From: Microbacterium paraoxydans
GTDB taxonomy: Bacteria; Actinomycetota; Actinomycetes; Actinomycetales; Microbacteriaceae
Assembly (NCBI RefSeq): GCF_019056515.1
Contig: NZ_CP064873.1
Location: 124,001 to 188,000 of the forward strand
Length of the DNA: 64,000 nucleotides
Direction of reading: 5' to 3'
The notes beneath the pieces are model-generated. The model saw nothing but the letters and a program-made list of their open reading frames with translations, was not told the DNA's origin and did not search any database. Made by a program: the position numbers and the translations under genes. Of this stretch, positions 1 through 64,000 are shown piece after piece. How positions within the stretch are numbered: the first letter of the stretch is position 1; each line of letters begins with the position of its first letter.

Positions 1-307
1 GCGCCGACGCAACGCTAACGAGCGAGCGCTTGGGCGTAGCAGAGCATCTCTCGCAGGCGGGCAGGCGAAAGTGTTGCTGCGACGGGTCCGCTTCCCACAC
101 GATTCTGTGTAGCGCGCGTGGCATGCGAACATCACCGCGGATGGGCATAGAGGGATCATCCGTCAATGCAGCGAGCAGGCGGCGCGCCTGTGAGGTGCTG
201 GTCAACACCGCAGTAGTGGCTGCCGCCACTGCGTCTGTGAAGCTCGGCTCGGCGTCGGGCGTAAGGATTGCTATGACTTTTTGGACAAGTTCATCAAGTG
301 GGTGCAT
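1..307 (-). CDS. Zinc-ribbon-type protein of the recombinase module, N-terminal part (runs off the window)
   Basis: The frame opens with an ATG at 307 and stays open through the left edge, giving about 102 visible residues. It starts MHPLDELVQKVIAIL and contains a Cys-x-x-Cys pair (PACERC) around residue 85, as in the first half of a zinc ribbon. Its start lies inside the end of the upstream HTH gene (14-base overlap), so it is probably translated from the same message as the recombinase. Actinobacterial elements often carry a recombinase, an XRE-like regulator and a third protein of this look; matching it to that third gene is from memory. The C-terminal part, and therefore its function, cannot be seen. 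Confidence 0.5.
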   Translation of the reverse strand, partial: MHPLDELVQKVIAILTPDAEPSFTDAVAAATTAVLTSTSQARRLLAALTDDPSMPIRGDVRMPRALHRIVWEADPSQQHFRLPACERCSATPKRSLVSVASA

Positions 308-647
308 CTGGGAGGATTTGGGCTCGTTTGGGCCGCGCGCCGCTGGCTCTCAAGGCCGACGACCCGCCGGGGACATCGGCGTTGAGGGCGGTTCCCGTGC
401 GTACGGAAGGGGTGTTGGCGGCGACTGGGCGGATGAGGTCGTCCGCGCTGCACTTCAAGATGTCCATGAGAGCGACGAGCACGTGGAGGTTGAGCCGGTC
501 GGGCTTCTCAGTGACGAGTCGGTAGACCTGGCTGTAGGACATGTCGACGTCCCGAGACTTGAGCGCCCTCTGGATGTCGGCCGCTTTGAAAAGGCGCGCG
601 GAGTTCATCAGGTCACGTAGGCACCACTCGTACTCGATCACTCTCAC
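294..647 (-). CDS. Small helix-turn-helix (XRE/Cro-like) regulator
   Basis: This 117-residue protein starts at GTG 647, three bases after the recombinase stop codon. Residues about 20-75 form a Cro/CI-like helix-turn-helix: ADIQRALKSRDVDMSYSQVY reads as helix-turn-recognition helix, followed by LMDILKCSADDLI, the usual closing helix of the family. The tail after residue 80 is low complexity. Such short regulators commonly accompany tyrosine recombinases in integrative elements and are thought to control them; that role is inferred here from position. The stop overlaps the start of the next gene by 14 bases, so the three genes look like one transcript. Confidence 0.75.
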   Translation of the reverse strand: MRVIEYEWCLRDLMNSARLFKAADIQRALKSRDVDMSYSQVYRLVTEKPDRLNLHVLVALMDILKCSADDLIRPVAANTPSVRTGTALNADVPGGSSALRASGARPKRAQILPDAPT

Positions 648-650
648 GAT

Positions 651-1763
651 TTAACCGTGTTCAGGCTCTCCTGTGACCTTTCGAATCGCGTCTCGCATCA
701 TGCTGTTCATAAAATCCGATGCGAGGTGCGTGTAGATCGCGGTCGTGGACGCGTAGGTATGGCCGAGTTGTTCCTGGATGAACTTTGCGTCGACCTTCTG
801 CAGCGCGAGGCCTGTGGCATAGGAGTGACGGAGCGAGTGGGGGGTCAGCGAGGGGTCGAGGGACAGCTCGTCCCGATAGAACGCGAAGCGGTCAGCGATG
901 TCACGCGGCTTCATTCGGGTGCCTCTCTCGGTGAGGAATATGGTGTTACCGGAGATCCCCGGCTTCGCGAGGAGCGGCCGCACCTCGCTGAGGTAGTCCT
1001 GTAACGCCTCGACAGCCCACTCGTAGAGGGTCGCGACTGTGCGACTCTTCGGACCGCTCCCCTGGGAACCTTTGCCCATCCGAACTTGGACAACGCCGAT
1101 GTTGCCGAACTGCGGTTGTCTCGGGGATCGGAATAGGTCGGTGATCTCGAGGTGGCATGCCTCATTTGCCCTCAATCCCCATGCGAATATCACTTTAAAG
1201 AGAGTGGCGTCTCGGTATGCGAGCGTGGCGCCCTTCCTCTTCTCTGTTAGTCGAATGTCTACTTCCCGATCCGCTCGGTCAAAAAGCAGCTGTAACTCAT
1301 CCGACGAGAGTCCACGACGCCTGGGGTCGCCATCCACTCCCGGAGTGTGCCGAATGGAGTTCTCTTCGTGCACGATCTGGACCGGGTGCGTGCCAAATCG
1401 GTCCTCGCACTCCTCGACCCACGCGTAGTGAGGCGACAACAAGTACTCGCAGAAACCACGGATCGAGTATTGATAGTTGCGGCGCGTGGACAACGCTAGC
1501 CCCCGCGCTTCCAGTTCCGACGCCCACTCGTCGAACATCCGCGACGACCAGTTCCAAGGCCACTCGTCTACGAACTCTTGAAACGCGCACACCTGCGACT
1601 GGCTGCGAGCTACGAACGCCTTCCGGAGGCCGCGGCCGCCACGCATCTGAGCCCCCCACCCCGCGACCATGCCCGCGAAAACTGTCTCCCGCTCGTGTAG
1701 AAACTCCACCCCGGGGGTCAGGTGCAGCTTCGCTGAACCGGGGGGCAACTCGTTCGCGGCCAT
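651..1763 (-). CDS. Tyrosine recombinase / integrase
   Basis: A phage-type site-specific recombinase of 370 residues. An N-terminal SAM-like core-binding domain (WNWSSRMFDEWASELEARG region) precedes a catalytic domain. The catalytic set is visible: Arg in WGLRANEACHLE, Lys in the RMGKGSQG beta-hairpin, His-x-x-Arg in TPHSLRHSYATG, His in QLGHTYASTTAIY and the nucleophile Tyr in IYTHL. Two starts are possible. ATG 1763 has a strong AAGGAG six bases upstream and is preferred over ATG 1793, which has none. The gene heads a three-gene transcript with the HTH and zinc-ribbon genes and should integrate or excise the element whose right end lies at about 1925. Confidence 0.9.
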   Translation of the reverse strand: MAANELPPGSAKLHLTPGVEFLHERETVFAGMVAGWGAQMRGGRGLRKAFVARSQSQVCAFQEFVDEWPWNWSSRMFDEWASELEARGLALSTRRNYQYSIRGFCEYLLSPHYAWVEECEDRFGTHPVQIVHEENSIRHTPGVDGDPRRRGLSSDELQLLFDRADREVDIRLTEKRKGATLAYRDATLFKVIFAWGLRANEACHLEITDLFRSPRQPQFGNIGVVQVRMGKGSQGSGPKSRTVATLYEWAVEALQDYLSEVRPLLAKPGISGNTIFLTERGTRMKPRDIADRFAFYRDELSLDPSLTPHSLRHSYATGLALQKVDAKFIQEQLGHTYASTTAIYTHLASDFMNSMMRDAIRKVTGEPEHG

Positions 1764-1773
1764 GAGACTCCTT

Positions 1774-1803
1774 CCGTTTAACGGTTCAATCATGCGTTAA
1801 GCG
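1774..1803. promoter_or_regulatory. Candidate regulator or recombinase binding repeats upstream of the integrase
   Basis: Two similar near-palindromic sites, ccgtttaacgg (1774-1784) and cgttaagcg (1795-1803), lie just upstream of the preferred integrase start. A related tttaaccgtg occurs at 650-659, at the integrase-HTH boundary. Repeated TTAAC-containing sites of this kind could be operators for the HTH protein or arm sites for the recombinase. This is inferred from repetition and position only. Confidence 0.3.
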
Positions 1804-1904
1804 GAAGATTTTCGCAAGAGTGTCCATCCGACGCGGTTCGGGACGTGGCTCACAGTGCAAAGATGTAGGCTGGATGCACCTCGAAGCGCCGGAATTTCTT
1901 TCTT

Positions 1905-2225
1905 TTAAAGGAACTTCGCTCGCTCCAGGTTGTAGATGCAGAACCATCCGACTCCCCACGCGGCGATCAGCAGCCAGTGGCGGCGCTCCGGGAGCCGGAT
2001 GCCGTGCCGCAGCGCGATGATCGTCAGCACGAGGGTGCCCACGGCCATGCGCAGCAGCGCCAAGGCCCCGGGGTCGTAGTGCGGCCCAGCGCCACGGATC
2101 CCGATGAAGGCCGAGGCCCAGAGCACCACCGTCACCGCTGCCGCGAGCAGGACCAGGGCGCCGCGCGATCGCGCCGGCGAGCCCTGCGGGTCGAGCCGCT
2201 CCGATGCCCTGATGTCCTGTCGCAC
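1905..2225 (-). pseudogene. EamA/DMT-family transporter, truncated by the element
   Basis: From a GTG at 2225 (AGGA nine bases upstream) the frame encodes an N-terminal drug/metabolite transporter half. It has a first membrane helix (LVLLAAAVTVVLWASAFIGI), the conserved region GALALLRMAVGTLVL and the start of a third helix (LLIAAWGVGWFCIYNL). Homology then ends abruptly and six non-homologous codons (ERAKFL) lead to a stop at 1905. An intact member has about ten helices and roughly 300 residues, so this remnant of about 100 residues cannot work as a transporter. The missing part is not found beyond 1900 within the window and may lie past the element's other end. Confidence 0.75.
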
Positions 2226-2439
2226 CGTCCGATCCTGGCACCGGCCGCCGACATCGGCGATGCGCGGAAGCGACAGCCGTCGTCGCATTCCCGCCAGCGT
2301 CGCCGCGGGGCACTGCTAACGTCGAAGAGCAGCCACTGTCCGGGCAGGTCGAGCGTTCCGCTCCCACCGGGGAAGAACTGTCCTCCTCTCCCGGATACGG
2401 CTGCGCCCGATACATGACGGAAGAGTTTGAGGACGATAC

Positions 2440-3801
2440 GTGACGAACAGTGAACGAGTAGCGATCATCGGCGCCGGCCCCTCGGGGATGGCGCAGCTGC
2501 GGGCCTTCGAATCCGCAGCCCGTGCGGGGGCGGAGATCCCCGAACTGGTCTGCTTCGAGAAGCAGGCCGACTGGGGCGGCCAGTGGAACTACACCTGGCG
2601 CACCGGGCTGGACGAGTACGGCGAGCCCGTGCACTCCAGCATGTACCGCAACCTGTGGTCGAACGGCCCGAAGGAGGCCCTGGAGTTCGCCGACTACACC
2701 TTCGACGAGCACTTCGGACGGCCGATCTCGTCGTACCCGCCGCGTCCGGTGCTGTGGGACTACATCGCCGGGCGCCTCGCGAAGACGCAGGTGCGCGACC
2801 TCATCCGCTTCGAGACCGCGGTGCGCTGGGTGGAGTTCGACGAGGACCGTGAGGTGTTCCGTCTCACCAGCGAGCACCTGCCGACCGGGCGCACGACCAC
2901 GGAGGAGTTCGACCGGGTGGTCGTGGCCAGCGGGCACTTCTCCTTCCCGAACGTGCCGCACTTCGACGGCATCGAGACCTTCCCCGGATCCGTCGCCCAC
3001 GCGCACGACTTCCGGGGCGCGGAGGCCCTCGTCGGGCGGGACGTGCTCGTCATCGGGTCGAGCTACTCGGCGGAGGACATCGGCAGCCAGGCCTTCAAGA
3101 TGGGCGCCCGCTCGGTCACCGCGAGCTACCGGACCGCGCCGATGGGCTACGACTGGCCGGAGGGCTTCGAGGAGCGCCCGTGCGTCGAGCGCTTCGAGGG
3201 CCGTACCGTGCACTTCGCCGACGGCACCTCGAAGGAGGTCGACGCGGTCATCCTCTGCACCGGCTACCTGCACAAGTACCCGTTCCTGCCCGCGGAGCTC
3301 GCCCTGTCCTCGCCGAACAACGTCTACCCCGACGGGCTGTACCGGGGCGTGCTCTGGCAGGGCAACCCGCGCCTCGCCTACCTCGGCGCGCAGGACCAGT
3401 GGTTCACGTTCAACATGTTCGACGCGCAGGCGTGGTTCGTGCGCGATGTCATCCTGGGCCGGATCGCCCTGCCCGACGAGGGCGAGCGCGCCGCGTCCAT
3501 CGCCGCGTGGCGGAAGCGGTTCGCGGAGATCGACTCGGCGGCGACGGAGATCCGCTTCCAGGCCGACTACATCCGCGACCTGCTGGAGTGCACGGACTAT
3601 CCGGCGTTCGACCTCGATCGCGTCGTGGAGATCTTCCTCGCCTGGAAGCACGACAAGAAGGCCGACATCATGGGCTACCGCGATCGCGTGTACCCCTCGG
3701 TCATGACCGGGACGCTCGCCGCCGCACACCACACCCCGTGGCTGGACGAGCTCGACGACTCCCTCGAACGCTATCTCGAGGCCGACGCGCTCCTCGTCTG
3801 A
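2440..3801 (+). CDS. tmm: Flavin-containing monooxygenase, trimethylamine monooxygenase type
   Basis: A 453-residue NADPH/FAD monooxygenase. The FAD-binding GAGPSG is at residues 11-16, the FMO fingerprint FPGSVAHAHDF at 181-191 and the NADPH-binding GSSYSAED at 206-213. The segments WGGQWNYTWRTGLDEYGEPV, YRNLWSNGPKE and SSYPPR match my recollection of bacterial Tmm, which oxidises trimethylamine to its N-oxide. Length fits Tmm (about 445 residues). Translation starts at GTG 2440 with GAGG upstream. It is divergent from the interrupted EamA exporter, with no TMAO demethylase gene beside it. A related N- or S-oxygenase substrate remains possible. Confidence 0.82.
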   Translation: MTNSERVAIIGAGPSGMAQLRAFESAARAGAEIPELVCFEKQADWGGQWNYTWRTGLDEYGEPVHSSMYRNLWSNGPKEALEFADYTFDEHFGRPISSYPPRPVLWDYIAGRLAKTQVRDLIRFETAVRWVEFDEDREVFRLTSEHLPTGRTTTEEFDRVVVASGHFSFPNVPHFDGIETFPGSVAHAHDFRGAEALVGRDVLVIGSSYSAEDIGSQAFKMGARSVTASYRTAPMGYDWPEGFEERPCVERFEGRTVHFADGTSKEVDAVILCTGYLHKYPFLPAELALSSPNNVYPDGLYRGVLWQGNPRLAYLGAQDQWFTFNMFDAQAWFVRDVILGRIALPDEGERAASIAAWRKRFAEIDSAATEIRFQADYIRDLLECTDYPAFDLDRVVEIFLAWKHDKKADIMGYRDRVYPSVMTGTLAAAHHTPWLDELDDSLERYLEADALLV

Positions 3802-3806
3802 TCGCC

Positions 3807-3883
3807 GACCCACCCCCTTCCGGCCGTCCCACCCCTTTTCGCACGTTCGCGAGGGGGTGGGGCGCACGGGAAGGGGTGGGTCA
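3807..3883. terminator. Possible bidirectional terminator between convergent genes
   Basis: Nested complementary C-rich and G-rich arms fill the 80 bases between the convergent genes. The outer pair is gacccaccccctt (3807-3819) with aaggggtgggtca (3871-3883), one base bulged. The inner pair is cccacccctttt with gagggggtgggg. The outer right arm runs into the stop codon of the minus-strand gene. Confidence 0.5.
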
Positions 3884-4564
3884 CGGCCGGGCCCGACGCC
3901 GCCCGATCCCCACGACGAGCGCGGCCGTGGCGAGGATGATCGCGGCGATGAGGAGCACCCAGAGGGCGACGCCGCCGTAGCCGCCGTTCAGCGCGGGATC
4001 GAGGAAGGGGTACGGGTACCACCACGGGTTCCCGGTCGCGGGTGCGGTCACGAGGTTCGCGCGGAGCAGGGTGTAGACGACCCACACGATCGGGAAGATC
4101 GCGGCGATCCCCACGGTGCCCCAGCCGAGCGCCCGACGACGCGGCGCGAACAGCACGTCGGCGAGCAGGACGAGCGGGATGACGACGTGCAGCACCTCGT
4201 TCGACCAGGCGACCGTGGCCCCCTGCGGCAGCGCGATCCCCCGGAGCAGCGTGTTGTAGACGACGCCCGTGACGATCATGTAGGTGCTCGCGCACACGAG
4301 CAGCGTTGCCAGCCACGTCGGCTCGACTCTGGCGTCGCGGTGCGTCAGCCCCCAGATCCCGCCGACGGCCAGCACCACCGCGGCCAGCACGTTGGAGAGG
4401 ATCGTGAAGAAGCTGAAGAAGTTCGCGAAGACGGTGGGCAGGTGCGCGCCCCACGCGGTGTCCGCGGCGAGGGCGATCTCCAGCGTGCGCACGAGCTGCG
4501 CGACGATCGCCGCCACCGCGAGCGCCGCCGCCGAGAGTCGGACATAGGGCCACCACCGCGTCAT
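3881..4564 (-). CDS. Pr6Pr-family integral membrane protein
   Basis: A 227-residue membrane protein starting at ATG 4564 with a strong GGAGG nine bases upstream. Six or seven hydrophobic helices are visible. Polar landmarks include FANFFSFFTILSN, the conserved EVLHVVIPL and NPWWYPYPFLDP before the last helix, which fit the FAR-17a/AIG1-like Pr6Pr family as I recall it. Function is unknown. A longer reading from 4777 is rejected because its extra N-terminus is proline/arginine-rich, lacks a ribosome site and runs through the purA promoter region. It is convergent with the monooxygenase gene and divergent from purA. Confidence 0.75.
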   Translation of the reverse strand: MTRWWPYVRLSAAALAVAAIVAQLVRTLEIALAADTAWGAHLPTVFANFFSFFTILSNVLAAVVLAVGGIWGLTHRDARVEPTWLATLLVCASTYMIVTGVVYNTLLRGIALPQGATVAWSNEVLHVVIPLVLLADVLFAPRRRALGWGTVGIAAIFPIVWVVYTLLRANLVTAPATGNPWWYPYPFLDPALNGGYGGVALWVLLIAAIILATAALVVGIGRRRARP

Positions 4565-4732
4565 CGCCACCTCCGTCGCCACTGTAGCGGCCCCCCGCGC
4601 CGTCCCCGTTACGCGCTCGACCCCGCGCCCCTCCCGGCACGATGCGGGACCGAAAAGGTGCCTCCGCGGCCCCGGGAAGGTGCGTGTTCCGTCCCGTATC
4701 GGCCTTCCCGGGGGCTGTCCGAGGCCTGCCGA

Positions 4733-4803
4733 TAGGATGGGAGCGCCCGAAGAGGGCCAGCTCATCGGCCGGTGCAAACCCGGCGAAAGCCAAGGGGTTA
4801 CCC
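4733..4803 (+). promoter_or_regulatory. purA promoter and leader hairpin masking the ribosome site
   Basis: A -10-like taggat lies at 4733-4738, leaving a leader of about 60 bases. Within the leader, ggcgaaagcc (GNRA-type loop) is enclosed by aaccc and ggggtt, so the purine-rich ribosome site aagggg (4792-4797) would be paired. The arrangement suggests translational control of purA. No known riboswitch class was matched with confidence. Confidence 0.4.
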
Positions 4804-6090
4804 ATGCCAGGAATCGTTATCGTCGGCGTGCAGTGGGGCGACGAAGGAAAGGGCAAGGCCACCGATCTGCTCGGTGAGCGCACCGACTGGGTGGTGAAGT
4901 TCAACGGCGGCAACAACGCCGGGCACACCGTCGTCGTGGGCGATGAGAAGTACGCCCTGCACCTGCTGCCCTCCGGCATCCTGTCGCCCGGCGTGAACCC
5001 GGTCATCGGCAACGGCGTGGTCATCGACCTCGAGGTGCTCTTCTCCGAGCTGGAGGCCCTGTCCGCCCGCGGTATCGACGTCTCGCGGCTCAAGGTCAGC
5101 GCCAACGCGCACATCATCACCCAGTACCACCGCACACTCGACAAGGTCACCGAGCGCTTCCTCGGCAAGCGCAACATCGGCACCACCGGCCGCGGCATCG
5201 GTCCGGCCTACGCCGACAAGATCAACCGCGTGGGCATCCGCGTGCAGGACCTCTTCGACGAGAACATCCTGCGCCAGAAGGTCGAGGGCGCCCTCGACCA
5301 GAAGAACCACCTCCTGGTGAAGGTCTTCAACCGCCGCGCCGTCACCTGCGACGAGATCGTCGACGACCTGCTCTCCTACGCCGAGCGTCTGCGCCCGATG
5401 GTCGCCGACACGGGCTACCTCATCGACCAGGCCCTGAACCGCGGCGAGGTCGTCGTGTTCGAGGGCGGCCAGGCCACGATGCTCGACATCGACCACGGCA
5501 CCTACCCGTTCGTCACCTCGTCCTCGGCCACGGCCGGCGGCGCCTCGACCGGCTCCGGGGTCGGCCCCGGCGCCCTCGACCGCATCGTGGGCATCGTCAA
5601 GGCCTACACGACCCGCGTCGGCTCCGGTCCGTTCCCGACCGAGCTGTTCGACGAGCAGGGCGAGTGGCTGCGCAAGCAGGGCTTCGAGTTCGGCACCACG
5701 ACCGGGCGTCCGCGCCGCGTGGGCTGGTACGACGCCCCCATCACGCGGTACGCCACGCGCATCAACGGCATCACCGACCTCGTGCTCACGAAGCTCGACA
5801 TCCTCACCGGGCTCGAGAAGATCCCGGTGTGCGTGGCCTACGACGTGGACGGGGAGCGGTTCGACGAGGTGCCGGTGAACCAGACCGACTTCCACCACGC
5901 GAAGCCGATCCTGGAGTACTTCCCCGGGTGGAGCGAGGACATCTCGACCGCGCGCACCTTCGAGGACCTTCCGCAGACGGCGCAGGACTACGTGCTCGCG
6001 CTGGAGGAGATGAGCAACACGCGCATCTCGGTGATCGGCGTCGGTCCGGAGCGCGATCAGGTGATCGTGCGTCACGACCTCCTCGACTGA
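4804..6090 (+). CDS. purA: Adenylosuccinate synthetase
   Basis: The enzyme joins IMP and aspartate, using GTP, to make adenylosuccinate, the first step towards AMP in purine synthesis. The 428-residue length is typical. Diagnostic segments are the N-terminal QWGDEGKGK phosphate loop (Asp13 and Lys16 catalytic region), [10 protein letters not shown] with the catalytic His, [21 protein letters not shown] and the C-terminal [10 protein letters not shown]. The start at ATG 4804 is chosen because the [16 protein letters not shown]-terminus is complete and aagggg lies six bases upstream; an in-frame upstream ATG at 4642 would add an unrelated peptide. The next gene begins five bases downstream, suggesting co-transcription. 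Confidence 0.97.
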
Positions 6091-6095
6091 CCGGC

Positions 6096-7199
6096 ATGAC
6101 GCGGTTCTGGCTCGGGGGCTACGGCCCGGCGATGGAGGGCTCCGCCGAGGGGATCGGCGTGCTGGCGGGCGACGAGGGCCGTGAGGCCACGACGCTCGCC
6201 TACCGCGGACCCGTGACGCAGACGCCGTCGCCGTCGTGGCTCGCGACGCATCCGTCCCTCGACGTCGTGTACGCGGCGTTGGAGGGCGACGCCGCCGTGC
6301 AGGCGTTCGCGCGCACGGGGGAGCTGGCGCTGACGCCGCTCGGCGATCCGGTGGCGACGGGGGACGGCGTCTGTCATCTCGCGGTGTCGCCGAACGGCCA
6401 GACGCTCGTCGCCAGCTGCTACGGCGACGGGCGGGTCGTCCGTTTCGGACTCGCCGCGGATGGTCGTCTCGTGCCGGCGAAGGAGGATGCGGCGGCAGCC
6501 CTGCGTGCCGCCCTCTTCGGCGACGGCGACCCGGATGCGGCCCCCGCCACGCCCGCCGGGGACGGCATCGCGGCGGTCGACCCGTACGGCGCCACGGGCC
6601 GCGCATCTCACGCGCACGCCGCCGCCTTCCTGCCGGACGGCCGCGTGGCGACGACCGACCTCGGCTTCGATCTCGTCCGGTTCTGGCGCCTGCAGGGCCC
6701 CGGGCTCGTCCTCGACCAGGAGGTCGTGCTCCCGCGCGGCACCGGTCCGCGCCACATGGTCGTGCATCCGAGCGGTCACCTGCATGTCGTGACCGAGTAC
6801 TCCTGCGAGGTCTTCACGCTCGCGGCCGCCGCCGACGGCACCTGGGGTGTCGTCTCCTCGGCTCCGGCCAGCCCCATCGCGCAGGTCGGCGTGGACTTCC
6901 CCGCCGAGCTCACCCGCTCCAAGGACGGTCAGTTCCTCTACACCGCCCTCCGTGGCAGCAACACCATCGCGGCGCTGCGGGTGCGCGGCAGCGGCGAGGC
7001 CCTGGAGCCGGTCGCGCTCGCCGACTCCGGAGTCGACTGGCCGCGACACCACCTCGTCTACCAGGGCAAGCTCCTCGTCGCCGGTCAGCGCTCCGACACC
7101 GTCACGCTGCTCGACCTCGACGAGCGGACGGGAGCACCGCTCGGAGTCCGGCACGAGGCGCAGGCTCCCGCGCCGACGAGCATCCTCCCGCTCCGCTGA
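6096..7199 (+). CDS. Lactonase-family beta-propeller protein (6-phosphogluconolactonase-like)
   Basis: A 367-residue protein with repeated blades of the YncE/lactonase seven-bladed propeller: HPSLDVVYAALEGDAAVQAF, VSPNGQTLVASCYGDGRVV, HPSGHLHVVTEYSCEVF and KDGQFLYTALRGSNTIAAL. GTGPRHM and the late HHLVYQGKLLVAGQRSDTV are typical of the 6-phosphogluconolactonase (cycloisomerase 2) family. The start five bases after purA, with no promoter between them, suggests a shared transcript. The substrate is not proven: members include true Pgl enzymes of the oxidative pentose phosphate route and proteins of unknown role. No signal peptide is seen, so it should be cytoplasmic. Confidence 0.8.
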   Translation: MTRFWLGGYGPAMEGSAEGIGVLAGDEGREATTLAYRGPVTQTPSPSWLATHPSLDVVYAALEGDAAVQAFARTGELALTPLGDPVATGDGVCHLAVSPNGQTLVASCYGDGRVVRFGLAADGRLVPAKEDAAAALRAALFGDGDPDAAPATPAGDGIAAVDPYGATGRASHAHAAAFLPDGRVATTDLGFDLVRFWRLQGPGLVLDQEVVLPRGTGPRHMVVHPSGHLHVVTEYSCEVFTLAAAADGTWGVVSSAPASPIAQVGVDFPAELTRSKDGQFLYTALRGSNTIAALRVRGSGEALEPVALADSGVDWPRHHLVYQGKLLVAGQRSDTVTLLDLDERTGAPLGVRHEAQAPAPTSILPLR

Positions 7200-7229
7200 C
7201 TCCTTTCCGGACCTGCGTCCATCCGGGAC

Positions 7230-7260
7230 TTGACCTCAACCATTCTTGAGGTTCTAGCGT
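7230..7260 (+). promoter_or_regulatory. SoxR-type operator in a 19-base promoter spacer
   Basis: The 20-base dyad acctcaaccattcttgaggt (7233-7252) has the arms acctcaa and ttgaggt and lies between a -35 ttgacc (7230-7235) and a -10 tagcgt (7255-7260), 19 bases apart. A CCTCAA/TTGAGG dyad inside an over-long 19-base spacer is the hallmark of promoters activated by the redox MerR-family regulator SoxR. No soxR gene lies in this window. The -10 ends seven bases before the MFS start codon, so the transcript is probably leaderless. Confidence 0.7.
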
Positions 7261-7267
7261 CGTCCTC

Positions 7268-8655
7268 ATGACGACCGAGACCGGGCGCACCGCGCCGTCC
7301 ACGCCCGCCCCGTCCCGCATCCTCGGCGGCGAGTACGTCTGGATCACGATCGGCGCGTGCGCCCTCGTGTTCCTCGGCGCCTTCGAATCGCTGGCGGTCA
7401 CCACGGTGATGCCGGCGGTCAGCGCCGACCTCGACGGCGAGCGGCTGTACGCGCTGGCCTTCGCCGGACCGCTCGCGACGAGCGTGATCGGCATGGTGGT
7501 CGCCGGCAACTGGTCCGATCGGCGGGGCCCCGTGGCGCCGCTATACGCGTCCGTCGCCCTGTTCACCGTGGGACTGCTCGTCGCGGGGCTCGCGCCGACC
7601 ATGGAGGTCCTCGTCGCGGGACGCTTCGCGCAGGGGCTCGGCAACGGCGGACTCATGGTGGCTCTCTACGTCGTGGTCGCCCGGGTGTACCCGACGTCCC
7701 TGCATCCGGCGATCTTCGCGGGGTTCGCCGCCGCGTGGGTCATCCCCTCGCTGATCGGTCCGACGATCGCGGGTGCGGTCACGGAGGTATGGAGCTGGCA
7801 CTGGGTCTTCCTCGGGGTCGTGGTGCTCGTCGTGCTCGCGCTGCTGATGGTCGTCCCGGCCCTCCGCGGCCTCGCGCGCAGCGGAGACGCCACCACGCCG
7901 TGGGCTCTCGGACGGCTGGGGTGGTCGGTGCTCGCCGCCTCCGCCGTGCTCGCCCTCGACCTCGTGGGCGAGGTCCCGGTCGCCGGGCCGTTCCTGTCGG
8001 CGGCCGCGGTGGTGATCGCGATCGCGGCGGTGCGCCCGCTCCTTCCGCGGGGCGCGCTCATCGCCCGCCGGGGCCTGCCGTCGGTGATCCTGGTGCGCGG
8101 TCTCGGGGCGGCGGCGTTCTTCGGGGCGCAGATCTACCTGCCGTACCTGCTCACCGATCGGTACCTGCTGTCGCCGACCCTCGCCGGGCTCGCGCTGACC
8201 GGGGGTGCGCTCGCCTGGTCGGCGGCGGCGACCGTCCAGGGGCGGATGGGCGAGCGCCTGTCGAGCGTGACCGCGGTGCGGGTGGGGACGGTCCTCGTGG
8301 TCATCGGGATCGCCTTGATCCTGGCGATCACGGTCACGCAGGCCACCCCGCTGCTCGCCGCCCTCGCCTGGGTCGTCGCGGGTGCGGGCATGGGGTTGAT
8401 GAGCCCGCGATCCAGTGCGCTCGTCCTCGCGATGTCCTCCCCGGCGGAGCAGGGGTTCAACAGCGGGGCGATGACCGTGGCCGACTCCTTCGGAAGCGCG
8501 CTCGCCCTCGCCGTCACGGGCTCGCTCTTCGTCACGCTCGGGCCATTGCCGGAGTGGATGCGTTCGCGGGAGTGTTCGCGCTCGCCGCGGTGATCGGTGC
8601 GGCGGCGGCCGTCCTCGCCCCGCGGACCAGGAGTGTGGAGCCCGCTGCGGAGTGA
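7268..8655 (+). CDS. MFS transporter, frameshifted near the 3' end
   Basis: A drug:H+ antiporter-like major facilitator with about 14 membrane helices. Motif A is degenerate (AGNWSDRRGP after helix 2). Frame one runs from ATG 7268 and, after GSLFVTLG, goes out of frame into a charged tail ending at 8593. In the next frame the natural continuation AIAGVDAFAGVFALAAVIGA, a last helix, runs on to a stop at 8655. Adding one G to the run at 8540-8542 restores one reading frame, so a single-base deletion (or a sequencing error) is indicated. The upstream SoxR-type operator suggests induction by redox-active compounds and an export role. Confidence 0.8.
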
Positions 8656-8656
8656 T

Positions 8657-8716
8657 TTGCGCGGGATGTGCGGGCGCCCCTACCCTGGTGAACGGTGTTC
8701 AGGTGAACACCGTTCA
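8657..8716 (+). promoter_or_regulatory. bioY promoter with two tandem BioQ-like operators
   Basis: A -35 ttgcgc (8657-8662) and a -10 taccct (8681-8686) are 18 bases apart. Directly downstream lie two perfect dyads of the form TGAAC-N3-GTTCA: tgaacggtgttca (8689-8701) and tgaacaccgttca (8704-8716), whose centres are 15 bases apart. This form matches the box I recall for BioQ, the TetR-type biotin regulator of actinobacteria. Occupancy would cover the transcription start and repress when biotin is sufficient. Confidence 0.7.
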
Positions 8717-8730
8717 GGAAGGGACACCCG

Positions 8731-9312
8731 ATGGCATCCACCCCCCGCGACACCTCCGCGACCCTCGGCCGCGTCGCTGTCTTCGCCGCGCTCATCATCG
8801 TGCTCGGCACGGTCGTCGTCCCGCTGCCCGGTGGGGTGCCCATCACCGGACAGACGCTCGCCGTCATGCTGGCCGGTCTCGTCCTCGGCCCCCGGGTCGC
8901 ACCGTGGTCGGTCGCCCTCGTCCTCGTGCTCGCGGCGGTCGGTCTTCCCGTCCTCGCGGGCGGACGCGGAGGTCTCGGGGTCTTCGTCGGCCCCACGGCC
9001 GGGTACCTGCTCGGCTGGATCGCGGGCGTCGTCGTCATCGGACTCCTGATGCGCACCGGCCGCCCGACCTGGTGGCGTACCGCGCTCGCGGCCCTCGTCG
9101 GCGGTGTGCTCGTCGTCTACGCCTTCGGCATCCCCGTCCAGGCCCTCGTCACCGGCGTTCCCCTCGACCTCACGGCCCTCTCGACCCTGGCCTTCCTCCC
9201 GGGCGACCTCATCAAGGTGACCGCGGCGACCCTCATCGTCGTGGCCCTCCGTCGCGCCTATCCCCGGGCCTTCGCCGACACGCGTCCCGCGCGCCCCGCC
9301 GTCGTCGCCTGA
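8731..9312 (+). CDS. bioY: Biotin transporter substrate-binding component BioY
   Basis: A 193-residue S-component of an energy-coupling-factor transporter, with six predicted membrane helices. It shows the BioY signature PLPGGVPITGQTLAVMLAG (biotin-binding loop and helix), GLPVLAGGRGGLGVFVGPTAGYL and FLPGDLIKVTAA near the C-terminus. It binds biotin in the membrane and either works alone or with ATPase/T components (BioM/BioN), which are not adjacent here. The start at ATG 8731 has GGAAGGGA upstream. Expression is probably controlled by the twin BioQ-like operators just upstream. The neighbours downstream are unrelated. Confidence 0.93.
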   Translation: MASTPRDTSATLGRVAVFAALIIVLGTVVVPLPGGVPITGQTLAVMLAGLVLGPRVAPWSVALVLVLAAVGLPVLAGGRGGLGVFVGPTAGYLLGWIAGVVVIGLLMRTGRPTWWRTALAALVGGVLVVYAFGIPVQALVTGVPLDLTALSTLAFLPGDLIKVTAATLIVVALRRAYPRAFADTRPARPAVVA

Positions 9313-9350
9313 CCCCAGTACGGTCCCGGACGGTCCCGTCGGCACCGTCC

Positions 9351-9386
9351 GTCCCGTCGACTCCGTCTGTCCCGTCGACTCCGTCG
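9351..9386. repeat. 18-base tandem repeat, two copies
   Basis: The unit gtcccgtcgactccgtct (9351-9368) is repeated with one change at 9369-9386, and partial copies flank it. It sits in the gene-free 595-base stretch between bioY and the flavoprotein gene. Function unknown. Confidence 0.7.
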
Positions 9387-9395
9387 GTCCTGTTG

Positions 9396-9475
9396 CGGAT
9401 GCACGACCAGGACACGGCTGCCGGCGGATCGCCCCGTCCCGGTCGTGCATCCGTCCCGAGGTCGTGCATCCGGAA
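9396..9475. repeat. Intergenic palindromic module, copy A
   Basis: The inverted arms cggatgcacgacc (9396-9408) and ggtcgtgcatccg (9441-9453) match perfectly over 13 bases and enclose an interior beginning aggacacggctgccggcg. A third arm, ggtcgtgcatccggaacgt, follows at about 9460. A close second copy begins at 9628 and a degenerate relative lies near 22264. Confidence 0.75.
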
Positions 9476-9485
9476 CGTCTGCCCG

Positions 9486-9555
9486 ACCCTTCTGACCCGA
9501 CCCTTCTGACCGGACCCTTCTGACCGGACCCTTCTGACCCGACCTCTCTGACGGG
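9486..9555. repeat. 14-base tandem repeat, about five copies
   Basis: Units of the form acccttctgaccsg start at 9486, 9500, 9514, 9528 and 9542 with no spacers. This is a simple tandem array, not a CRISPR. No gene overlaps it on either strand that looks real. Confidence 0.75.
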
Positions 9556-9627
9556 ACCCCGAAGAACGACTCGGCTGGGATCGAACCACCCCCGGGCTGG
9601 TCCGGGCAGTCCCGGTCGTTCAGGTTT

Positions 9628-9710
9628 CGGATGCACGACCGGGGCACGGCCGCCGGCGGATCGTCCCATCCGAGTCGTGCGGCCGTCTCCAGGTCGTGCA
9701 TCCGGAGCGT
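9628..9710. repeat. Intergenic palindromic module, copy B
   Basis: A second copy of the module at 9396: cggatgcacgacc (9628-9640) and ggtcgtgcatccg (9692-9704), with an interior closely matching copy A (gccggcggatcg is common to both). Further partial arms occur at 9751-9780. Two diverged copies within 300 bases suggest duplication of a small dispersed element. Confidence 0.7.
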
Positions 9711-9907
9711 CGGAATCAGGAACGTCGGAATCGGAAACGTCGGCGGAAGGAACGTCGTGCATCCAGGTCGTGCACCCGGAACATCGGAACCGGGAACCGA
9801 ACGGGAAGGACGGGCATATCGGCGGACGGGAACAACTCACCCGTGACTCGACGTTCCTCATGAGCGAGACTGGGCCACGGACCGCCGCGGCCACGAGAGG
9901 GGCGAGC

Positions 9908-11344
9908 ATGACTGCTGCCGACAAGACCGACGAATACGACCTCATCGTGCTGGGCGGTGGTCCGGTCGGGGAGAACGTGGCGGACCGTGCCGTGCAGGGC
10001 GGTCTCACAGCGATCATCGTGGAGAGCGAGCTCGTCGGCGGGGAGTGCTCGTACTGGGCGTGCATGCCGTCGAAGGCGCTGCTCCGCTCGGCCCAGGCGC
10101 TCCGTGCCGCGCAGCACGTCGCCGGCGCCGCGCAGGCCGTGACCGGATCCCTCGACGTGCGCGCGGTGTTCGAGCGTCGCGACTCCTTCACGAGCAACTG
10201 GTCCGACGACGGGCAGGTGAAGTGGCTGGAGTCCGCCCACATCGACCTCGCCCGGGGGCACGGCCGGCTGACCGGCGAGCGCGAGGTGACGGTGACCGAC
10301 CAGGACGGCGGCACCCGGGTGCTGCGCGCGCGCCACACGGTCGCCATCAGCACCGGTTCGGATGCGGTCATCCCGCCGATCGAGGGTCTGCGGGAGGCCT
10401 CGCCCTGGACGAGCCGCGAGGCGACCAGCGCCGAGGAGCTGCCCGACAGTCTCGCGGTCATCGGCGGCGGCGTGGTCGCGGTCGAGATGGCCACCGCGTA
10501 CGCCGCGCTCGGCTCGTCGGTGACGCTGCTGGCGCGCAGCGGGCTGCTGGGCGGGATGGAGCCCTTCGCCGGAGAGCGGGTGGCCGACGGCCTGCGTGAG
10601 CTCGGCGTCGACGTCCGCACCGACACAGGTACGACGGCGGTGCACCGCGACGGTGAGCGGGTCACGATCACCCTCGACAACGGCGAGACGGTGACCGCGG
10701 CGGAGGTGCTCGTCGCGACCGGACGCTCTCCCCGCAGCGCCGACATCGGGCTCGAGGCGGTCGGGCTCGAGCCGGGCCGCTGGATCGAGACGGACGACAC
10801 CCTCCGCGTCCCCGGGCATGACTGGCTCTACGCCGTCGGCGACGTCAACGGCCGCGTGCTGCTGACCCACCAGGGCAAGTACCAGGCGCGCGCCGCGGGC
10901 GACGTCATCGTCGCGCGGGCGAAGGGCGACGCGGTGGACGACGCACCCTGGGGCCGTCACGTCGCCACGGCCGACCACGCCGCGGTGCCCCAGGTCACCT
11001 TCTCGATCCCGGAGGTCGGGTCCGTCGGGCTCACCGAGGCGGCGGCGAAGGACGCCGGCACCGCCGTCCGCGTCGTCGACTACGACCTCGGGTGGGTGGC
11101 GGGCGCGAGCCTGTACGAGGACGGCTTCGCCGGGCAGGCGCGCCTGGTCGTCGACTCCGACCGCGACGTCGTGATCGGTGCGACGTTCGTCGGCCCCGAG
11201 GTCGCCGAGCTCGTGCAGGCCGCGACCATCGCGATCGTCGGCGAGGTCCCGATCGCCCGACTCTGGCACGCCGTGCCCTCCTACCCCACGATCAGCGAGA
11301 TCTGGCTGCGGCTGCTGGAGGGCTACGGCCGCGACTCGGCCTGA
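9908..11344 (+). CDS. Pyridine nucleotide-disulfide oxidoreductase, atypical class I
   Basis: A 478-residue flavoprotein of the lipoamide dehydrogenase/mercuric reductase group. FAD is bound at GGGPVG (16-21), the redox pair is Cys47/Cys52 (ECSYWAC) and NAD(P) binds at VIGGGVVAVEMA. The second FAD motif is LYAVGDVNG. The C-terminal dimer motif reads SYPTISE where true class I enzymes have HPT-x-x-E: the catalytic base is replaced by Tyr459, with Glu464 kept. It is therefore unlikely to act as an ordinary lipoamide dehydrogenase, and the substrate is unknown. ATG 9908 is preferred because GAGGGG precedes it; ATG 9860 in the same frame lacks a ribosome site. Upstream lies the repeat-rich region. 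Confidence 0.85.
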   Translation: MTAADKTDEYDLIVLGGGPVGENVADRAVQGGLTAIIVESELVGGECSYWACMPSKALLRSAQALRAAQHVAGAAQAVTGSLDVRAVFERRDSFTSNWSDDGQVKWLESAHIDLARGHGRLTGEREVTVTDQDGGTRVLRARHTVAISTGSDAVIPPIEGLREASPWTSREATSAEELPDSLAVIGGGVVAVEMATAYAALGSSVTLLARSGLLGGMEPFAGERVADGLRELGVDVRTDTGTTAVHRDGERVTITLDNGETVTAAEVLVATGRSPRSADIGLEAVGLEPGRWIETDDTLRVPGHDWLYAVGDVNGRVLLTHQGKYQARAAGDVIVARAKGDAVDDAPWGRHVATADHAAVPQVTFSIPEVGSVGLTEAAAKDAGTAVRVVDYDLGWVAGASLYEDGFAGQARLVVDSDRDVVIGATFVGPEVAELVQAATIAIVGEVPIARLWHAVPSYPTISEIWLRLLEGYGRDSA

Positions 11345-11479
11345 TCCGGGCAATCCGATCCCGGTCGCGTGACGAACAGAACGCGCATTGTGTCCCAGAT
11401 TGACGACCACGCGCGCAACCCCGTGCCGGATGTCGCACCCGTCTTATACGCTCGAACCCACATCCGAGGAGGCAGGACC

Positions 11480-11782
11480 ATGAAGGCTGTACTCGCAGGA
11501 AACGTCATCGCCGAGGCCGACCAGGACGACCTCATCCGCATCGAGGGGAACTGGTACTTCCCGCCGGCAGCCGTCGCGCCGGACGTCCTCGTCGAGAGCC
11601 CCACGCCGTACACCTGTCCGTGGAAGGGCGAGTGCCAGTACTACTCCGTCCAGGTCGACGGAGAGCTGCACAAGGATCTCGCGTGGTCGTACCCGCACCC
11701 GTACCCGTCGGCGTTCGACCGGGTCGGCAAGGACTTCTCCGGCTACGTCGCCTTCGCCCCGGGCGTCGAGGTCTCGGTCTAG
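11480..11782 (+). CDS. DUF427 domain protein
   Basis: A 100-residue protein made up almost entirely of a DUF427 domain: KAVLAGNVIAEADQDDLIRI, GNWYFPPAAV, the conserved TPYTCPWKGECQYYSV and WSYPHPYP. The family is widespread in actinobacteria and has no agreed function. The start at ATG 11480 follows a strong GAGGAGGCAGG. A -10-like tatacg precedes it by about 35 bases. It sits 52 bases before the osmoprotectant transporter operon but has no evident link to it. Confidence 0.85.
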   Translation: MKAVLAGNVIAEADQDDLIRIEGNWYFPPAAVAPDVLVESPTPYTCPWKGECQYYSVQVDGELHKDLAWSYPHPYPSAFDRVGKDFSGYVAFAPGVEVSV

Positions 11783-11834
11783 TCCCACACGACCCACGAC
11801 CGCACGTCCGCACGACCGTCGGAGAGACACCCTC

Positions 11835-12695
11835 ATGATCGAGTTCCGCAACGTCACGAAGCGCTTCCCCGACGGAACGCTCGCCGTAGACGACTTCAGC
11901 CTCGTGCTGCCCTCCCGCAAGACCACCGTGTTCGTCGGCTCGTCCGGCTGCGGCAAGACCACCCTGCTGCGGATGATCAACCGCATGGTGGAGCCGACGT
12001 CGGGAGAGGTCGAGATCGACGGGGAGAGCGTGCTCTCGGGCGACCCGGTCGCCCTGCGCCGGCGCATCGGCTATGTGATGCAGAACTCCGGGCTCATGCC
12101 GCACTTCACCGTCATCGACAACGTGGCCACCGTGCTGCGGCTGAACGGAGTGAAGCGCGCGCAGGCGCACGAGCGTGCTCGCGAGCTGCTCACGACCGTC
12201 GGCCTCGACCAGGCGCTCGCCGACCGGTACCCGAGTCAGTTGTCGGGTGGTCAGCAGCAGCGTGTCGGGGTGGCCCGCGGGCTCGCCGCCGATCCGAATA
12301 TCCTCCTCATGGACGAGCCGTTCGGTGCGGTCGACCCCATCGTCCGCGCCGACCTCCAGCAGGAGACCCTGCGGCTGCAGCACGAGCTCGACAAGACTGT
12401 CGTGTTCGTCACGCACGACATCGACGAGGCCTTCCTCCTCGGCGACCAGGTCGTCATCCTCGACAAGGGCGCCCGGATCGTGCAGGTCGGCAGCCCCAGC
12501 GAGATCATCGAGAACCCGGCCGACGACTTCGTCTCCTCCTTCATCGGGGCCGACCGAGGCCGCCGCGCGCTGCACCTCAAGCAGACCCCTCGGGGGACCG
12601 TGGTCGTCGACTCCGAGGGCCGCACGCAGGGGGCGATCGTCGATGCGCCGGAGGGCGTGGTCGACGGAGCCGACACGGTGAAGGCGGCCCCGTGA
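11835..12695 (+). CDS. Osmoprotectant (OpuC/glycine betaine-type) ABC transporter ATPase
   Basis: A 286-residue ATP-binding subunit with Walker A GSSGCGKTT, Q-loop VMQNSG, signature LSGGQQQRVG, Walker B ILLMDEPFGAVD and switch His in FVTHDIDEAF. The FLLGDQVVIL...QVGSPSEIIENPADDFV tail is characteristic of the OpuCA/ProV/OsmV group. The C-terminus is short, without a clear CBS pair, unlike the second system at 43810. It is the first gene of a four-gene operon (ATPase, two permeases, binding protein) and its stop overlaps the next start (GTGA). It should power import of betaine, choline or related solutes under osmotic stress. Confidence 0.9.
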   Translation: MIEFRNVTKRFPDGTLAVDDFSLVLPSRKTTVFVGSSGCGKTTLLRMINRMVEPTSGEVEIDGESVLSGDPVALRRRIGYVMQNSGLMPHFTVIDNVATVLRLNGVKRAQAHERARELLTTVGLDQALADRYPSQLSGGQQQRVGVARGLAADPNILLMDEPFGAVDPIVRADLQQETLRLQHELDKTVVFVTHDIDEAFLLGDQVVILDKGARIVQVGSPSEIIENPADDFVSSFIGADRGRRALHLKQTPRGTVVVDSEGRTQGAIVDAPEGVVDGADTVKAAP

Positions 12696-13375
12696 ACTGG
12701 GTCGGCGACAACCTCGGGCTGATCCTCGAGCTCACCGCGGTGCACCTGCAGCAGAGCGCGATCGCGATCGTGCTCGGTTTCGTGCTGGCGCTCCCGCTGG
12801 GGTGGGTGGCCTGGCGCTATCAGCTCGTGAAGGGTCCGGTCATCGTCCTCACCGGGCTGCTCTACACGATCCCCTCTCTCGCCCTCCTCATCCTGCTGCC
12901 GTCGGTGGCGGGCTACCCGGCGCGCAGCCCGGCCAACCTCGTCATCGGCCTGACGATCTACGCGATCGCGATCCTCGTCCGCGCGGTGTCCGACGGCCTG
13001 GACTCGGTCGACCCCGCGATCCGACAGTCGGCGGTCGCGATGGGCTACGGCGGGTTCCGCCGCTTCTGGACGGTCGACTTCCCGCTCGCCGGGCCGGTCA
13101 TCCTCGCGGGCCTTCGAGTGGCGGCGGTGAGCACCATCTCGCTCGCGACGGTCGGCATCCTCGTCGGCGTCACGAACCTCGGCTACCTGTTCACGAACGG
13201 CCTCCAGCGCCGCATCCTCGCCGAGGTCTTCACCGGCATCGTCGCCGTCGTCGTCATCGCCCTGGTCATCGACCTCCTGCTGGTCCTCCTCGGGCGGGCT
13301 CTCATGCCGTGGACGCGGGCGGCGGCCACCCCTGCCGCTGCGCGGCGGACGATCACGTTGAGGACGGCCGCATGA
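12692..13375 (+). CDS. Osmoprotectant ABC transporter permease (OpuCB-like)
   Basis: A 227-residue permease with about five helices starting at GTG 12692, overlapping the ATPase stop by four bases. It has the BPD_transp_1 fold with the EAA-type coupling loop SAVAMGYGGFRRFWTVDFPLAGP. The segment PSLALLILLP is typical of OpuCB/OsmW/YehW permeases. It pairs with the next permease gene, overlapping it through ATGA, to form the membrane channel. Confidence 0.88.
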   Translation: MNWVGDNLGLILELTAVHLQQSAIAIVLGFVLALPLGWVAWRYQLVKGPVIVLTGLLYTIPSLALLILLPSVAGYPARSPANLVIGLTIYAIAILVRAVSDGLDSVDPAIRQSAVAMGYGGFRRFWTVDFPLAGPVILAGLRVAAVSTISLATVGILVGVTNLGYLFTNGLQRRILAEVFTGIVAVVVIALVIDLLLVLLGRALMPWTRAAATPAAARRTITLRTAA

Positions 13376-14091
13376 ACGTGTTCACCGAGGCCTTCGCCTG
13401 GCTGTTCTCTCCCGACCGCTGGGTCGGGACGTACTCGCTCCCCGTCCTGTTCGGCCAGCACGTCTTCTACACGGTGGTCTCCGTGCTGATCGCCGCGGTG
13501 ATCGCCGTACCGCTCGGCTGGCTCATCGGGCACACCGGGAAGGGGCGGGAGATCGCGGTCGCCGTCTCCGGAGCGGCCCGCGCGATCCCGTCCTTCGGCC
13601 TCATGGTGCTGCTGGTGCTCCTGCTCGGGGTGCTGCGCACGCCCCTCGCGGCGATCATCACCTTCGTCGTCCTGGCGATCCCGTCCCTGCTGGCCGGCGC
13701 CTACACGGGCCTGGAGGCGGTCGATCGCCGCACCATCGACGCGGCGCGGGCGATGGGGATGACCGGCTGGCAGGTGTTCTGGAAGGTCGAGGTGCCGCTC
13801 GGCATGCCGCTGCTGGTCGGCGGCCTCCGCTCGGCCCTGCTGCAGGTCATCGCCACGGTGACGATCGCGGCCTACGTGAACCTCGGCGGCCTCGGCTGGC
13901 CGATCATCCAGGGCATCCCGCTCCGCCGCTTCGACCAGGTGCTCGGCGGCGCGATCCTCGTCGCGGTGCTCGCGCTCCTCGTCGACCTCCTGCTCGCGCT
14001 CGCCCAGCACGCCGCGGTGCCCCGCGGTGTGCGCACCCGTCCGCAACGCCGCCGCGCTCGGGCGACCGCCCCCGCGGCCGCACCCGCCTGA
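13372..14091 (+). CDS. Osmoprotectant ABC transporter permease (OpuCD-like)
   Basis: The second permease of the system, 239 residues, starts at ATG 13372 overlapping the first permease by four bases. It has five or six helices, a coupling loop DAARAMGMTGWQVFWKVEVPL and the ARAIPSFGLMVLLVLLLGV helix. A basic, alanine-rich cytoplasmic tail of about 30 residues ends the protein. Having two distinct permeases is normal for OpuC-type importers, unlike the ProU type that uses a homodimer. Confidence 0.88.
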   Translation: MNVFTEAFAWLFSPDRWVGTYSLPVLFGQHVFYTVVSVLIAAVIAVPLGWLIGHTGKGREIAVAVSGAARAIPSFGLMVLLVLLLGVLRTPLAAIITFVVLAIPSLLAGAYTGLEAVDRRTIDAARAMGMTGWQVFWKVEVPLGMPLLVGGLRSALLQVIATVTIAAYVNLGGLGWPIIQGIPLRRFDQVLGGAILVAVLALLVDLLLALAQHAAVPRGVRTRPQRRRARATAPAAAPA

Positions 14092-14125
14092 ACCACAGCA
14101 TCGTCCCCCAGAGAAGAGGAAGTCC

Positions 14126-15046
14126 ATGTTCACTGCACGAAAGTCCCGCCTCGCCCTTGCCGGCGGCGTCGCGCTCGCCGCCGCCCTCGCCCTCTCCGGC
14201 TGCGCCAACAGCAACCCGCTGGACGCGCCCACCGACGACGCCGGCGACGGTGGCGGCAGCGACACCATCGTCATCGGTTCGCAGGCCTACTACTCGAACG
14301 AGATCATCGCCGAGATCTACGCGCAGGCGCTCGAGGCCGCCGACTTCGACGTCGACCGTCAGTTCAGCATCGGCCAGCGCGACGCCTACATGCCGGACGT
14401 CGAGTCCGGGGCGATCGACCTCTTCCCGGAGTACACGGGCAACCTGCTCGAGTACCTGGACAAGGATGCGACCGCCACGAGCCCGGACGACGTCTACGCG
14501 GCCCTGAAGGACGCGCTCCCGGACGGCCTCACCGCGCTCGACTACGCCGAAGCCTCCGACCAGGACACCTACACGGTGCTCAAGAGCTTCGCCGAGGAGA
14601 ACGACCTCACCTCGATCGCCGACCTCGCGGACGTCACCACCCCGGTCACGATCGGCGCGGCTCCGGAGTTCGAGCAGCGTCCGTACGGTCCCGCCGCGGC
14701 CAAGGAGGTCTACGGCGTCGACCTGGCGTTCTCGGCCACCGGTCCCACGACGCTGGAGTCGCTGCTCGCCGGCGAGATCCAGGTCGCGGACATCTACTCG
14801 GCCGACCCGGCCTTCCAGACCGAGGACATCGTGGCGCTGGAAGACCCGGAGAACATCATCCTGGCCTCGAACGTCGTCCCCATCGCGTCCAGCGACGTGG
14901 CCGACGAGATCGCCGACGTCATCAACGGCATCAGCGCCAAGCTGACCGCCGAGGAGCTCGTCGCCCTCAACGTGCAGAGCACGGTCGACCAGAAGTCGGC
15001 GGAGGACATCGCGAAGCAGTGGCTCACGGACAACGACCTCATCTGA
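14126..15046 (+). CDS. Osmoprotectant-binding lipoprotein (OpuCC/OsmF-like)
   Basis: A 306-residue lipoprotein. The signal peptide (ARKSRLALAGGVALAAALA) ends in the lipobox LSGC, so Cys about residue 26 is the lipidated residue. The mature part is an OpuAC-type substrate-binding fold: TIVIGSQAYYSNEIIAEIYA, the acidic DLFPEYTGNLLEYL conserved in the choline/betaine binders, and ADIYSADPAF. The start at ATG 14126 follows AGAAGAGGAAG. It ends the operon, followed 12 bases later by a strong terminator. Confidence 0.9.
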   Translation: MFTARKSRLALAGGVALAAALALSGCANSNPLDAPTDDAGDGGGSDTIVIGSQAYYSNEIIAEIYAQALEAADFDVDRQFSIGQRDAYMPDVESGAIDLFPEYTGNLLEYLDKDATATSPDDVYAALKDALPDGLTALDYAEASDQDTYTVLKSFAEENDLTSIADLADVTTPVTIGAAPEFEQRPYGPAAAKEVYGVDLAFSATGPTTLESLLAGEIQVADIYSADPAFQTEDIVALEDPENIILASNVVPIASSDVADEIADVINGISAKLTAEELVALNVQSTVDQKSAEDIAKQWLTDNDLI

Positions 15047-15058
15047 GTCGTCTCCCCG

Positions 15059-15092
15059 CGAAGCGCCCGGCCCTCAGGGGTCGGGCGCTTCG
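15059..15092 (+). terminator. Terminator of the osmoprotectant operon
   Basis: The perfect 11-base arms cgaagcgcccg (15059-15069) and cgggcgcttcg (15082-15092) enclose a 12-base loop directly after the binding-protein stop. The following bases (tcgttctc) are only weakly T-rich, as is usual in high-GC actinobacteria. Confidence 0.75.
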
Positions 15093-15109
15093 TCGTTCTC
15101 GACCGCCGC

Positions 15110-15196
15110 GTGCACAGCTTCGGAGATCTCGCCCGACACGCCGCGGAGGACCCTGGGCTCACGGCGTGTCGCCTCGGATCTCCGAAGTTGTGCAGG
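15110..15196. repeat. Dispersed 87-base palindrome, copy 1
   Basis: The outer arms tgcacagcttcggagatc and gatctccgaagttgtgca differ at one position, which would be a G-U pair. The inner arms cgacacgccg and cggcgtgtcg are perfect. The same layout and near-identical arms occur at 42240-42326, about 27 kb away. The element lies between the operon terminator and the end of the minus-strand permease gene. Confidence 0.8.
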
Positions 15197-15203
15197 GGTG
15201 GGG

Positions 15204-16430
15204 TCAGGTGCGGGAGTCCTGCTTCGGCACGACCACCTGCTTGACGATGATGAGGATCGAGGCGGTGACGGGCACGGCCACGAGGGCGCCGAGCAGACCG
15301 AGGAGCGTGCCGCCGGCGAGGGCGCCGATGACGACGAGCGAGCCCGGCACGGCCACCGCCTTGTTCATGACCCGGGGGGTGAGCACGTACGCCTCGATCT
15401 GCATGTAGACGAGGTAGATCGCGGCGAAGACCAGCGCGGCGATCGGGTTCGTGAACAGCGCGAGGATGGTGCCGATCATCCAGAACAGCACGGAGCCGAC
15501 GAGCGGGATGAGTGTGACGCAGAAGGCGATCGCGGCCATGAGCGGCGGGAACGGCAGGCCGAGCACGGTGTAGAGGATGAGGGCGAGGGTCGCGTTGCAG
15601 AACGCGAGGACGACCATCCCCATCACGTAGCCGCCGACCGAATCGGTGATCTGCTGGGAGATGTCGCCGGCGCGGTCGCGGTCGCGGGCCGGGACGAGAC
15701 GCAGCATCCCCTGGCGCATGGCCGGCAGGGTCGCGAGGAAGTACAGCGTCAGCACGAGCACCACGATCGCGCCCGAGATCCCGCTCGCGATGGACGCGCC
15801 CACCTGGAGCGCCCCGCCGCCGATCGTCGCGAGGTTGCCGAAGTCGGAGAGGAACTTCTGCACCTCCGACACGAGGTCCTGGAACTGGTCACCGAACTGG
15901 TTGTTGAGGGTGGCGTAGAGGTCGGACTTCGTGAAGTCCTGGATCATGCCGGGGACCGACTTCACGAACCCCGCGATCTGATCGACGACGATGGGCACGA
16001 TCATCCAGAGGACGAGGGCCACGACGACGATGAGAGCGAGGATCGTCACCACGACGGAGAGCGCGCGGGAGATACCGCGGCGTTCGAGGAAGCGGACGGC
16101 CGGGTCGAGGCCGAGCGCGGCGAACAGGGCGAGCGCGATGTAGATGAGGACGGTGGAGAGGTTGTAGAGCGCGCTGCCGATCACGATCGCCCCGAGGCCT
16201 CCGAGGGTCACGAGGAACCCGAAGACGAACGGCCGATCGATCCGCGTCCAGAACGAGCGGCTGGGCGTGGTCGGCTCGATCACCACGGGGACGGACGGCT
16301 TCGCGGCGGCATCGGGCGCCTCCACCGCGGCTCCGACCAGCGCGGCGTCGACGGGGGCGGGGACGGAGTCCGGGGCGGGACCGCCCTGGCCGTCGTGCGG
16401 AGCGGAGGCCGGCGACTGGTCGTTGCTCAT
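15204..16430 (-). CDS. AI-2E family transporter
   Basis: A 408-residue membrane protein of the AI-2E/PerM family. An Ala/Pro-rich cytoplasmic N-terminus of about 60 residues is followed by about eight helices. Family landmarks are FFAALGLDPAV-like LFAALGLDPAVRFLERRG, the long soluble segment between helices 3 and 4 and VTLIPLVGSVLFWMIG near helix 6. Some members export autoinducer-2, others act as Na+/H+ antiporters, and the substrate cannot be told from sequence. The start at ATG 16430 is probably leaderless: a -10 TATCGT (16442-16437) ends six bases upstream. It is divergent from chorismate mutase. Confidence 0.85.
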   Translation of the reverse strand: MSNDQSPASAPHDGQGGPAPDSVPAPVDAALVGAAVEAPDAAAKPSVPVVIEPTTPSRSFWTRIDRPFVFGFLVTLGGLGAIVIGSALYNLSTVLIYIALALFAALGLDPAVRFLERRGISRALSVVVTILALIVVVALVLWMIVPIVVDQIAGFVKSVPGMIQDFTKSDLYATLNNQFGDQFQDLVSEVQKFLSDFGNLATIGGGALQVGASIASGISGAIVVLVLTLYFLATLPAMRQGMLRLVPARDRDRAGDISQQITDSVGGYVMGMVVLAFCNATLALILYTVLGLPFPPLMAAIAFCVTLIPLVGSVLFWMIGTILALFTNPIAALVFAAIYLVYMQIEAYVLTPRVMNKAVAVPGSLVVIGALAGGTLLGLLGALVAVPVTASILIIVKQVVVPKQDSRT

Positions 16431-16492
16431 GAGCACACGATAGCGGTGCCCCTCGTCGGAGGCCGGGTGATCCGCGGCTCTAGAGTAGGGGC

Positions 16493-16792
16493 ATGACTGC
16501 CGCTGAGGATCCGAAGGCCGAACTGCTCCGGCTGCGTGCGAGCATCGACAACATCGACGCGGCCCTGATCTTCCTGCTCGCGGAGCGGTTCCGCGCCACA
16601 CAGCAGGTGGGCCACCTCAAGGCCGAGCACGCGATGCCGCCGTCCGACCCGAACCGTGAGGAGCAGCAGGTCGCCCGGCTCCGCGCGCTCGCGGAGGACG
16701 CCCACCTCGACCCGGAGTTCGCGGAGAAGTGGTTCAACTTCGTCGTGGCCGAGGTCATCCGCCACCACACCGAGGCCGCCGAGGGGCGCTGA
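16493..16792 (+). CDS. Chorismate mutase (AroQ fold)
   Basis: A 99-residue all-helical chorismate mutase, which rearranges chorismate to prephenate for phenylalanine and tyrosine synthesis. The pattern LRASIDNIDAALIFLLAERF (helix 1 with the family's Arg and Asp), VGHLKAEHAMPPSDPNREEQ and the C-terminal FVVAEVIRHH fit monofunctional AroQ-delta-type enzymes of actinobacteria, which often need DAHP synthase to become fully active. ATG 16493 follows a -10 tagagt with a six-base gap, so the transcript is probably leaderless. The gene ends 10 bases before the convergent acyl-CoA ligase gene. Confidence 0.85.
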   Translation: MTAAEDPKAELLRLRASIDNIDAALIFLLAERFRATQQVGHLKAEHAMPPSDPNREEQQVARLRALAEDAHLDPEFAEKWFNFVVAEVIRHHTEAAEGR

Positions 16793-16801
16793 GCCCGAGC
16801 G

Positions 16802-18508
16802 TCAGGCCCCGCGCTCGGCGAGCAGCCGGTCGCGCACCTCGCGCCGCAGCACCTTGCCGATGAGCGACCGGGGGAGGTCGTCGACGGCGGTGATCCGGCG
16901 CGGCACCTTGTAGGCGGTCAGGTGGGTGCGGCAGAAGTCGCGGAGCCCGTCCATGTCCGCCGCCGCGCCCTCGCGGAGCACCACTGCCGCGGCGACCTCC
17001 TCGCCGCCGCTCGCCCGAGGGAGCCCCACGACGGCGGCGGCGACGACGTCCGGGTGGGCTTCCAGCGCGCTCTCCACCTCGCTGGGCGCGACGTTGAAGC
17101 CGCCGGTGATGATGAGCTCCTTCCGGCGGTCGACGATGGTGACGAACCCGTCGGGAGAGACCTCGGCGATGTCGCCGGTGCGGAGCCAGCCGTCCGGCAA
17201 CAGCGTCTCAGCCGTATCGCCGGGGCGCCCCCAGTACCCCTGGAAGACCTGCGGTCCGCGCAGCAGCAGCTCACCGGGCTCGCCCGTGGGCACGTCGACA
17301 TTGGGGTCGTCGGGGTCGACGACACGGATCTCCGTGCTCGGGAACGGGACGCCGACGGTGCCGGGGCGCCGCGTCGGACCCATCGGGTTGCCGAGCGCGA
17401 CAGGGGAGGCCTCGGTCATCCCGTACCCCTCGACGAGCAGTCCCCCGGTGGCCTCCTCCCAGCGTCGCACCGTCGCCACGGGGAGGCTCATGGCCCCGGA
17501 GATCGCGAACCGCACCGTCGAGAGGTCGACTGTGCCGCGGCCGGCCGCGCGGGCCAGCTGGTCGTAGATGGGCGGGACGGCGGGGAGGAAGGTCGGCGGG
17601 CTCGTGCGGGCGGCGTCCGTGACCAGGCTCACATCGAAGGCCGGGAACAGCACCACCTTCGCCCCGATGCTCAACGCGAACGTGAGGCACAGGGTGAGTC
17701 CGTAGGCGTGGAAGAGCGGAAGCACGGCGTAGAAGGTCTCCTCGCCGTCGCGGAGTCCTGGCACCCAGGCCCGCCCCTGCATCGCGTTGGCCCGCAGATT
17801 CGCGTGGGTGAGGATGGCGCCCTTGGGGATCCCGGTCGTCCCGCTCGTGTACTGCAGGACGGCGGTGTCGCCCAGCGACGGCCCGGGGGTGCGGCGGGGG
17901 AGCCGCCGGTGCGACACGAGCTTCTTCCACGGCGTCAGGTGCCGCGCGCGGGGCGTGCCGGTCAGCTTCGCCCGCGATGCCCGGGCCTTCGGGACGGGGA
18001 GTCGCAGCAGGAGGCGCTTCGACAGGGGCATCGCCGCCGTGAGGTCGACGCTCACGATGTGGCCGACCCGGAGGTCGTCGGGGAACCCCGCGACGGTGTC
18101 GGCGACCTTGTCCCACACGATCGCGACGCGGGCCCCGTGGTCCTCGAACTGGTGGCGCAGCTCCCGCGCGGTGTAGAGCGGGTTGTGCTCGACGACGATC
18201 GCGCCGAGGCGCAGGACCGCGTAGAACGCGACGACGTGCTGCGGGCAGTTCGGCAGCACCAGCGCCACCCGGTCGCCCTTCGTGACCCCGAGGTGGCGGA
18301 GTCCCTCCGCGGCGCGGTCGATCTGCTCGCCGAGCTCCCGGTAGGTGGTCACGGCACCGAAGAACTCGAGGGCGGGGCGGCGCGCATACCGCCGGATGCC
18401 GGCGGCCAGCATCTGCGGCAGGGTCTGCGTCGGCTCGTCGATGTCGGCCGGCACGCCCTCGGCATATGAGCGGAGCCAGGGACGGGAAGACAGCGGCGCG
18501 TCGGTCAT
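16802..18508 (-). CDS. Long-chain-fatty-acid--CoA ligase (AMP-binding enzyme)
   Basis: A 568-residue adenylate-forming enzyme with the phosphate loop YTSGTTGIPKG, the A4 region YAVLPLFHAYGL, A5 GYGMTEASPV, the A7 motif GWLRTGDIAEVSPDGF and the hinge VDRRKELIITGGFNVAP, ending with the catalytic Lys in SLIGKVLRRE. Fatty-acid activation by formation of acyl-AMP and then acyl-CoA is the most likely role (FadD-like); related aryl or medium-chain substrates cannot be excluded. ATG 18508 has GAGGG close upstream, and an in-frame GTG at 18526 is an alternative. It lies 67 bases downstream of the GNAT gene on the same strand. Confidence 0.85.
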   Translation of the reverse strand: MTDAPLSSRPWLRSYAEGVPADIDEPTQTLPQMLAAGIRRYARRPALEFFGAVTTYRELGEQIDRAAEGLRHLGVTKGDRVALVLPNCPQHVVAFYAVLRLGAIVVEHNPLYTARELRHQFEDHGARVAIVWDKVADTVAGFPDDLRVGHIVSVDLTAAMPLSKRLLLRLPVPKARASRAKLTGTPRARHLTPWKKLVSHRRLPRRTPGPSLGDTAVLQYTSGTTGIPKGAILTHANLRANAMQGRAWVPGLRDGEETFYAVLPLFHAYGLTLCLTFALSIGAKVVLFPAFDVSLVTDAARTSPPTFLPAVPPIYDQLARAAGRGTVDLSTVRFAISGAMSLPVATVRRWEEATGGLLVEGYGMTEASPVALGNPMGPTRRPGTVGVPFPSTEIRVVDPDDPNVDVPTGEPGELLLRGPQVFQGYWGRPGDTAETLLPDGWLRTGDIAEVSPDGFVTIVDRRKELIITGGFNVAPSEVESALEAHPDVVAAAVVGLPRASGGEEVAAAVVLREGAAADMDGLRDFCRTHLTAYKVPRRITAVDDLPRSLIGKVLRREVRDRLLAERGA

Positions 18509-18575
18509 GCCCTCATCTTCCGACACGGACCTGTGCTCCGCCTCCCCCTTGCGCTCACCACCGTTCGGCGTGCAG

Positions 18576-19118
18576 TCACCCGTCCGCGAGGACGCTCATG
18601 ACGATGGCGTCGACCCACTCGCCGTCCCAGCGCAGCGCCTCCCGACGCCGGCCCTCGACGACGAACCCGGCCTTCTCGTAGGCGCGCTGCGCCCGCGGGT
18701 TGAACGCGTACACCTCGAGCTCCACGCGATGCAGTCCCACGGTGTCGAAGGCGTGCCGGATGACCGCGCGCGTCGCCTCGGTCCCGTATCCGGCGCCGAA
18801 CCACCGCGGGCCGGCGAGGGCGATGCGGAAACCGGCCGAGCCGTTGTCCTCGTCCAGGTCGCTGAGGACCACCTCGCCGATGTGCGCGCCGTCGTCGCGA
18901 CGGAGGATCGCCCAATCCGCCCGGTCGTCCCGGTCGGCGAGCGACCGGAGCCAGGTCTCGACGCCCTCGCGGGTGAAGCGCGCGTGGGTGCCGGTCAGCC
19001 GCAGCACCTCGGGCTCCTGCAGGGCCGCCCAGGTGCCGTCGAGATGCTCCGGTCCGAGCGGCACGAGGTCCAGCCGCTCGGTGGTCAGGGTGGGGACGGG
19101 AGTGAGGGAGAGCGCCAT
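18576..19118 (-). CDS. GNAT-family N-acetyltransferase (RimJ/RimL-like)
   Basis: A 180-residue acetyltransferase beginning LTTERLDLVPLGPEHLDGTW, typical of the RimJ/RimL branch. The acetyl-CoA binding segment is WFGAGYGTEATRAVIRHAFD, and NPRAQRAYEKAGFVVEGRRR is the conserved C-terminal motif. Members modify protein N-termini, antibiotics or small amines, and nothing here picks the substrate. The start at ATG 19118 overlaps the stop of the SDR gene, so the two are co-translated. Confidence 0.85.
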   Translation of the reverse strand: MALSLTPVPTLTTERLDLVPLGPEHLDGTWAALQEPEVLRLTGTHARFTREGVETWLRSLADRDDRADWAILRRDDGAHIGEVVLSDLDEDNGSAGFRIALAGPRWFGAGYGTEATRAVIRHAFDTVGLHRVELEVYAFNPRAQRAYEKAGFVVEGRRREALRWDGEWVDAIVMSVLADG

Positions 19119-19711
19119 CAGACGGGGAGCACCCGCCCCGAGACGATGCCCTCGACCGCGCGCACGTACGCTTGGCCGACCTCGTCGTCGGTGACAGGGC
19201 GGTGGCCGGGGAAGGTCGAGAAGTACCCGGGGGAGTTCGCCAGCACGTCGGGGGAGACCGCATTGATGCGGATCCCCCGCGGGGCCTCGGCCGCCGCCGT
19301 GATCACGAACGACTCCAGGGCGCCGTTGGCCATCGCCGCCGCCGCTCCCGTCGCGATCGGCTCCCGCGCGAGCACGCCGCTGGTGAGGGTGATGGAGCCG
19401 CCGTCGGTCACGTGGTCGAGGGCGACCCGCACGACGTCGAGCTGCGCGAGGGTCTTCCCGGTGAAGGCGGCGAGATAGTCGTCGCGGTCGAGATCGGTGA
19501 GCGGCTTGAAGGGCACGGAGCCCACGGCGACCACGACGGCGTCGACCGGGCCGACCCGCTCGAAGAGGCTGCGGATGGAGGCGGGGTCGGTCACGTCCAC
19601 GTTCTGCTCGCCGGAGCGGGACGCCCGCACGACCTCGTGTCCCCGCACGTCGAGGGTGGCGGCGACCACCCCGCCGATGCTGCCGGTCGCGCCGATCACG
19701 AGTACCTTCAT
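19118..19711 (-). CDS. Short-chain dehydrogenase/reductase-like protein
   Basis: A 197-residue Rossmann protein with the nucleotide-binding GATGSIGG (residues 7-14), a basic residue pair R29-S-R after beta-2 suggesting NADPH, NVDVTD, and VAVGSVPF in place of the NNAG motif. The classical YxxxK catalytic motif is absent (AAAAMANGALESFV at the usual place), as in the short atypical SDRs. Length is well below the classical 250 residues. The start at ATG 19711 has GGAGGGAATC upstream. It is the first gene of an SDR-GNAT pair leading towards the acyl-CoA ligase. Confidence 0.75.
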   Translation of the reverse strand: MKVLVIGATGSIGGVVAATLDVRGHEVVRASRSGEQNVDVTDPASIRSLFERVGPVDAVVVAVGSVPFKPLTDLDRDDYLAAFTGKTLAQLDVVRVALDHVTDGGSITLTSGVLAREPIATGAAAAMANGALESFVITAAAEAPRGIRINAVSPDVLANSPGYFSTFPGHRPVTDDEVGQAYVRAVEGIVSGRVLPV

Positions 19712-19814
19712 GCGGATTCCCTCCCAGGACGGATCGAGACGACGGACGGCCGCCTCGCGGGATCGAGTCTCCCATCCCTTCCGGGCGGGAGGGGACGGAT
19801 GACGGGCGCGTCCG

Positions 19815-20912
19815 TCAGCGCGGGCTGAACTCGGCGGCCACCACGCGGGTCGCCGCGCCCAGCAGGACGGCGTCGTCGAGCGCGCTCGGCACCACGGTCG
19901 GTCCGAGGGAGGGGTGCGAGGCGGCACGGACCGCGGCGGCCGTCGCGTCCACGAACTCCGGGGAGACGATCCCGTCCGGACCGCTCAGGACGATCGTGGG
20001 CAGGTCGACGGCGGCGGCGATGACCGAGAGCGACGTGCCGAGCCGGGCGCCGGCGGCGGTGAGCACCGTCGCGTGGTCTGCGCCCGGCGTCTCCAGGCGC
20101 CGGGCGATCGCGGGAGCCGCGGCCCACGCGTGGACGCAGCCGTCGCGGCCGCACAGGCACAGCTCACCGGGGTCGCCACCCGCACCGACGTGCGCGAGCT
20201 CGCGGGCGCCGATGGAGCGTTCCACCGGGGCGCCGTCGTCGCCGACGACGCGGATCGCGGTGCCGATGCGGGTGCCGATGCGGACGAGCAGGAAGTCGGT
20301 GCCGACGGAGCCGAACCGCTGCGCGGCGTCGGCCACGAGATCGGCGTCGTCGAACAGGTGGACGGGCGCGTCGAGGACGTCCGCGAGTCGAGGGCCGAGA
20401 CCGAGCAGCGCGGAGGAGCCGGTGGGCACGCCGATGCCGATGCCGAGCGCGGGACCGTCGGCGAGGGCCCGCAGCTCGGCGACGAGACCGGCGATGGCGG
20501 CGGCGGCGTCCGGGGTGCGCGGCCGGCGGAGGCGGTGCGCGATGCGGCCGTCCGGCGAGGCCAGTGCGCCGACGATGTCGTCGGGTGCGGAGAGGTCGAG
20601 TGCGATGACCTGGACGGCACGCTGGTCGAACTCGAGCATCACGGCGGGCTTCCCCGGCCGGGACTCCTGGCTGGGTCCGCTCTCCCGGATCACACCGTCG
20701 GCGAGCAGGTCGCGCACGACCTCGGAGACGGTGGGGCGGGCGAGGCCGGTGAGCCGGGACAGATCGGCGCGACTCAGGGCGGACTGCTCCATGAGGGTGC
20801 GGAGGACGAGGGCGCGGTTCCGCTCCCGGATACCGCGGGCGTGACCGTTGCCCGGTGGCTGCGCGGCTCGTGCCCGATCCGCGGGGCGCTCTAGGATCTG
20901 GGGGTAGCGCAC
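19815..20912 (-). CDS. ROK-family transcriptional regulator
   Basis: A 365-residue ROK repressor. The N-terminal winged helix-turn-helix is LMEQSALSRADLSRLTGLAR followed by PTVSEVVRDLLADGVI. The C-terminal sugar-kinase-like domain has the zinc motif CLCGRDGC. The kinase ATP site is degenerate (ALDLSAPD where kinases have DxGGT), so it should sense a sugar rather than phosphorylate it. GTG 20912 has GGGAGGAG upstream. It is divergent from a second ROK regulator, and the pair stands between the SDR group and the sugar ABC transporter. Confidence 0.85.
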   Translation of the reverse strand: MRYPQILERPADRARAAQPPGNGHARGIRERNRALVLRTLMEQSALSRADLSRLTGLARPTVSEVVRDLLADGVIRESGPSQESRPGKPAVMLEFDQRAVQVIALDLSAPDDIVGALASPDGRIAHRLRRPRTPDAAAAIAGLVAELRALADGPALGIGIGVPTGSSALLGLGPRLADVLDAPVHLFDDADLVADAAQRFGSVGTDFLLVRIGTRIGTAIRVVGDDGAPVERSIGARELAHVGAGGDPGELCLCGRDGCVHAWAAAPAIARRLETPGADHATVLTAAGARLGTSLSVIAAAVDLPTIVLSGPDGIVSPEFVDATAAAVRAASHPSLGPTVVPSALDDAVLLGAATRVVAAEFSPR

Positions 20913-20944
20913 GATGCTCCTCCCGATCGACGCTCGGGCTGACT

Positions 20945-20961
20945 AAGTTCAATGAATAAAC
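20945..20961. promoter_or_regulatory. Candidate ROK operator between divergent regulators
   Basis: The imperfect dyad agttca-atgaa-taaact lies in an unusually AT-rich patch (ctaagttcaatgaataaactaac) in the 122 bases between two divergent ROK genes. Its position suggests auto- or cross-regulation. This is inference from sequence only. Confidence 0.45.
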
Positions 20962-21034
20962 TAACGGACCGAGCGTACGGAGCGGTACGCGCGCTGTCAA
21001 TCGACGGACCTCGGCCCCGAGAAGGAACCCGCAG

Positions 21035-22198
21035 ATGTTCACCCACGACGACGCGCTGGACACCCAGGCGGCGGTTCGGCGAGCGAACCTGCGACGGGCG
21101 CTCCAGCTCGTCTTCCAGGCCTCCGGTTCGCAGACCCGCGCCGGCATCGCGCGGGCGACCGGCCTCACGGCGGCGACCGCGTCGTCCCTCGTCGCCGAGC
21201 TCATCGAGAACCGCTTGATCGCGGAGGGTGAGCAGGCGGTGAGCACGGGGGGCAAGCGCGCGACCACGCTCAGCATCGACGCGGAGCACCACCTGATCCT
21301 CGTGCTCGTCGTGCAGCCGACCAGCGCGTACCTGGCGCTCGTCGCCCTCGACGGCTCCGAGGTCGAACGACGCAGCATCTCCTACACGATGCAGACCCGG
21401 GACCGGGTCCTCGACGAGACGGTCGCGGAGGTCGTCGCCGCAACCGGGTCGCGGCTGCTCGCGGTCGGTGTGCAGGTCCCGGGGACGACGGACGGGCGCA
21501 CCGTGCTGGAGAGCGTGCAACTGGAGTGGCACGAGGTGCCGCTGGCGGAGCGCTTCGAGAGCATCGCGGGCGTCCCGGTCCTCCTCGTCAACGACGTCGA
21601 CGCCGAGGCCATCGCGGAGGCCGGGCTGGACGCCGCCCCCTCGGGCTACCGCCTGTTCATCCACAGCGGCGGGGGCATCGGCGCCGCGGTCACCCTCGAC
21701 GGGGAGCTCGCGCCCGGACCCCGCGACCGTGCCGGGGAGATCGGGCACGTGCAGGTGGTGTTCGGCGATGCCGCCCGCCCGTGCCGCTGCGGGCGGCGCG
21801 GCTGCCTGGAGTCGGCGGCCGCGATGGGACCGATGCTCGGCGAGGAGTTCTCGGACGCCCTGGACGCGTCGGCGGTCCGTGCCCTCGTCGCCCGGGCGGA
21901 TCAGACGCTGATCGACGACGGGGCGCGGGCGCTGGCCCGCGCCATCAAGCTCATCGGGGCGCTGCTCGATCCGATCGAGGTCGTCATCGGCGGCCCCGCG
22001 ACGGAGCTCGGCCCCCGGTTCCTGGAGCGGGTGCGGGCCGAGAGCGGCTACCCCGCGCGCGGCACCGCTGACATCCCGATCCGGTACGCCGACCCGCGCG
22101 TGGCCCCCTCCGCCGGCCCCGCGCAGGCCGCCCTCACCGCCGTCCTCGGCGTGCGATGGAACCCCGAGCAGCTCCGCGCCGGCGGCCCCCGCCCCTGA
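21035..22198 (+). CDS. ROK-family transcriptional regulator
   Basis: A 387-residue ROK protein. A winged HTH is formed by GSQTRAGIARATGLTAATAS with SLVAELIENRLIAEG. The C-terminal domain holds GYRLFIHSGGGIGAAVTLDG, GEIGHVQV and the zinc cluster CRCGRRGCLES. As a regulator it should release DNA on binding a sugar or sugar phosphate. It runs towards, and is convergent with, the sugar ABC transporter operon whose end lies 158 bases away, making that transporter a plausible target. The start at ATG 21035 has GAGAAGGA upstream. Confidence 0.85.
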   Translation: MFTHDDALDTQAAVRRANLRRALQLVFQASGSQTRAGIARATGLTAATASSLVAELIENRLIAEGEQAVSTGGKRATTLSIDAEHHLILVLVVQPTSAYLALVALDGSEVERRSISYTMQTRDRVLDETVAEVVAATGSRLLAVGVQVPGTTDGRTVLESVQLEWHEVPLAERFESIAGVPVLLVNDVDAEAIAEAGLDAAPSGYRLFIHSGGGIGAAVTLDGELAPGPRDRAGEIGHVQVVFGDAARPCRCGRRGCLESAAAMGPMLGEEFSDALDASAVRALVARADQTLIDDGARALARAIKLIGALLDPIEVVIGGPATELGPRFLERVRAESGYPARGTADIPIRYADPRVAPSAGPAQAALTAVLGVRWNPEQLRAGGPRP

Positions 22199-22263
22199 TC
22201 CCGCCCCCGACCCGCCCCTGACCACTCCCGTCGGATGTTCCGGCGGCACGATCCGGGTACGGG

Positions 22264-22317
22264 CGCACGACCGGATCCGCCCGGAACCCCTGCCCGCGCG
22301 CCGCGGTCGTGCAGGGG
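22264..22317. repeat. Degenerate relative of the 9396/9628 palindrome, possible terminator
   Basis: Between convergent genes, gcgcacgaccggatccg and cggtcgtgcaggggcg resemble the arms of the 9.4-kb modules. The region also contains cccctgc (22287-22293) and gcagggg (22311-22317), which could form a terminator hairpin. No gene is seen in 22199-22355. Confidence 0.45.
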
Positions 22318-22355
22318 CGCCGGACGGGAACCCGGGGGACGGGAACCGGGACGGG

Positions 22356-23282
22356 CTACTTCACGCTGCCGGCGGTGAGGCCGCCGACGAGACGCTTCTC
22401 GATGAGCATGAAGAGGATGATGACGGGCAGGATCGCGACGATCGAGACGCCGAACACGTACTGCCAGCTCGTCTCGTACTGACCGACGAACTTCGTGAGC
22501 GCGACCGACAGCGGCTGGTTCTTGTCCGTCGACAGGATCACCAGCGAGGCGGCGAACTCGTTCCAGCAGGCCACGAACGTGAACACGATCGCGGTGACGA
22601 TGCCCGGCCAGACGAGCGGGAGGTTGATCCGGAACAGGACCGTCAGGCGCCCGGCGCCGTCGATCTGCGCCGCCTCGTCGACCTCCTTGGGGATGCCGGC
22701 GAAGAACGAGTGCATGATCCACACGGCGAACGACAGGTTGAAGGCCGCGTTGATGAAGATCATCGCGGTCCAGGTGTCGCCGAGGCCGAGGACGGTGAAC
22801 TGCCGGAACAGGCCCGACGTGAGCACCGCCGGCTGCAGCATCTGCGTCACGATCACGAGGAACAGGAACACCATGCGGCCGGGGAACCGGAACCGGGCCG
22901 TGTAGTACGCCGCCGGGAGCGACACGAGCAGCACCAGGAGCGTCGCGAACACGGAGATGACGATGGTCGAGACGAGGTTGTACGGCAGCGGCGTCTCGGG
23001 CGTCGACCACATCGTGAGGTAGTTCTCCCAGTGCCACTCCACCGGGAGGTAGGTCGGGTCGACCGAGCGGATCTGCGCCTTCGTCTTCACCGATCCGAAG
23101 AACATGATGAGGTACGGCAGCACGAAGATGGCGAGCACGAGGAACCCGGCGGCGGTGCGCAGGATCACCCGGGGCAGCGTCACCTGATCCGCGGTGTAGC
23201 GGCGCCGGCGGCCGGGGATCGGCGGGGTGCGTCGTCCGCGGGAGTCGGCGGTGGTCACGAGGGCGGTCTCGGTCACGGTCAT
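22356..23282 (-). CDS. Sugar ABC transporter permease (MalG/UgpE type)
   Basis: A 308-residue inner-membrane permease of the carbohydrate uptake CUT1 family, with six helices and a basic N-terminal tail. The coupling EAA loop reads EVDEAAQIDGAGRLTVLFRINLPL, and the motif WNEFAASLVIL is typical of MalG-like subunits. Its start (ATG 23282) lies three bases from the stop of the partner permease. Together with the upstream permease and lipoprotein it forms an importer whose ATPase (usually a shared MsiK-type protein) is encoded elsewhere. Confidence 0.9.
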   Translation of the reverse strand: MTVTETALVTTADSRGRRTPPIPGRRRRYTADQVTLPRVILRTAAGFLVLAIFVLPYLIMFFGSVKTKAQIRSVDPTYLPVEWHWENYLTMWSTPETPLPYNLVSTIVISVFATLLVLLVSLPAAYYTARFRFPGRMVFLFLVIVTQMLQPAVLTSGLFRQFTVLGLGDTWTAMIFINAAFNLSFAVWIMHSFFAGIPKEVDEAAQIDGAGRLTVLFRINLPLVWPGIVTAIVFTFVACWNEFAASLVILSTDKNQPLSVALTKFVGQYETSWQYVFGVSIVAILPVIILFMLIEKRLVGGLTAGSVK

Positions 23283-23284
23283 GA

Positions 23285-24256
23285 TCAGACCTCCTTCATG
23301 GGCTTGACGATCTTGACGTAGGCCGCGACGATCGCGATCACGATGAGGAAGGCCACGACCGACAGGGCGCTCGCGACGTCGACCTTCTTCTGCAGCTCGA
23401 TGTACTTGAAGATGAGCGTCATGATCGTGTCGGCGCCGTAGCCCGGGATCGACCCGGTCATCACCTTGAGGATCGGCAGCGAGTTGAAGACGTTGATGAT
23501 GTTGATGAGGATCGCCACGGCGAGGGCGCTCCGCAGCTGCGGCAGGACGATCGACCAGTAGGTGCGGGCCGCTCCGGCGCCGTCCATCTTGGCCGCCTCG
23601 ATCGCGTCGGCGGGGACGGACTGCAGCCCCGCGAGGATCGTGTAGGTCGTGAAGGGCAGCGACACGAACACCGCGATGACGATCGACCAGGCGAACGCCG
23701 TCGTCGGGTTCTTCGTCCAGCCGTAGCCCACCGCGTCGTCGGAGAGCCCGATGTCGTAGAGGAACTTGTTGAAGACCCCGAAGTACGGCTCGAGGCTGTA
23801 GTAGAAGACCATCGTGGTCATCACCACGGACGCGGCCCACGGCACGATGACCGCCATCCGCACGAGCTGGCGCCCCGGGAACGCCTTGTTGAGGATCTGC
23901 GCGAGTCCGAGCGAGATGACGACCGTGAACAGCACGACCGACACGACCCACACGATCGTGCGGACGAAGATCGGCCAGAACTCCGGGAACGTGAAGACGG
24001 TCACGAAGTTGTCGAAGCCGACCGAGCCCTTGTCCAGGCCCGAGAGCGAGATGTCGCGGGTGGAGTTGAAGAACATGACGCCGGCGGGGAACAGCACCAC
24101 GCCGATGATGAGCACCAGCGCGGGGGCGATCCACGGCAGCGCCTGCAGGAGGTCCCGCCCGCCGGGGCGACCGCGCACGGCCGTCCCGGCGTCCGGGGTG
24201 CGGGGGCGGCCGGTGGCCGCCCCCGCGAGGTTCGAGGATTCTGTCGTCTGGCTCAT
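23285..24256 (-). CDS. Sugar ABC transporter permease (MalF/UgpA type)
   Basis: A 323-residue CUT1 permease with a cytoplasmic N-terminus and about six or seven helices. The EAA loop ADAIEAAKMDGAGAARTYWSIVLPQL is clear. It lies between the binding lipoprotein (32 bases upstream) and the second permease (three bases downstream), the normal gene order of such importers. No ATP-binding subunit accompanies them. Confidence 0.9.
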   Translation of the reverse strand: MSQTTESSNLAGAATGRPRTPDAGTAVRGRPGGRDLLQALPWIAPALVLIIGVVLFPAGVMFFNSTRDISLSGLDKGSVGFDNFVTVFTFPEFWPIFVRTIVWVVSVVLFTVVISLGLAQILNKAFPGRQLVRMAVIVPWAASVVMTTMVFYYSLEPYFGVFNKFLYDIGLSDDAVGYGWTKNPTTAFAWSIVIAVFVSLPFTTYTILAGLQSVPADAIEAAKMDGAGAARTYWSIVLPQLRSALAVAILINIINVFNSLPILKVMTGSIPGYGADTIMTLIFKYIELQKKVDVASALSVVAFLIVIAIVAAYVKIVKPMKEV

Positions 24257-24287
24257 GGGGGATTCCCGAACCTCTCCGTTCCGCGGG

Positions 24288-25538
24288 TCAGCCCGCGTCC
24301 ACCTGGTCCTGGATCTGCTTCAGCACATCGGCGGCCGGCTGATCCTGGATCTGTCCGAACAGCGACTTGAAGGCGCCGTCCGCTGCCGACCACTTCGGGT
24401 TGGTCGACGGGTAGAACTGCGCGTCGGGCAGCACGTCGAGGAACGGCTTGAGGGCCTCCTCGCCGGACAGCTCCTCGGCGCCGGACTTCGTGACGGGGAG
24501 GAAGCCCTCCGCCTGCACCCACGGCACGTAGACCTCGGGCGAGTAGAAGTAGTCGAGGAACTTCGTGATCGCCTCCTGCTTGTCGCCGTCGTTCTCGAAC
24601 GCCATGAGCTGGTCCATGACGCCGAGGGTGAACGGCGAGCCGTCCTCGGTCGGGATCGGGACGATCGAGTAGTCGAGGTCCGGGTTGTTGTCGGCGATCT
24701 GGCCGACCGTCGGCGGCAGGCCGACCTGCATGCCGATCTTGCCCTGGATGAAGATGTCCATCAGCGGGGAGCGCTGCGTGGAGCCGGGGTCGGCCTGGGT
24801 CGCCCCGGCGTCGATCATCTTCTTGATCTGCTCGGCGCCGACGAGGTTCTCCGGGGTGTCGATGGTGATCTCCGACGCGTCGCCGAAGGATCCACCGCCG
24901 CCCCAGAGCCAGACGGCGGCCTCGGCCTGCGCCTCCTCCGAGCCGAGCGGCATGCCGTAGCCCGCGACACCGCCGCCGAGCCCGGACACCTTGGTCGCCG
25001 CGTCGAGCAGGGAGTCCCAGTCGGTCGGCGCCTCGACGCCCGCCTGGGACAGGAGGTCGTTGTTGACGAACAGGGCACGCGCGGAGGCGATCATCGGCAG
25101 GGCGTAGGCGGTGCCGTCGACCTCGGCGTTGGCGAGGAAGGAGTCCTGGAAGTCGGAGTAGACGTCGTCCGACACGACCTCCTCGACCGGGTAGAGCAGC
25201 TCGTCCTCGACGAAGCCCGCGAAGGGGCCGCCGTTGTAGATGTCGGGCGCCTCGCCGGCCTGGACCTTCGTGGAGATGACCTTCTCGAGGTTGTCCCACG
25301 ACTGCACCTCGAGGTTGACGGTGATGTCGGGGTTGTCCTTCGTGAAACCGTCGATGACGTCTTCCCAGAGACCCTTCGTGGCGTCGGAGTAGCTGGGGAC
25401 GAGCAGGTCGAGCGTGCTGGCGTCGTCGCCGCCGCCGCTGTCTCCTCCCGATCCACCGAAACCGCAGGATGCGAGCGACAGCGTGGCGACGGCCGCGACC
25501 GCTGCGGCCCCGTATCGCCGTGACTTGTTCATGGGCAT
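24288..25538 (-). CDS. Sugar-binding lipoprotein of the ABC transporter
   Basis: A 416-residue extracellular solute-binding protein, family 1. A short signal peptide with lipobox LASC precedes a Gly/Ser/Asp-rich linker. The body shows VISTKVQAGEAPDIYNGGPF, YALPMIASARALFVNNDLL and SPLMDIFIQGKIGMQVG, typical of MalE/UgpB-like sugar binders. ATG 25538 is chosen because GAGGA lies five to six bases upstream; GTG 25550 and ATG 25532 are in frame. It is the first gene of the transporter operon and is divergent from the SIS-kinase-aldolase operon, suggesting that it captures that pathway's substrate. Confidence 0.88.
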   Translation of the reverse strand: MPMNKSRRYGAAAVAAVATLSLASCGFGGSGGDSGGGDDASTLDLLVPSYSDATKGLWEDVIDGFTKDNPDITVNLEVQSWDNLEKVISTKVQAGEAPDIYNGGPFAGFVEDELLYPVEEVVSDDVYSDFQDSFLANAEVDGTAYALPMIASARALFVNNDLLSQAGVEAPTDWDSLLDAATKVSGLGGGVAGYGMPLGSEEAQAEAAVWLWGGGGSFGDASEITIDTPENLVGAEQIKKMIDAGATQADPGSTQRSPLMDIFIQGKIGMQVGLPPTVGQIADNNPDLDYSIVPIPTEDGSPFTLGVMDQLMAFENDGDKQEAITKFLDYFYSPEVYVPWVQAEGFLPVTKSGAEELSGEEALKPFLDVLPDAQFYPSTNPKWSAADGAFKSLFGQIQDQPAADVLKQIQDQVDAG

Positions 25539-25697
25539 TGCATTCCTCACTGTGGGTGCTGCTCCAGCGGGCGGGATCCGCTCTCCGGAGAGGGGGGTGG
25601 TGCACAGTCGCAGAACACTCCACGCGACGGTGCGTGTTGATCACGCCGCCGAGGTGGTCGCGATCGTCCGAGCGGGGGCTCGGGGGAACTCGTCCCG

Positions 25698-25755
25698 ATT
25701 ATTTGTCAGGCAAACAAACAAATCAAGATGTTGCTCTCTTGGGACGAAATACTAT
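25698..25755. promoter_or_regulatory. Divergent control region of the sugar locus
   Basis: The 276-base gap between the transporter and catabolic operons holds an AT-rich patch with repeated TTTG/CAAA units (atttgtcaggcaaacaaaca at 25700-25719) and a -10-like tactat (25750-25755) towards the catabolic operon. Such short direct repeats are what DeoR-family repressors often bind; the DeoR gene closes the operon. Assignment is inferred. Confidence 0.45.
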
Positions 25756-25814
25756 GATCGGATCACGCCCGAAACAATCACAAGTACGCAACAACTCGTC
25801 CGAAAGGCCTCCTC

Positions 25815-26714
25815 ATGACCGATTCGCTGCCCGGCGCGCACATGCGCGAAGAGCTCCGCTCCCAGCCGCAGATGTGGGCCACCGCCGCCGAGCTCACCGC
25901 CGAGCAGGCCCTCCTGCCGACCCGCGGGGCACGGGTCGCGGTCGTCGGCTGCGGCACCTCGTGGTTCATGGCCCAGTCGTACGCCGCGCTGCGCGAATCG
26001 TCCGGCCATGGCGAGACCGATGCCTTCGCGGCGTCCGAGGCCTTCATCGACCGCGGCTACGACGCGGTCGTCGCCCTCACCCGCTCCGGCACCACGACCG
26101 AGGTGCTGGAACTCGTCGACCGCATCAAGGCGCGCACCCGCACGATCGGCGTGATCGGCGACCCCGACTCCCCGCTCGTCTCGCTCGTCGACGACGCGGT
26201 GCTGCTGCCGTTCGCCGACGAGCAGTCGGTCGTGCAGACGCGCTTCGCCACGACCGCGCTTGCCCTCTTCCGCGCGTCGCTGGGCGAAGACCTCTCCGGA
26301 GCCATCGCCGACGCCACCACCGTGCTCGCCGAGGAGGGCGACGACACCGAGCTGCGCGACGCCGAGCAGTACACGTTCCTCGGGCGGGGCTGGACGATCG
26401 GCCTGGCCCACGAGGCCGCCCTGAAGCTGCGCGAGTCCTCGCAGTCGTGGACCGAGGCGTACCCGTCGATGGACTACCGTCACGGTCCGATCGCCATCGC
26501 CGCGCCGGGCCGGGTGACGTGGCAGTTCGGAGAGGCACCGGAAGGCCTGGCCGCGGAGGTGCGCGCCACGGGCGCCCGTTTCGAGCACCGGGCTATCGAC
26601 CCGCTCGCCGACCTCGTGCGCCTGCACCGGACGGCCCTCGACCGTGCCGTGGCCCGCGGGCTCGACCCCGACCAGCCGCGCAACCTCACGCGATCCGTCA
26701 TCCTGGATGCATGA
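25815..26714 (+). CDS. SIS-domain sugar-phosphate isomerase/deaminase (AgaS-like)
   Basis: A 299-residue double-SIS protein resembling the isomerase half of GlmS and AgaS. VVGCGTSWFMAQSYAALRES forms the first phosphate-binding turn, ALTRSGTTTEVLEL the second, and the distal half contains TFLGRGWTIGLAHEAALKLRES and EAYPSMDYRHGPIA with the family Glu and His. It should act on an amino-sugar 6-phosphate, removing ammonia and giving a ketose 6-phosphate (tagatose or fructose). It is the first gene of a five-gene operon with two sugar kinases, an aldolase and a DeoR regulator. The exact sugar is inferred from neighbours. Confidence 0.75.
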   Translation: MTDSLPGAHMREELRSQPQMWATAAELTAEQALLPTRGARVAVVGCGTSWFMAQSYAALRESSGHGETDAFAASEAFIDRGYDAVVALTRSGTTTEVLELVDRIKARTRTIGVIGDPDSPLVSLVDDAVLLPFADEQSVVQTRFATTALALFRASLGEDLSGAIADATTVLAEEGDDTELRDAEQYTFLGRGWTIGLAHEAALKLRESSQSWTEAYPSMDYRHGPIAIAAPGRVTWQFGEAPEGLAAEVRATGARFEHRAIDPLADLVRLHRTALDRAVARGLDPDQPRNLTRSVILDA

Positions 26715-26739
26715 CGCCAGCGATCCCCGGAGCCGAGCG

Positions 26740-27732
26740 ATGACCCCGAACGACGCCGCGGACGCGATCCCCGACGTCGCGAGGGACGAGGCCGGCGAGA
26801 AGCTCGCCGCGGTGCGCACGCTCGGCGCCGGGTCGCCCGTCCTGGCCTTCGACGTCGGCGGGACGGACATCAAGTCGGCGCTGTTCGACGCGGAAGGGCG
26901 GGCGCTCGGCCTCCGTCGCACGCCCACCCCCACGGCCGACGGCGACCGCACCCCCGCGCTGCTCGACCGGCTGCAGGTGCTCGCCGCGCACCTCCGCGAC
27001 GAGCATCCCGACGTGACGCCGCGCGCCGCCGGGCTCGTGGTGCCGGGGATCGTCGACGCGGCCGCCGGGGTCGGCGTCTTCGCGAGCAACATGGGCTGGC
27101 GGGACGCGCCGCTGCGCGCGCTCGCCGCGGAACGTCTCGGCCTTCCCGTCGCGTTCGACCACGACGTGCGCGCCGCGAGCTGGGCCGAGCACGAGCTGGG
27201 CGGCGCGCGGGCCTACGACGACGCGGTGATCCTCGTGATCGGCACCGGCATCGCCGGCGCCCTGCTCGTCGGCGGCCGCCCCTACACGGCCGGGGGCTAC
27301 GCCGGCGAGATCGGGCACTCGCCGATCGCCGACGGACCGGTGTGCCCGTGCGGTGCCCGCGGCTGTCTGGAGGCCGTCGCCTCGGCGGGCGCCATCGCGC
27401 GCCGCTACCGGGAGGCCACGGGGACGACCCCGGACGGCGCCAAGGACGTCATCGCCCGAGCGGCCGCCGGGGATCGGGTCGCCGCCGACATCTGGGACTC
27501 GGCTCTGGACGCGCTCACCCTGTCGCTCGCGCAGCTGACCGCCGTGGTCGCCCCCGAGGCCGTGGTGATCGGCGGCGGACTGTCGCGGGCGGGCGGCGCG
27601 CTCTTCGACGAGCTGCGCACCCGCCTCGCCGCCCGCCTCAGCTTCCACCGCCTCCCCGCGCTCGTCCCCGCCGAGCTGTCCGGCAACGCGGGCCTGATCG
27701 GCGCCGCCCTTCGCGCCCGGGAGCTCGCATGA
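26740..27732 (+). CDS. ROK-family sugar kinase
   Basis: A 330-residue ROK kinase with an intact ATP site: AFDVGGTDIKSALFD (phosphate 1), GTGIAGALLVGG (phosphate 2), GEIGHSPI and the zinc cluster CPCGARGCLE. Unlike the ROK regulators at 19.8-22.2 kb it lacks an HTH. It should phosphorylate the imported sugar, probably a hexosamine or its N-acetyl form, at C6. ATG 26740 has GGAG upstream, and an in-frame ATG at 26707 overlapping the SIS gene is an alternative. Its stop overlaps the next start by four bases. Confidence 0.82.
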   Translation: MTPNDAADAIPDVARDEAGEKLAAVRTLGAGSPVLAFDVGGTDIKSALFDAEGRALGLRRTPTPTADGDRTPALLDRLQVLAAHLRDEHPDVTPRAAGLVVPGIVDAAAGVGVFASNMGWRDAPLRALAAERLGLPVAFDHDVRAASWAEHELGGARAYDDAVILVIGTGIAGALLVGGRPYTAGGYAGEIGHSPIADGPVCPCGARGCLEAVASAGAIARRYREATGTTPDGAKDVIARAAAGDRVAADIWDSALDALTLSLAQLTAVVAPEAVVIGGGLSRAGGALFDELRTRLAARLSFHRLPALVPAELSGNAGLIGAALRARELA

Positions 27733-28673
27733 TCCTCACCGTCACCCCGAACCCCGCTCTCGACCTCACCTGGCACGTGGAGCGCCTCGTGGAGGGAGGG
27801 ACGCACCGCGCCGACACCGGGGCGTCCCGCGCCGGCGGCAAGGGTCTCAACGTCGCGCGGGTCGCGCATGCCGAGGGGGCCTCCGTCCTCGCGCTGACCA
27901 CGGCCGGCGGTCCGGTCGGCGCGGAGTTCGCCGCGGAGCTCACGGCCAGCGGGGTGCCCCATGTGCTCGTGCCCGTCGCGGCCGACACGCGTCGCAGCAT
28001 CGCCCTCGTCGACGAGGCCGCGGGCGACACCACGATCGTCAACGAGCGAGGGGTGAACCCGACCGATGCCGAGTGGGGCGGGCTTCTTGCGGAGGTCGTC
28101 GACCGGCTTCCCGGCGCCGCGGTCCTCGTCGTCTCAGGGAGCCTTCCGCCCGGGGCGCCGGAGTCGCTCGTGCCGATGCTCGTCGCGGTGGGTGCGGACG
28201 CCCGCGTCCCGGTGATCGTCGACACCTCCGGCCCGGCCCTCCTGCGCGCCGCCGACGCCGGGGCGACCGTGCTCAAGCCCAACGCCGCGGAGCTCGCCGA
28301 GGCCACCGGGATCGCCGACCCCGTCGAGGACGCGCGCTCGCTGCTGGCCCGCGGTGCCGAGCTCGTGCTCCTGTCGCTCGGTGCCGACGGCATGCTCGCG
28401 GTCACCGCGACCGATCTCCTGCACGCCCGACTCGACGAGCCGCTCTCCGGCAACCCGACCGGCGCCGGAGACGCCGCGGTCGCGGCCTGCGCCGTGCTCA
28501 CCGCGGAGGGCGAGCGCGACCCCGAGGTCATCCTCCGTCGCGCGACCGCGTGGTCGGCAGCCGCCGTCCTCATGCCGCTCGCCGGCGACATCTCCCCCCG
28601 CTGGCGCGCGCTCGAGGAGCAGCTTCGCGTCTCCCGCCCCGACCCCGCCTCCTTCCGGAAGGACCCTTCGTGA
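27729..28673 (+). CDS. PfkB-family hexose-phosphate kinase (1-phosphofructokinase / tagatose-6-phosphate kinase type)
   Basis: A 314-residue ribokinase-fold enzyme. TVTPNPALDLTW and RAGGKGLNVARV form the substrate-binding N-terminus, VSGSLPPGAP is the 1-phosphofructokinase-type motif, and NPTGAGDAAVA carries the catalytic Asp. Next to a class II ketose-bisphosphate aldolase, phosphorylation of tagatose 6-phosphate to the 1,6-bisphosphate is the most coherent role; fructose 1-phosphate kinase is the alternative. It overlaps both neighbours by four bases. Confidence 0.82.
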   Translation: MILTVTPNPALDLTWHVERLVEGGTHRADTGASRAGGKGLNVARVAHAEGASVLALTTAGGPVGAEFAAELTASGVPHVLVPVAADTRRSIALVDEAAGDTTIVNERGVNPTDAEWGGLLAEVVDRLPGAAVLVVSGSLPPGAPESLVPMLVAVGADARVPVIVDTSGPALLRAADAGATVLKPNAAELAEATGIADPVEDARSLLARGAELVLLSLGADGMLAVTATDLLHARLDEPLSGNPTGAGDAAVAACAVLTAEGERDPEVILRRATAWSAAAVLMPLAGDISPRWRALEEQLRVSRPDPASFRKDPS

Positions 28674-29602
28674 CCCTCGTCTCCGCTCGGGAACTCGTCT
28701 CCGCGGCTGCCACCGCCGGCACCGGCATCGGCGCGTTCAACGTCATCCACCTGGAGACCGCGGAGGGCCTCGTGCGGGCCTCCGCGCTCGCCCAGCTCCC
28801 CGTGATCCTGCAGATCTCGCAGAACTGCGCCGACTACCACGGCGGTCTGGAGCCGGTCGCCCTCGCGACGCTCGCCGCGGCACGACGCGCGGAGACCCCG
28901 GTGGCGGTGCACCTCGATCACGCGGAGCGGCCGGAGCTCGTGGACGAGGCCGTGGCCCTCGGCTTCGGCTCGGTCATGTTCGACGGCGGCGCGCTGCCCT
29001 ACGACGAGAACGTGGCGGTCACCGCCGAGGTCGCCGCCCGGGCCCGCGCGGCGGGGGTGTACGTGGAGGGCGAGCTCGGCGAGGTGGGCGGGAAGGACGG
29101 CGCCCACGCCCCCGGTGTGCGCACCGATCCGGACGAGGCGCGGGCGTTCGTGGCCGCCACCGGCGTGGACGCCCTCGCCGTGGCCGTGGGGTCGTCGCAC
29201 GCCATGACCGACCGCACCGCCTCCCTCGACCTCGACCTCATCGGCCGCCTGCGTGCGGCTCTGCGTGGCGCCGCCGCGGACGGGACCGACGTGCCCCTCG
29301 TGCTGCACGGCTCGTCCGGAGTGGCCGACGCCGTGATCGCCGATGCCGTGCGCGCCGGGATGACGAAGGTCAACGTCTCCACCCACCTCAACGGCTTCTT
29401 CACCCGGGCGGTCCGCGAGGTGCTCGCCGCCGACGACCGTCTCGTCGACTCCCGCAAGTACCTCGCTCCCGCCCGCGCCGCCCTCGCGGACGAAGCGGCC
29501 CGGATGCTGCGACTGTTCGCCCTGCTGCCGTCGCAGAATCCCGCTCCGGTCGCAGAGGTTCCCGGCACGGCTGCGACCTCGACGCGAAACGACGACCGGT
29601 GA
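28670..29602 (+). CDS. Class II ketose-bisphosphate aldolase (tagatose/fructose type)
   Basis: A 310-residue zinc-dependent aldolase. IGAFNVIHLETAEGL is the usual N-terminus, VAVHLDHAERPELVDEA carries zinc and catalytic residues (HLDH), YVEGELGEVGGKDG the conserved Glu, and VLHGSSG plus KVNVSTHLN the remaining metal and phosphate contacts. Cleavage of tagatose 1,6-bisphosphate (or fructose bisphosphate) to two trioses would end the pathway encoded by this operon. GTG 28670 overlaps the kinase stop and has GGAAGGA upstream. Confidence 0.85.
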   Translation: MTLVSARELVSAAATAGTGIGAFNVIHLETAEGLVRASALAQLPVILQISQNCADYHGGLEPVALATLAAARRAETPVAVHLDHAERPELVDEAVALGFGSVMFDGGALPYDENVAVTAEVAARARAAGVYVEGELGEVGGKDGAHAPGVRTDPDEARAFVAATGVDALAVAVGSSHAMTDRTASLDLDLIGRLRAALRGAAADGTDVPLVLHGSSGVADAVIADAVRAGMTKVNVSTHLNGFFTRAVREVLAADDRLVDSRKYLAPARAALADEAARMLRLFALLPSQNPAPVAEVPGTAATSTRNDDR

Positions 29603-30375
29603 AGCGCGCGGCCCGACTGCACGCGATCCTCGACCTCCTCGCGGCGGACGGAGAGGTCACGGTGGAGGAGCTGGTGGAGCGGTTCGGTGCCTCCCCGGCC
29701 ACCACCCGCCGCGACCTCGACTCCCTCGCCGAGCAGCGGCTGCTCACCCGCACGCACGGCGGTGCCGTGGCCCAGACCGTCGCCTATGAACTGCCGCTCC
29801 GCTACAAGAGCCATCTCCGCACGCACGAGAAGGAGAGCATCGCGCAGACCGCGGCGGGGCTCGTCACCCCCGGCATGGTAGTCGGCCTCTCCGGAGGCAC
29901 GACGACCACCGCCATCGCGGCCGCGCTCGCCGCCCGCGAGGACCTGGCGGCGGAGGGCGGGATCACGGTGGTCACCAATGCCGTGAACATCGCCGCCCAG
30001 CTCGCGACCCGGCCGGAGATGAAGGTGGTCGTCACGGGCGGGGTCATCCACTCGCGCACCTACGAGCTCGTCGGCCCGTTCGTCGAGCAGCTCCTCCGCG
30101 GGGTGCGGCTGGACCTCGCGTTCATCGGCGTGAACGGGATGGACGCGGCAGCCGGGGCGACCACGCAGGACGAGCGCGAGGCGGCGGTGAACCGGATGAT
30201 GGCGGAGCGGGCGCGGCGGGCGGTCGTCGTGACCGACGGCAGCAAGCTCGGGGCCGAGGCCTTCTCCACCGTCGGCGGGGCGGAGCTCTTCGCCACGGTC
30301 ATCACGGATCGAGGGGCCGACGGGGCCGCCGTCGACGCGCTGCGCGCTGCGGGCTACACGGTCCTGCTCGCCTGA
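29599..30375 (+). CDS. DeoR/GlpR-family transcriptional regulator
   Basis: A 258-residue repressor. The N-terminal HTH is VTVEELVERFGASPATTRRD with the signature LTRTHGGAV. The C-terminal sensor is a sugar-isomerase-like fold with GLSGGTTTTAIAAAL and GVNGMDAAAGATTQDEREAAV. Members sense sugar phosphates, which fits control of this catabolic operon and possibly of the divergent transporter. GTG 29599 overlaps the aldolase stop (GTGA), so it is the last gene, followed by a terminator. Confidence 0.88.
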   Translation: MKRAARLHAILDLLAADGEVTVEELVERFGASPATTRRDLDSLAEQRLLTRTHGGAVAQTVAYELPLRYKSHLRTHEKESIAQTAAGLVTPGMVVGLSGGTTTTAIAAALAAREDLAAEGGITVVTNAVNIAAQLATRPEMKVVVTGGVIHSRTYELVGPFVEQLLRGVRLDLAFIGVNGMDAAAGATTQDEREAAVNRMMAERARRAVVVTDGSKLGAEAFSTVGGAELFATVITDRGADGAAVDALRAAGYTVLLA

Positions 30376-30402
30376 GGCCTCAGGCCGCACGCGGACGCCC
30401 CG

Positions 30403-30435
30403 AGGGCCTCGGCGTCCCCAGATCGCCGAGGCCCT
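30403..30435 (+). terminator. Terminator of the sugar catabolic operon
   Basis: The perfect 12-base arms agggcctcggcg (30403-30414) and cgccgaggccct (30424-30435) have a nine-base loop, 28 bases after the DeoR stop. The rest of 30436-30631 holds no recognisable gene. A small repeat, gattctga/tcagaatc (30603-30610 and 30632-30639), overlaps the end of the convergent CHAT gene and may stop its transcript. Confidence 0.75.
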
Positions 30436-30631
30436 GCGGGAGCATCGCGGCTGCATACCGCGACGCTCCCGGAGCAGATGGTGTCCGTCTCGTCTTCCCG
30501 CTCCCCAGCGGCGTTTCCCCAGAACCGACGGCGCCTCCCTCGTGCCTCTCCCTTCGAGGCCTTTCGCTCGACACCTTCCGAAGAACAGGAGAAGGCGGGT
30601 GCGATTCTGATACCCCGATCCGGGAAAAAAG

Positions 30632-33076
30632 TCAGAATCCGTTGCCGTGACACTGGAACGGGGCGGAAACCCCCGTCCTGAGCGCGGCGCTCGCCAGGGC
30701 GTCGGCGGGGGACGCGCCGCCGGCGAGGCCCTCGTGGACCGCCGTCAGGAGCTCGCACGCGTCGTCGTCCGGCACCGTGACGGGAGCCGCGATCACCGCC
30801 TCCGCGCCCGCGTGCAACCACACGCGCGTCATGCCCAGGGCCTCCTCGCCCCAGCGCACGGAGGACCGACCCAGCTCGCACGCCGAGAGGATCACGGTCC
30901 GCGGCACCCGGTCGATGAGGTCGACGTCGTAGCCGAAGAGCACGCCGTCGGCGAGTTCGAACCCGGAGAACAGCGGATTGTCGACCGCGTGACGCCCGTG
31001 CGCGGCGATATGGAGCACGTCGACGGAGGCCGCCAGCGCGGTGACGGCGCTCACGGTCGCGGTGGTGTCCTGCAGCGTCCGGGTCGTTCCCCGTCCCGCC
31101 CACGACTCCGCCGCGCGCTGGACCTCTTCCGCCGCCCGCGGCACGCGCGGTCCCGCCGCGAACCCGACGCTCGGGGCTGAGGGAGCAGAGGCCTCCCCGT
31201 CGAACCAGCGCGAGACCGAGGTCGCGAGGGTGAACGGCACGCCGTGCATGCCAGGGAGCATGGCCCACGGCACCCCGCCGAGGATCCCGGGAACGGTGAT
31301 CACGAACCGCGCGGCGCCCGCGGCGGCCCGGCGCATCGGCCCGAGTAGCTCGTCGTCGAGGACAGCGAGACGCGCCGTCAGAGCGCGCGCGGTCACCGGC
31401 CCCATCGCGCCGTCCCGGGTGAGGGCGGCCATGTCGAGGTCGGCGCGCAGGCCGTCGAGAGCGGCCCGCACCCGCGGCCAGGACAGGTCGACGAGGGTCG
31501 CGCCGTCCGGCTGCACCACGACCCCGTGCAGTCCGGTGACGGTGTAGACGTAGGCGAGCACCGCGGTATCGGCGGAGAGGAGCGCGGTGGTCTCCGCCAG
31601 TGTTCGGCGCTCCCTCGTCGCCCCGGAGCCGGTGGCCGACCACTGCCGCTCGCGCACCCGGTCGCGGAGCGCGCGCACGGTGGGGTCGGTCGTCCAGTCC
31701 GCCCCCGCGAGGTCGGCGCGCAGCATCCGGAGCTCGGCGAGGTCGGCGGCGAGGGCGTCATCGTGCGGGGGACGGACCGGGGCGACCTGCTGACTGAGGT
31801 GCCGGGCGCGCTCGGACCACTCGAAGAGCGTCGCCGGGTCGCGGCGGCGGACGGCAGCGGCGAGTCCCGTGAACACGAGGTCGCTGGCATGCATGGCGAC
31901 GGAGGCCTGCAGGTCGAGGGCGCCGAACGAGCGCTGCCATGCCGACAGCAGGTCGAGCCCCGTGGCCGCGGCGCGCAGCGCCTCCCCGTCGCGACCGCGT
32001 CCGGCGGCGCGGGCCGCGCGCACCTCCTGCGCGCGGAGTCGGAGCGGCGTCGGGGCCGAAGCGGGGATGCGGGGGAGGCGGCCGGTGCCGTCGCGGCGGG
32101 CGCTCAACCGCAGGGCCGTGGCCTCGGTGCGGAAGCCGCTCCGGTCGAGCTCCTGCGCCACCTGCTCCCACGCGGCGGCGTCGAGCGGGCGATCGGGCCG
32201 GATCCGCTGTCGGGCTTCCAGCTCCACCGCCGCGGCGCGGGCCGCCCAGCCGCTGCTGCCGAGGGCGGTGAAGCGGCGGGCGGCCGTCCTCGCCGCCCGC
32301 GCCGCGGCTCGCGGATCGTGGCGGACGAGTGAGCGGGCGAGGTGGAACTCCGCCTCCCCACGGGCCTGGCGCATCCGCTGGGCACCGAACTGCACGGCCA
32401 CGCGGGCGAGCAGCGCCTCCGCCTCGGTCGTCAGCCCGGCGTCGCGGAGCACCTCGGCGCGGTCGAGGTCGCTGATGGCGGTGGCGAGGGCGCTGGTGGC
32501 GGCGAACGTCGGCCGGGATTCGGCCATCAGGCGCAGCGCCGACACGAGGTCGCCGCCGAGGAGTGCGGCATAGCCGAGGTTGTGCGTGGCCTCGGCGAGC
32601 GAGTCCCGTTCGTCGTGCGCCTCGTAGATCGAGATCGCACGGCGGAGATCGGCCATGCAGGTGTCCAGCTGATGGCGCTGCATCCGCACCACCGCCCGGT
32701 TCATCAGGCAGTTGGCGAGGGCGGGGGTCTCGGTCCCGGTCGCGGCCAGGGCGTCGATCGCGGTGGTCAGGCTCGCCTCGGCCTCCTCCATCCTGCCCCC
32801 GTGCATGAGGAGGGCGCCGAGCTGCCCGCCGAGGAGGGCGACCGTCTCGGCCTGCAGCCCGTCCCTGGCCAGCGCCTCCCGGCACAGCGCCTCCGCGGCC
32901 GCGGGCTCACCGGTCTGCGCGAGCACGTAGGCGGCCGTCCCGTCGATGCGGGCGCGGAGGTCGGCGTCGTCGGTGCGGGCGGCGGCCTTCTCCAGTTCCC
33001 GCCTGGCACGGGTGAACTGCCGGGCGTTGGCCGCCTCGACGCCGCGTCGGTGCAGCGCGCTCGCGGACAGGGGCAT
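30632..33076 (-). CDS. TPR-CHAT caspase-like protease
   Basis: An 814-residue protein. Residues 1 to about 430 are helical repeats of TPR type (ARRELEKAAARTDDADLRAR, LREALARDG-like units, LAEATHNLGYAALLGGDL). The C-terminal 250 residues form a CHAT domain: a conserved core VITVPGILGGVPWAMLP, catalytic His693 in LHIAAHGRH and nucleophile Cys733 in VILSACELG. There is no signal peptide, so it acts in the cytoplasm. CHAT proteases are activated by partner proteins and cleave specific targets, for example in type III-E CRISPR and gasdermin systems. Here it is the last gene of an operon with a subtilisin-like protease and a sigma factor. The target is unknown. Confidence 0.85.
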   Translation of the reverse strand: MPLSASALHRRGVEAANARQFTRARRELEKAAARTDDADLRARIDGTAAYVLAQTGEPAAAEALCREALARDGLQAETVALLGGQLGALLMHGGRMEEAEASLTTAIDALAATGTETPALANCLMNRAVVRMQRHQLDTCMADLRRAISIYEAHDERDSLAEATHNLGYAALLGGDLVSALRLMAESRPTFAATSALATAISDLDRAEVLRDAGLTTEAEALLARVAVQFGAQRMRQARGEAEFHLARSLVRHDPRAAARAARTAARRFTALGSSGWAARAAAVELEARQRIRPDRPLDAAAWEQVAQELDRSGFRTEATALRLSARRDGTGRLPRIPASAPTPLRLRAQEVRAARAAGRGRDGEALRAAATGLDLLSAWQRSFGALDLQASVAMHASDLVFTGLAAAVRRRDPATLFEWSERARHLSQQVAPVRPPHDDALAADLAELRMLRADLAGADWTTDPTVRALRDRVRERQWSATGSGATRERRTLAETTALLSADTAVLAYVYTVTGLHGVVVQPDGATLVDLSWPRVRAALDGLRADLDMAALTRDGAMGPVTARALTARLAVLDDELLGPMRRAAAGAARFVITVPGILGGVPWAMLPGMHGVPFTLATSVSRWFDGEASAPSAPSVGFAAGPRVPRAAEEVQRAAESWAGRGTTRTLQDTTATVSAVTALAASVDVLHIAAHGRHAVDNPLFSGFELADGVLFGYDVDLIDRVPRTVILSACELGRSSVRWGEEALGMTRVWLHAGAEAVIAAPVTVPDDDACELLTAVHEGLAGGASPADALASAALRTGVSAPFQCHGNGF

Positions 33077-33124
33077 CCGTCCAGGATGCCGTGCCGGAGC
33101 GGTCGTGCGGAAGGGTGCGAGGGG

Positions 33125-34696
33125 TCAGAGCCGCTCGTGCGGCGTCGGCAGGGACTTCAGCACGGCGGCGACGGCCTTCCCGGCGACGGCGGGCTTCACC
33201 CCCGCGGCCGGGACGGCGCCGAGCTGGGCCGCGACCCGACCGGCGATGTACGGAGCGGCGAAGGAGGTGCCGCTCCACACCGCGAAGCCGCCGCGGTAGT
33301 CGTCCGGGTCGAGCGTCTCGCGCGGCAGCCCGTCGATGTCCGCGCGGGTCGCGGCCTGCGCGCCGCCGACGAAGGCGGGCGAGGTGCTGACCACGGCGGC
33401 GCCCGGGGCGTACACCTGCACCCAGGGGCCGACGTTCGAGAACAGGGCGACGGAGTGCGCCGACGGGTTCAGGGCGCCGACCGACACGTGCGGAGCGCCG
33501 TCGTCGGACGGCAGCCCGTTGTCGGCGCCGGGCCACGGCCACAGCGAGGCGGGGAACGAGGGCCGATCGATCGCGTCGTTGCCGGCCGAGCAGACGACCA
33601 CGCAGCCGAGCTCCCTGGCCTTCGCGAGCAGCTCGTACAGAGTCCTGCTGAAGAGCCCGTCGGTCGGGGTCTCGTGGTAGTAGCTGAGGGAGAGGTTGAG
33701 CACGTCGATCGGGAAGCCGGTCGTCGGATCCTCGCGGTGCCGCCGCAGCAGTTCCACGACCTGCGCCACGGTCTCCAGGAGCGTGCTCTCGTCGACCACC
33801 CCGAGCGCGCCGGCGACGCGGATGGAGAGGATGTCGGCGTCCGGGGCGGCCTGACGCACGAGGCCCGCGATGAAGGTGCCGTGACCGGCCACCGCGTCGA
33901 TCTCGCCGTCGAGCTGCCCGTACAGGTCGGGGTAGCGTTCGGGGTCGGCGTCGTCCGTGAAGCCCACGGGGACGCCGTCGAGTTCGACGTGCCGGGTGAC
34001 GATGTCCGACGGCAGCCAGGCGTGCTCGCCGCAGCCGGTGTCGAGGATCGCCACGACCGGTCGTCGTCCGCGCTTCGGAGCGGCGGCTCGAGCCGGAGCG
34101 GGGCCGAGCCAGGTGACCGGCTGCCGGGCCCCGCGTCCGGGCTCCAGGTAGTCGTCGCTGCCGCCTCCGCCGGGAGCGGCACCGCGGACGGGATTCGTCC
34201 GGGTGAACGGGTTGGTCCGGGTGAACGGGTTCGTCCGGGTGAACGGGTTGAGTCCGACCGGATCGATCGACAGCACGTGCTCCAGGCTGGTCCGCGGCAT
34301 GGTCGAGCGCGACAGTCGGCGCGCGCGCTGCAGCACCCGCCAGGCGTCGGGCGCCACGGGGGACTCGCCCCTGGTCGGCTCATCCGGCGTGGTCAGGCGC
34401 GCCCGCAGGAACCCCGCGACACCCGGGACGAGCTCGCCGTTCCCGATCTCTCGCTCCGGCGACTCCAGCTCCAGCCGCCAGCCGAAGGAGTCCGCGGCAT
34501 CCCTCAGGGCGCGCAGCTCGCGGTCGTACGCCTCCTCCTCGCCGAGGGCACGCGTGATGAGCAGCCGCTCGGGCAGGTACGCGGTGGGGAACGCGCGGAT
34601 CCCATCCACCGGTTCCGTGCTGGGGTCGAGGGCGGTGCCGCGGCGGATCGATCCCTCCGCGCGGTCCTGCCAGGTCCATCCCTGGGGCTGCTCCAT
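33125..34696 (-). CDS. Cytoplasmic S8 (subtilisin-like) serine protease
   Basis: A 523-residue S8 protease with the complete triad: Asp219 (VAILDTG), His272 (AGHGTFIAG) and Ser478 (WSGTSFAAP), plus oxyanion Asn373 (CSAGND). There is no signal peptide or transmembrane anchor, unlike the secreted or mycosin types. The unique 145-residue N-terminus is followed by a tandem NPFTRT repeat (residues 150-169) and a Gly-rich linker before the catalytic domain; the N-terminal part may be a self-inhibitory region. ATG 34696 has GAGAGGATG upstream. The CHAT gene starts 48 bases downstream on the same strand, suggesting a two-protease cascade. Confidence 0.88.
   Translation of the reverse strand: MEQPQGWTWQDRAEGSIRRGTALDPSTEPVDGIRAFPTAYLPERLLITRALGEEEAYDRELRALRDAADSFGWRLELESPEREIGNGELVPGVAGFLRARLTTPDEPTRGESPVAPDAWRVLQRARRLSRSTMPRTSLEHVLSIDPVGLNPFTRTNPFTRTNPFTRTNPVRGAAPGGGGSDDYLEPGRGARQPVTWLGPAPARAAAPKRGRRPVVAILDTGCGEHAWLPSDIVTRHVELDGVPVGFTDDADPERYPDLYGQLDGEIDAVAGHGTFIAGLVRQAAPDADILSIRVAGALGVVDESTLLETVAQVVELLRRHREDPTTGFPIDVLNLSLSYYHETPTDGLFSRTLYELLAKARELGCVVVCSAGNDAIDRPSFPASLWPWPGADNGLPSDDGAPHVSVGALNPSAHSVALFSNVGPWVQVYAPGAAVVSTSPAFVGGAQAATRADIDGLPRETLDPDDYRGGFAVWSGTSFAAPYIAGRVAAQLGAVPAAGVKPAVAGKAVAAVLKSLPTPHERL
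34198..34251. repeat. In-frame 18-base tandem repeat in the S8 protease gene
   Basis: Three near-identical units of the form tccgggtgaacgggttsg encode NPFTRT repeated in the linker ahead of the catalytic domain. Such perfect short repeats can expand or contract by slippage without breaking the frame. Confidence 0.85.
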
Positions 34697-34746
34697 CGGT
34701 CATCCTCTCCGTGGGCATCGCCGGCGACGGCGCCGGCGATGCGGGG

Positions 34747-35202
34747 TCACAACTCGAACTGCGGGGTCTCCAGGGTGCGGGTCTCATCGCCGACCGTCGC
34801 GGTCAGGCGCACGCGGCTGAGCCCAGACGGCACCTCGTCGAACACGAATCGGCCGGTCTCCGCCGGGGTCGTGCGGCGCTCGCGCTCGCCCTGCAGCAAC
34901 AGGATCTCCGCGGCGGCGGTGTCCACCCAGCCGTCGATCCGCCGTCGCCCGGACGCGGTCGTCGTGACGTGGAGGAGGATGCTCGTGCTGCCGTCGCTGA
35001 ACTGCAGGGTGAGGGCGTCGGTCTCGCCGCGGACCGCGCCGAGCTGGCCTTCCACGAGCGTGAGCAGAGCGTACTCGCGGTTGAGCCCGTCCGCGGCGAC
35101 CGCGGCGACCATCCGGTCGATCAGCCCGGCCGGGACGGGATCGACCTCTCTCCAGAGGCTGCGCAGGCGGGCGAACAGCCGGGCGTCGTCCTCATCGCTC
35201 AT
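34747..35202 (-). CDS. Small operon partner between sigma factor and S8 protease
   Basis: A 151-residue protein without a confident family. The N-terminal helix (LWREVDPVPAGLIDRMVAAVA) resembles the start of small proteins that accompany ECF sigma factors, where it could contact the sigma factor. The C-terminal half is beta-rich (VTTTASGRRRIDGWVDTAAA, GRFVFDEVPSGLSRVRLTA) like a small carboxypeptidase-regulatory or Ig-like sandwich. There is no membrane segment. It overlaps the sigma gene by four bases (ATGA) and lies 50 bases before the protease, so it may be a soluble anti-sigma or adaptor. That role is inferred from position. Confidence 0.6.
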   Translation of the reverse strand: MSDEDDARLFARLRSLWREVDPVPAGLIDRMVAAVAADGLNREYALLTLVEGQLGAVRGETDALTLQFSDGSTSILLHVTTTASGRRRIDGWVDTAAAEILLLQGERERRTTPAETGRFVFDEVPSGLSRVRLTATVGDETRTLETPQFEL

Positions 35203-35822
35203 GATCGTCCCTCCGTCCGGGTGGCCGGGGCGTCGAGGAGGTCGCGGAGCTTCGCGAGGCAGCGGCTGCGGGTCGGGCCGATGCTGCCGACCGGCATGGA
35301 GAGGTCGCGGGCGAGGCGCGCGTAGTCCGGGCGGTCCTCGAAGGCGATCACCCGGAGCAGGCGCTGACAGCGCTCGGCGAGGCGGCGGACGGCGGCCCAG
35401 AGTCGGCGGTTCTCGTCGTCGAGCGCGGCGTGCTCCTCGGCGGACGCCTGCTCCGGAAGGAGGGCGTCCAGGTCGTCGGATTCCGCGGTGTCGACGCGAC
35501 CGACGGCCTTGCCGACCTTCCAGGCCTCGCGGCGGGCGGTGGTCGTGAGCCAGGCCGAGACGGCACGCGAGTCGGCGATGGCGCCGTGGCCGCGCACAAG
35601 CTGGAGCCAGGTCGTCTGCACGACGTCTTCCGCGAGGGTGCGTTCGAGGCCGTAGGCGCGCACGACGTGCCAGAGCACGGGCGTCATCAGCCGCACCAGG
35701 TCGTCCATCGAGCGGCCGTCGCCATCGCGCCACGCATCGAACAGGTCCGCGGCGCGTTCCCAGCGTGCGCGCCCGTCGTCGGATGCCGGATCGAAGGCGG
35801 CGCCGGGGGCACCGTCGATCAT
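35199..35822 (-). CDS. ECF-like RNA polymerase sigma factor
   Basis: A protein of about 207 residues with a region 2 (DDLVRLMTPVLWHVVRAYGL and AEDVVQTTWLQLVRG) and a region 4 helix-turn-helix (ERCQRLLRVIAFEDRPDYARLARDL then MPVGSIGPTRSRCLAKLRDLL). This arrangement fits an extracytoplasmic-function-type sigma factor. ATG 35822 is the most plausible start by homology, though it lacks a clear ribosome site and longer readings to 35888 stay open. It is the first gene of the sigma/partner/S8/CHAT operon and may drive that operon itself. A perfect ttgtgatcacag-type dyad lies just upstream at 35832-35841. Confidence 0.8.
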   Translation of the reverse strand: MIDGAPGAAFDPASDDGRARWERAADLFDAWRDGDGRSMDDLVRLMTPVLWHVVRAYGLERTLAEDVVQTTWLQLVRGHGAIADSRAVSAWLTTTARREAWKVGKAVGRVDTAESDDLDALLPEQASAEEHAALDDENRRLWAAVRRLAERCQRLLRVIAFEDRPDYARLARDLSMPVGSIGPTRSRCLAKLRDLLDAPATRTEGRS

Positions 35823-35941
35823 GAAGCCCATTGTGATCACAGCTACCAGGAGCACGGCAAGGGCTCGGTGATACATGTCGCCGTCCAAGAATTCCGGCAG
35901 CCCGATCCGTGGTGCGACGACGCCCTCGCTAGCGTGGAGGG

Positions 35942-36160
35942 GTGATCGCTCTCGTCGTCGTGCTGTTCCTCAACGCCGGTTTCAACGTGCTCGTCTGGCC
36001 GCGGTTCTACAGCCGCGTCGCGAAGGACCCGCGTGCCAGGGACGAGAACGGCAAGGCCACCCCGTTCCTCCGCGTGCACGTCATCCTCATCGCGATCGCG
36101 CTGGTGCTGGCCGTGGCCTCCGCGGCGGCGGGGATCACCGTGCTCGCGCTCGCGCCATGA
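35942..36160 (+). CDS. SCO4848-family small membrane protein
   Basis: A 72-residue protein with two hydrophobic helices (IALVVVLFLNAGFNVLVWP and VHVILIAIALVLAVASAAAG) separated by a charged loop (FYSRVAKDPRARDENGKATP), matching the actinobacterial SCO4848 family of unknown function. GTG 35942 follows a -10 tagcgt with a six-base gap, so the transcript is probably leaderless; the ggagg between them is too close to serve as a ribosome site. It is divergent from the sigma factor operon. Confidence 0.8.
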   Translation: MIALVVVLFLNAGFNVLVWPRFYSRVAKDPRARDENGKATPFLRVHVILIAIALVLAVASAAAGITVLALAP

Positions 36161-36364
36161 ATCGGTGGTCTCCTATCGGCTCTGATGTGACGGCGACCGA
36201 CATCGATCGCGACCACTGTCCCGGGTGAGCCGCCGGCGAGATGTGTTCAGCTCTACGCGTTAGACGTCTTTGAACAAGACGAGAATCGGGAGAATCGGCA
36301 CGGCGGTTGTTGTCGCAGGATTGGTTGCTGAAGGGTGATTCGTGCGGATCGGTAGCCTGGGAGC

Positions 36365-36898
36365 ATGCCGGAACTCTTCCGAAGTGCCGCCGGAAGCTTG
36401 CAGGAAGCCGGGTGGACGTTTGAGCCGCCGACGTCGATGGAGAACGGCGTTCCCTCCCCGCTGCGCGCGGCACCCGAAACGGTGATCCGCTGGGTGTCCT
36501 CGTTCTCACTCCTGTCGAGCTCAGACGAGACGGTGTGGTTCTTGTCCCGCGACGACTACTCGACCGGCGCGGAGGGGGCGTTCGCGTGGAACGAGTGTGA
36601 ACTGCTGAGCATCCAGGCTGCGACGACGGATGATGAGGCGGTCGCGGTCTCCCGTTTCTGGAGGCGCCACGCACCCATCCTGCTTTCCGTTCGCAACGGA
36701 TACGAGTACCTGGCGGTGCGAGACGACGGAGCAGTCGTCCACGGTTCCGAGCCAGAGTTCGAAGAAGCGGTCGTCGTGTTCTCTCACTTCGAAGATCTGC
36801 TGAGGTACACCACCGCGCGGCCGGCCCGGCGCGACCAGGTCGTCGACAGCTTGCTGTTCGGTGCCGCCGACGTCACTGGCCCGACGCCAGGCGACTAG
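36365..36898 (+). CDS. SUKH/SMI1-KNR4-like protein (possible orphan immunity protein)
   Basis: A 177-residue soluble protein. The C-terminal half (WRRHAPILLSVRNGYEYLAV followed by RDDGAVVHGSEPEFE) resembles the SUKH superfamily, many of whose members are immunity proteins against secreted toxins. No toxin gene is beside it. Its upstream 200 bases and its coding region are noticeably less GC-rich than the neighbours, suggesting acquisition. ATG 36365 follows a -10 tagcct with a six-base gap. The gene ends 15 bases before the convergent MFS gene. Function is inferred from distant similarity. Confidence 0.6.
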   Translation: MPELFRSAAGSLQEAGWTFEPPTSMENGVPSPLRAAPETVIRWVSSFSLLSSSDETVWFLSRDDYSTGAEGAFAWNECELLSIQAATTDDEAVAVSRFWRRHAPILLSVRNGYEYLAVRDDGAVVHGSEPEFEEAVVVFSHFEDLLRYTTARPARRDQVVDSLLFGAADVTGPTPGD

Positions 36899-36913
36899 CG
36901 CAGTGTCTCCACC

Positions 36914-38212
36914 TCAGTCCCCCTCGTACCGGGCGGCGTGCGCGGCCCAGCGAGACTCGACCGGGAGGCTGCGGAGGGCGCGGTTCCCGATCGCGAGGGC
37001 GGCGGCGACCACGCACAGGGCCGCACAGATGAGGATGGTGCCCTGTCGTCCGAGCCCGGCCAGGCCGAAGCCGGCGATGAGCGGGGCGAGCGGCATCGCG
37101 CCCATCGCGAGGACCCCCATGGCGCTGTTCGCGCGTCCCAGCAGACGTGACGGCGTGGCCACCATGAAGTAGCCCATCATCCCGGCGTTCAGGGCGGGGA
37201 CGAGGAGCACCGTAGCACCGAGGACGGCGGCGACGGTCCACGGTGCCGACGCGAACGACAGCACGACGGCGCCGAGGGCGACCACTGCGAGCCCGCCGAT
37301 CGTGAGCACGCCCGCCGGGATCCGGGGCACGAGGAGCGGGGCGACGATCGCGCCGACAAGCATCACGGCGCCGATGGCCGCGCTGACGGTTCCGATGAGG
37401 AGTTCGGAATGGCCCGCCTGCTGCAGCGCATAGACGGCCGTGGTGATCGCGGCGTTGAAGCCGAGGTTCACGATGGTCATGATGAGCATGACGCCGCCGA
37501 GGTCGGGGCGGGACAGCAGCCAGCCGAAGCCCTCGCGGAACTCCCGCCAGGCGTTCGGGCGCGCGGGGGGCGCGCCGCCGTCGTCCTCGTCCAGAGCGCC
37601 GACGTCGGCGATGCCCGCGCGCCGGACCTGTCGCCCGAGGAGCCCGGCGGTCACGGCGGCGACGAGGTGGCACAGGGTCATGACCGCGCCGACGAGCCAG
37701 CCGCCCACCCCGAGGAGCAGGCCGCCCAGCGGGCCGCCGGCGAGCTGGAGGGCCGCATCGCGCCCCTGGTTCGCGGCCTGCGCGCGCCCCATCGCGTCGT
37801 CCGGGACGATCTCCTTCAGCGCGCTCTCGCCGGCGACGTCGAAGAGGCCGCTCCGCGCGGCCAGCAGCACGTCGATCACGAGGAGGGTCGCGAAGGTGAG
37901 GGCGCCGCCGAGGGCGAGGAGGGTGAAGGCCCCGGCCAGCACGATCCCCAGAATCGAGCCGACGAGCATGAGCACGATGCGCCGGTGCCGGTCCGCGATG
38001 ATCCCGCCCACGAGGGTGAGCAGCACCCGCGCCACCATGCCCGCCCCCGCGATGATGCCGGCCTGTGCGGGGTCGTTCGTGATGACGAGCGCGAGGAGCG
38101 GGACGGCGAACCCGAAGAGCGCCGAGGCGAGCCCCTTGCTCGTGTCGCTGACGAGCCAGGTGAGGTAGCGCGTGTTCTGCCACAGGCGGTGCGGCGTGGT
38201 CGTCGTGCTCAT
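36914..38212 (-). CDS. MFS transporter (DHA3-like exporter)
   Basis: A 432-residue major facilitator with 12 predicted helices. The motif A region is GGIIADRHRRIVLMLVGS between helices 2 and 3, and the conserved DVAGESALKEIVPDDAMGRA loop is typical of DHA3-type macrolide/drug exporters. ATG 38212 is probably leaderless: a -10 TATCGT (38224-38219) ends six bases upstream. It is divergent from an ArsR-type regulator that shares its 70-base promoter region, an arrangement that usually means repression relieved by the exported compound. Confidence 0.85.
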   Translation of the reverse strand: MSTTTTPHRLWQNTRYLTWLVSDTSKGLASALFGFAVPLLALVITNDPAQAGIIAGAGMVARVLLTLVGGIIADRHRRIVLMLVGSILGIVLAGAFTLLALGGALTFATLLVIDVLLAARSGLFDVAGESALKEIVPDDAMGRAQAANQGRDAALQLAGGPLGGLLLGVGGWLVGAVMTLCHLVAAVTAGLLGRQVRRAGIADVGALDEDDGGAPPARPNAWREFREGFGWLLSRPDLGGVMLIMTIVNLGFNAAITTAVYALQQAGHSELLIGTVSAAIGAVMLVGAIVAPLLVPRIPAGVLTIGGLAVVALGAVVLSFASAPWTVAAVLGATVLLVPALNAGMMGYFMVATPSRLLGRANSAMGVLAMGAMPLAPLIAGFGLAGLGRQGTILICAALCVVAAALAIGNRALRSLPVESRWAAHAARYEGD

Positions 38213-38282
38213 GGCTCGACGATAGTTCCGCAAGAATAATTGCGCAACTGTTCGTGCGCATTTGCGTGACTAGGATCGGGGA

Positions 38283-38873
38283 ATGGCTGACGACGCGGAG
38301 AAGACCTCTCGGGAGGACGCCGCCTTCATGACCTCGGCCATGCTCAAGGCCTACTCGCACCCGCTGCGCCGCCAGATCCTCCGCCTCATCGCACGCCGCG
38401 GTTTCCTGCGCGCCGCGGACATCGCCGGTGCGCTCGACGTGCCGGCCAACAGCGCCAGCTTCCACCTGCGGGTGCTCGCCGAGGCGGGGCTCATCGAGGA
38501 GGCTCCGGAGCAGGCCAGAGACCGCCGCGACCGCGTGTGGACGGGACGCAAGGGGGCCCTCACCGTCGGCGGTCCGGAGAATCCGGTCGCGGACGAGGCG
38601 CTCGGCGATGCGGTGGTGGCCGCGCTCGCAGAGGACCACGTCGACCTGCTGCGCCGGGTGGTGGCCTGGACGCCCGAGTACGTGTCCGGTCGCACCGCCG
38701 AGGTGCATGCGTCGTTCGTGCAGCGCACCATCCGACTGACCGAGGCCGAGTTCGACGACGTGATGCACAAGATCGATGACGTGCTCTCCGCCGCCGACGA
38801 CGCGCACGACGACACCGACCCCGCGGGCCGTCACTGGCAGCTGGACATCGTCGTCGCCGACGACACCATCTGA
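38283..38873 (+). CDS. ArsR-like winged-helix transcriptional regulator
   Basis: A 196-residue regulator with an N-terminal winged helix: LKAYSHPLRRQILRLIARRG, LRAADIAGALDVPANSASFH and LRVLAEAGLIEE, then a DRRDRVW wing. The C-terminal 100 residues are helical and acidic, with no obvious metal-binding Cys motif. ATG 38283 follows a -10 taggat with a six-base gap (leaderless). The promoter region shared with the divergent MFS gene contains repeated TGCGCA words (tgcgcaactgttcgtgcgca, 38241-38260) that could be its operator. Confidence 0.8.
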   Translation: MADDAEKTSREDAAFMTSAMLKAYSHPLRRQILRLIARRGFLRAADIAGALDVPANSASFHLRVLAEAGLIEEAPEQARDRRDRVWTGRKGALTVGGPENPVADEALGDAVVAALAEDHVDLLRRVVAWTPEYVSGRTAEVHASFVQRTIRLTEAEFDDVMHKIDDVLSAADDAHDDTDPAGRHWQLDIVVADDTI

Positions 38874-38874
38874 C

Positions 38875-39993
38875 TCACTCGTCTTCGTCGTCGAGGCGCT
38901 CGCCGCTGAGGATGAGGATGCGGCGGAGGTGCATCGCCGTGAGCACGCCCGGTCCCATCGAGCTGCGCACGTCGAACGTGCGGTCGTCGACCTTCTCCAG
39001 CAGGAGCCGGATCGCCCGCGCCGCCTCCGCGCGGCGGCGGTGCGCCGCGCTCGAGGCGGGGTCGTCCTCCGCGATGACGTCGGCGACGGCGTGGCAGGCC
39101 GCCGACAACGGCTCGGGCAGCGCCGGATCCAGGGGCATGGCCGCCGGACGCTTCCAGATCGTGTCGGCCGTCGCGTCGGCGATGTCCCGGATGAGGTGCG
39201 CGATGCGGTCGAGCGTGGAGAGCTGCTCGTGGATGTGGGCGGTGCCCGCATGCCGGCGTCGCGCGCGCGGGTTGTAGCGGACGCTCTCGTCGGCCTCGGC
39301 CAGGGCGGCACGGAGGTCGGCGGTGGTCTCGGCGAGCGCTGCGGCATCGTCGGCCCACTGTGCGGTCTCCGGCGGCCAGGACTCCGAGACCGCGGAGCCG
39401 ATGTCGTGGAGGTGCCCGGCGAGCTGTCGTCGGAACTCCTCCACCCGCGCCTCGGCCGATCCGATGAGCGGGGCGGGGGCGAAGAGGAGGTTCACCACCA
39501 GACCGATGACGATCCCGACCCCCATCTGGGCGAGGTAGCCGAGGGAGTAGTCGTCCGCGTTCTGACCGCCGATGATGAGCACGAACAGCGCCGCCATCGG
39601 GACGTACTCCTTGCCGACGCCGAACCAGCCGGTGCCGGAGACGAGGACGCCGAGGCCGACCACGAGGGGGATCGTCCACCACGTCGGCCCGACCGTGAGC
39701 ACGATCAGCGCGGCCAGACCGATGCCGGTGGCCAGACCGAACAGGGTCTGCAGGCTCGACCGCATGGATCCCATGAGCGTGGGGTACATGCTCACGAGCG
39801 CGCCCAGGGGAGCGTAATACGGGTACTCGTCGGTGACCCCCGGCATGTGCGGCGCGATCGTCCACGCGAGCCCGACGGCGAGTGCTGTCTTGGCCACGAG
39901 GAGCAGACGAGCGGGGCGGACGGCCTCGCGGACGGTGCGGGCGAGGTACGAGCGGCGTTCGCGGACGCGCAGGCGCGAGAGATCGGGCGTCAC
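38875..39993 (-). CDS. FUSC-family membrane protein
   Basis: A 372-residue protein of the FUSC/aromatic acid exporter type. Six N-terminal helices include KTALAVGLAWTIAPHMPG, YAPLGALVSMYPTLMGSMRS and GVGIVIGLVVNLLFAPAPL, followed by a cytoplasmic helical domain of about 190 residues. GTG 39993 has GAGGATGAC upstream, and a reading from 40146 adds a Pro/Arg-rich peptide and is rejected. Related proteins export aromatic acids, but the substrate here is unknown. Its stop nearly meets the stop of the convergent ArsR gene. Confidence 0.8.
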   Translation of the reverse strand: MTPDLSRLRVRERRSYLARTVREAVRPARLLLVAKTALAVGLAWTIAPHMPGVTDEYPYYAPLGALVSMYPTLMGSMRSSLQTLFGLATGIGLAALIVLTVGPTWWTIPLVVGLGVLVSGTGWFGVGKEYVPMAALFVLIIGGQNADDYSLGYLAQMGVGIVIGLVVNLLFAPAPLIGSAEARVEEFRRQLAGHLHDIGSAVSESWPPETAQWADDAAALAETTADLRAALAEADESVRYNPRARRRHAGTAHIHEQLSTLDRIAHLIRDIADATADTIWKRPAAMPLDPALPEPLSAACHAVADVIAEDDPASSAAHRRRAEAARAIRLLLEKVDDRTFDVRSSMGPGVLTAMHLRRILILSGERLDDEDE

Positions 39994-40167
39994 GTCATCC
40001 TCTCCTCGCGGCGGTCGGGTGGTCCTGTCCGGCGAGGATAGGGCCGCAGGCGGCGTGCGGCCACCGGGTTGCCCCGGCTCCGGTCGCCGGGTAGAGGGCG
40101 GCTGGACGCGGATGCCGCGACCGCGCGGGGTGCGCGGCCGCGGCATCCGCGGATTCCGGACCGTCCC

Positions 40168-40854
40168 TCAGGGCGTGGCTCGACGGAACGCGAGGAACGA
40201 GATGACGCTGAGGACGGCGACGACCACGAGCCCCCAGAGGGCGAGGCCCACGGCCCCGAGGTCGAGGATGCCGAGCCACACGTCGCCCCATAGCTCGAGC
40301 CGTGTCACGAGGAACACGACCCCCACGAGGAGGAGCGCCAGGGCGACGCCGACGATGGTGAGCACCATCGGACCCCAGCTCTTGTAGATCGTCGCGCCGG
40401 TGAACCCGACCACGAAGAAGAACAGCGCGAGCGTGAAGTAGACGACGAAGGCGCCGAGCGGGCCGGCTTCCCACAGCCACGGCAGGTGGAACACCCAGCC
40501 GTTCACTCCGTACCCGTTCGTGGCCAGCTCGATCGCGCCGCCCAGGAGGAAGAGGATCCCGAGCAGCGCGCTGCCGAGGATCGCGGTCAGCAGCGTTCCG
40601 ATGAAGAACTCGCGCCGCGTGACGCTCATGGCCTGCGAGAACGGGAAGGTCAGCGTCATGGCCGACAGCCCGATTGCGAAGAAGTACCACAGCGGGGCCT
40701 GGCCGCCTCCGCCGTACTTGGGGGCGTCGCCGGGGATCATCGCGTAGATGAGGACCGAGATCACCACGGCCGAGGCGAGGATGATCAGCGGCACCCAGAC
40801 GAAGGTCTGCCGGTTGATGAGCTGCAGGCGGATGACGTTGAGTGTGCGTCGCAT
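40168..40854 (-). CDS. ABC transporter permease of the YtrA-type operon
   Basis: A 228-residue membrane protein with six helices and no soluble domain (VWVPLIILASAVVISVLIYA; LWYFFAIGLSAMTLTFPFSQ; then ILGSALLGILFLLGGAIEL). The phrase FSQAMSVTRREFFIGT is typical of ABC-2-like permeases partnered with YtrB-type ATPases. It is the last gene after GntR and ATPase genes, directly abutting the ATPase. The system probably exports or responds to a cell-envelope compound. The substrate is unknown. Confidence 0.8.
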   Translation of the reverse strand: MRRTLNVIRLQLINRQTFVWVPLIILASAVVISVLIYAMIPGDAPKYGGGGQAPLWYFFAIGLSAMTLTFPFSQAMSVTRREFFIGTLLTAILGSALLGILFLLGGAIELATNGYGVNGWVFHLPWLWEAGPLGAFVVYFTLALFFFVVGFTGATIYKSWGPMVLTIVGVALALLLVGVVFLVTRLELWGDVWLGILDLGAVGLALWGLVVVAVLSVISFLAFRRATP

Positions 40855-41771
40855 CAGCGGACTCCTTCCGTGGTGGCGTCGGCTCTGGTGCCGGAGCGGG
40901 TCTCGGCCTTCTGGGTGAGGCGGACGATGAGCTGCTGCAGCGAGACGGGGGCGAGGTCGAGGCCGGCGGCCCGCACCTCCGCGCGATCGTCGGCGGTGAG
41001 CGCACCGAGCACGGTGACGGAGGCGACGCGGCCGAGCTCGTCCCGGTGCAGCACCTCGCGATCGCCGACCCAGGCGTCGACCTTCGCGGCATCCCCGACG
41101 ACGGTCACGGCGCGGTCGCGGACGGCATCCGTGTCCTCGTTGAGGAGGATCTGGCCGTTGTCGATCACGATGACCTTCTCGATGAGGTTCGCGACCTCGT
41201 CGATCAGGTGCGAGGAGAGGATGATCGTGCGCGGGTGCTCCGCGTAGTCCTCCACGAGGCGGTCGTAGAAGATCTGCCGGGCGACCGCGTCGAGCCCGAG
41301 GTACGGCTCGTCGAAGAACGTGATCTCGGCGCGGGAGGCCAGGCCGATGATGACGCCGACCGCGGAGAGCTGCCCGCGGGAGAGCTTCTTGATGGTCTGC
41401 TTCATCGGCAGCTGGAACTCCGCGATGAGCTCGTCCGCGAGGCCCTGGTCCCAGTGCGGGAAGAACAGGCGCGCGGCGGCGAACGCGTGCCGCGGGGTCG
41501 CATCGTCCGGGTACTTCTGGCTCTCCCGGACGAAGCAGATCCGGCCGAGCACATGGGCGTTCTCGTACGGGTGCTCGCCGAACACCTTCACGGTGCCGGA
41601 GGATTCGAAGTTCTGGGCCGTGAGGATCGACATGAGTGTCGTCTTCCCGGCGCCGTTGCGGCCGAGGAGCCCGTAGATCGAGCCTCCCTCGAGAGCGAGC
41701 GACACGTTGTCGAGCGCCCGCTTCTCCTTGTAGCGCTTGGTGAGGTTCTGCACCTCGATGACGGCGGTCAT
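40854..41771 (-). CDS. ABC transporter ATP-binding protein of the YtrA-type operon
   Basis: A 305-residue ATPase with Walker A GRNGAGKTT, a divergent signature LSRGQLSAVGV, Walker B ITFFDEPYLGLD and switch His in ILSSHLIDEV. The C-terminal 70 residues form the regulatory extension seen in YtrB/EcsA-like exporters. ATG 41771 overlaps the GntR stop by four bases, and its own stop touches the permease start. It powers the permease encoded next. Confidence 0.88.
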   Translation of the reverse strand: MTAVIEVQNLTKRYKEKRALDNVSLALEGGSIYGLLGRNGAGKTTLMSILTAQNFESSGTVKVFGEHPYENAHVLGRICFVRESQKYPDDATPRHAFAAARLFFPHWDQGLADELIAEFQLPMKQTIKKLSRGQLSAVGVIIGLASRAEITFFDEPYLGLDAVARQIFYDRLVEDYAEHPRTIILSSHLIDEVANLIEKVIVIDNGQILLNEDTDAVRDRAVTVVGDAAKVDAWVGDREVLHRDELGRVASVTVLGALTADDRAEVRAAGLDLAPVSLQQLIVRLTQKAETRSGTRADATTEGVR

Positions 41772-42157
41772 GCGGGGTTCTTCCCTTCTGGGGTGGGGGC
41801 GGATGCGGCGCGCTGCCGGAGCAGGTCCGCGAGGTCTTCCGCGCCGAGGCCGAGCGTGCGGGCCTCCGCGAGGAGCGGGTCGATGTAGCGGTCGGCGAAG
41901 GCCGCGCGGCGCTCGCCGAGGAGCAGCTCCCTGGCGCCTTCCGAGACGAACATGCCGATGCCTCGGCGCTTGTGGAGCACTCCCTTGTCGGTGAGCATGG
42001 CGACTCCCTTCGCAGCGGTGGCGGGGTTGATGCGGTAGAACGCGGCGAGCTCGTTCGTCGAAGGGGCCTGCGCCTCCTCGGCCAGCGAGCCGTCGAGGAT
42101 GGAGTCCTCGATCTGCTCGGCGATCTGGAGGAAGAGCGGCTTGCCTTCTTCGATCAC
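41768..42157 (-). CDS. GntR-family regulator, YtrA subfamily
   Basis: A 129-residue regulator. The N-terminal winged helix is LFLQIAEQIEDSILDGSLAE, then APSTNELAAFYRINPATAAK and the wing HKRRGIGMFVSEGARE. The effector domain is reduced to about 45 residues, as is characteristic of YtrA-type proteins, which control ABC exporters in their own operon. GTG 42157 has GGAGGA upstream. A 24-base palindrome lies 20 bases upstream of the start, consistent with autorepression. Confidence 0.88.
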   Translation of the reverse strand: MIEEGKPLFLQIAEQIEDSILDGSLAEEAQAPSTNELAAFYRINPATAAKGVAMLTDKGVLHKRRGIGMFVSEGARELLLGERRAAFADRYIDPLLAEARTLGLGAEDLADLLRQRAASAPTPEGKNPA

Positions 42158-42176
42158 GAGTCCTCCGTGGTTGCTG

Positions 42177-42200
42177 GGTTACTTACTTGACTAAGTAACC
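42177..42200. promoter_or_regulatory. Palindromic operator of the GntR/ABC operon
   Basis: The perfect nine-base arms ggttactta (42177-42185) and taagtaacc (42192-42200) with a six-base spacer lie 20 bases upstream of the GntR start. The AT-rich symmetric form stands out in GC-rich DNA and is what a YtrA-subfamily dimer would bind. Confidence 0.75.
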
Positions 42201-42239
42201 ACGGAACCGGCCACGGTGTCAACCCCTCTGGATGTGGGC

Positions 42240-42326
42240 GGGCACAGCTTCGGAGATATCCGTCGACATGCCGCCCGTCGGTCGGTTCCGGCGGCGTGTC
42301 GGCGGTCAGCTCCGAAGTTGTGCACG
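42240..42326. repeat. Dispersed 87-base palindrome, copy 2
   Basis: The arms cacagcttcggagat (42243-42257) and ctccgaagttgtgca, with inner cgacatgccgcc and ggcggcgtgtcg, match the copy at 15110-15196 in order, spacing and length. The interior differs. It sits between divergent genes, upstream of the methyltransferase promoter. Confidence 0.8.
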
Positions 42327-42362
42327 GGGAGGGGGGTGGGGCGGGCCGCGTACAGTGGGCTG

Positions 42363-43478
42363 GTGCCGGAGTTCCCCTACAGCCGCCTGCGTCGCTGGCC
42401 CGACGTCGAGGCGGACAACCTCCAGGCCCACGATGCGACCGACCTCCTGCTCGTGGAGCGCGCACTCGCGCTCGACGTGCCAGGGGCGGAGACGGTCGTG
42501 ATCGGTGACGAGTACGGCGCGATCACGCTGGCGCTCACGGCGGCCGGGCGCTCCGGTGTCCGGGTGCATCAGGACCTCTCGACCGGACGCCGCGCCCTCG
42601 CACGCAACGCGGAGGCGCTCGGAATCGGCGGGTTCGCGCCGCATGAGCTCGATGCCGATCTGCTCGCCGGAGCGAGACTGGTGCTGCTGCAGCTGCCGAA
42701 GGCCCTCGCCGAACTCGAGGAGATCGCCGACGCCGTGGCCCGCTGGGCCGCCCCGGAGGTGGTGCTCGTCGCGGGAGGCCGCGTGAAGCACATGTCCCTC
42801 GGTCAGAACGACGTCCTGGCGCGGAGCTTCGCCCACGTGCAGGCGCAGCGCGCCGAGCGGAAGTCGCGGCTGCTCGTCGCCGCTGGACCCCTCCCCGTAC
42901 CGGAGTCCCCGTCGTTCCCGGTGTCGGCGCGGCACGGCGATCTCGTCCTCGTGGCCCACGGCGGCGCCTTCGCCGGACCCCGTCTCGACATCGGCACCCG
43001 CACGCTGCTCGATGTGCTCGACCTCGACGGGAACGATGCCGGCCGCCGCGTGCTCGACCTCGGCTGCGGGACGGGAGCGCTCGCCGTGTCCTGGGCGCGT
43101 GCTCGCCCGCAGGACCGGGTCGTCGCCACGGACCGCTCGGCCGCCGCCGTCGCCTCCGCCCGCGCCACCGCGTCGGCGAACGGGGTGGCCGATCGGGTCG
43201 AGGTCACGCACGATGATGCGGGCTCGGCGCTCGCCGCGGGGAGCTTCGACACGGTGCTCCTGAATCCGCCGTTCCACCTCGGCGCCAGCGTGCACACCGG
43301 CGCCGCGACCCGCCTGTTCGAGGCCGCCGCGCGCCTGCTCCGACCGGACGGGGAGCTGTTCACGGTGTACAACTCGAGCCTCGGCTACCGGGCCGAGCTG
43401 ACACGGCTCATCGGCCCCACCGCGCAGCTCCGGCGCACCCCGAAGTTCACGGTGACGCGCTCCGTTCGTCGCCCGTGA
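42363..43478 (+). CDS. Class I SAM methyltransferase, RsmC/RlmG-like
   Basis: A 371-residue protein with two tandem halves: a degenerate N-terminal methyltransferase-like domain (ETVVIGDEYGAITLALTAAG) and an active C-terminal domain with SAM motif I VLDLGCGTGALAVSWA and the amino-methylating motif NPPFH. This layout is that of 16S/23S rRNA guanine-N2 methyltransferases RsmC and RlmG. Which position is modified cannot be told. GTG 42363 follows a -10 tacagt with a six-base gap, so the transcript is probably leaderless. It follows the dispersed palindrome at 42240. Confidence 0.82.
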   Translation: MPEFPYSRLRRWPDVEADNLQAHDATDLLLVERALALDVPGAETVVIGDEYGAITLALTAAGRSGVRVHQDLSTGRRALARNAEALGIGGFAPHELDADLLAGARLVLLQLPKALAELEEIADAVARWAAPEVVLVAGGRVKHMSLGQNDVLARSFAHVQAQRAERKSRLLVAAGPLPVPESPSFPVSARHGDLVLVAHGGAFAGPRLDIGTRTLLDVLDLDGNDAGRRVLDLGCGTGALAVSWARARPQDRVVATDRSAAAVASARATASANGVADRVEVTHDDAGSALAAGSFDTVLLNPPFHLGASVHTGAATRLFEAAARLLRPDGELFTVYNSSLGYRAELTRLIGPTAQLRRTPKFTVTRSVRRP

Positions 43479-43809
43479 GCACGGTGCGCCGAGATTGCTA
43501 GACGCTCGTACTATCCCCCGGTCAGCGCCGGAAACCCGGGCACGTCCGCAGTGCAGGATTTGCCGCTGACCGGCCATTTCGTTACGTTGGTCTGCGGGCC
43601 TGACGGCCCATAGACCAGTCCGCGGTCACGTCCTTCCTTCGATGAGCTGTGCGGCGAAGAGGCGTGGGCGTACGGTCGATCCCCTCTGCGGCGGATCCGA
43701 AATCCGCCGCCTGTGCCGCCACAGCGAAGACGTCGAACGGCCTCGTGAGGATCACCCGGGCGTGACCGAAGCAGGCTCAGCCACCCGAAGGCCGAGCCGC
43801 AGGGGAAAC
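43479..43809 (+). promoter_or_regulatory. Long structured leader upstream of the ProVWX operon
   Basis: This gene-free stretch contains several stable hairpins in series: tggtct/agacca with inner gggcc/ggccc (43588-43617), the perfect gcggcggat/atccgccgc (43688-43710), ctgtg/cacag (43711-43724) and ggctc/gagcc just before the start. Together they look like a regulatory RNA leader. No known riboswitch consensus (including the c-di-AMP ydaO type) was recognised. An in-frame GTG at 43762 could extend the ATPase into it. Confidence 0.4.
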
Positions 43810-45171
43810 GTGTCCGAAACAGCACTCGAAGCGCGCCATCTGTACAAGGTGTTCGGGAGGAATCCGAGCGCCGCCGTCCGCCGGCTGAAGGCAGGGGAGA
43901 GCCGTGCCGCCGTCGCCGACGCGGGGACCGCCGCCGTCATCGACGCCAGCTTCACCGTCAACCGCGGTGAGATCTTCGTCATCATGGGCCTGTCCGGATC
44001 GGGCAAGTCCACCATCATCCGCATGCTCAACGGGCTGCACGACATCACCGCGGGCACCGTCACCGTGGGCGGCGACCCGATCACGGGCATTCCGGCCGCC
44101 CGCCTGCGGGAGATCCGCCGCGACCGCATCTCGATGGTGTTCCAGCACTTCGCGCTGCTGCCGCATCGCACGGTCGCCGCGAACGTCGCCTACCCGCTCG
44201 AGCTCAAGGGCGTCGGCAAGGCCGAGCGCCAGGCCAAGGCCGAGGAGATCCTCGCCCTCGTCGGGCTCGAGGGTCAGGGCGACAAGCTGCCGTCCGAGCT
44301 GTCCGGCGGCATGCAGCAGCGCGTGGGCATCGCCCGCGCCCTCGCGGCCGACAGCGACATCCTGCTCATGGACGAGGCCTTCAGCGCGCTCGATCCGCTG
44401 ATCCGCCGCGAGATGCAGGAGCAGCTTCTGGAGCTGCAGCAGAAGCTCCAGAAGACCATCGTCTTCATCACGCACGACCTCAACGAGGCCATGTTCCTCG
44501 GTGACCGCATCGCCGTCATGCGCGACGGCCGCATCGTGCAGATCGGCACGCCGGAGGACATCCTCATGGACCCGGCGAACGACTACGTCGAGCAGTTCGT
44601 GCAGGACGTCGACCGTGCCCGGGTGCTCACCGCCGCCAACGTGATGGAGCGTCCGCGCCCCGTCGTCGCCGAGTCGGCCGGTCCTCGCACCGCGCTCCGC
44701 CAGATGCGCGACGCCTACATGTCGGCGACCTACGTGGTCGGCAAGGACCGCCAGCTCGTCGGCGTGGTCACCGACCGCGACGCCGTGAAGCTCGTGCGAC
44801 AGGGCGCCACGCGCCTCGACTCGATCATCAAGCCGGTGCTGCAGAGCGTGCGCGAGGACGACGTCCTCATGAACCTGTTCGTCCCCGCCGTCGAGTCGCC
44901 GCTGCCCCTCGCGGTGACGGATGCCGACGGCCGCCTCGCGGGAGTGATCCCGCGCGTCACCCTGCTCGCGGCGCTCGGTCCCGGGCCCGGAGCGACCGAG
45001 GAGATCCTGCTGCCGATGACCCCCATGCCCCAGGCCGAGATCGACGCCGTGCTCGACGACGGATGGACAGCCGAGCCCGGTCCTTCGACGAGCTCAGGGA
45101 CCCAGGATGGGTTCGGCTCAGGGACCCAGGGTGGGTTCGGGTCAGAGGCACAGGCGGAGGAGGTGCGCTGA
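43810..45171 (+). CDS. proV: Glycine betaine/proline ABC transporter ATPase
   Basis: A 453-residue ProV/OpuAA-type ATPase: Walker A GLSGSGKST, Q-loop VFQHFALLPHRTV, signature LSGGMQQRVG, Walker B ILLMDEAFSALD and FITHDLNEAMFLGDRIAVM. The C-terminal 130 residues form a CBS pair (VGVVTDRDAVKLV; LAVTDADGRLAGVI), the ionic-strength sensor in related systems. GTG 43810 has AGGGGA upstream. The last 30 residues are built from a dispersed repeat read in frame plus a 24-base duplication, so the tail is a recent addition. It is the first of three genes. Confidence 0.92.
   Translation: MSETALEARHLYKVFGRNPSAAVRRLKAGESRAAVADAGTAAVIDASFTVNRGEIFVIMGLSGSGKSTIIRMLNGLHDITAGTVTVGGDPITGIPAARLREIRRDRISMVFQHFALLPHRTVAANVAYPLELKGVGKAERQAKAEEILALVGLEGQGDKLPSELSGGMQQRVGIARALAADSDILLMDEAFSALDPLIRREMQEQLLELQQKLQKTIVFITHDLNEAMFLGDRIAVMRDGRIVQIGTPEDILMDPANDYVEQFVQDVDRARVLTAANVMERPRPVVAESAGPRTALRQMRDAYMSATYVVGKDRQLVGVVTDRDAVKLVRQGATRLDSIIKPVLQSVREDDVLMNLFVPAVESPLPLAVTDADGRLAGVIPRVTLLAALGPGPGATEEILLPMTPMPQAEIDAVLDDGWTAEPGPSTSSGTQDGFGSGTQGGFGSEAQAEEVR
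45082..45140. repeat. Dispersed 18-base repeat plus 24-base tandem duplication inside proV
   Basis: ccttcgacgagctcaggg (45082-45099) is the reverse complement of the copies at 49124 and 50825. It runs into two 24-base units (45093-45116 and 45117-45140) that differ at one base. The element is translated as the Ser/Thr/Gly-rich end of ProV. Confidence 0.8.
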
Positions 45172-46130
45172 TGGACGGTTTCCGCATCCCCGTGGGCGAC
45201 TGGGTCGCCGCCGGTGTCGACTGGATCACCGCCAACCTCGACGGCCTGCTCGACGCGGTCTCGTTCGTGGTGAGCTTCCTCGTCGACGGTCTCACCCGTC
45301 TGCTCCTCACGCCGCACTTCGCCGTGATCATCGTGATCGCGGCGCTGATCGCCTGGCTCGTGCGCTCGTGGCAGCTCGCCATCGGCACGATCCTGTCGTT
45401 CGGGCTCATCGTCGCCATGGACCTCTGGGTCCCGGCGATGCAGACGCTCGCCCTGGTGCTCGTCGCCGCCGTCGTGGCCGTGCTGATCGCGGTGCCGCTC
45501 GGCATCTGGTCGGCGCGCAATGCGACCGTGCGCGCGACGCTGAAGCCGGTGCTCGACTTCATGCAGACCATGCCGGCCTTCGTGTACCTGATCCCGGCGA
45601 TCGTGTTCTTCGGCATCGGTGTGGTGCCCGGACTCGTCGCCACCGTGATCTTCGCGCTGCCTCCCGGCGTGCGCCTGACCGAGCTGGGCATCCGCGGCGT
45701 CGACGCGGAGACCGTCGAGGCCGGACACGCCTTCGGAGCCACGCCGGGGCAGATCCTCCGCGGGATCCAGCTTCCCCTCGCGATGCCGACCATCATGGCC
45801 GGCGTCAACCAGGTCATCATGCTCGCCCTGTCGATGGCGGTCATCGCCGGCATGGCCGGTGCCGACGGGCTCGGGAAGATGGTCGTCGAGGCGATCTCGA
45901 CGATCAACATCCCCAAGGGTGTCGAGGCCGGACTGGGCGTCGTGCTCATCGCCGTGTTCCTCGACCGGGTGACCGCCGCTCTGGGCGCGCCCGGCGAGAA
46001 CCGCTCCTCGCTCCTCGGCATGCTGAAGCGCCGCGGTTCGTCCCGGCCGTCCGCTCCCGTGGCGTCGGAGTCCGCAGCCTCCGCGCCCGCCGAGGAGGCC
46101 CCGACCGAATCCGAGCTCGCCCGCGCCTGA
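45171..46130 (+). CDS. proW: Glycine betaine/proline ABC transporter permease
   Basis: A 319-residue ProW/OpuAB-like permease. The N-terminal amphipathic region (VGDWVAAGVDWITANLDGLL) is followed by about seven helices, with the conserved DFMQTMPAFVYLIPAIVFFG and the coupling loop EAGHAFGATPGQILRGIQLPL. The C-terminal 35 residues are an Ala/Ser/Pro/Glu-rich cytoplasmic tail. ATG 45171 shares one base with the ATPase stop, and GGAGGAGG precedes it. Unlike the OpuC system at 11.8 kb there is a single permease, as in ProU-type transporters. Confidence 0.92.
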   Translation: MDGFRIPVGDWVAAGVDWITANLDGLLDAVSFVVSFLVDGLTRLLLTPHFAVIIVIAALIAWLVRSWQLAIGTILSFGLIVAMDLWVPAMQTLALVLVAAVVAVLIAVPLGIWSARNATVRATLKPVLDFMQTMPAFVYLIPAIVFFGIGVVPGLVATVIFALPPGVRLTELGIRGVDAETVEAGHAFGATPGQILRGIQLPLAMPTIMAGVNQVIMLALSMAVIAGMAGADGLGKMVVEAISTINIPKGVEAGLGVVLIAVFLDRVTAALGAPGENRSSLLGMLKRRGSSRPSAPVASESAASAPAEEAPTESELARA

Positions 46131-46292
46131 GCCCCCGCGTCCCCGTTTCCCTCCCACCCCGCTACGTCCGGTGCGGGACGGAAATGGGGCGCTGGGGCGC
46201 GGATCCCGGCACGGTTTCGATCCCGGCACAGCTGTCCCGCGGCCTCGTCCGCACCTCCTGAACCACATACGGAACGCAAGAGAGAGAGTCAC

Positions 46293-47201
46293 ATGAAGAA
46301 GAAGATCCTGACCATCACCGCCCTCGGGGCTGCCGCAGCGCTCACCCTCGCCGGATGCAGCGGCGACGGCGCCGGTGGCACGAGCGGCGGCGGCGACGGT
46401 GCCGAGGACAAGGGCACCATCACCCTCGGGTTCCTGCCCTCCTGGACCGACGGCCTCAGCACCGCCTACCTCCTCCAGGACCAGCTCGAGAAGATCGGCT
46501 ACACGGTCGAGATGAAGACGCTCACCGAGGCCGGCCCGCTCTACACCGGGCTCGCACAGGGCGATGTCGACATGTACCCGTCGGCGTGGCCGGAACTCAC
46601 CCACGCCTCCTACATGGACAAGTACGGCGACGACATCGAAGACCTCGGCACGTACTACGAGAACGCCAAGCTGACCCTCGCGGTGCCGGAGTACTCCGAG
46701 CTCACCTCGATCGAGGACCTCGCGGGCAAGGGCGCCGACTTCGACGGCAAGATCTACGGCATCGAGCCGGGTGCGGGCCTGACCGCCCAGACCCAGAAGA
46801 TGATGCCCGAGTACGGCCTCGACGGCGAGTACGAGCTCGTCACCTCGTCGACCGCGGCGATGCTCACCGAGCTCAAGACCGCGACCGACAAGAAGGAGGA
46901 CATCGTCGTCACGCTGTGGCGTCCGTTCTGGGCCAACGACGCCTTCCCCGTGAAGGACCTCGAAGACCCGAAGGGCGCCATGGGCAAGGCCGAGGGCCTG
47001 CACTTCCTCGGCACCGCGGGCTTCGCGGACGAGTTCCCGGAGGCGGCGGAGCTGATCGAGAAGATCAAGCTCGACGACGAGCAGTACGGCGCGCTCGAAG
47101 ACCTCGTGGTCAACGAGTACGGCGAGGGCAAGGAAGCCGACGCGGTCGACGCCTGGCTCGAGGAGTACGGCGACCAGTTCGACTGGACCGTCACGAGCTG
47201 A
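46293..47201 (+). CDS. proX: Glycine betaine-binding lipoprotein
   Basis: A 302-residue lipoprotein with signal peptide KKKILTITALGAAAALTLAG and lipobox Cys at about residue 22. The mature domain is OpuAC type II: GFLPSWTDGLSTAYLLQDQL, DVDMYPSAWPELTH, the betaine-cage aromatics in LWRPFWAND, and AELIEKIKL. It delivers betaine or proline betaine to the ProVW complex. It starts 162 bases after proW; the gap holds only a GC-rich imperfect hairpin region. A strong terminator follows. Confidence 0.9.
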   Translation: MKKKILTITALGAAAALTLAGCSGDGAGGTSGGGDGAEDKGTITLGFLPSWTDGLSTAYLLQDQLEKIGYTVEMKTLTEAGPLYTGLAQGDVDMYPSAWPELTHASYMDKYGDDIEDLGTYYENAKLTLAVPEYSELTSIEDLAGKGADFDGKIYGIEPGAGLTAQTQKMMPEYGLDGEYELVTSSTAAMLTELKTATDKKEDIVVTLWRPFWANDAFPVKDLEDPKGAMGKAEGLHFLGTAGFADEFPEAAELIEKIKLDDEQYGALEDLVVNEYGEGKEADAVDAWLEEYGDQFDWTVTS

Positions 47202-47218
47202 CACCCGTCGCACGTCTC

Positions 47219-47253
47219 GAAGGAGGGTCTCCCGCAGCGGGAGGCCCTCCTTC
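47219..47253 (+). terminator. Terminator of the ProVWX operon
   Basis: The arms gaaggaggg-t-ctcccgc and gcgggag-g-ccctccttc form a stem of about 16 pairs with a one-base mismatch and a tiny loop, 18 bases after the proX stop. Confidence 0.85.
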
Positions 47254-47346
47254 GTCATGGGTGACCCCACTTACATTCGGGGGCGGAAGGTGGAAGCATG
47301 GCGCGAAACCGGCGGGTCGACCGGCCCGCGGATGGGGGACACGACC

Positions 47347-48324
47347 ATGTGCACAGGACTGAGCTTCACGACCGCCGACCACTACTTCGGGAGGAATCTC
47401 GATCTGGAGTTCTCGTACAACGAGACCGTGACCGTCACACCGCGGAACTTCCCGTTCCCGTTCCACCGGCTGCCGTCGATGCCGACGCACCACGCGATCA
47501 TCGGGATCGCGACGATCGCCGACGGCTACCCGCTCTACTACGACGCGGTCAACGAGAAGGGGCTCGGCATGGCGGGGCTCAACTTCCCGGACAACGCGCA
47601 CTACCCGGCGCCGGGGTCGGGGGACACCGAGGTCACCCCGTTCGAGTTCATCCCCTGGGTCCTCGGGCAGTTCGAGACGGTGGCCGAGGTGAAGGAGGCC
47701 CTCCGGTCGGTGAGTCTCGTGGACATCGACTTCAGCCCGGAGTTCCCGCTGTCCCCGCTGCACTGGATCATCGCCGACAAGAGCGCATCGATCACGGTCG
47801 AGAGCGTGCGCGGCGGCCTCAAGGTCTACGACAACCCGTGGGGCGTGCTCACGAACAACCCCACGTTCGACATCCAGAGCTTCCGACTCAACGACTATCA
47901 GCACCTCTCAAAGCGGCAGCCGGAGAACACGTTCGCCTCGGACGTGCCGATGGACCTCTACAGTCGCGGCATGGGCGGGATCGGGCTGCCGGGCGACCTG
48001 TCGTCGTCGTCGCGGTTCGTGAAGGCGGTGTTCACGCGCATGAACTCGGTGTGCGGCACGTCGGAGTCGGAGTCGATCAGCCAGTTCTTCCAGATCCTCG
48101 GCTCTGTCGCCCAGCAGCGCGGGTGCGTGCAGGTCGGCGACGAGGAGAAGTACGAGATCACCATCTACTCGTCGTGCGCCAACACGGCGACGGGCGTGTA
48201 CTACTACACGACCTACGAGAACAGCCAGATCACCGGTGTGGACATGCACAAGGAGGATCTCGACGGCTCCGAGCTCGCGGCGTACCCGCTCGTGAAGGGG
48301 CAGCAGATCGCGATGCAGAACTGA
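47347..48324 (+). CDS. Choloylglycine hydrolase family enzyme (Ntn amidase)
   Basis: A 325-residue N-terminal-nucleophile hydrolase of the bile salt hydrolase/penicillin V acylase family. The sequence begins MCTGLSF: Met removal exposes nucleophile Cys2, which fixes the start at 47347. Other family residues are visible in FGRNLDLE (Arg and Asp), the VNEKGLGMAGLNFP loop, VLTNNPTFD (Asn) and SSSRFVKAVF (Arg). It hydrolyses a C-N amide bond. In non-gut actinobacteria the real substrate may be an acyl-homoserine lactone, penicillin-like or other amide. There is no signal peptide. Confidence 0.88.
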   Translation: MCTGLSFTTADHYFGRNLDLEFSYNETVTVTPRNFPFPFHRLPSMPTHHAIIGIATIADGYPLYYDAVNEKGLGMAGLNFPDNAHYPAPGSGDTEVTPFEFIPWVLGQFETVAEVKEALRSVSLVDIDFSPEFPLSPLHWIIADKSASITVESVRGGLKVYDNPWGVLTNNPTFDIQSFRLNDYQHLSKRQPENTFASDVPMDLYSRGMGGIGLPGDLSSSSRFVKAVFTRMNSVCGTSESESISQFFQILGSVAQQRGCVQVGDEEKYEITIYSSCANTATGVYYYTTYENSQITGVDMHKEDLDGSELAAYPLVKGQQIAMQN

Positions 48325-48380
48325 TCTCCGCTCCGCGCAACCCCCTCATCGGGAGGGCGGCCGCGGCGTAGCCTGTGGCC

Positions 48381-49883
48381 GTGGACGGGTTCGCGGCGGT
48401 CGACTTCGGGTTCGCCCGCGAGGTCCTGCAGCGGGGCATCGCGGCGCTGTACCTCGTCGCGTTCGTCTCGACGCTCAACCAGTTCCGTCCGCTCCTCGGT
48501 GAGCACGGACTCCTGCCCGCGCCCGTGCTGCTGGACTGGGTGGCGCAGAAGCGCGAGCGCCGGAAGCTGCTGCACCCGACGCTCTTCACCCGCGTTCGCT
48601 ACACCGACCGGCGTCTGGTCGCGCTGTGCGGGGCGGGAATCGTCATCGCCGCCCTGCTCATCGCCGGGGTGCCGCAACTCGGACCACCGTGGGTGCCGAT
48701 GCTCGCCTTCCTCGTCCTGTGGTTCGGCTACATGTCGGTGGTGAGCATCGGGCAGACGTTCTACTCGTTCGGGTGGGAGATGCTGCTGCTGGAGGCGGGG
48801 TTCCTCGCGGCCTTCCTCGGCTCGAACGACCAGCCGCCGCCGACCGTGGTGATCGTGCTGTTTTGGTGGCTGCTGTTCCGGCTGGAGTTCGGCGCCGGGA
48901 TGATCAAGATCCGCGGCGGACGGGAGTGGCGCGACCTCACCGCGATGACCTTCCACCACGAGACCCAGCCGATGCCCGGGCCGCTGAGCCGCCAGGCGCA
49001 TCTGCTGCCGCGGTGGTTCCACAAGCTCGAGGTCGTCGGGAACCACGTCGCGCAGCTCGTGGTGCCGTTCTTCCTCTTCGCCCCGCTGCTGTCGCTGTGG
49101 CTCCCCGACAGCGGTGGCTGGGCCCCTGAGCTTGTCGAAGGGGTCGCGTGGGTCGGCGCCGTCGCCGCCGGGATCGTGATCGCGACGCAGCTGTGGCTCG
49201 TGCTCACCGGGAACTTCGCGTGGCTGAATTGGGCGACGATCGTGCTCGGGTTCTCCGCGATCGGCCTCCCCGGCATCGGGGCTCCGGAGCGGACGCCGGA
49301 GACCTCGCTGCCGTGGACGGTGTCCGGCATGCCGCTGTGGTGGGTCGTGGTGACCTCGGCGGTCGGCGTGCTGTTCGTAGTGCTGAGCGTGCCCGCCGTG
49401 CGCAACCTCTTCGCGCGACGACAGCTCATGAACGCGAGCTTCCACCGCTGGCAGCTCGCCAACGCCTACGGAGCCTTCGGCACGGTCACGCGGGAGCGGA
49501 TCGAGATCGTCGTGGAGGGGTCGGACGATGAGGAGGGCCGGCACTGGCGCGAGTACGAGTTCCGCGGGAAGCCCGGGGACGTGCGGCGGATCCCGCGGCA
49601 GTTCGCCCCGTATCACCTGCGGCTGGACTGGCTGATGTGGTTCCTGCCGCTCGGGCACTCGCTGGACGACTGGTTCTCCGTGTTCCTCGTGCGGCTGCTG
49701 GAGGCGGATGCCCCGACGCTGCGGATGCTGCGCGTGGACCCCTTCCACGGCGAGCGGCCGCGGTGGGTGCGCGCCGTGACGTACCGCTACCGCTTCACGA
49801 CCCGCGCCGAGCACCGTGCCGACGGCGCCGTCTGGGTCCGGACCGGTCGCCGCGTGGTGCTCGGTCCGGTCGGCCTCCGCTGA
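48381..49883 (+). CDS. Lipase maturation factor family membrane protein
   Basis: A protein of about 500 residues with eight or more helices matching the lipase maturation factor (LMF1) family: LYLVAFVSTLNQFRPLLGEH, FGWEMLLLEAGFLAAFLG, RLEFGAGMIKIRGG-REWRDL and, near the end, RLDWLMWFLPLGHSLDDWF. Vertebrate LMF1 helps lipases fold; the bacterial role is unknown. GTG 48381 lies six bases after a -10 tagcct (leaderless), and GTG 48375 is in frame. An in-frame dispersed repeat adds a PELVEG peptide in the loop near residue 250, so it is tolerated there. Confidence 0.8.
   Translation: MDGFAAVDFGFAREVLQRGIAALYLVAFVSTLNQFRPLLGEHGLLPAPVLLDWVAQKRERRKLLHPTLFTRVRYTDRRLVALCGAGIVIAALLIAGVPQLGPPWVPMLAFLVLWFGYMSVVSIGQTFYSFGWEMLLLEAGFLAAFLGSNDQPPPTVVIVLFWWLLFRLEFGAGMIKIRGGREWRDLTAMTFHHETQPMPGPLSRQAHLLPRWFHKLEVVGNHVAQLVVPFFLFAPLLSLWLPDSGGWAPELVEGVAWVGAVAAGIVIATQLWLVLTGNFAWLNWATIVLGFSAIGLPGIGAPERTPETSLPWTVSGMPLWWVVVTSAVGVLFVVLSVPAVRNLFARRQLMNASFHRWQLANAYGAFGTVTRERIEIVVEGSDDEEGRHWREYEFRGKPGDVRRIPRQFAPYHLRLDWLMWFLPLGHSLDDWFSVFLVRLLEADAPTLRMLRVDPFHGERPRWVRAVTYRYRFTTRAEHRADGAVWVRTGRRVVLGPVGLR
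49124..49143. repeat. Dispersed repeat read as PELVEG inside the LMF-like gene
   Basis: ccctgagcttgtcgaagggg (49124-49143) differs by one base from the copy at 50825-50844 and matches, in reverse, the copy at 45082. It is translated in frame between two membrane segments. Confidence 0.8.
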
Positions 49884-49968
49884 CTTCGAGTCGCGCACTG
49901 TGCGGCAAATCCGGGCCGGATGGAGCCATTCAGGCGATTCGAACGGCCGCCGAGCGCGGCGAAACGCC

Positions 49969-49993
49969 CCGGCCGGGGAGAGTCCCCGGTCGG
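49969..49993. terminator. Terminator between convergent genes
   Basis: The arms ccggccgggga (49969-49979) and tccccggtcgg (49983-49993) pair over 11 bases (one G-U) with a three-base loop, between the LMF-like gene and the convergent efflux operon. Confidence 0.65.
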
Positions 49994-50018
49994 AGCGTTC
50001 CGTCTCGCTGAGCGTCGA

Positions 50019-50786
50019 TCAGCTGACCTTCTTCCGGTACGAGATGATCGCGAACACGTAGGCGACTACGAGGATCCCGACGCACCAGGCGAGAGCGACC
50101 CAGATGTCGGACCCGACCGGCTCCCCCGCGAACAACGCCTGGATGGAGTCGACGATCGAGGTCACCGGCTGGTTCTCGGCGAACCACTGCACCGGTGCCG
50201 GCATGGTGTCGGTCGGCACGAACGCCGAGCTGATGAAGGGGAGGAAGATCAGCGGATACGAGAAGGCGCTCGCGCCGTCGACCGTCTTGGCGTTCAGGCC
50301 CGCGATGATCGCCAGCCACGTGAGTGCCAGTGTGAACAGCATCAGGATGCCGATCACTCCGAGCCAGGCCCAGACGCTCGCGCCGGTGCGGAAGCCCATG
50401 AGGAACCCGACCCCGAAGATGATCGCGAGGGTGATGGCGTTCGCCGTGAGAGATGTCAGCACGTGGGCCCACAGCACGCTCGACCGGGCGATCGGCATGG
50501 AGTGGAACCGCTCGAAGATGCCGCTCTGCATATCGGTGAACAGCCGGAACGCCGTGTAGGCGATGCCCGACGCGATCGCGATGAGCAGGATGCCCGGCAG
50601 CAGGTAGTTCACGTAGTTCTCGGCGCCGGTGCTCTGCTGGAGCGCGCCGCCGAAGACGTACACGAACAGGAGCATCAGAGCGATCGGGGTGACCGCGGTG
50701 GTGATGATCGTGTCGGGGCTGCGGAAGATGTGCCGCATCGAGCGGCCGGTGAGCGTCGCCGTGTCGGCGGCGAAGTGCGTGGTCAT
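50019..50786 (-). CDS. ABC-2 type efflux permease (DrrB-like)
   Basis: A 255-residue ABC-2 permease with six helices. The N-terminus RSMRHIFRSPDTIITTAVTP followed by IALMLLFVYVFGGAL is the classic DrrB/NodJ signature, and FVPTDTMPAPVQWFAENQPV precedes the last helix. ATG 50786 overlaps the ATPase stop by four bases. With the upstream ATPase it should export a hydrophobic drug or lipid. The operon begins with a PadR repressor, which suggests drug induction. Confidence 0.88.
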   Translation of the reverse strand: MTTHFAADTATLTGRSMRHIFRSPDTIITTAVTPIALMLLFVYVFGGALQQSTGAENYVNYLLPGILLIAIASGIAYTAFRLFTDMQSGIFERFHSMPIARSSVLWAHVLTSLTANAITLAIIFGVGFLMGFRTGASVWAWLGVIGILMLFTLALTWLAIIAGLNAKTVDGASAFSYPLIFLPFISSAFVPTDTMPAPVQWFAENQPVTSIVDSIQALFAGEPVGSDIWVALAWCVGILVVAYVFAIISYRKKVS

Positions 50787-51604
50787 GCTGCATCTCCTCT
50801 CTGGACCTGGGTCCCTGCCTGGGTCCCTGAGCTCGTCGAAGGGGTCGAAGGGGATGAGGGGCCGATGAGGGTGAGGAAGATCTCCTCGAGCGTGGGCTGC
50901 TTCTCGACGTACTCGACCTTCGCGGCCGGAAGCAGCCGCTTGAGTCCGGCGAGCGTGTCGTTCGCGATGATGCGGCCCTCGTGCAGGATCGCGGTGCGGT
51001 CGGCCAGCTGCTCCGCCTCGTCGAGATACTGCGTGGTGAGCAGCACGGTCGTGCCACCGCCCGCGAGCTCCTTCACGACGTCCCACACCTCGATGCGCGA
51101 CTCGGGGTCGAGGCCCGTGGTCGGCTCGTCGAGGTAGATGACCTCGGGGTCGCCGACCAGGCTCATCGCGATGTCGAGCCGTCGCCGCATCCCGCCGGAG
51201 TACGTGCCGACCTTGCGGCCCCCGGCCTCCGTGAGCCGGAAGCGCGCGAGAAGCCGATCGGCCACCGCGCCGGCGTCGGGCAGATGCCGCAGCTTCGCGA
51301 CCAGCACCAGGTTCTCGCGTCCGGTGAGGATCTCGTCGACCGCGGCGAACTGTCCGGTGAGGCTGATGCGCTCGCGCACTCCGACCGGGTTCGCCGCGAC
51401 GTCGATGCCCTGCACCGTCGCCGTGCCCGCATCGGCCGTGAGCAGCGTGGAGAGGATGCGCACCATGGTGGTCTTGCCCGCGCCGTTCGACCCGAGGAGG
51501 GCGAAGATCGATCCCCGCTCCACGTCGAAGTCGACGCCGCGCAGCACGTGCAGATCCTTGTACGACTTCTCGATGCCGTGCACCGAGAGGGCTGGCGTCG
51601 TCAT
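50783..51604 (-). CDS. ABC-type drug exporter ATPase (DrrA-like)
   Basis: A 273-residue ATPase: Walker A GSNGAGKTT, Q-loop LTGQFAAVDEILTGRENL (typical of DrrA), signature YSGGMRRRLDIAMSLVG, Walker B VIYLDEPTTGLDPESR and LLTTQYLDEAEQLADRTAIL, the DrrA-type switch. The final 25 residues (SSPSTPSTSSGTQAGTQ) derive from a dispersed repeat read in frame, as in proV. ATG 51604 overlaps the DUF1048 gene by four bases. Confidence 0.9.
   Translation of the reverse strand: MTTPALSVHGIEKSYKDLHVLRGVDFDVERGSIFALLGSNGAGKTTMVRILSTLLTADAGTATVQGIDVAANPVGVRERISLTGQFAAVDEILTGRENLVLVAKLRHLPDAGAVADRLLARFRLTEAGGRKVGTYSGGMRRRLDIAMSLVGDPEVIYLDEPTTGLDPESRIEVWDVVKELAGGGTTVLLTTQYLDEAEQLADRTAILHEGRIIANDTLAGLKRLLPAAKVEYVEKQPTLEEIFLTLIGPSSPSTPSTSSGTQAGTQVQRGDAA
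50825..50844. repeat. Dispersed repeat inside the DrrA-like gene
   Basis: ccctgagctcgtcgaagggg (50825-50844) is preceded at 50806-50824 by ctgggtccctg units related to the 24-base duplications in proV. The composite element is therefore present in the C-terminal codons of two unrelated ATPase genes. Confidence 0.8.
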
Positions 51605-51972
51605 GACTCGTCCTCCTTCTTCCTCGCCTCCGCGACCGCCTTGTTCAGCCGCGCGCGCTCCTTGTCGACCCACTGCGTGCCGCCGTAGGCCTCGGCGTAG
51701 TTCTCGGCGAACTCCACGGGGTCGTCGCCGATGATGTCGTCGATCGGGGTGCCGTCGATCGCGGCGCGCTCCCACAGGTCGGCGAGGTCGAGGAAGATCT
51801 GCACGAGCGTGTCTCCGTCGGTGATGCCCCCGTAGTACATGGTGTAGCGGTGCTGGGCGTTGGCGACCGTGCGGTACGGCTCCGGCAGAGCCTCGATCCG
51901 CGCCTTCGCCTGCTTGTACTGCTTCTTCTGCTCGAGCGATCCGGTGAGCGCTTCGATCCACTTGGCGGCCAT
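51601..51972 (-). CDS. DUF1048 domain protein
   Basis: A 123-residue soluble, mainly helical protein with the DUF1048 pattern KWIEALTGSLEQKKQYKQAKAR, LPEPYRTVANAQHRYTMYYG and IIGDDPVEFAENYAEAY. The family is regularly found between PadR regulators and ABC exporters, and its function is unknown. It starts one base after the PadR stop and overlaps the ATPase start by four bases, so all four genes form one tight operon. Confidence 0.85.
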   Translation of the reverse strand: MAAKWIEALTGSLEQKKQYKQAKARIEALPEPYRTVANAQHRYTMYYGGITDGDTLVQIFLDLADLWERAAIDGTPIDDIIGDDPVEFAENYAEAYGGTQWVDKERARLNKAVAEARKKEDES

Positions 51973-51973
51973 G

Positions 51974-52324
51974 TCAGTTCTCCTTGTTCGTGGTGTTCGT
52001 GGTGTTCGTGTTGAGTCGTTCGATGTGCGTCCGGAGGAAGTCCCAGGTCGTCCAGAACTCCTCCAGCTCCTGGCGGCCCTGCGCGTTGAGGGTGTACACC
52101 TTGCGGGGCGGTCCCTTCTCGCTCGGCACCTTCTCGACGTCGACGAGCTTCTTCTGCTCGATCCTGACCAGCAGGGCGTAGACGGTGCCCTCGGCGGTGT
52201 CGGTGAAGCCGTGCTCGCGCAGCCGGGTGGTGATCTCGTATCCGTAGGCCGGCTGCTCGGCGAGGAGGGCCAGCACGATGCCCTCCAGGGTGCCCTTGAG
52301 CATCTCGGTCATCTGCTTGCCCAT
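51974..52324 (-). CDS. PadR-family transcriptional regulator
   Basis: A 116-residue PadR-s1-type repressor: MLKGTLEGIVLALLAEQPAY, GYEITTRLREHGFTDTAEGT (recognition helix), VYALLVRIEQKKLV and the wing KGPPRKVYTLNAQGRQEL, then a C-terminal dimerisation helix and an Asn/Thr-rich tail (NTNTTNTTNKEN). It heads the DUF1048/DrrAB-type operon and probably represses it by binding the dyads at 52358-52430. ATG 52324 has GAGGGGACG upstream. Confidence 0.9.
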   Translation of the reverse strand: MGKQMTEMLKGTLEGIVLALLAEQPAYGYEITTRLREHGFTDTAEGTVYALLVRIEQKKLVDVEKVPSEKGPPRKVYTLNAQGRQELEEFWTTWDFLRTHIERLNTNTTNTTNKEN

Positions 52325-52357
52325 CGTCCCCTCCTCTCATTCCTGTGTCTTTCATTC

Positions 52358-52403
52358 GGTACTCAGTGTTGCTGGGTACCGGTACAAAGTAACACTGAGT
52401 ACC
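52358..52403. promoter_or_regulatory. PadR operator region
   Basis: The perfect 13-base arms ggtactcagtgtt (52358-52370) and aacactgagtacc (52391-52403) lie 34 bases upstream of the PadR start. Further related words (ggtacttagcaacaccgaat, 52404-52423) follow. Repeats of tactcagtgtt are the kind of site PadR dimers recognise, so the operon is probably autoregulated. Confidence 0.75.
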
Positions 52404-52449
52404 GGTACTTAGCAACACCGAATACTGAACTTTCTCATCCCTCTTTTCC

Positions 52450-52531
52450 GCCGAGACCCCGGGTACGCGGCGAGACCCCGGGCGACAGACGCAGAAACCC
52501 CGGGGTGTCGACGACAACCCGGGGTCTCGGC
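52450..52531. repeat. GC-rich palindromic repeat cluster
   Basis: The perfect 14-base arms gccgagaccccggg (52450-52463) and cccggggtctcggc (52518-52531) enclose further gagaccccggg and aaccccggggt words, giving about four copies of one motif. A separate hairpin, ggagggcgca/tgcgccctcc (52542-52573), follows. The 443-base gap 52325-52767 holds only these, the PadR operator and the promoter of the surface-protein gene. Confidence 0.7.
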
Positions 52532-52767
52532 AGAAAGAAGAGGAGGGCGCATCGGGATCCCGGTGCGCCCTCCGGCGTGCGCCCGGGGTGAAAACGAGGG
52601 GTGAATTCCTCCGCTTCGGCCGGAGGGCTCCGCGGCGGACCGGCAGGCTGGCGGAGGCCCGGACCGAGTCCACCCTGCCCGAAAGGGTGCTCGGCGGTCG
52701 CCTGAGGGGGCGGGGGCTTCCGTGTGCGCGGATGCGTGCCGGAACGCGATGAATGGGGAGAGCAGTC

Positions 52768-55700
52768 ATGGGATTCCGTGTTGCCCGCAAGGACCGCACG
52801 TCCGATGGCCTTCCGCCGGAGCGGCACAGCCGCTGGCGGGGCCGGACGAAGAGGCTGATCGGCGGTGCCGTGAGCACGGCGCTCGTCGCGTCGTCGATGA
52901 TCGTCGTCGGCGGGACGCTGACCGCCGCACCGGCCGCCGCGGCGGAGCCGTTCCTGTGCACGCCGGGAGCGGTGTACGTGCAGAGCGCCACCGAGGTGCG
53001 TGAGTTCGCCGTGAACGAGCAGGGCGGTGCCCCCGGCGACGGCGGCACGCTCAGCTCCATCAACCTCGGCACCAACCACTCGAACAACGCCCTCGGCCTC
53101 TCGTCGAGCGGGCGGTACGCCTACACGGTCACCAACGCCGCCGGTACCAAGACGCTCGCCAAGCATGACCGCGTCACCGACACGACCGCGCAGACGACGT
53201 TCACGCTGAACTCCTCGGTGCTGCGCGGCGCCGTGCACCCCGTGACGGGCGTTTACTACTTCGCCAGCGGCACGGTGAACGGCGCCATCAACCTCTACGC
53301 GTGGAACGAGAACGTCACGCCGCAGACCTACACGCAGGTCGGAACCCTCCGTCCGACCACGGGCAGCAGCGCGTTCGGCGCCAACGGCGACATGGCCTTC
53401 AGCGCCTCCGGTCAGCTCGTGCTCGTCGCCGACAACTTCATCTACTCCTCCGACCTCCCGGCCACGCTCGAACCCAGCACCGCGACGATCGACGCCAAGC
53501 AGGTGCACGACATGGGCGCCGGCGTGCAGGGCAACGGCATCGCCTTCGGAAACCTCGGCCACATCTTCGTCTCGGTCTCCGGTGGCGGCAACCGCATCAT
53601 CGAGGTCGACCTGCCGCGCGGGGAGACGGTCAACACGACCCAGCTGGGCACCTTCTCGCCGACCGACATGGCGAGCTGCACGTTCCCGAACACGCTGACG
53701 CTGAAGAAGGACCTCCCCGAGGGCCGTCACGCCGCGACGGACCAGTTCGGGCTTCGCGTGCAGTCCCCGGCCGGTTACCAGGTCGCGCAGACCGACGCCG
53801 TCACCCGCGGCGACCGCTCCGGTCTGCAGCCGGACTACGCCGGTCCCGTCTTCACGAATCAGGGCGACACCTTCCGGCTCTCCGAATCGGCGGCGGGCTC
53901 GACCGACCTCACGAAGTACGACGCCTCCCTCGTCTGCCGGCAGGTGAACGCCGACGGCTCGACCACCCCGGTGGCCGTCACCGCGGACGGGCAGGTCACC
54001 CAGCCGGCCGGGCCGCTCGGCACCGACGTCACCTGCACCTACACGAACGTCCGCCTCGCGCCGGACCTCGCTCTCCGCAAGACCTCCGACCCCGCCGACG
54101 GCACTGCGGTGCAGGCCGGCCAGCGACTGACCTACACGGTGCAGGCCGAGAACACCGGCAACACCCGCCTCGACCCGGTCACCGTGACCGACGACCTGTC
54201 GGGTGTGCTCGCCAACGCCGAGTACCAGGGCGACGTGGTGACGGCGATCGACGGTGACCCGGTGTCGTCCGGCGCCGCCACCGTCACGGGCGACGACCTG
54301 TCCTGGACCGGCGCCCTCGAGCCCGGGCAGGTGCTCACGATCACCTACTCCGTCGTCGTCGACGAGGGCGTGGAGGGCGAGCGCATCGCCAACCGCGTCA
54401 CCGCATCCGGCACCCCGCCCGGGGGCCTGCCCCCGACGACCCCACCGGCCGTCACCACCGAGCACCCGGTCGCCGGCTTCGAGGTCGCGAAGACCTCCGA
54501 TCCCGCCGCAGGCACCGTGGTGGAGCCGGGCCAGACCATCGAGTACACCGTCACCGGCACGAACACCGGCGCGACCGTCCTCGACCCGGTGACCGTCACC
54601 GACGACCTCTCCGGCGTGCTCGCGAACGCCGCGTTCAACGACGACATCACGACCACGGTCGGCGGCACGACCGTGACCACGGGCGGTGCGACCCTGACCG
54701 GCAACGACCTCGCCTGGACCGGAACGCTCCAGCCCGGACAGACCGTGACGATCACGTACTCGGTGACCGTGGGCGACGACACCTCCGGCGAGATCCTGCG
54801 CAACAGCGTGACCGGATCGGGCACCCCGACCACCCCGAACCCGGGCGACCCGACCGGGCCGCAGGTTCCCGGTGAGCCGATCGTCCCGCCGACGGTCACC
54901 ACCGAGCACCCCGTGATCGGCTCCGGCTTCACGATCTCGAAGTCGGCCGACCCCGCCTCCGGCACGGCCGTGTCGGCGGGCGACACGATCACCTACACGA
55001 TCATCGGCACCAACACGGGCGACACCGACCTCGATCCCGCGGAGATCGTCGACGACCTGTCGGGCGTGCTCGGCTCCGCCGGCTACAACGACGACGTCAC
55101 GGCCGACCGCGGCTCCGTGCGGGTCGCCGACGCCACCCTCACCTGGACCGGGGCCATCCCGCGCGGGGAATCGGTCACGATCCGCTACACGGTGACGGTG
55201 GATGCGGGTGTCGAGAAGGCCCTGCTGCACAACGTCGTCACCGGATCGGCCACGCCGCAGATCCCGACCGACCCCGCCGACCCCTCCGGAGCGAAGACCC
55301 CGGGGACCCCGATCGTCCCGCCCGCGGCGGAGACGGAGCACCCCGTCGTCGACACCGGCTTCGAGGTCTCGAAGTCGGCCGACCCGGCCTCCGGCACCGC
55401 CGTCCGCGCGGGCGACACCCTCACGTACACGGTCTCGGGCGTCAACACCGGCAACACGGTCCTCGACCCCGCGACCATCGTCGACGACCTCTCGGCGGTC
55501 CTCGCGAACGCGGAGTACGGCGGCGACGCGAAGGCCTCGTCCGGATCCGTCGCGCTCTCCGGCACCACGCTCACCTGGACCGGGACGCTCGCTCCCGGCG
55601 ACCGCGTCGACATCACCTACACGGTGACGGTGGACGAGGATGCGACCGGCGTGCTGCTCCGCAACACGGTGTCCGGTGAGGGCACCCCGCTGATCCCGAC

Positions 55701-57966
55701 CGACCCGACCGACCCGGAGAGCCCGACCACGCCGGGCACCCCGGTCGAGACCCCGCCGGCGACGACGGAGCACCCCGTCGCGACCCCCGGGTTCACCGTC
55801 ACCAAGACGGCCGACCCGGAGTCGGGCACGCGCGTCGACCCCGGCAGCGTGATCACGTACACCGTGACCGGCCGCAACACGGGCGACACCGTCCTCGACC
55901 CCGTCGAGATCGGCGACGACCTGCGCGCGGCGCTGGCCCACGCGTCGTACAACGACGACGTGTCCGCCACCCGCGGCGCCGTCCGCGTGGCCGACGGCGC
56001 CCTCTCGTGGAACGGCGTGCTGCGTCCCGGCCAGGACGTCGTGATCACCTACTCGGTGACCGTCGACGCCACCGCCGGCGGCGAGACCATCGCGAACACG
56101 GCCACCGGAGAGGCGACCCCGCTGATCCCCGCCGACCCGAGCGACCCCGAGAGTCCCACGACTCCCGGCACGCCGATCACGCCGCCGCCGTCGAGCACGG
56201 AGCACCCCGTGAACGAGCCCGGCTTCACGTTCGCCAAGACCGTCGACCCCGCCGCCGGTACCGCTGTCGACCCGGGTGACGTGCTCACCTACACGCTGAC
56301 CGCGGCCAACACGGGCCAGACGGTGCTCGACCCGGTGACGATCACCGACGACCTGTCCGGTGTGCTGCCGTACGCGACGTTCAACGCGGACGCCGTGGCG
56401 AGCATCGCAGGTGCTTCTGCGGCTCCCGCGACCCTGGACGGCACCGAGCTGTCGTGGACGGGAGCGCTCGCAGTCGGCCAGACCGTGACCGTCACCTACT
56501 CCGTGACCGTGAGCGCCGACGGCGTCGGCACCGTGATCGAGAACGCGGCGTCCGCGACGGCGACCCCGCCGGGAGGATCGACGATCACGCCGCCGCCCGG
56601 TGTCACGACCAACCCGGTCAACGAGCCCGGATTCTCCGTCTCGAAGAGCGTCGACCTGGCTGCGGGCACGGCGGTCGACCCGGGCACCGTCCTCACCTAC
56701 ACGGTGACCGGTGTGAACACGGGCGAGACGGCTCTCGACCCCGTCACCATCGCCGACGACCTCTCCGGTGTCCTGGCGCACGCGGAGTACAACGACGACG
56801 CGACCGCGACGATCGGCGGCACGGCGACGACCGCGCCGACGGTGGCCGCGGACCGGCTGTCCTGGACGGGTGCGCTGCAGGTCGGCGAGAGCGTCACGAT
56901 CACGTACTCGGTGACCGTGCGCGCCGAGGCCGGCGGCGCCGTCCTCGAGAACTCGGCCTCCGGCTCGGCGACCCCGCCGGGTGGGGTGCCGCCGATCGAG
57001 ACGCCGCCGGCGACGACCGAGAATCCCGTGAACAAGCCCGGCTTCGAGCTGCGCAAGTCCGCCGATCCCGCGTCCGGCACCCGGGTCGACCCGGGCAGCG
57101 TCGTCACCTACACGGTGACCGGCGTGAACACGGGGGAGACGGCGCTGACTCCGGTCCGCATCCTCGACGACCTGTCGGGCGTGCTCGCCCACGCCGCCTA
57201 CAACGGCGACGCGACGGCGACCCTGAGCGACGGCACCGCGCCTGAGCCCGTCGTCGCGGACGACGAGCTCACCTGGGCCGGTGACCTCGCGGTCGGCCAG
57301 CGTGTCACGATCACCTACTCGGTGACCGTGCACGGCGACGCGGGCGGTGCGATCATCGCGAACACCGTCGAGGGCACGGCCACGCCTCCCGGCGGCGCCG
57401 AGCTGACCCCGCCGCCGGTGACGACGGAGAACCCCGTCGGCACCCCGGGCTTCACGTTCGTCAAGTCGTCCGACCCCGCGTCCGGCTCCGCCGTCGCGAC
57501 GGGCAGCGTCGTGACGTACACGCTCACCGGCACCAACACCGGCGAGACGGGTCTGGACGAGGTCGTCGTCACGGACGACCTGACCGGAGTGCTGCGGCAT
57601 GCCGACCTCCGCGGCACGGCGACCGCCACGGTGGGTGACCGTGTGGTGGCCGCGCCGACGATCGACGGCACGACGCTGCGCTGGACGGGCAGCCTCGCCG
57701 AAGGAGAGCGCGTCGTGATCACCTACGCGGTGACCGTGCACGCCGACGCGGCGGGGGCGACGCTGCGGAACGTGGCCACCGCCTCGGCCACGCCGCCGGG
57801 CGGGGAGACGATCACCCCGCCGACGAGCACGACCGAGAACCGGGTGCTGACGCCGCTCGCCCTCACCGGCGGACAGCTGGCACCGTGGATCCTCGGCCTC
57901 GCGATCGCCCTGCTGATCGGCGGCGCGGTGCTGCTGCTGGTGCGACGTCGCCGCATGCAGAGCTAG
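52768..57966 (+). CDS. Large repeat-containing surface protein with sorting-like C-terminus
   Basis: A protein of about 1,732 residues. The long signal peptide (basic region, then GGAVSTALVASSMIVVGG, cleavage after AAPAAAA) precedes a 270-residue beta-propeller-like N-domain. Nine repeats of about 140 residues then follow, each of the form KSADPASGTAVxxGDTxTYT, NTGxTxLDPVTIxDDLSGVL and GxxVTITYSVTV, the DUF11/B_ant-type extracellular repeat. The end is LALTGG, a hydrophobic helix and RRRR, resembling a sortase signal with LALTG in place of LPxTG. It should stand off the cell wall as an adhesin or stalk. ATG 52768 has GGGGAG upstream, and ATG 52753 is in frame. Confidence 0.85.
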   Translation: MGFRVARKDRTSDGLPPERHSRWRGRTKRLIGGAVSTALVASSMIVVGGTLTAAPAAAAEPFLCTPGAVYVQSATEVREFAVNEQGGAPGDGGTLSSINLGTNHSNNALGLSSSGRYAYTVTNAAGTKTLAKHDRVTDTTAQTTFTLNSSVLRGAVHPVTGVYYFASGTVNGAINLYAWNENVTPQTYTQVGTLRPTTGSSAFGANGDMAFSASGQLVLVADNFIYSSDLPATLEPSTATIDAKQVHDMGAGVQGNGIAFGNLGHIFVSVSGGGNRIIEVDLPRGETVNTTQLGTFSPTDMASCTFPNTLTLKKDLPEGRHAATDQFGLRVQSPAGYQVAQTDAVTRGDRSGLQPDYAGPVFTNQGDTFRLSESAAGSTDLTKYDASLVCRQVNADGSTTPVAVTADGQVTQPAGPLGTDVTCTYTNVRLAPDLALRKTSDPADGTAVQAGQRLTYTVQAENTGNTRLDPVTVTDDLSGVLANAEYQGDVVTAIDGDPVSSGAATVTGDDLSWTGALEPGQVLTITYSVVVDEGVEGERIANRVTASGTPPGGLPPTTPPAVTTEHPVAGFEVAKTSDPAAGTVVEPGQTIEYTVTGTNTGATVLDPVTVTDDLSGVLANAAFNDDITTTVGGTTVTTGGATLTGNDLAWTGTLQPGQTVTITYSVTVGDDTSGEILRNSVTGSGTPTTPNPGDPTGPQVPGEPIVPPTVTTEHPVIGSGFTISKSADPASGTAVSAGDTITYTIIGTNTGDTDLDPAEIVDDLSGVLGSAGYNDDVTADRGSVRVADATLTWTGAIPRGESVTIRYTVTVDAGVEKALLHNVVTGSATPQIPTDPADPSGAKTPGTPIVPPAAETEHPVVDTGFEVSKSADPASGTAVRAGDTLTYTVSGVNTGNTVLDPATIVDDLSAVLANAEYGGDAKASSGSVALSGTTLTWTGTLAPGDRVDITYTVTVDEDATGVLLRNTVSGEGTPLIPTDPTDPESPTTPGTPVETPPATTEHPVATPGFTVTKTADPESGTRVDPGSVITYTVTGRNTGDTVLDPVEIGDDLRAALAHASYNDDVSATRGAVRVADGALSWNGVLRPGQDVVITYSVTVDATAGGETIANTATGEATPLIPADPSDPESPTTPGTPITPPPSSTEHPVNEPGFTFAKTVDPAAGTAVDPGDVLTYTLTAANTGQTVLDPVTITDDLSGVLPYATFNADAVASIAGASAAPATLDGTELSWTGALAVGQTVTVTYSVTVSADGVGTVIENAASATATPPGGSTITPPPGVTTNPVNEPGFSVSKSVDLAAGTAVDPGTVLTYTVTGVNTGETALDPVTIADDLSGVLAHAEYNDDATATIGGTATTAPTVAADRLSWTGALQVGESVTITYSVTVRAEAGGAVLENSASGSATPPGGVPPIETPPATTENPVNKPGFELRKSADPASGTRVDPGSVVTYTVTGVNTGETALTPVRILDDLSGVLAHAAYNGDATATLSDGTAPEPVVADDELTWAGDLAVGQRVTITYSVTVHGDAGGAIIANTVEGTATPPGGAELTPPPVTTENPVGTPGFTFVKSSDPASGSAVATGSVVTYTLTGTNTGETGLDEVVVTDDLTGVLRHADLRGTATATVGDRVVAAPTIDGTTLRWTGSLAEGERVVITYAVTVHADAAGATLRNVATASATPPGGETITPPTSTTENRVLTPLALTGGQLAPWILGLAIALLIGGAVLLLVRRRRMQS

Positions 57967-57978
57967 CGGTTTCCGAAG

Positions 57979-58014
57979 AAGGCCCCGCCCGTCGTCTCCG
58001 ACGGGCGGGGCCTT
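57979..58014. terminator. Bidirectional terminator
   Basis: The perfect 16-base arms aaggccccgcccgtcg (57979-57994) and cgacgggcggggcctt (57999-58014) with a four-base loop separate the surface-protein gene from the convergent regulator. Confidence 0.9.
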
Positions 58015-58016
58015 CG

Positions 58017-60557
58017 TCATCCCGGGAGGAGTCCGTGCCGGGCGGCCTGTTCGAGCGCCTCCGTGCGGTTGGCCACGTCGAGCTTGCGGTAGATGCTGCG
58101 GAGCTGCGTCTTCAGGGTGTTCGGCGAGATCCGCAGCTCCGCGGCGATCTCGGGCAGCGGCGCCCCCGTGGTGAGTGCGTGCAGCACCACCTGCTCCCGC
58201 GAGGAGAGCTTCGGGCGCGCCGCGAACGACGGCAACGCCGAGCGGGTGGGCAGCGGCGGGTCGCCGACCGGAGCGAGGTCGGCCCGGACGGCGGCGAAGT
58301 CCTCGGCACCGAGCAGGGCCAGCGGAGTGCGCAGGTCCCGGTCGGCGAGCTGAGCGTGCAGCGCCTCGGTCACGGCCTGCGCAGCGGCGGGACTGACGCG
58401 GTGGAGCGCCGCACTGTGCACCGCGGCGGCCTCCGCGCGCTCGCGGGAGGTCGTCGGCTCGAGGCGCGTCGCGGCGAGCAGCCGCACCGCATCCGGAGCG
58501 CGACCGTCGATCAGGGCGATCCTGGCCCGTTCCAGGAGGGTGCCGAAGCGGTCGGTCCCGGCGTCGCGCTGCTTGATGCCGCGCGCGGCACGGACATCGC
58601 CGAGCGCCAGGTGCAGCAGGATCCGGGGGCGGCTCAGCGCCTGGCGCGCCGACGTCGACCCGGCCTCGCGCCCGCGCATCCGGGCGAACGACTCCAGCCG
58701 CTCCAGTCCGCCGGCGGCCTCGCCGTCGTGCAGCGCGATCCACGCCTCTACCGCCGCCATCGTCGTCCAGTGCTCGCTCGTCGCCCGGTGCGGCAGGAAG
58801 GCGCGCACGTGCTGCTTGGCCGCAGCGAGGTCGCCCTCCTCGACCGCGAGCATCGCCTCCGCGACGCGGTAGAACGTGCCGCGGTACCCGTCCAGCAGCG
58901 CGGGGTCCCACGAGCCGTCCCGGATGATCTCGACGTAGTGCCGCGCCTCCGGGAGGTCGCCGTTGAGGGCGTGGATCCCGCTGAGCAGGCTCACGGCGTG
59001 GAAGGCGTTTCCCGTGCCCTGGGACGCGGCGAGGGCGGCGGCCTCGGCGAAGAGGCGGAGGGCCTGCTCCCGGCGACCGCCGTAGTACAGCGAGATCCCG
59101 AGGTGCGTGCAGAGCAGCGGCATCTCGATCGCGTACTGCTCCCACTGCGACTCCGAGGTCTCCGTGTACAGCGCGAGCGCGCGGGCCGCGACCTGCCCGG
59201 CCCGCTCGGGCATCCCGACCACCCGCAGCGCCGCGCTCTCCGCGGTCCAGATGAACAGGCGCTCCGTCGGCGAGAGGGCGCTCCGCCGGGCGTTCGCGGC
59301 GGAGATCGCCATCCGCAGCAGCTGCAGGCCGCGCACCCGTCGGAGTCGGTTGGCGTTGAGGCAGATGCCCAGCAGCATCGCCACCAGCGGCTCCTGCTTG
59401 AGCCGAGCGAGGGGCAGGTCGCCCAGCAGCGCCACGACCCGGCGACCGTCGTGATCCAGAAGGTGGCTCCAGCCCGACATGATGACGTGGGCGGCGAGGT
59501 GGAGGTCGTCCTCCTCCATCGCCAGGCGGAGCCCCTCGAAGGGGGCGTCGCGCCGCAGCGCACCCTCGATCGCGAGGCGTCGGAGCAGGCGGATCTCGGC
59601 CGGGAAGCGCTCCAGGAGGTCGCGGCGCAGAAGGGCGCGAGCCGGCGCGGCGATCGTGAAGGTCCGGCGCCCGGATTCCGTGGACCACCGCCCGAAGCCG
59701 AACGCCTCGGCCTCGTCGAGGGCGGCGCCGATGTCCGGATCACTGCTGAGAGCCTGCGCCAACGGCAGATCGACCGTGTCCGTGATGCTGATCCGGATCA
59801 GGCCCTCGAGGACGCCGGCGCCGAACGTGCCCTCCTCCATGCGGCTGCGGAGGTAGTCGTCGACCGCCGCGGTCGCGACCTCCACGATCGTCGTGCCGTC
59901 GGGGACACGGCCGCGGAGGGCGACGGCGCGGATGACCGCCGCGAACCCCTCGGTCGCCTCCCGCACGGCGAGGGCGGTGTCCTCATCGACGTCGAGCGCG
60001 CGGCGGATCTCGTCCGTGTCGAAAGCGAGGTCCTCCGGAGAGATCAGCGCGGTGTCGATCACGAGGCCGATGCCGTCGCTGTCGAAGGGGCTGGGGCGGT
60101 TCGTGGCGACGATCAGGCGGACGTGCGGGGGGCCGGCGACCGTGCGGCACAGGTCGAAGACCGCATCCCGGTCGAGCGCGGCGGCGTCGTCGAGCACGAG
60201 GACGAGAGGCTCCTCGTGATCGCACAGGTACTGGGCGACGGCTGGCCATCCCTCCCCGGCGTCCGAGGCGGGATGACGGCCGCCGACGGCCTCGCCCGCG
60301 CTGCGCAGCACCCGCAGCAGGGCGGCGGCGAGGGCCGCGCTCGTCGCGAGCGCGGGCGTGGCCGTGAGCCACACGACGCGGTCGCGGGAGGTGAAGGCCC
60401 AGCCCACGAGGGCGGTGGTCTTCCCGGAGCCCGCGGCTCCGCGCAGCAGTGTGAGCGGAGCTCCCTCGTCCAGCGCGGCGTTCACCCGCGGACGTCCGAT
60501 GACGTGCGCGGAAACCCGCGGCAACCTCTTGTCCCCTTGCGCGCCGAAAGCCGGCAT
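58017..60557 (-). CDS. Large ATP-binding LuxR-family regulator (STAND/MalT-like)
   Basis: An 846-residue regulator with the P-loop RGAAGSGKTT (about residues 39-48), Walker B-like PLVLVLDDAAAL, a long helical-repeat sensor region (residues about 350-730) and a C-terminal LuxR HTH (LSSREQVVLHALTTGAPLPE followed by IAAELRISPNTLKTQLRSIY). Such MalT-like proteins couple ligand and ATP binding to DNA binding. ATG 60557 has GGGGAGGG upstream; a much longer reading upstream is rejected as it crosses real plus-strand genes. It is convergent with the surface-protein gene, whose control is a guess. Confidence 0.85.
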   Translation of the reverse strand: MPAFGAQGDKRLPRVSAHVIGRPRVNAALDEGAPLTLLRGAAGSGKTTALVGWAFTSRDRVVWLTATPALATSAALAAALLRVLRSAGEAVGGRHPASDAGEGWPAVAQYLCDHEEPLVLVLDDAAALDRDAVFDLCRTVAGPPHVRLIVATNRPSPFDSDGIGLVIDTALISPEDLAFDTDEIRRALDVDEDTALAVREATEGFAAVIRAVALRGRVPDGTTIVEVATAAVDDYLRSRMEEGTFGAGVLEGLIRISITDTVDLPLAQALSSDPDIGAALDEAEAFGFGRWSTESGRRTFTIAAPARALLRRDLLERFPAEIRLLRRLAIEGALRRDAPFEGLRLAMEEDDLHLAAHVIMSGWSHLLDHDGRRVVALLGDLPLARLKQEPLVAMLLGICLNANRLRRVRGLQLLRMAISAANARRSALSPTERLFIWTAESAALRVVGMPERAGQVAARALALYTETSESQWEQYAIEMPLLCTHLGISLYYGGRREQALRLFAEAAALAASQGTGNAFHAVSLLSGIHALNGDLPEARHYVEIIRDGSWDPALLDGYRGTFYRVAEAMLAVEEGDLAAAKQHVRAFLPHRATSEHWTTMAAVEAWIALHDGEAAGGLERLESFARMRGREAGSTSARQALSRPRILLHLALGDVRAARGIKQRDAGTDRFGTLLERARIALIDGRAPDAVRLLAATRLEPTTSRERAEAAAVHSAALHRVSPAAAQAVTEALHAQLADRDLRTPLALLGAEDFAAVRADLAPVGDPPLPTRSALPSFAARPKLSSREQVVLHALTTGAPLPEIAAELRISPNTLKTQLRSIYRKLDVANRTEALEQAARHGLLPG

Positions 60558-60626
60558 CGTCCCTCCCCAGGTACGCATCCCCACCCCTACGATATCCAAC
60601 CCGCCCGCGGTTCTAGGCTCGGAGGG

Positions 60627-61181
60627 GTGAGTGGTCCGACAGTCCCCGTGTCCTCCCGCCGCGTGCCGACCAGCGCCCTCCTCGTGAGCGCCGCGCTCGG
60701 CGCGGTCCAGGCCCTCGTCTTCCTGGCCGTCGTGCCGATCACGAGCGTGCTGGCCGCCACGTCCCCTCCCGCGTACGCGGTGGTCGCGGGCGTCCACACC
60801 GCGCTGCCGTTCCTCGCGCGCGTCGTCACCCGCGTGCCGGGGATGGCGACACTGGCTGCCTTCGTGACCGGCGTGCTGACGGTCGCGGTGTCGCCCATCG
60901 GGCTGCTCGGCGTCGTGCCGCTCGTCCTCGGCGGCGTGGTCCTCGACCTGGCGCTGCCGTTCCGGCGGGACGCCCCCGTCCGCCCGGCCCGGGTCCTGCT
61001 CGCCGGCGCCGTTACCGGTGCGGTGCTCTTCGTCGTCGCCCTCCCGGTGTTCTCGCCCGAGCACCTCGTTCCGCCGGTGCTCGTCGCCACGCTGTTGGGC
61101 CGGGTGGTGGGGGAGCTCGCGGTGGCGGGTGTCGTGCTCGCCGTCCGCCGACTGCTGCGGCGCGCTGGCGTCGCCCGCTGA
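60627..61181 (+). CDS. ECF transporter S component-like membrane protein
   Basis: A 184-residue membrane protein with five or six helices (TSALLVSAALGAVQALVFLA; YAVVAGVHTALPFLARVV; then TLAAFVTGVLTVAVSPIGLL). The arrangement and the conserved short polar loops resemble the putative substrate-binding S components of energy-coupling-factor transporters, such as the YkoE/MptD group. No ECF ATPase or T component is adjacent. GTG 60627 follows a -10 taggct with a seven-base gap, so the transcript is probably leaderless. It is divergent from the LuxR regulator. Confidence 0.65.
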   Translation: MSGPTVPVSSRRVPTSALLVSAALGAVQALVFLAVVPITSVLAATSPPAYAVVAGVHTALPFLARVVTRVPGMATLAAFVTGVLTVAVSPIGLLGVVPLVLGGVVLDLALPFRRDAPVRPARVLLAGAVTGAVLFVVALPVFSPEHLVPPVLVATLLGRVVGELAVAGVVLAVRRLLRRAGVAR

Positions 61182-61200
61182 GCCGGCATGCCGGTCGACA

Positions 61201-61219
61201 TACCCCCACGGGGTACCAT
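61201..61219 (+). promoter_or_regulatory. CsoR-like operator overlapping a leaderless promoter
   Basis: The dyad tacccc-cac-ggggta (61201-61215) overlaps a -10 taccat (61214-61219), which ends six bases before the DUF6153 start. C-run/G-run dyads of this type are what copper-sensing CsoR repressors bind. No csoR gene lies in the window. Confidence 0.5.
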
Positions 61220-61225
61220 GAGCAC

Positions 61226-61615
61226 ATGGTCGGTCGTCGCGTGCTCCAGGGGGCGCTGCTCGCCGTCCTCCTCGTGGGCGGCGTCCTCCTCGGCCTCCTC
61301 GGCATGCACGCCCTCGACACCCACGGCACCCCGGGGGCGCATGCCGTCGCGGGGCACGCGGCCCCCGCGCACCCTGCGGCGTCGGCAGCGCATGAGGCGG
61401 GCGGAGCGGATGAGGCCGTCGTCCCGGATGACCCTGCGCACGACGGCGGGGCGGCCTGCGTCCTCGCCCTGCTCGGCGGACTCCTCCTGCTGCTGCGCCC
61501 CTCTCGCGCTCTCCTGACCGGACCTCTGCTCCGCGCTCTCCGCTCGCTCGTGGACGCGGCCGCCGCCCCGCTTCGTCCTCCCTCACTCCACGTCCTCTGC
61601 ATCAGTCGGACCTGA
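61226..61615 (+). CDS. DUF6153 small membrane protein
   Basis: A 129-residue protein with an N-terminal helix (LLAVLLVGGVLLGLLGMHAL), a His/Ala-rich periplasmic segment (THGTPGAHAVAGHAAPAHPA) and a second helix (CVLALLGGLLLLL). His-rich loops fit metal contact. The family is known only as DUF6153 in actinobacteria. The presumed CsoR-like operator and the following DUF305 gene 66 bases downstream suggest a copper-stress role, which is inference. Confidence 0.7.
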   Translation: MVGRRVLQGALLAVLLVGGVLLGLLGMHALDTHGTPGAHAVAGHAAPAHPAASAAHEAGGADEAVVPDDPAHDGGAACVLALLGGLLLLLRPSRALLTGPLLRALRSLVDAAAAPLRPPSLHVLCISRT

Positions 61616-61681
61616 TCGGCGCCGATGCGCCCGGGCGCCGCGACCGCGGACGCCCTTCCGACAGACAGAGATGAGAGAGAA

Positions 61682-62275
61682 ATGACCAATCGAACCACTG
61701 CCGCCGCTGTCCTCGTCCTGGCGGGAACCCTCGCGCTCGCGGGATGCGCCTCGACGGCACCCGCGGGGCCGGCCGACCACTCCGGCATGGGGCACTCCAC
61801 CTCGGACGCTCCGCTGGCCGGCGCGAACGAGGCCGATGCGATGTTCGCGTCCATGATGATCGTCCATCACGAGCAGGCCGTCGAGATGTCGGACATCGTG
61901 CTCGCGAAGGACGACGTCGACCCCCGGGTCGCCGACCTCGCGGAGCGGATCACGGCCGCTCAGGGTCCGGAGATCGAGAAGATGCAGGGCTGGCTCGACG
62001 ACTGGGGTGCCGAGGCCGGTGACCCGGCCGCGATGGACCACGGCGACGGCATGATGAGCGACGACGACCTCGCCGCGCTCGAGGCCGCGGCGGGCCCGGA
62101 GGCGTCCCGGCTGTTCCTGGAGCAGATGATCGCGCACCACGAGGGCGCGGTCGCGATGGCCGAGGCGGAGGTGGCGGACGGCGAGAACGCCGACGCCGTC
62201 GCCCTCGCGCAGGACATCGTCGATGCGCAGACCGCCGAGATCGCGGAGATGAAGGAGATCCTCGCCACGCTCTGA
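61682..62275 (+). CDS. DUF305 lipoprotein
   Basis: A 197-residue lipoprotein with signal peptide and lipobox LAGC (Cys about residue 22). It contains two ferritin-like DUF305 motifs, MMIVHHEQAVEMSD and MIAHHEGAVAMAE, each with paired histidines, plus Met/His-rich linkers (DHSGMGHS, MDHGDGMM) typical of copper-handling periplasmic proteins. It lies at the outer face of the membrane. The start at ATG 61682 has GAGAGAGAA upstream. Its neighbour DUF6153 is likely on the same transcript. Confidence 0.85.
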   Translation: MTNRTTAAAVLVLAGTLALAGCASTAPAGPADHSGMGHSTSDAPLAGANEADAMFASMMIVHHEQAVEMSDIVLAKDDVDPRVADLAERITAAQGPEIEKMQGWLDDWGAEAGDPAAMDHGDGMMSDDDLAALEAAAGPEASRLFLEQMIAHHEGAVAMAEAEVADGENADAVALAQDIVDAQTAEIAEMKEILATL

Positions 62276-62376
62276 TCGGCACCCGGCCCCGCGTCGCCTC
62301 CGCGGCGCGGGGCCCGTCGCCCGTGTGCGATCGTCCTTACCGCGCTGTTTTGTACGTTTCGCACTATCATGTACTC

Positions 62377-62640
62377 ATGAGCGAGATCGCGATCACGGAA
62401 GCCCGGGCGCGGCTGGCGTCCATCATCGACGAGGCGCGTGACGAGCCCGTTTACCTCACCCGACGAAACCTCCCGGTGGCGGCTGTCGTCGATGCCAGCC
62501 TGCTGGAGCGACTCCTCGAAGATGCGGAGGAGCTGGCCGACATCCGCGCGGTCGATGCCGCCTGGGACGAGACCGCGCGACTCGACGAGACGCCGATCCC
62601 GTGGGAGGAGGTGAAGCGGGACCTCGGGCTCGTGCCGTGA
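62377..62640 (+). CDS. Phd/YefM-family antitoxin
   Basis: An 87-residue antitoxin: the N-terminal dimerising DNA-binding fold ITEARARLASIIDEARDEPV, YLTRRNLPVAAVVDASLLER, then an acidic, unstructured C-terminus (TARLDETPIPWEEVKRDLG) that would wrap the toxin. ATG 62377 lies six bases after a -10 tatcat, so the operon is probably leaderless and the antitoxin autorepresses at this promoter. The stop overlaps the toxin start by four bases (GTGA). Confidence 0.88.
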   Translation: MSEIAITEARARLASIIDEARDEPVYLTRRNLPVAAVVDASLLERLLEDAEELADIRAVDAAWDETARLDETPIPWEEVKRDLGLVP

Positions 62641-62891
62641 CCTACGACGTCCAGGTCCTGCCTGTCGCCGTGCGGGCGATCCGCAAGCTCCCTCCCGAGG
62701 CGAGGCGACGTATCCAGGCCGTCATCGAGCTCCTCTCCGAAGACCCGCGGCCCCCCGCGGCACGCAGGCTCACCGGCCGACCGGAGTGGCGGGTGCGGAC
62801 GGGTGACTACCGGGTGCTCTACCGGATCGAGGACGGGATCCTGACGGTCGTCGTCGTGCACGCCGGCCACCGTCGCGAGGTCTATCGCTAG
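62637..62891 (+). CDS. RelE/ParE-family toxin
   Basis: An 84-residue RelE-fold protein: VLPVAVRAIRKLPPEARRRI, a conserved LTGRPEWRVRTGDYRVLYRI core and the C-terminal VVVVHAGHRREVYR with the basic and Tyr residues used in ribosome-dependent mRNA cleavage by RelE toxins. GTG 62637 overlaps the antitoxin stop. Its own stop overlaps that of the convergent exporter gene. Confidence 0.88.
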   Translation: MTYDVQVLPVAVRAIRKLPPEARRRIQAVIELLSEDPRPPAARRLTGRPEWRVRTGDYRVLYRIEDGILTVVVVHAGHRREVYR

Positions 62892-64000
62892 CGATCGCGG
62901 CGGCGCAAGCGGCGCAGCGGAGCAGACAGGCGGTGCCACAGCGTCGGTGCGGGCTCCTCGTCCTCGGCGGGAGGCGGGGCGACGGCGAACTGGACGAACT
63001 CCTCCGCGCCATGGTGCACGACGCGATAGAGCGCCGTGCCGATGAGCACGCCGAGCGCGATCGACATGACCGACACCAGGGCCGCGGTGAAGTCGGCGAG
63101 GCCGTTGTCGGTCGCGACCGCCTCGGTGAGCCCCACCAGCCCGGCGGCGCCTGGCACCAGCAGCCAGAAGGCCGGGAGGAACGTCAGCTGCGACGGGGCT
63201 CCGTGACGCAGCCCGGCGATCCAGAACACGACCGGCGTGACGGCGACCGCGCCGACGAAGCCGCCGACCGCCGGGTCGATGAACTCGGTTCCCGCCCACT
63301 GGCCGAGGTACGCGACGACCAGGGCGAGCAGCACCCACCCGAACGTGGACGGCGGGGAGGAGAAGTGCAGGTAGTTGCCGAGTGCGAACACGAGGATGCC
63401 GAGCAGCGGCACCCACCAGGGGAGGTACGAGGAGGAGGCGTCGAGAGCCTCGTACGAATCGCTCGAGACGCCCACCACGGCGCCGGCGGCGAGGATGCCG
63501 AAGGCGAGGAGCGCGAGCTGCACGAACCCGTAGATGAGGCGGGATGCACCGGAGATCATCTGCCCGGCCGCGAGCTCGACCGTCGCCGTGGTCAGCACGC
63601 CACCGGGGAGGAAGGTGACCAGCGGGGCGATCAGGAGGCGGATCGGGTCGCCGATCTCGATGACCTCCGCGAGCAGGAACACCGCAGCCGCGCACACGAA
63701 GGCCGCGGCGATGGGCATGACGAGCTGCAGGGTGGGAGAGCGCACGAGTTTGAGCAGGCCGATCCCGAATCCGAGCACGAAGGCGACGAGGGCGCCCTGC
63801 CAGGTCGGTGCGAGCAGGAGGGCCAGGCCGGTCGTGAGGATGGCATGGCCCAGCGTCCGGGTGAACCAGCCGAGGCGCGGACGCATCGCACCGATCTCGT
63901 TGAGCCGCCGGATGCCGTCCAGCGGGTCCACGTCGCCGGTCTTCGCCTGCGCGATGAGGTCGTACAGCGCGGCGATCTGATCGAAGCGGAACGAGGCGTT
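62888..64000 (-). CDS. Threonine/serine exporter ThrE-like, 5' end outside the window
   Basis: The frame is open through the right edge; 370 residues are visible. The N-terminal soluble piece (FRFDQIAALYDLIAQAKTGD) and WFTRTLGHAILTTGLALLLA helices are followed by about ten membrane segments, with LVTFLPGGVLTTATVELAAG and GASRLIYGFVQLALLAFG, which match the ThrE/YjjP-YjjB fusion family of threonine and serine exporters. The internal GTG at 63931 is not the real start, because upstream codons continue the family sequence. The C-terminus is basic. Confidence 0.85.
   Translation of the reverse strand, partial: NASFRFDQIAALYDLIAQAKTGDVDPLDGIRRLNEIGAMRPRLGWFTRTLGHAILTTGLALLLAPTWQGALVAFVLGFGIGLLKLVRSPTLQLVMPIAAAFVCAAAVFLLAEVIEIGDPIRLLIAPLVTFLPGGVLTTATVELAAGQMISGASRLIYGFVQLALLAFGILAAGAVVGVSSDSYEALDASSSYLPWWVPLLGILVFALGNYLHFSSPPSTFGWVLLALVVAYLGQWAGTEFIDPAVGGFVGAVAVTPVVFWIAGLRHGAPSQLTFLPAFWLLVPGAAGLVGLTEAVATDNGLADFTAALVSVMSIALGVLIGTALYRVVHHGAEEFVQFAVAPPPAEDEEPAPTLWHRLSAPLRRLRRRDR

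Follow-up and report, generated by a model that had tools for sequence, protein, structure and literature searches.

Four genes lie on the minus strand at 30632..35822 of the window, by which we mean the whole 64,000-nucleotide stretch of Microbacterium paraoxydans DNA that was analysed. The genes and the features recognised in and around them are as follows.

35830..35874, minus strand: conserved element ahead of the sigma gene, GTATCA-N7-CTTGCC-N2-GCTCCT ... TGTGATCACAAT, taken to be the operon's promoter/leader
35199..35822, minus strand: ECF-type sigma factor, 207 aa (TIGR02937, Sigma70_r2)
34747..35202, minus strand: small protein, 151 aa, presumed partner (anti-sigma) of the sigma factor from the overlap with its gene, the model and co-variation
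33125..34696, minus strand: S8 protease resembling a subtilisin zymogen, 523 aa (PF00082, model, fold comparison)
34268..34585, minus strand: S8 prodomain, residues 38-143, beta-alpha-beta-beta-alpha-beta in the predicted model
34190..34249, minus strand: S8 repeat array, NPFTRT three times plus NP, residues 150-169
33206..34069, minus strand: S8 catalytic domain, residues 210-497, with D219, H272, N373 and S478
30632..33076, minus strand: TPR-CHAT protease, 814 aa (PF12770 and TPR matches)
30677..31369, minus strand: CHAT catalytic region, residues 570-800, with H693 and C733

The initial annotation had called these genes co-directional and partly overlapping. The common direction was borne out; overlap holds for the sigma and small-protein genes (4 nt, ATGA) but not for the others, as 50 nt separate the small-protein gene from S8 and 48 nt separate S8 from CHAT. 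The view that neither protease has a secretion signal agrees with a hydropathy scan: no 19-residue stretch of the four proteins reaches 1.6 (the highest value, 1.58, is in CHAT), so that none of them appears to have a signal peptide or membrane helix.

Gene products and the upstream element

The sigma factor scored 54.6 bits against TIGR02937 (cut-off 42.9) and also matched Sigma70_r2. For the small protein, the only domain match was CarboxypepD_reg, below threshold at 17.1 of 32.3 bits, and the predicted model, only fair at a pTM of 0.58, consists of two helices, a poor linker and a beta-sandwich. The label "carboxypeptidase" used for such proteins fits only this weak regulatory-like domain. 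No peptidase domain was present in the 20 members of the family that were scanned, only the regulatory-like beta-sandwich, and neither PDB sequence matches nor a fold comparison of residues 54-151 gave a known anti-sigma factor.

Sigma and anti-sigma pairs are often translationally coupled, and the 4-nt overlap recurs in 48 of 77 loci. The overlapping genes and strong co-variation (see below) attach the small protein to the sigma factor, and we presume that it is a cytoplasmic anti-sigma of the ECF sigma factor, one of the two roles first suggested for it. In the g89 genomes additional copies of the small-protein gene adjoin S8-CHAT without a sigma gene, so CHAT may be a further binding partner of the small protein. 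A sigma-small co-fold based on a translated read-through of the two genes in locus L098 was dropped; the small-only rows aligned with it (9-19% identity to the read-through, no invariant column) were judged misplaced.

In both proteases, the catalytic residues reported as intact proved constant among relatives. S8 matched PF00082 with 80 bits, and D219/H272/S478 together with the oxyanion N373 are invariant across 58 aligned S8 proteins. CHAT matched PF12770 with 95 bits at residues 570-800, preceded by weak TPR matches; H693/C733 do not vary among 24 proteins of the genus, nor do the matching His and Cys columns among 16 diverse CHAT proteins. The operon's own CHAT is the single match in this genome.

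In the predicted model S8 looks like a subtilisin zymogen with an inhibitory-type prodomain before the catalytic domain, and fold comparison matches the prodomain from residue 37-42 onward. Pfam Inhibitor_I9 was not among the matches of 14 S8 members, and the prodomain went unrecognised there. S8 falls outside the T7SS mycosins, with 72 of 278.75 bits against TIGR03921 and no hydrophobic segment.

The first block of the upstream element occurs without mismatch upstream of sigma in 26 of the 48 Microbacterium-type loci scanned and is unmatched in the other 22. A search of the genome returned one exact copy of the element and three other places at 3 mismatches. Since the reversed control yielded 2 such places as well, this regulon search names no further targets.

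Distribution and linkage of the four genes

A search through S8 alone gave at least 539 relatives, of which the best 80 were kept. In 73 of these 80 loci all four genes are on one strand: 45 have the order S8-sigma-small-CHAT, 27 have sigma-small-S8-CHAT and 1 has an extra S8. Within the genus 26 of 27 loci examined share the gene set, its strand and its order, and the operon is patchy, being present in 30 of 59 genomes. A phylum search counted at least 17 of 396, a lower bound because only nine candidates were scored per genome. The four genes are a conserved module across Actinomycetota. They are regular neighbours in relatives rather than rare ones, which upholds their earlier treatment as one unit.

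The module can nevertheless be divided. In 2 of 4 g80 genomes CHAT adjoins S8 on one contig and the sigma-small pair is on a different one; in G365 of this group CHAT and S8 were found only at the ends of two contigs, and in G441 neither was convincing. Genome G032 has sigma-small-CHAT but no S8 of the operon's family, so CHAT may work without S8. The sigma-small and S8-CHAT pairs are thus separable, and S8 is not always present. Loci L146, L161 and L169 have no CHAT close by and were rejected as CHAT-less exceptions, as each of the three genomes carries the gene elsewhere; in L038 the script found no CHAT start codon.

Junction repeats and co-variation

Next to the conserved sigma-small pair, S8 together with most of CHAT makes up a hypervariable cassette. 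Two genomes have sigma factors that are 99% identical, yet their S8 proteins are 48% identical. Among 18 Microbacterium loci, the distance correlation is 0.87 (r) for sigma and small and 0.00 for sigma and the S8 catalytic part.

Partial correlations of distances were calculated for loci with the order S8-sigma-small-CHAT; 36 of 48 were used and 12 were dropped by length, motif and duplicate filters. Even when separated from it by sigma-small, S8 co-varies with the TPR part of CHAT (0.59, p = 0.001) and with no other part tested (CHAT catalytic 0.05, sigma -0.14, small -0.08), bearing in mind that shared ancestry is never entirely removed from correlations of distances. Seven pairs in which S8 is similar and the CHAT N-parts are unlike were discounted; all involve L163, in which the CHAT start was mis-called (1,245 aa). 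The co-variation and the adjacency of the two genes on a separate contig in g80 genomes support the early assignment of S8 to CHAT.

In the same 36 loci, sigma co-varies with small (0.34, p = 0.001) and the TPR part with both sigma (0.34) and small (0.37; both p = 0.001). Sigma and CHAT catalytic gave 0.33, and small and CHAT catalytic a weaker 0.21 (p = 0.016). Because the TPR part co-varies with both proteins and the last value is weaker, cleavage of the small protein by CHAT gets little specific support here. These values also bear on the proposal made for ECF54 (accessible text of PMC8999054), according to which there is no anti-sigma, the proteases hold the system silent by degrading the sigma factor itself and the third protein is a further protease, a carboxypeptidase. 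Co-variation of sigma with both parts of CHAT fits such degradation, but S8 and sigma do not co-vary, the small protein has no peptidase domain in the members scanned, and in many loci sigma and small show translational coupling. We regard this account as very unlikely.

Exactly between the prodomain and the catalytic domain, the S8 junction is an array of near-identical repeats of 5-9 residues, with 54 different units so far. An aromatic residue or His is present in 53 of the 54; otherwise the units share no residue as a common cut-site mark. Adjacent copies show 748 synonymous and 119 non-synonymous differences, a ratio to be read with the bias against non-synonymous differences that comes from detecting arrays by protein similarity. 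The repeats are kept alike by selection at the protein level, and the unit changes from lineage to lineage. Recent duplication was rejected as their origin because the copies diverge at synonymous sites. In the NPFSRT group, recurrent gene conversion also appears unlikely from the codons, because eight loci have the same Pro codons, CCG/CCC/CCG, in copies 1-3.

Might the repeats bind no particular partner and serve only as a spacer or sticky linker? The region is disordered in the S8 model, the units are rich in Gly and Pro, and the repeat test used here detected no array in 7 of 114 S8 proteins, all of which would suit a spacer. However, the copies stay alike despite their synonymous divergence, and the arrays start at fixed offsets: the first aromatic residue lies 12 residues past a prodomain His in 46 of 91 cases and 7 residues past it in 24. 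This makes a simple spacer quite unlikely.

The repeats could instead be a linker that CHAT, acting as the sensor, cuts in order to free S8 from its prodomain, S8 then being the effector or cutting the small protein. The position of the array suits this order of events. A full-set regression suits it as well, since there the repeat unit follows the CHAT catalytic part (beta 0.50, p = 0.002) along with the S8 catalytic part, and its relation to the TPR part is not significant (p = 0.34); within Microbacterium no part was significant. Both outcomes count against the switch that we favour below. On the other hand, S8 co-varies with the TPR part and not with CHAT catalytic, and apart from the aromatic residue or His the units offer no common cut-site residue. 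We find this order rather improbable.

A possible sigma switch and known systems

Our tentative reading, to which we give a little less than an even chance, is a protease-controlled sigma switch of two co-inherited pairs, running from S8 to CHAT (via TPR), then to the small protein and to sigma, with interactions that we infer from sequence patterns. The conserved pair would consist of the ECF sigma factor and, as its cytoplasmic anti-sigma, the small protein, whose linker is taken to be flexible; the hypervariable pair would be the S8 zymogen and the TPR-CHAT protease. S8 would be held inactive by its own prodomain, and the lineage-specific junction repeats may be tandem self-processing sites and/or a docking peptide for the TPR domain of CHAT. 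Once S8 is triggered, its repeat region would engage CHAT through the TPR part; active CHAT would cut the small protein, and the freed sigma would transcribe its own operon (autoregulation).

An unlikely elaboration is a peptide-coded relay. Here the junction repeats would be tandem self-processing sites, autolysis of a single S8 molecule would free several copies of its lineage-specific peptide of 5-9 residues within the cell, and the TPR part of the partner CHAT would read the peptide as a second messenger and fire CHAT, then sigma via the small protein. Peptide and TPR would be swapped jointly as allotypes, in the manner of self/non-self or arms-race systems.

The initial annotation had envisaged a defence cascade in which S8 would cleave and fire CHAT as an executioner in anti-phage or stress death, with sigma amplifying the operon. 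Proteases of the CHAT and S8 types are part of known defence systems. Craspase is an example in the accessible text of PMC10028731. S8 and the CHAT N-part do vary together, the cassette fits an arms race, and presence in the genus is patchy. However, PADLOC, run on the four operon proteins, returned nothing for sigma, small and CHAT and only generic matches for S8. The flanking genes in the window, named by eye, are for sugar metabolism, regulators and transporters, with no defence genes seen beside the operon. Moreover, G032 lacks this S8 family, and no death effector is known. Of 50,697 phage records, one matched CHAT in part, at 29% identity across half of the query. Among 72,556 plasmid records the small protein matched one, from Nonomuraea gerenzanensis and 11.85 Mb long, where an S8 match adjoins it; for S8 there were 23 plasmid records, each matching over less than 80% of the query. 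A defence island or mobile element is therefore unsupported by these few and partial matches, and we consider the executioner cascade unlikely.

If the proposed switch is real, a widespread sigma module of Actinobacteria acquires a wiring that can be tested, and control of sigma factors by TPR-CHAT proteases extends beyond CRISPR. The array is unusual in that its copies are selected to stay alike while the unit changes between lineages. The pairing of a constant switch with a hypervariable neighbour points to recognition shaped by diversifying selection, which might lead to self/non-self or anti-parasite sensing.

Several known systems share parts of this design. The anti-phage system IetAS likewise has an S8 peptidase domain, but the IetS-type match is weak here (NCBIfam 22 of 900 bits; PADLOC 25.4 bits) and no ATPase domain occurs in the four operon proteins. 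In the CalpL system, too, a protease is encoded together with its target and with a sigma factor nearby; that protease is of the Lon type, fired by cyclic oligoadenylate, and the system has neither S8 nor CHAT. In RRNPPA receptors (Rap, PlcR), TPR domains read short intracellular peptides in strain-specific pairs. The RRNPPA peptide derives from an exported precursor, whereas the putative peptide here would come from a protease linker.

The neighbourhood itself is already published as the context of ECF54, an ECF sigma likewise near subtilase, CHAT and "carboxypeptidase" proteins, mainly in Actinobacteria (PMC8999054). We found these context genes in 73 of the 80 loci (best 80 of at least 539). 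Proteolytic control is only proposed in that paper, which assumes no anti-sigma, and its accessible text does not mention the repeat array, prodomain, cassette, two-pair split or S8-less form.

By analogy, we infer that the wiring resembles craspase logic without CRISPR. According to the accessible text of PMC10028731, craspase (type III-E CASP) comprises Cas7-11, the TPR-CHAT protease Csx29, the anti-sigma Csx30 and CASP-sigma; Csx29 cuts Csx30, which inhibits the ECF sigma. Common to both are a TPR-CHAT protease with catalytic His and Cys, an ECF sigma, a partner gene and a model of a protease relieving an anti-sigma. Unlike craspase, our locus has the S8 zymogen in the place of Cas7-11, which was seen neither among the open frames at 27000-40000 (by eye) nor in the relatives' 19-kb gene lists. 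The small protein has 151 aa vs. at least 565 in Csx30, which is missing among its 14 PDB sequence matches up to E 5. No description of the repeat array or the S8-CHAT cassette was found in the accessible part of the open literature searched; as far as these searches reach, the repeats, the cassette, the S8-TPR co-variation, the separability of the two pairs and the absence of S8 in some cases are new.

The four-gene unit and its distribution

The operon in the window consists of four genes:

35822-35199, minus strand: sigma (ECF-type sigma factor), with an ECF sigma domain match
35202-34747, minus strand: small (151-residue protein, presumed partner), with a sub-threshold regulatory-like match only
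34696-33125, minus strand: S8 (subtilisin-like protease), with an S8 peptidase domain match
33076-30632, minus strand: CHAT (TPR-CHAT protease), with a CHAT domain match preceded by weak TPR matches

The initial annotation had called these genes co-directional and partly overlapping. All four are indeed on one strand, but an overlap, of 4 nt, exists only between sigma and small; the other junctions are gapped (50 nt between small and S8, 48 nt between S8 and CHAT). Third-position GC is 0.90-0.93 in each gene, and a segment scan of all four proteins found no strongly hydrophobic segment. The sigma frame stays open over 35823-35876, up to an ATG at 35876, and this alternative start would add a hydrophobic N-terminus. 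Since conservation of the DNA there extends to codon third positions, the stretch is more likely a promoter or leader than coding, and the start was kept at 35822. At the other end of the operon, same-genus CHAT proteins share a nearly invariant C-terminal tail, PFQxHGxGF (30632-30660).

The model of small (pTM 0.58) has helices at 3-20 and 27-37, a poor stretch at 39-60 and a beta-sandwich at 64-145. A comparison with solved structures gave no convincing relative. At least 1,784 relatives were found among 7,996 candidates scored; among the 120 matches listed, the named ones are nearly all 'hypothetical protein'.

Within the genus, CHAT is present in 30 and small in 29 of 59 genomes. The two sets coincide except in G003, in which the genome search found CHAT, on a 4.6-kb contig, but no small. 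Of the other 29 genomes with CHAT, 27 supplied loci for comparison; G003 and G023, with matches on short contigs, were left out. A wider search of named genomes was keyed on the S8 alignment alone, and the best 80 of at least 539 loci were kept; these contain sigma in 77, small in 78 and CHAT in 76 cases. When sought across actinobacterial genomes, the neighbourhood seen in the window recurs: all four genes stand together in 73 of these 80 loci and, in the order sigma-small-S8-CHAT on one strand, in 26 of the 27 same-genus loci. Of the 73 complete loci, 45 read S8-sigma-small-CHAT and 27 sigma-small-S8-CHAT; the remaining one contains an additional S8. Genera among the matches include Microbacterium, Ornithinimicrobium, Knoellia, Arthrobacter, Tessaracoccus, Nocardioides, Terrabacter, Humibacillus and Nakamurella.

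As for the seven incomplete loci, three are interrupted by contig ends (L096, L103, L166) and three lack CHAT at the locus while carrying it elsewhere in the genome (L146, L161, L169). In L167 sigma is missing only within the stretch fetched; the locus seems to be that on contig C77 of genome G408, where sigma-small is located further on. The module's range probably extends to Streptosporangiales, since an S8-type match adjoins a small-type match, with no listed gene, in Nonomuraea gerenzanensis (NZ_LT559118.1, 5031677-5033621).

A repeat array at the S8 prodomain junction

Between the predicted prodomain and the catalytic domain of S8 lies an array of tandem, near-identical short peptides, in the window NPFTRT three times followed by NP. 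Arrays are present in 107 of 114 distinct S8 proteins, and in 81 of the 107 adjacent copies show zero amino-acid differences. Over all arrays, adjacent copies differ at 748 synonymous and 119 non-synonymous bases (random expectation, 25% synonymous), a count biased by detection of arrays through protein similarity. Despite this bias, the numerous synonymous differences rule out recent duplication as the origin of the copies.

We counted 54 different units (e.g. NPFTRT, NPYGST, NPHSKT, HPLYDG, PYYAGV, GYWGGVG, VGQWGS). Forty-one are six residues long, 53 contain F, Y, W or H, all contain G or P, and none contains Cys. Counted from a conserved His of the prodomain, the array starts after 10 (44/91) or 6 (22/91) residues, with F, Y or W first occurring at 12 (46/91) or 7 (24/91). 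Subtilisin BPN' cleaves itself after a Tyr at about the same distance from its last prodomain strand. This agreement in position suggests that the array occupies the expected self-processing site and resembles that site in tandem.

Two gene pairs and a hypervariable cassette

The module separates into two pairs, sigma-small and S8-CHAT. Four genomes of group g80 (L085, L086, L088, L092) have sigma-small without CHAT or S8 within the 19-kb stretch. Among these four genomes, CHAT and S8 are adjacent on a contig other than that of sigma-small in G144 and G373, and both lie at contig ends in G365; the genome search of G441 gave no convincing match to either. Locus L058 (genome G032) reads sigma-small-CHAT, with S8 missing in between, and a search of that genome for S8 returned a generic match only (E 8e-4), none of the module's S8 family. 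Loci L079 and L081 (group g89) read S8-small-CHAT-small-S8-CHAT, then sigma-small, or the same minus one small.

These double modules (L079:5644-17402, L081:6240-17402) hold two S8, two CHAT, two or three small copies and one sigma, and their two S8 differ in repeat unit (HPLYDG and PFTSGG types in L079). In L038 (4237-8360), about 4.1 kb separates S8 from CHAT, with opposite-strand open frames that by eye resemble ABC-transporter genes; CHAT should require a promoter of its own there. A 1.3-kb insert between S8 and CHAT in L033 (7373-8657) apparently has a small gene encoding a secreted protein, again by eye.

Compared in steps of 300 bases, the syntenic 19-kb stretches of L052 and L055 mostly share 81-96% of their sequence. 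Identity drops to 47-63% from the S8 start (7142) to about 11100, near the 3' end of CHAT (8924-11416), and is back to 81-91% in the next kilobase. Protein identity is 99% for sigma, 95% for small, 48% for S8, and 49% and 76% for the first 500 and last 130 residues of CHAT; the repeat units are NPHSKT and NPFKG. Where sigma is at least 0.80 identical (206 locus pairs), S8 identity correlates more strongly with the N-terminal part of CHAT (r 0.68) than with its C-terminal part (0.37) or small (0.20). When S8 identity falls below 0.60 (34 of these pairs), mean identities are 0.85 (sigma), 0.80 (small), 0.52 (S8), 0.52 (CHAT N-terminal) and 0.81 (CHAT C-terminal). Across 18 loci (L040-L057), sigma follows small (r 0.87) and not the S8 catalytic domain (r 0.00). 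The S8 catalytic domain of L056 shares about 70% identity with the window group, against 47% for the CHAT TPR part and 42% for small; this S8 seems to have been transferred alone.

In the order sigma-small-S8-CHAT, linkage alone could explain the co-variation of S8 with the CHAT N-terminus. In the order S8-sigma-small-CHAT, S8 adjoins sigma and sits far from CHAT. The only part with which S8 co-varies in this order (36 of 48 loci) is nevertheless TPR, at a partial r of 0.59 (p 0.001); the values are 0.05 for CHAT catalytic, -0.14 for sigma and -0.08 for small. Sigma co-varies with small (0.34), CHAT catalytic (0.33) and TPR (0.34), and small with TPR (0.37; each p 0.001) and CHAT catalytic (0.21, p 0.016). 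A finer split of the parts is concordant, the highest between-gene value being that of S8 catalytic with the N-terminal TPR (0.47).

By regression, the repeat unit itself tracks both S8 and CHAT. Outside Microbacterium, beta is 0.74 for TPR (p 0.002) and 0.41 for S8 catalytic (p 0.01). For all loci together, the values are 0.50 for CHAT catalytic (p 0.002) and 0.45 for S8 catalytic (p 0.012), with TPR not significant (0.14, p 0.34), and within Microbacterium the unit is significantly associated with no part. We therefore treat the match between TPR and repeat as a lead, not proof.

Proposed wiring and known systems

The best reading of these data is a path from S8 to CHAT (through TPR), small and sigma, with S8 tentatively placed ahead of CHAT. 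Sigma would be held by small; S8, once triggered, would act on the TPR part of CHAT through its repeat region; CHAT would cleave small, and sigma would then transcribe the operon.

In the open literature searched and the accessible parts of a review (PMC8999054), we found no description of the array, the cassette (S8 plus most of CHAT) or the two-pair structure, nor any suggestion that the 'carboxypeptidase' is a sigma partner without enzymatic function. The gene neighbourhood itself is already known: according to the review, proteolytic control has been proposed for the sigma group ECF54, since its context holds carboxypeptidase, subtilase and CHAT proteins. A precedent for the proposed wiring is Csx29-Csx30-CASP-sigma, in which, according to PMC10028731, a TPR-CHAT protease is able to relieve an anti-sigma.
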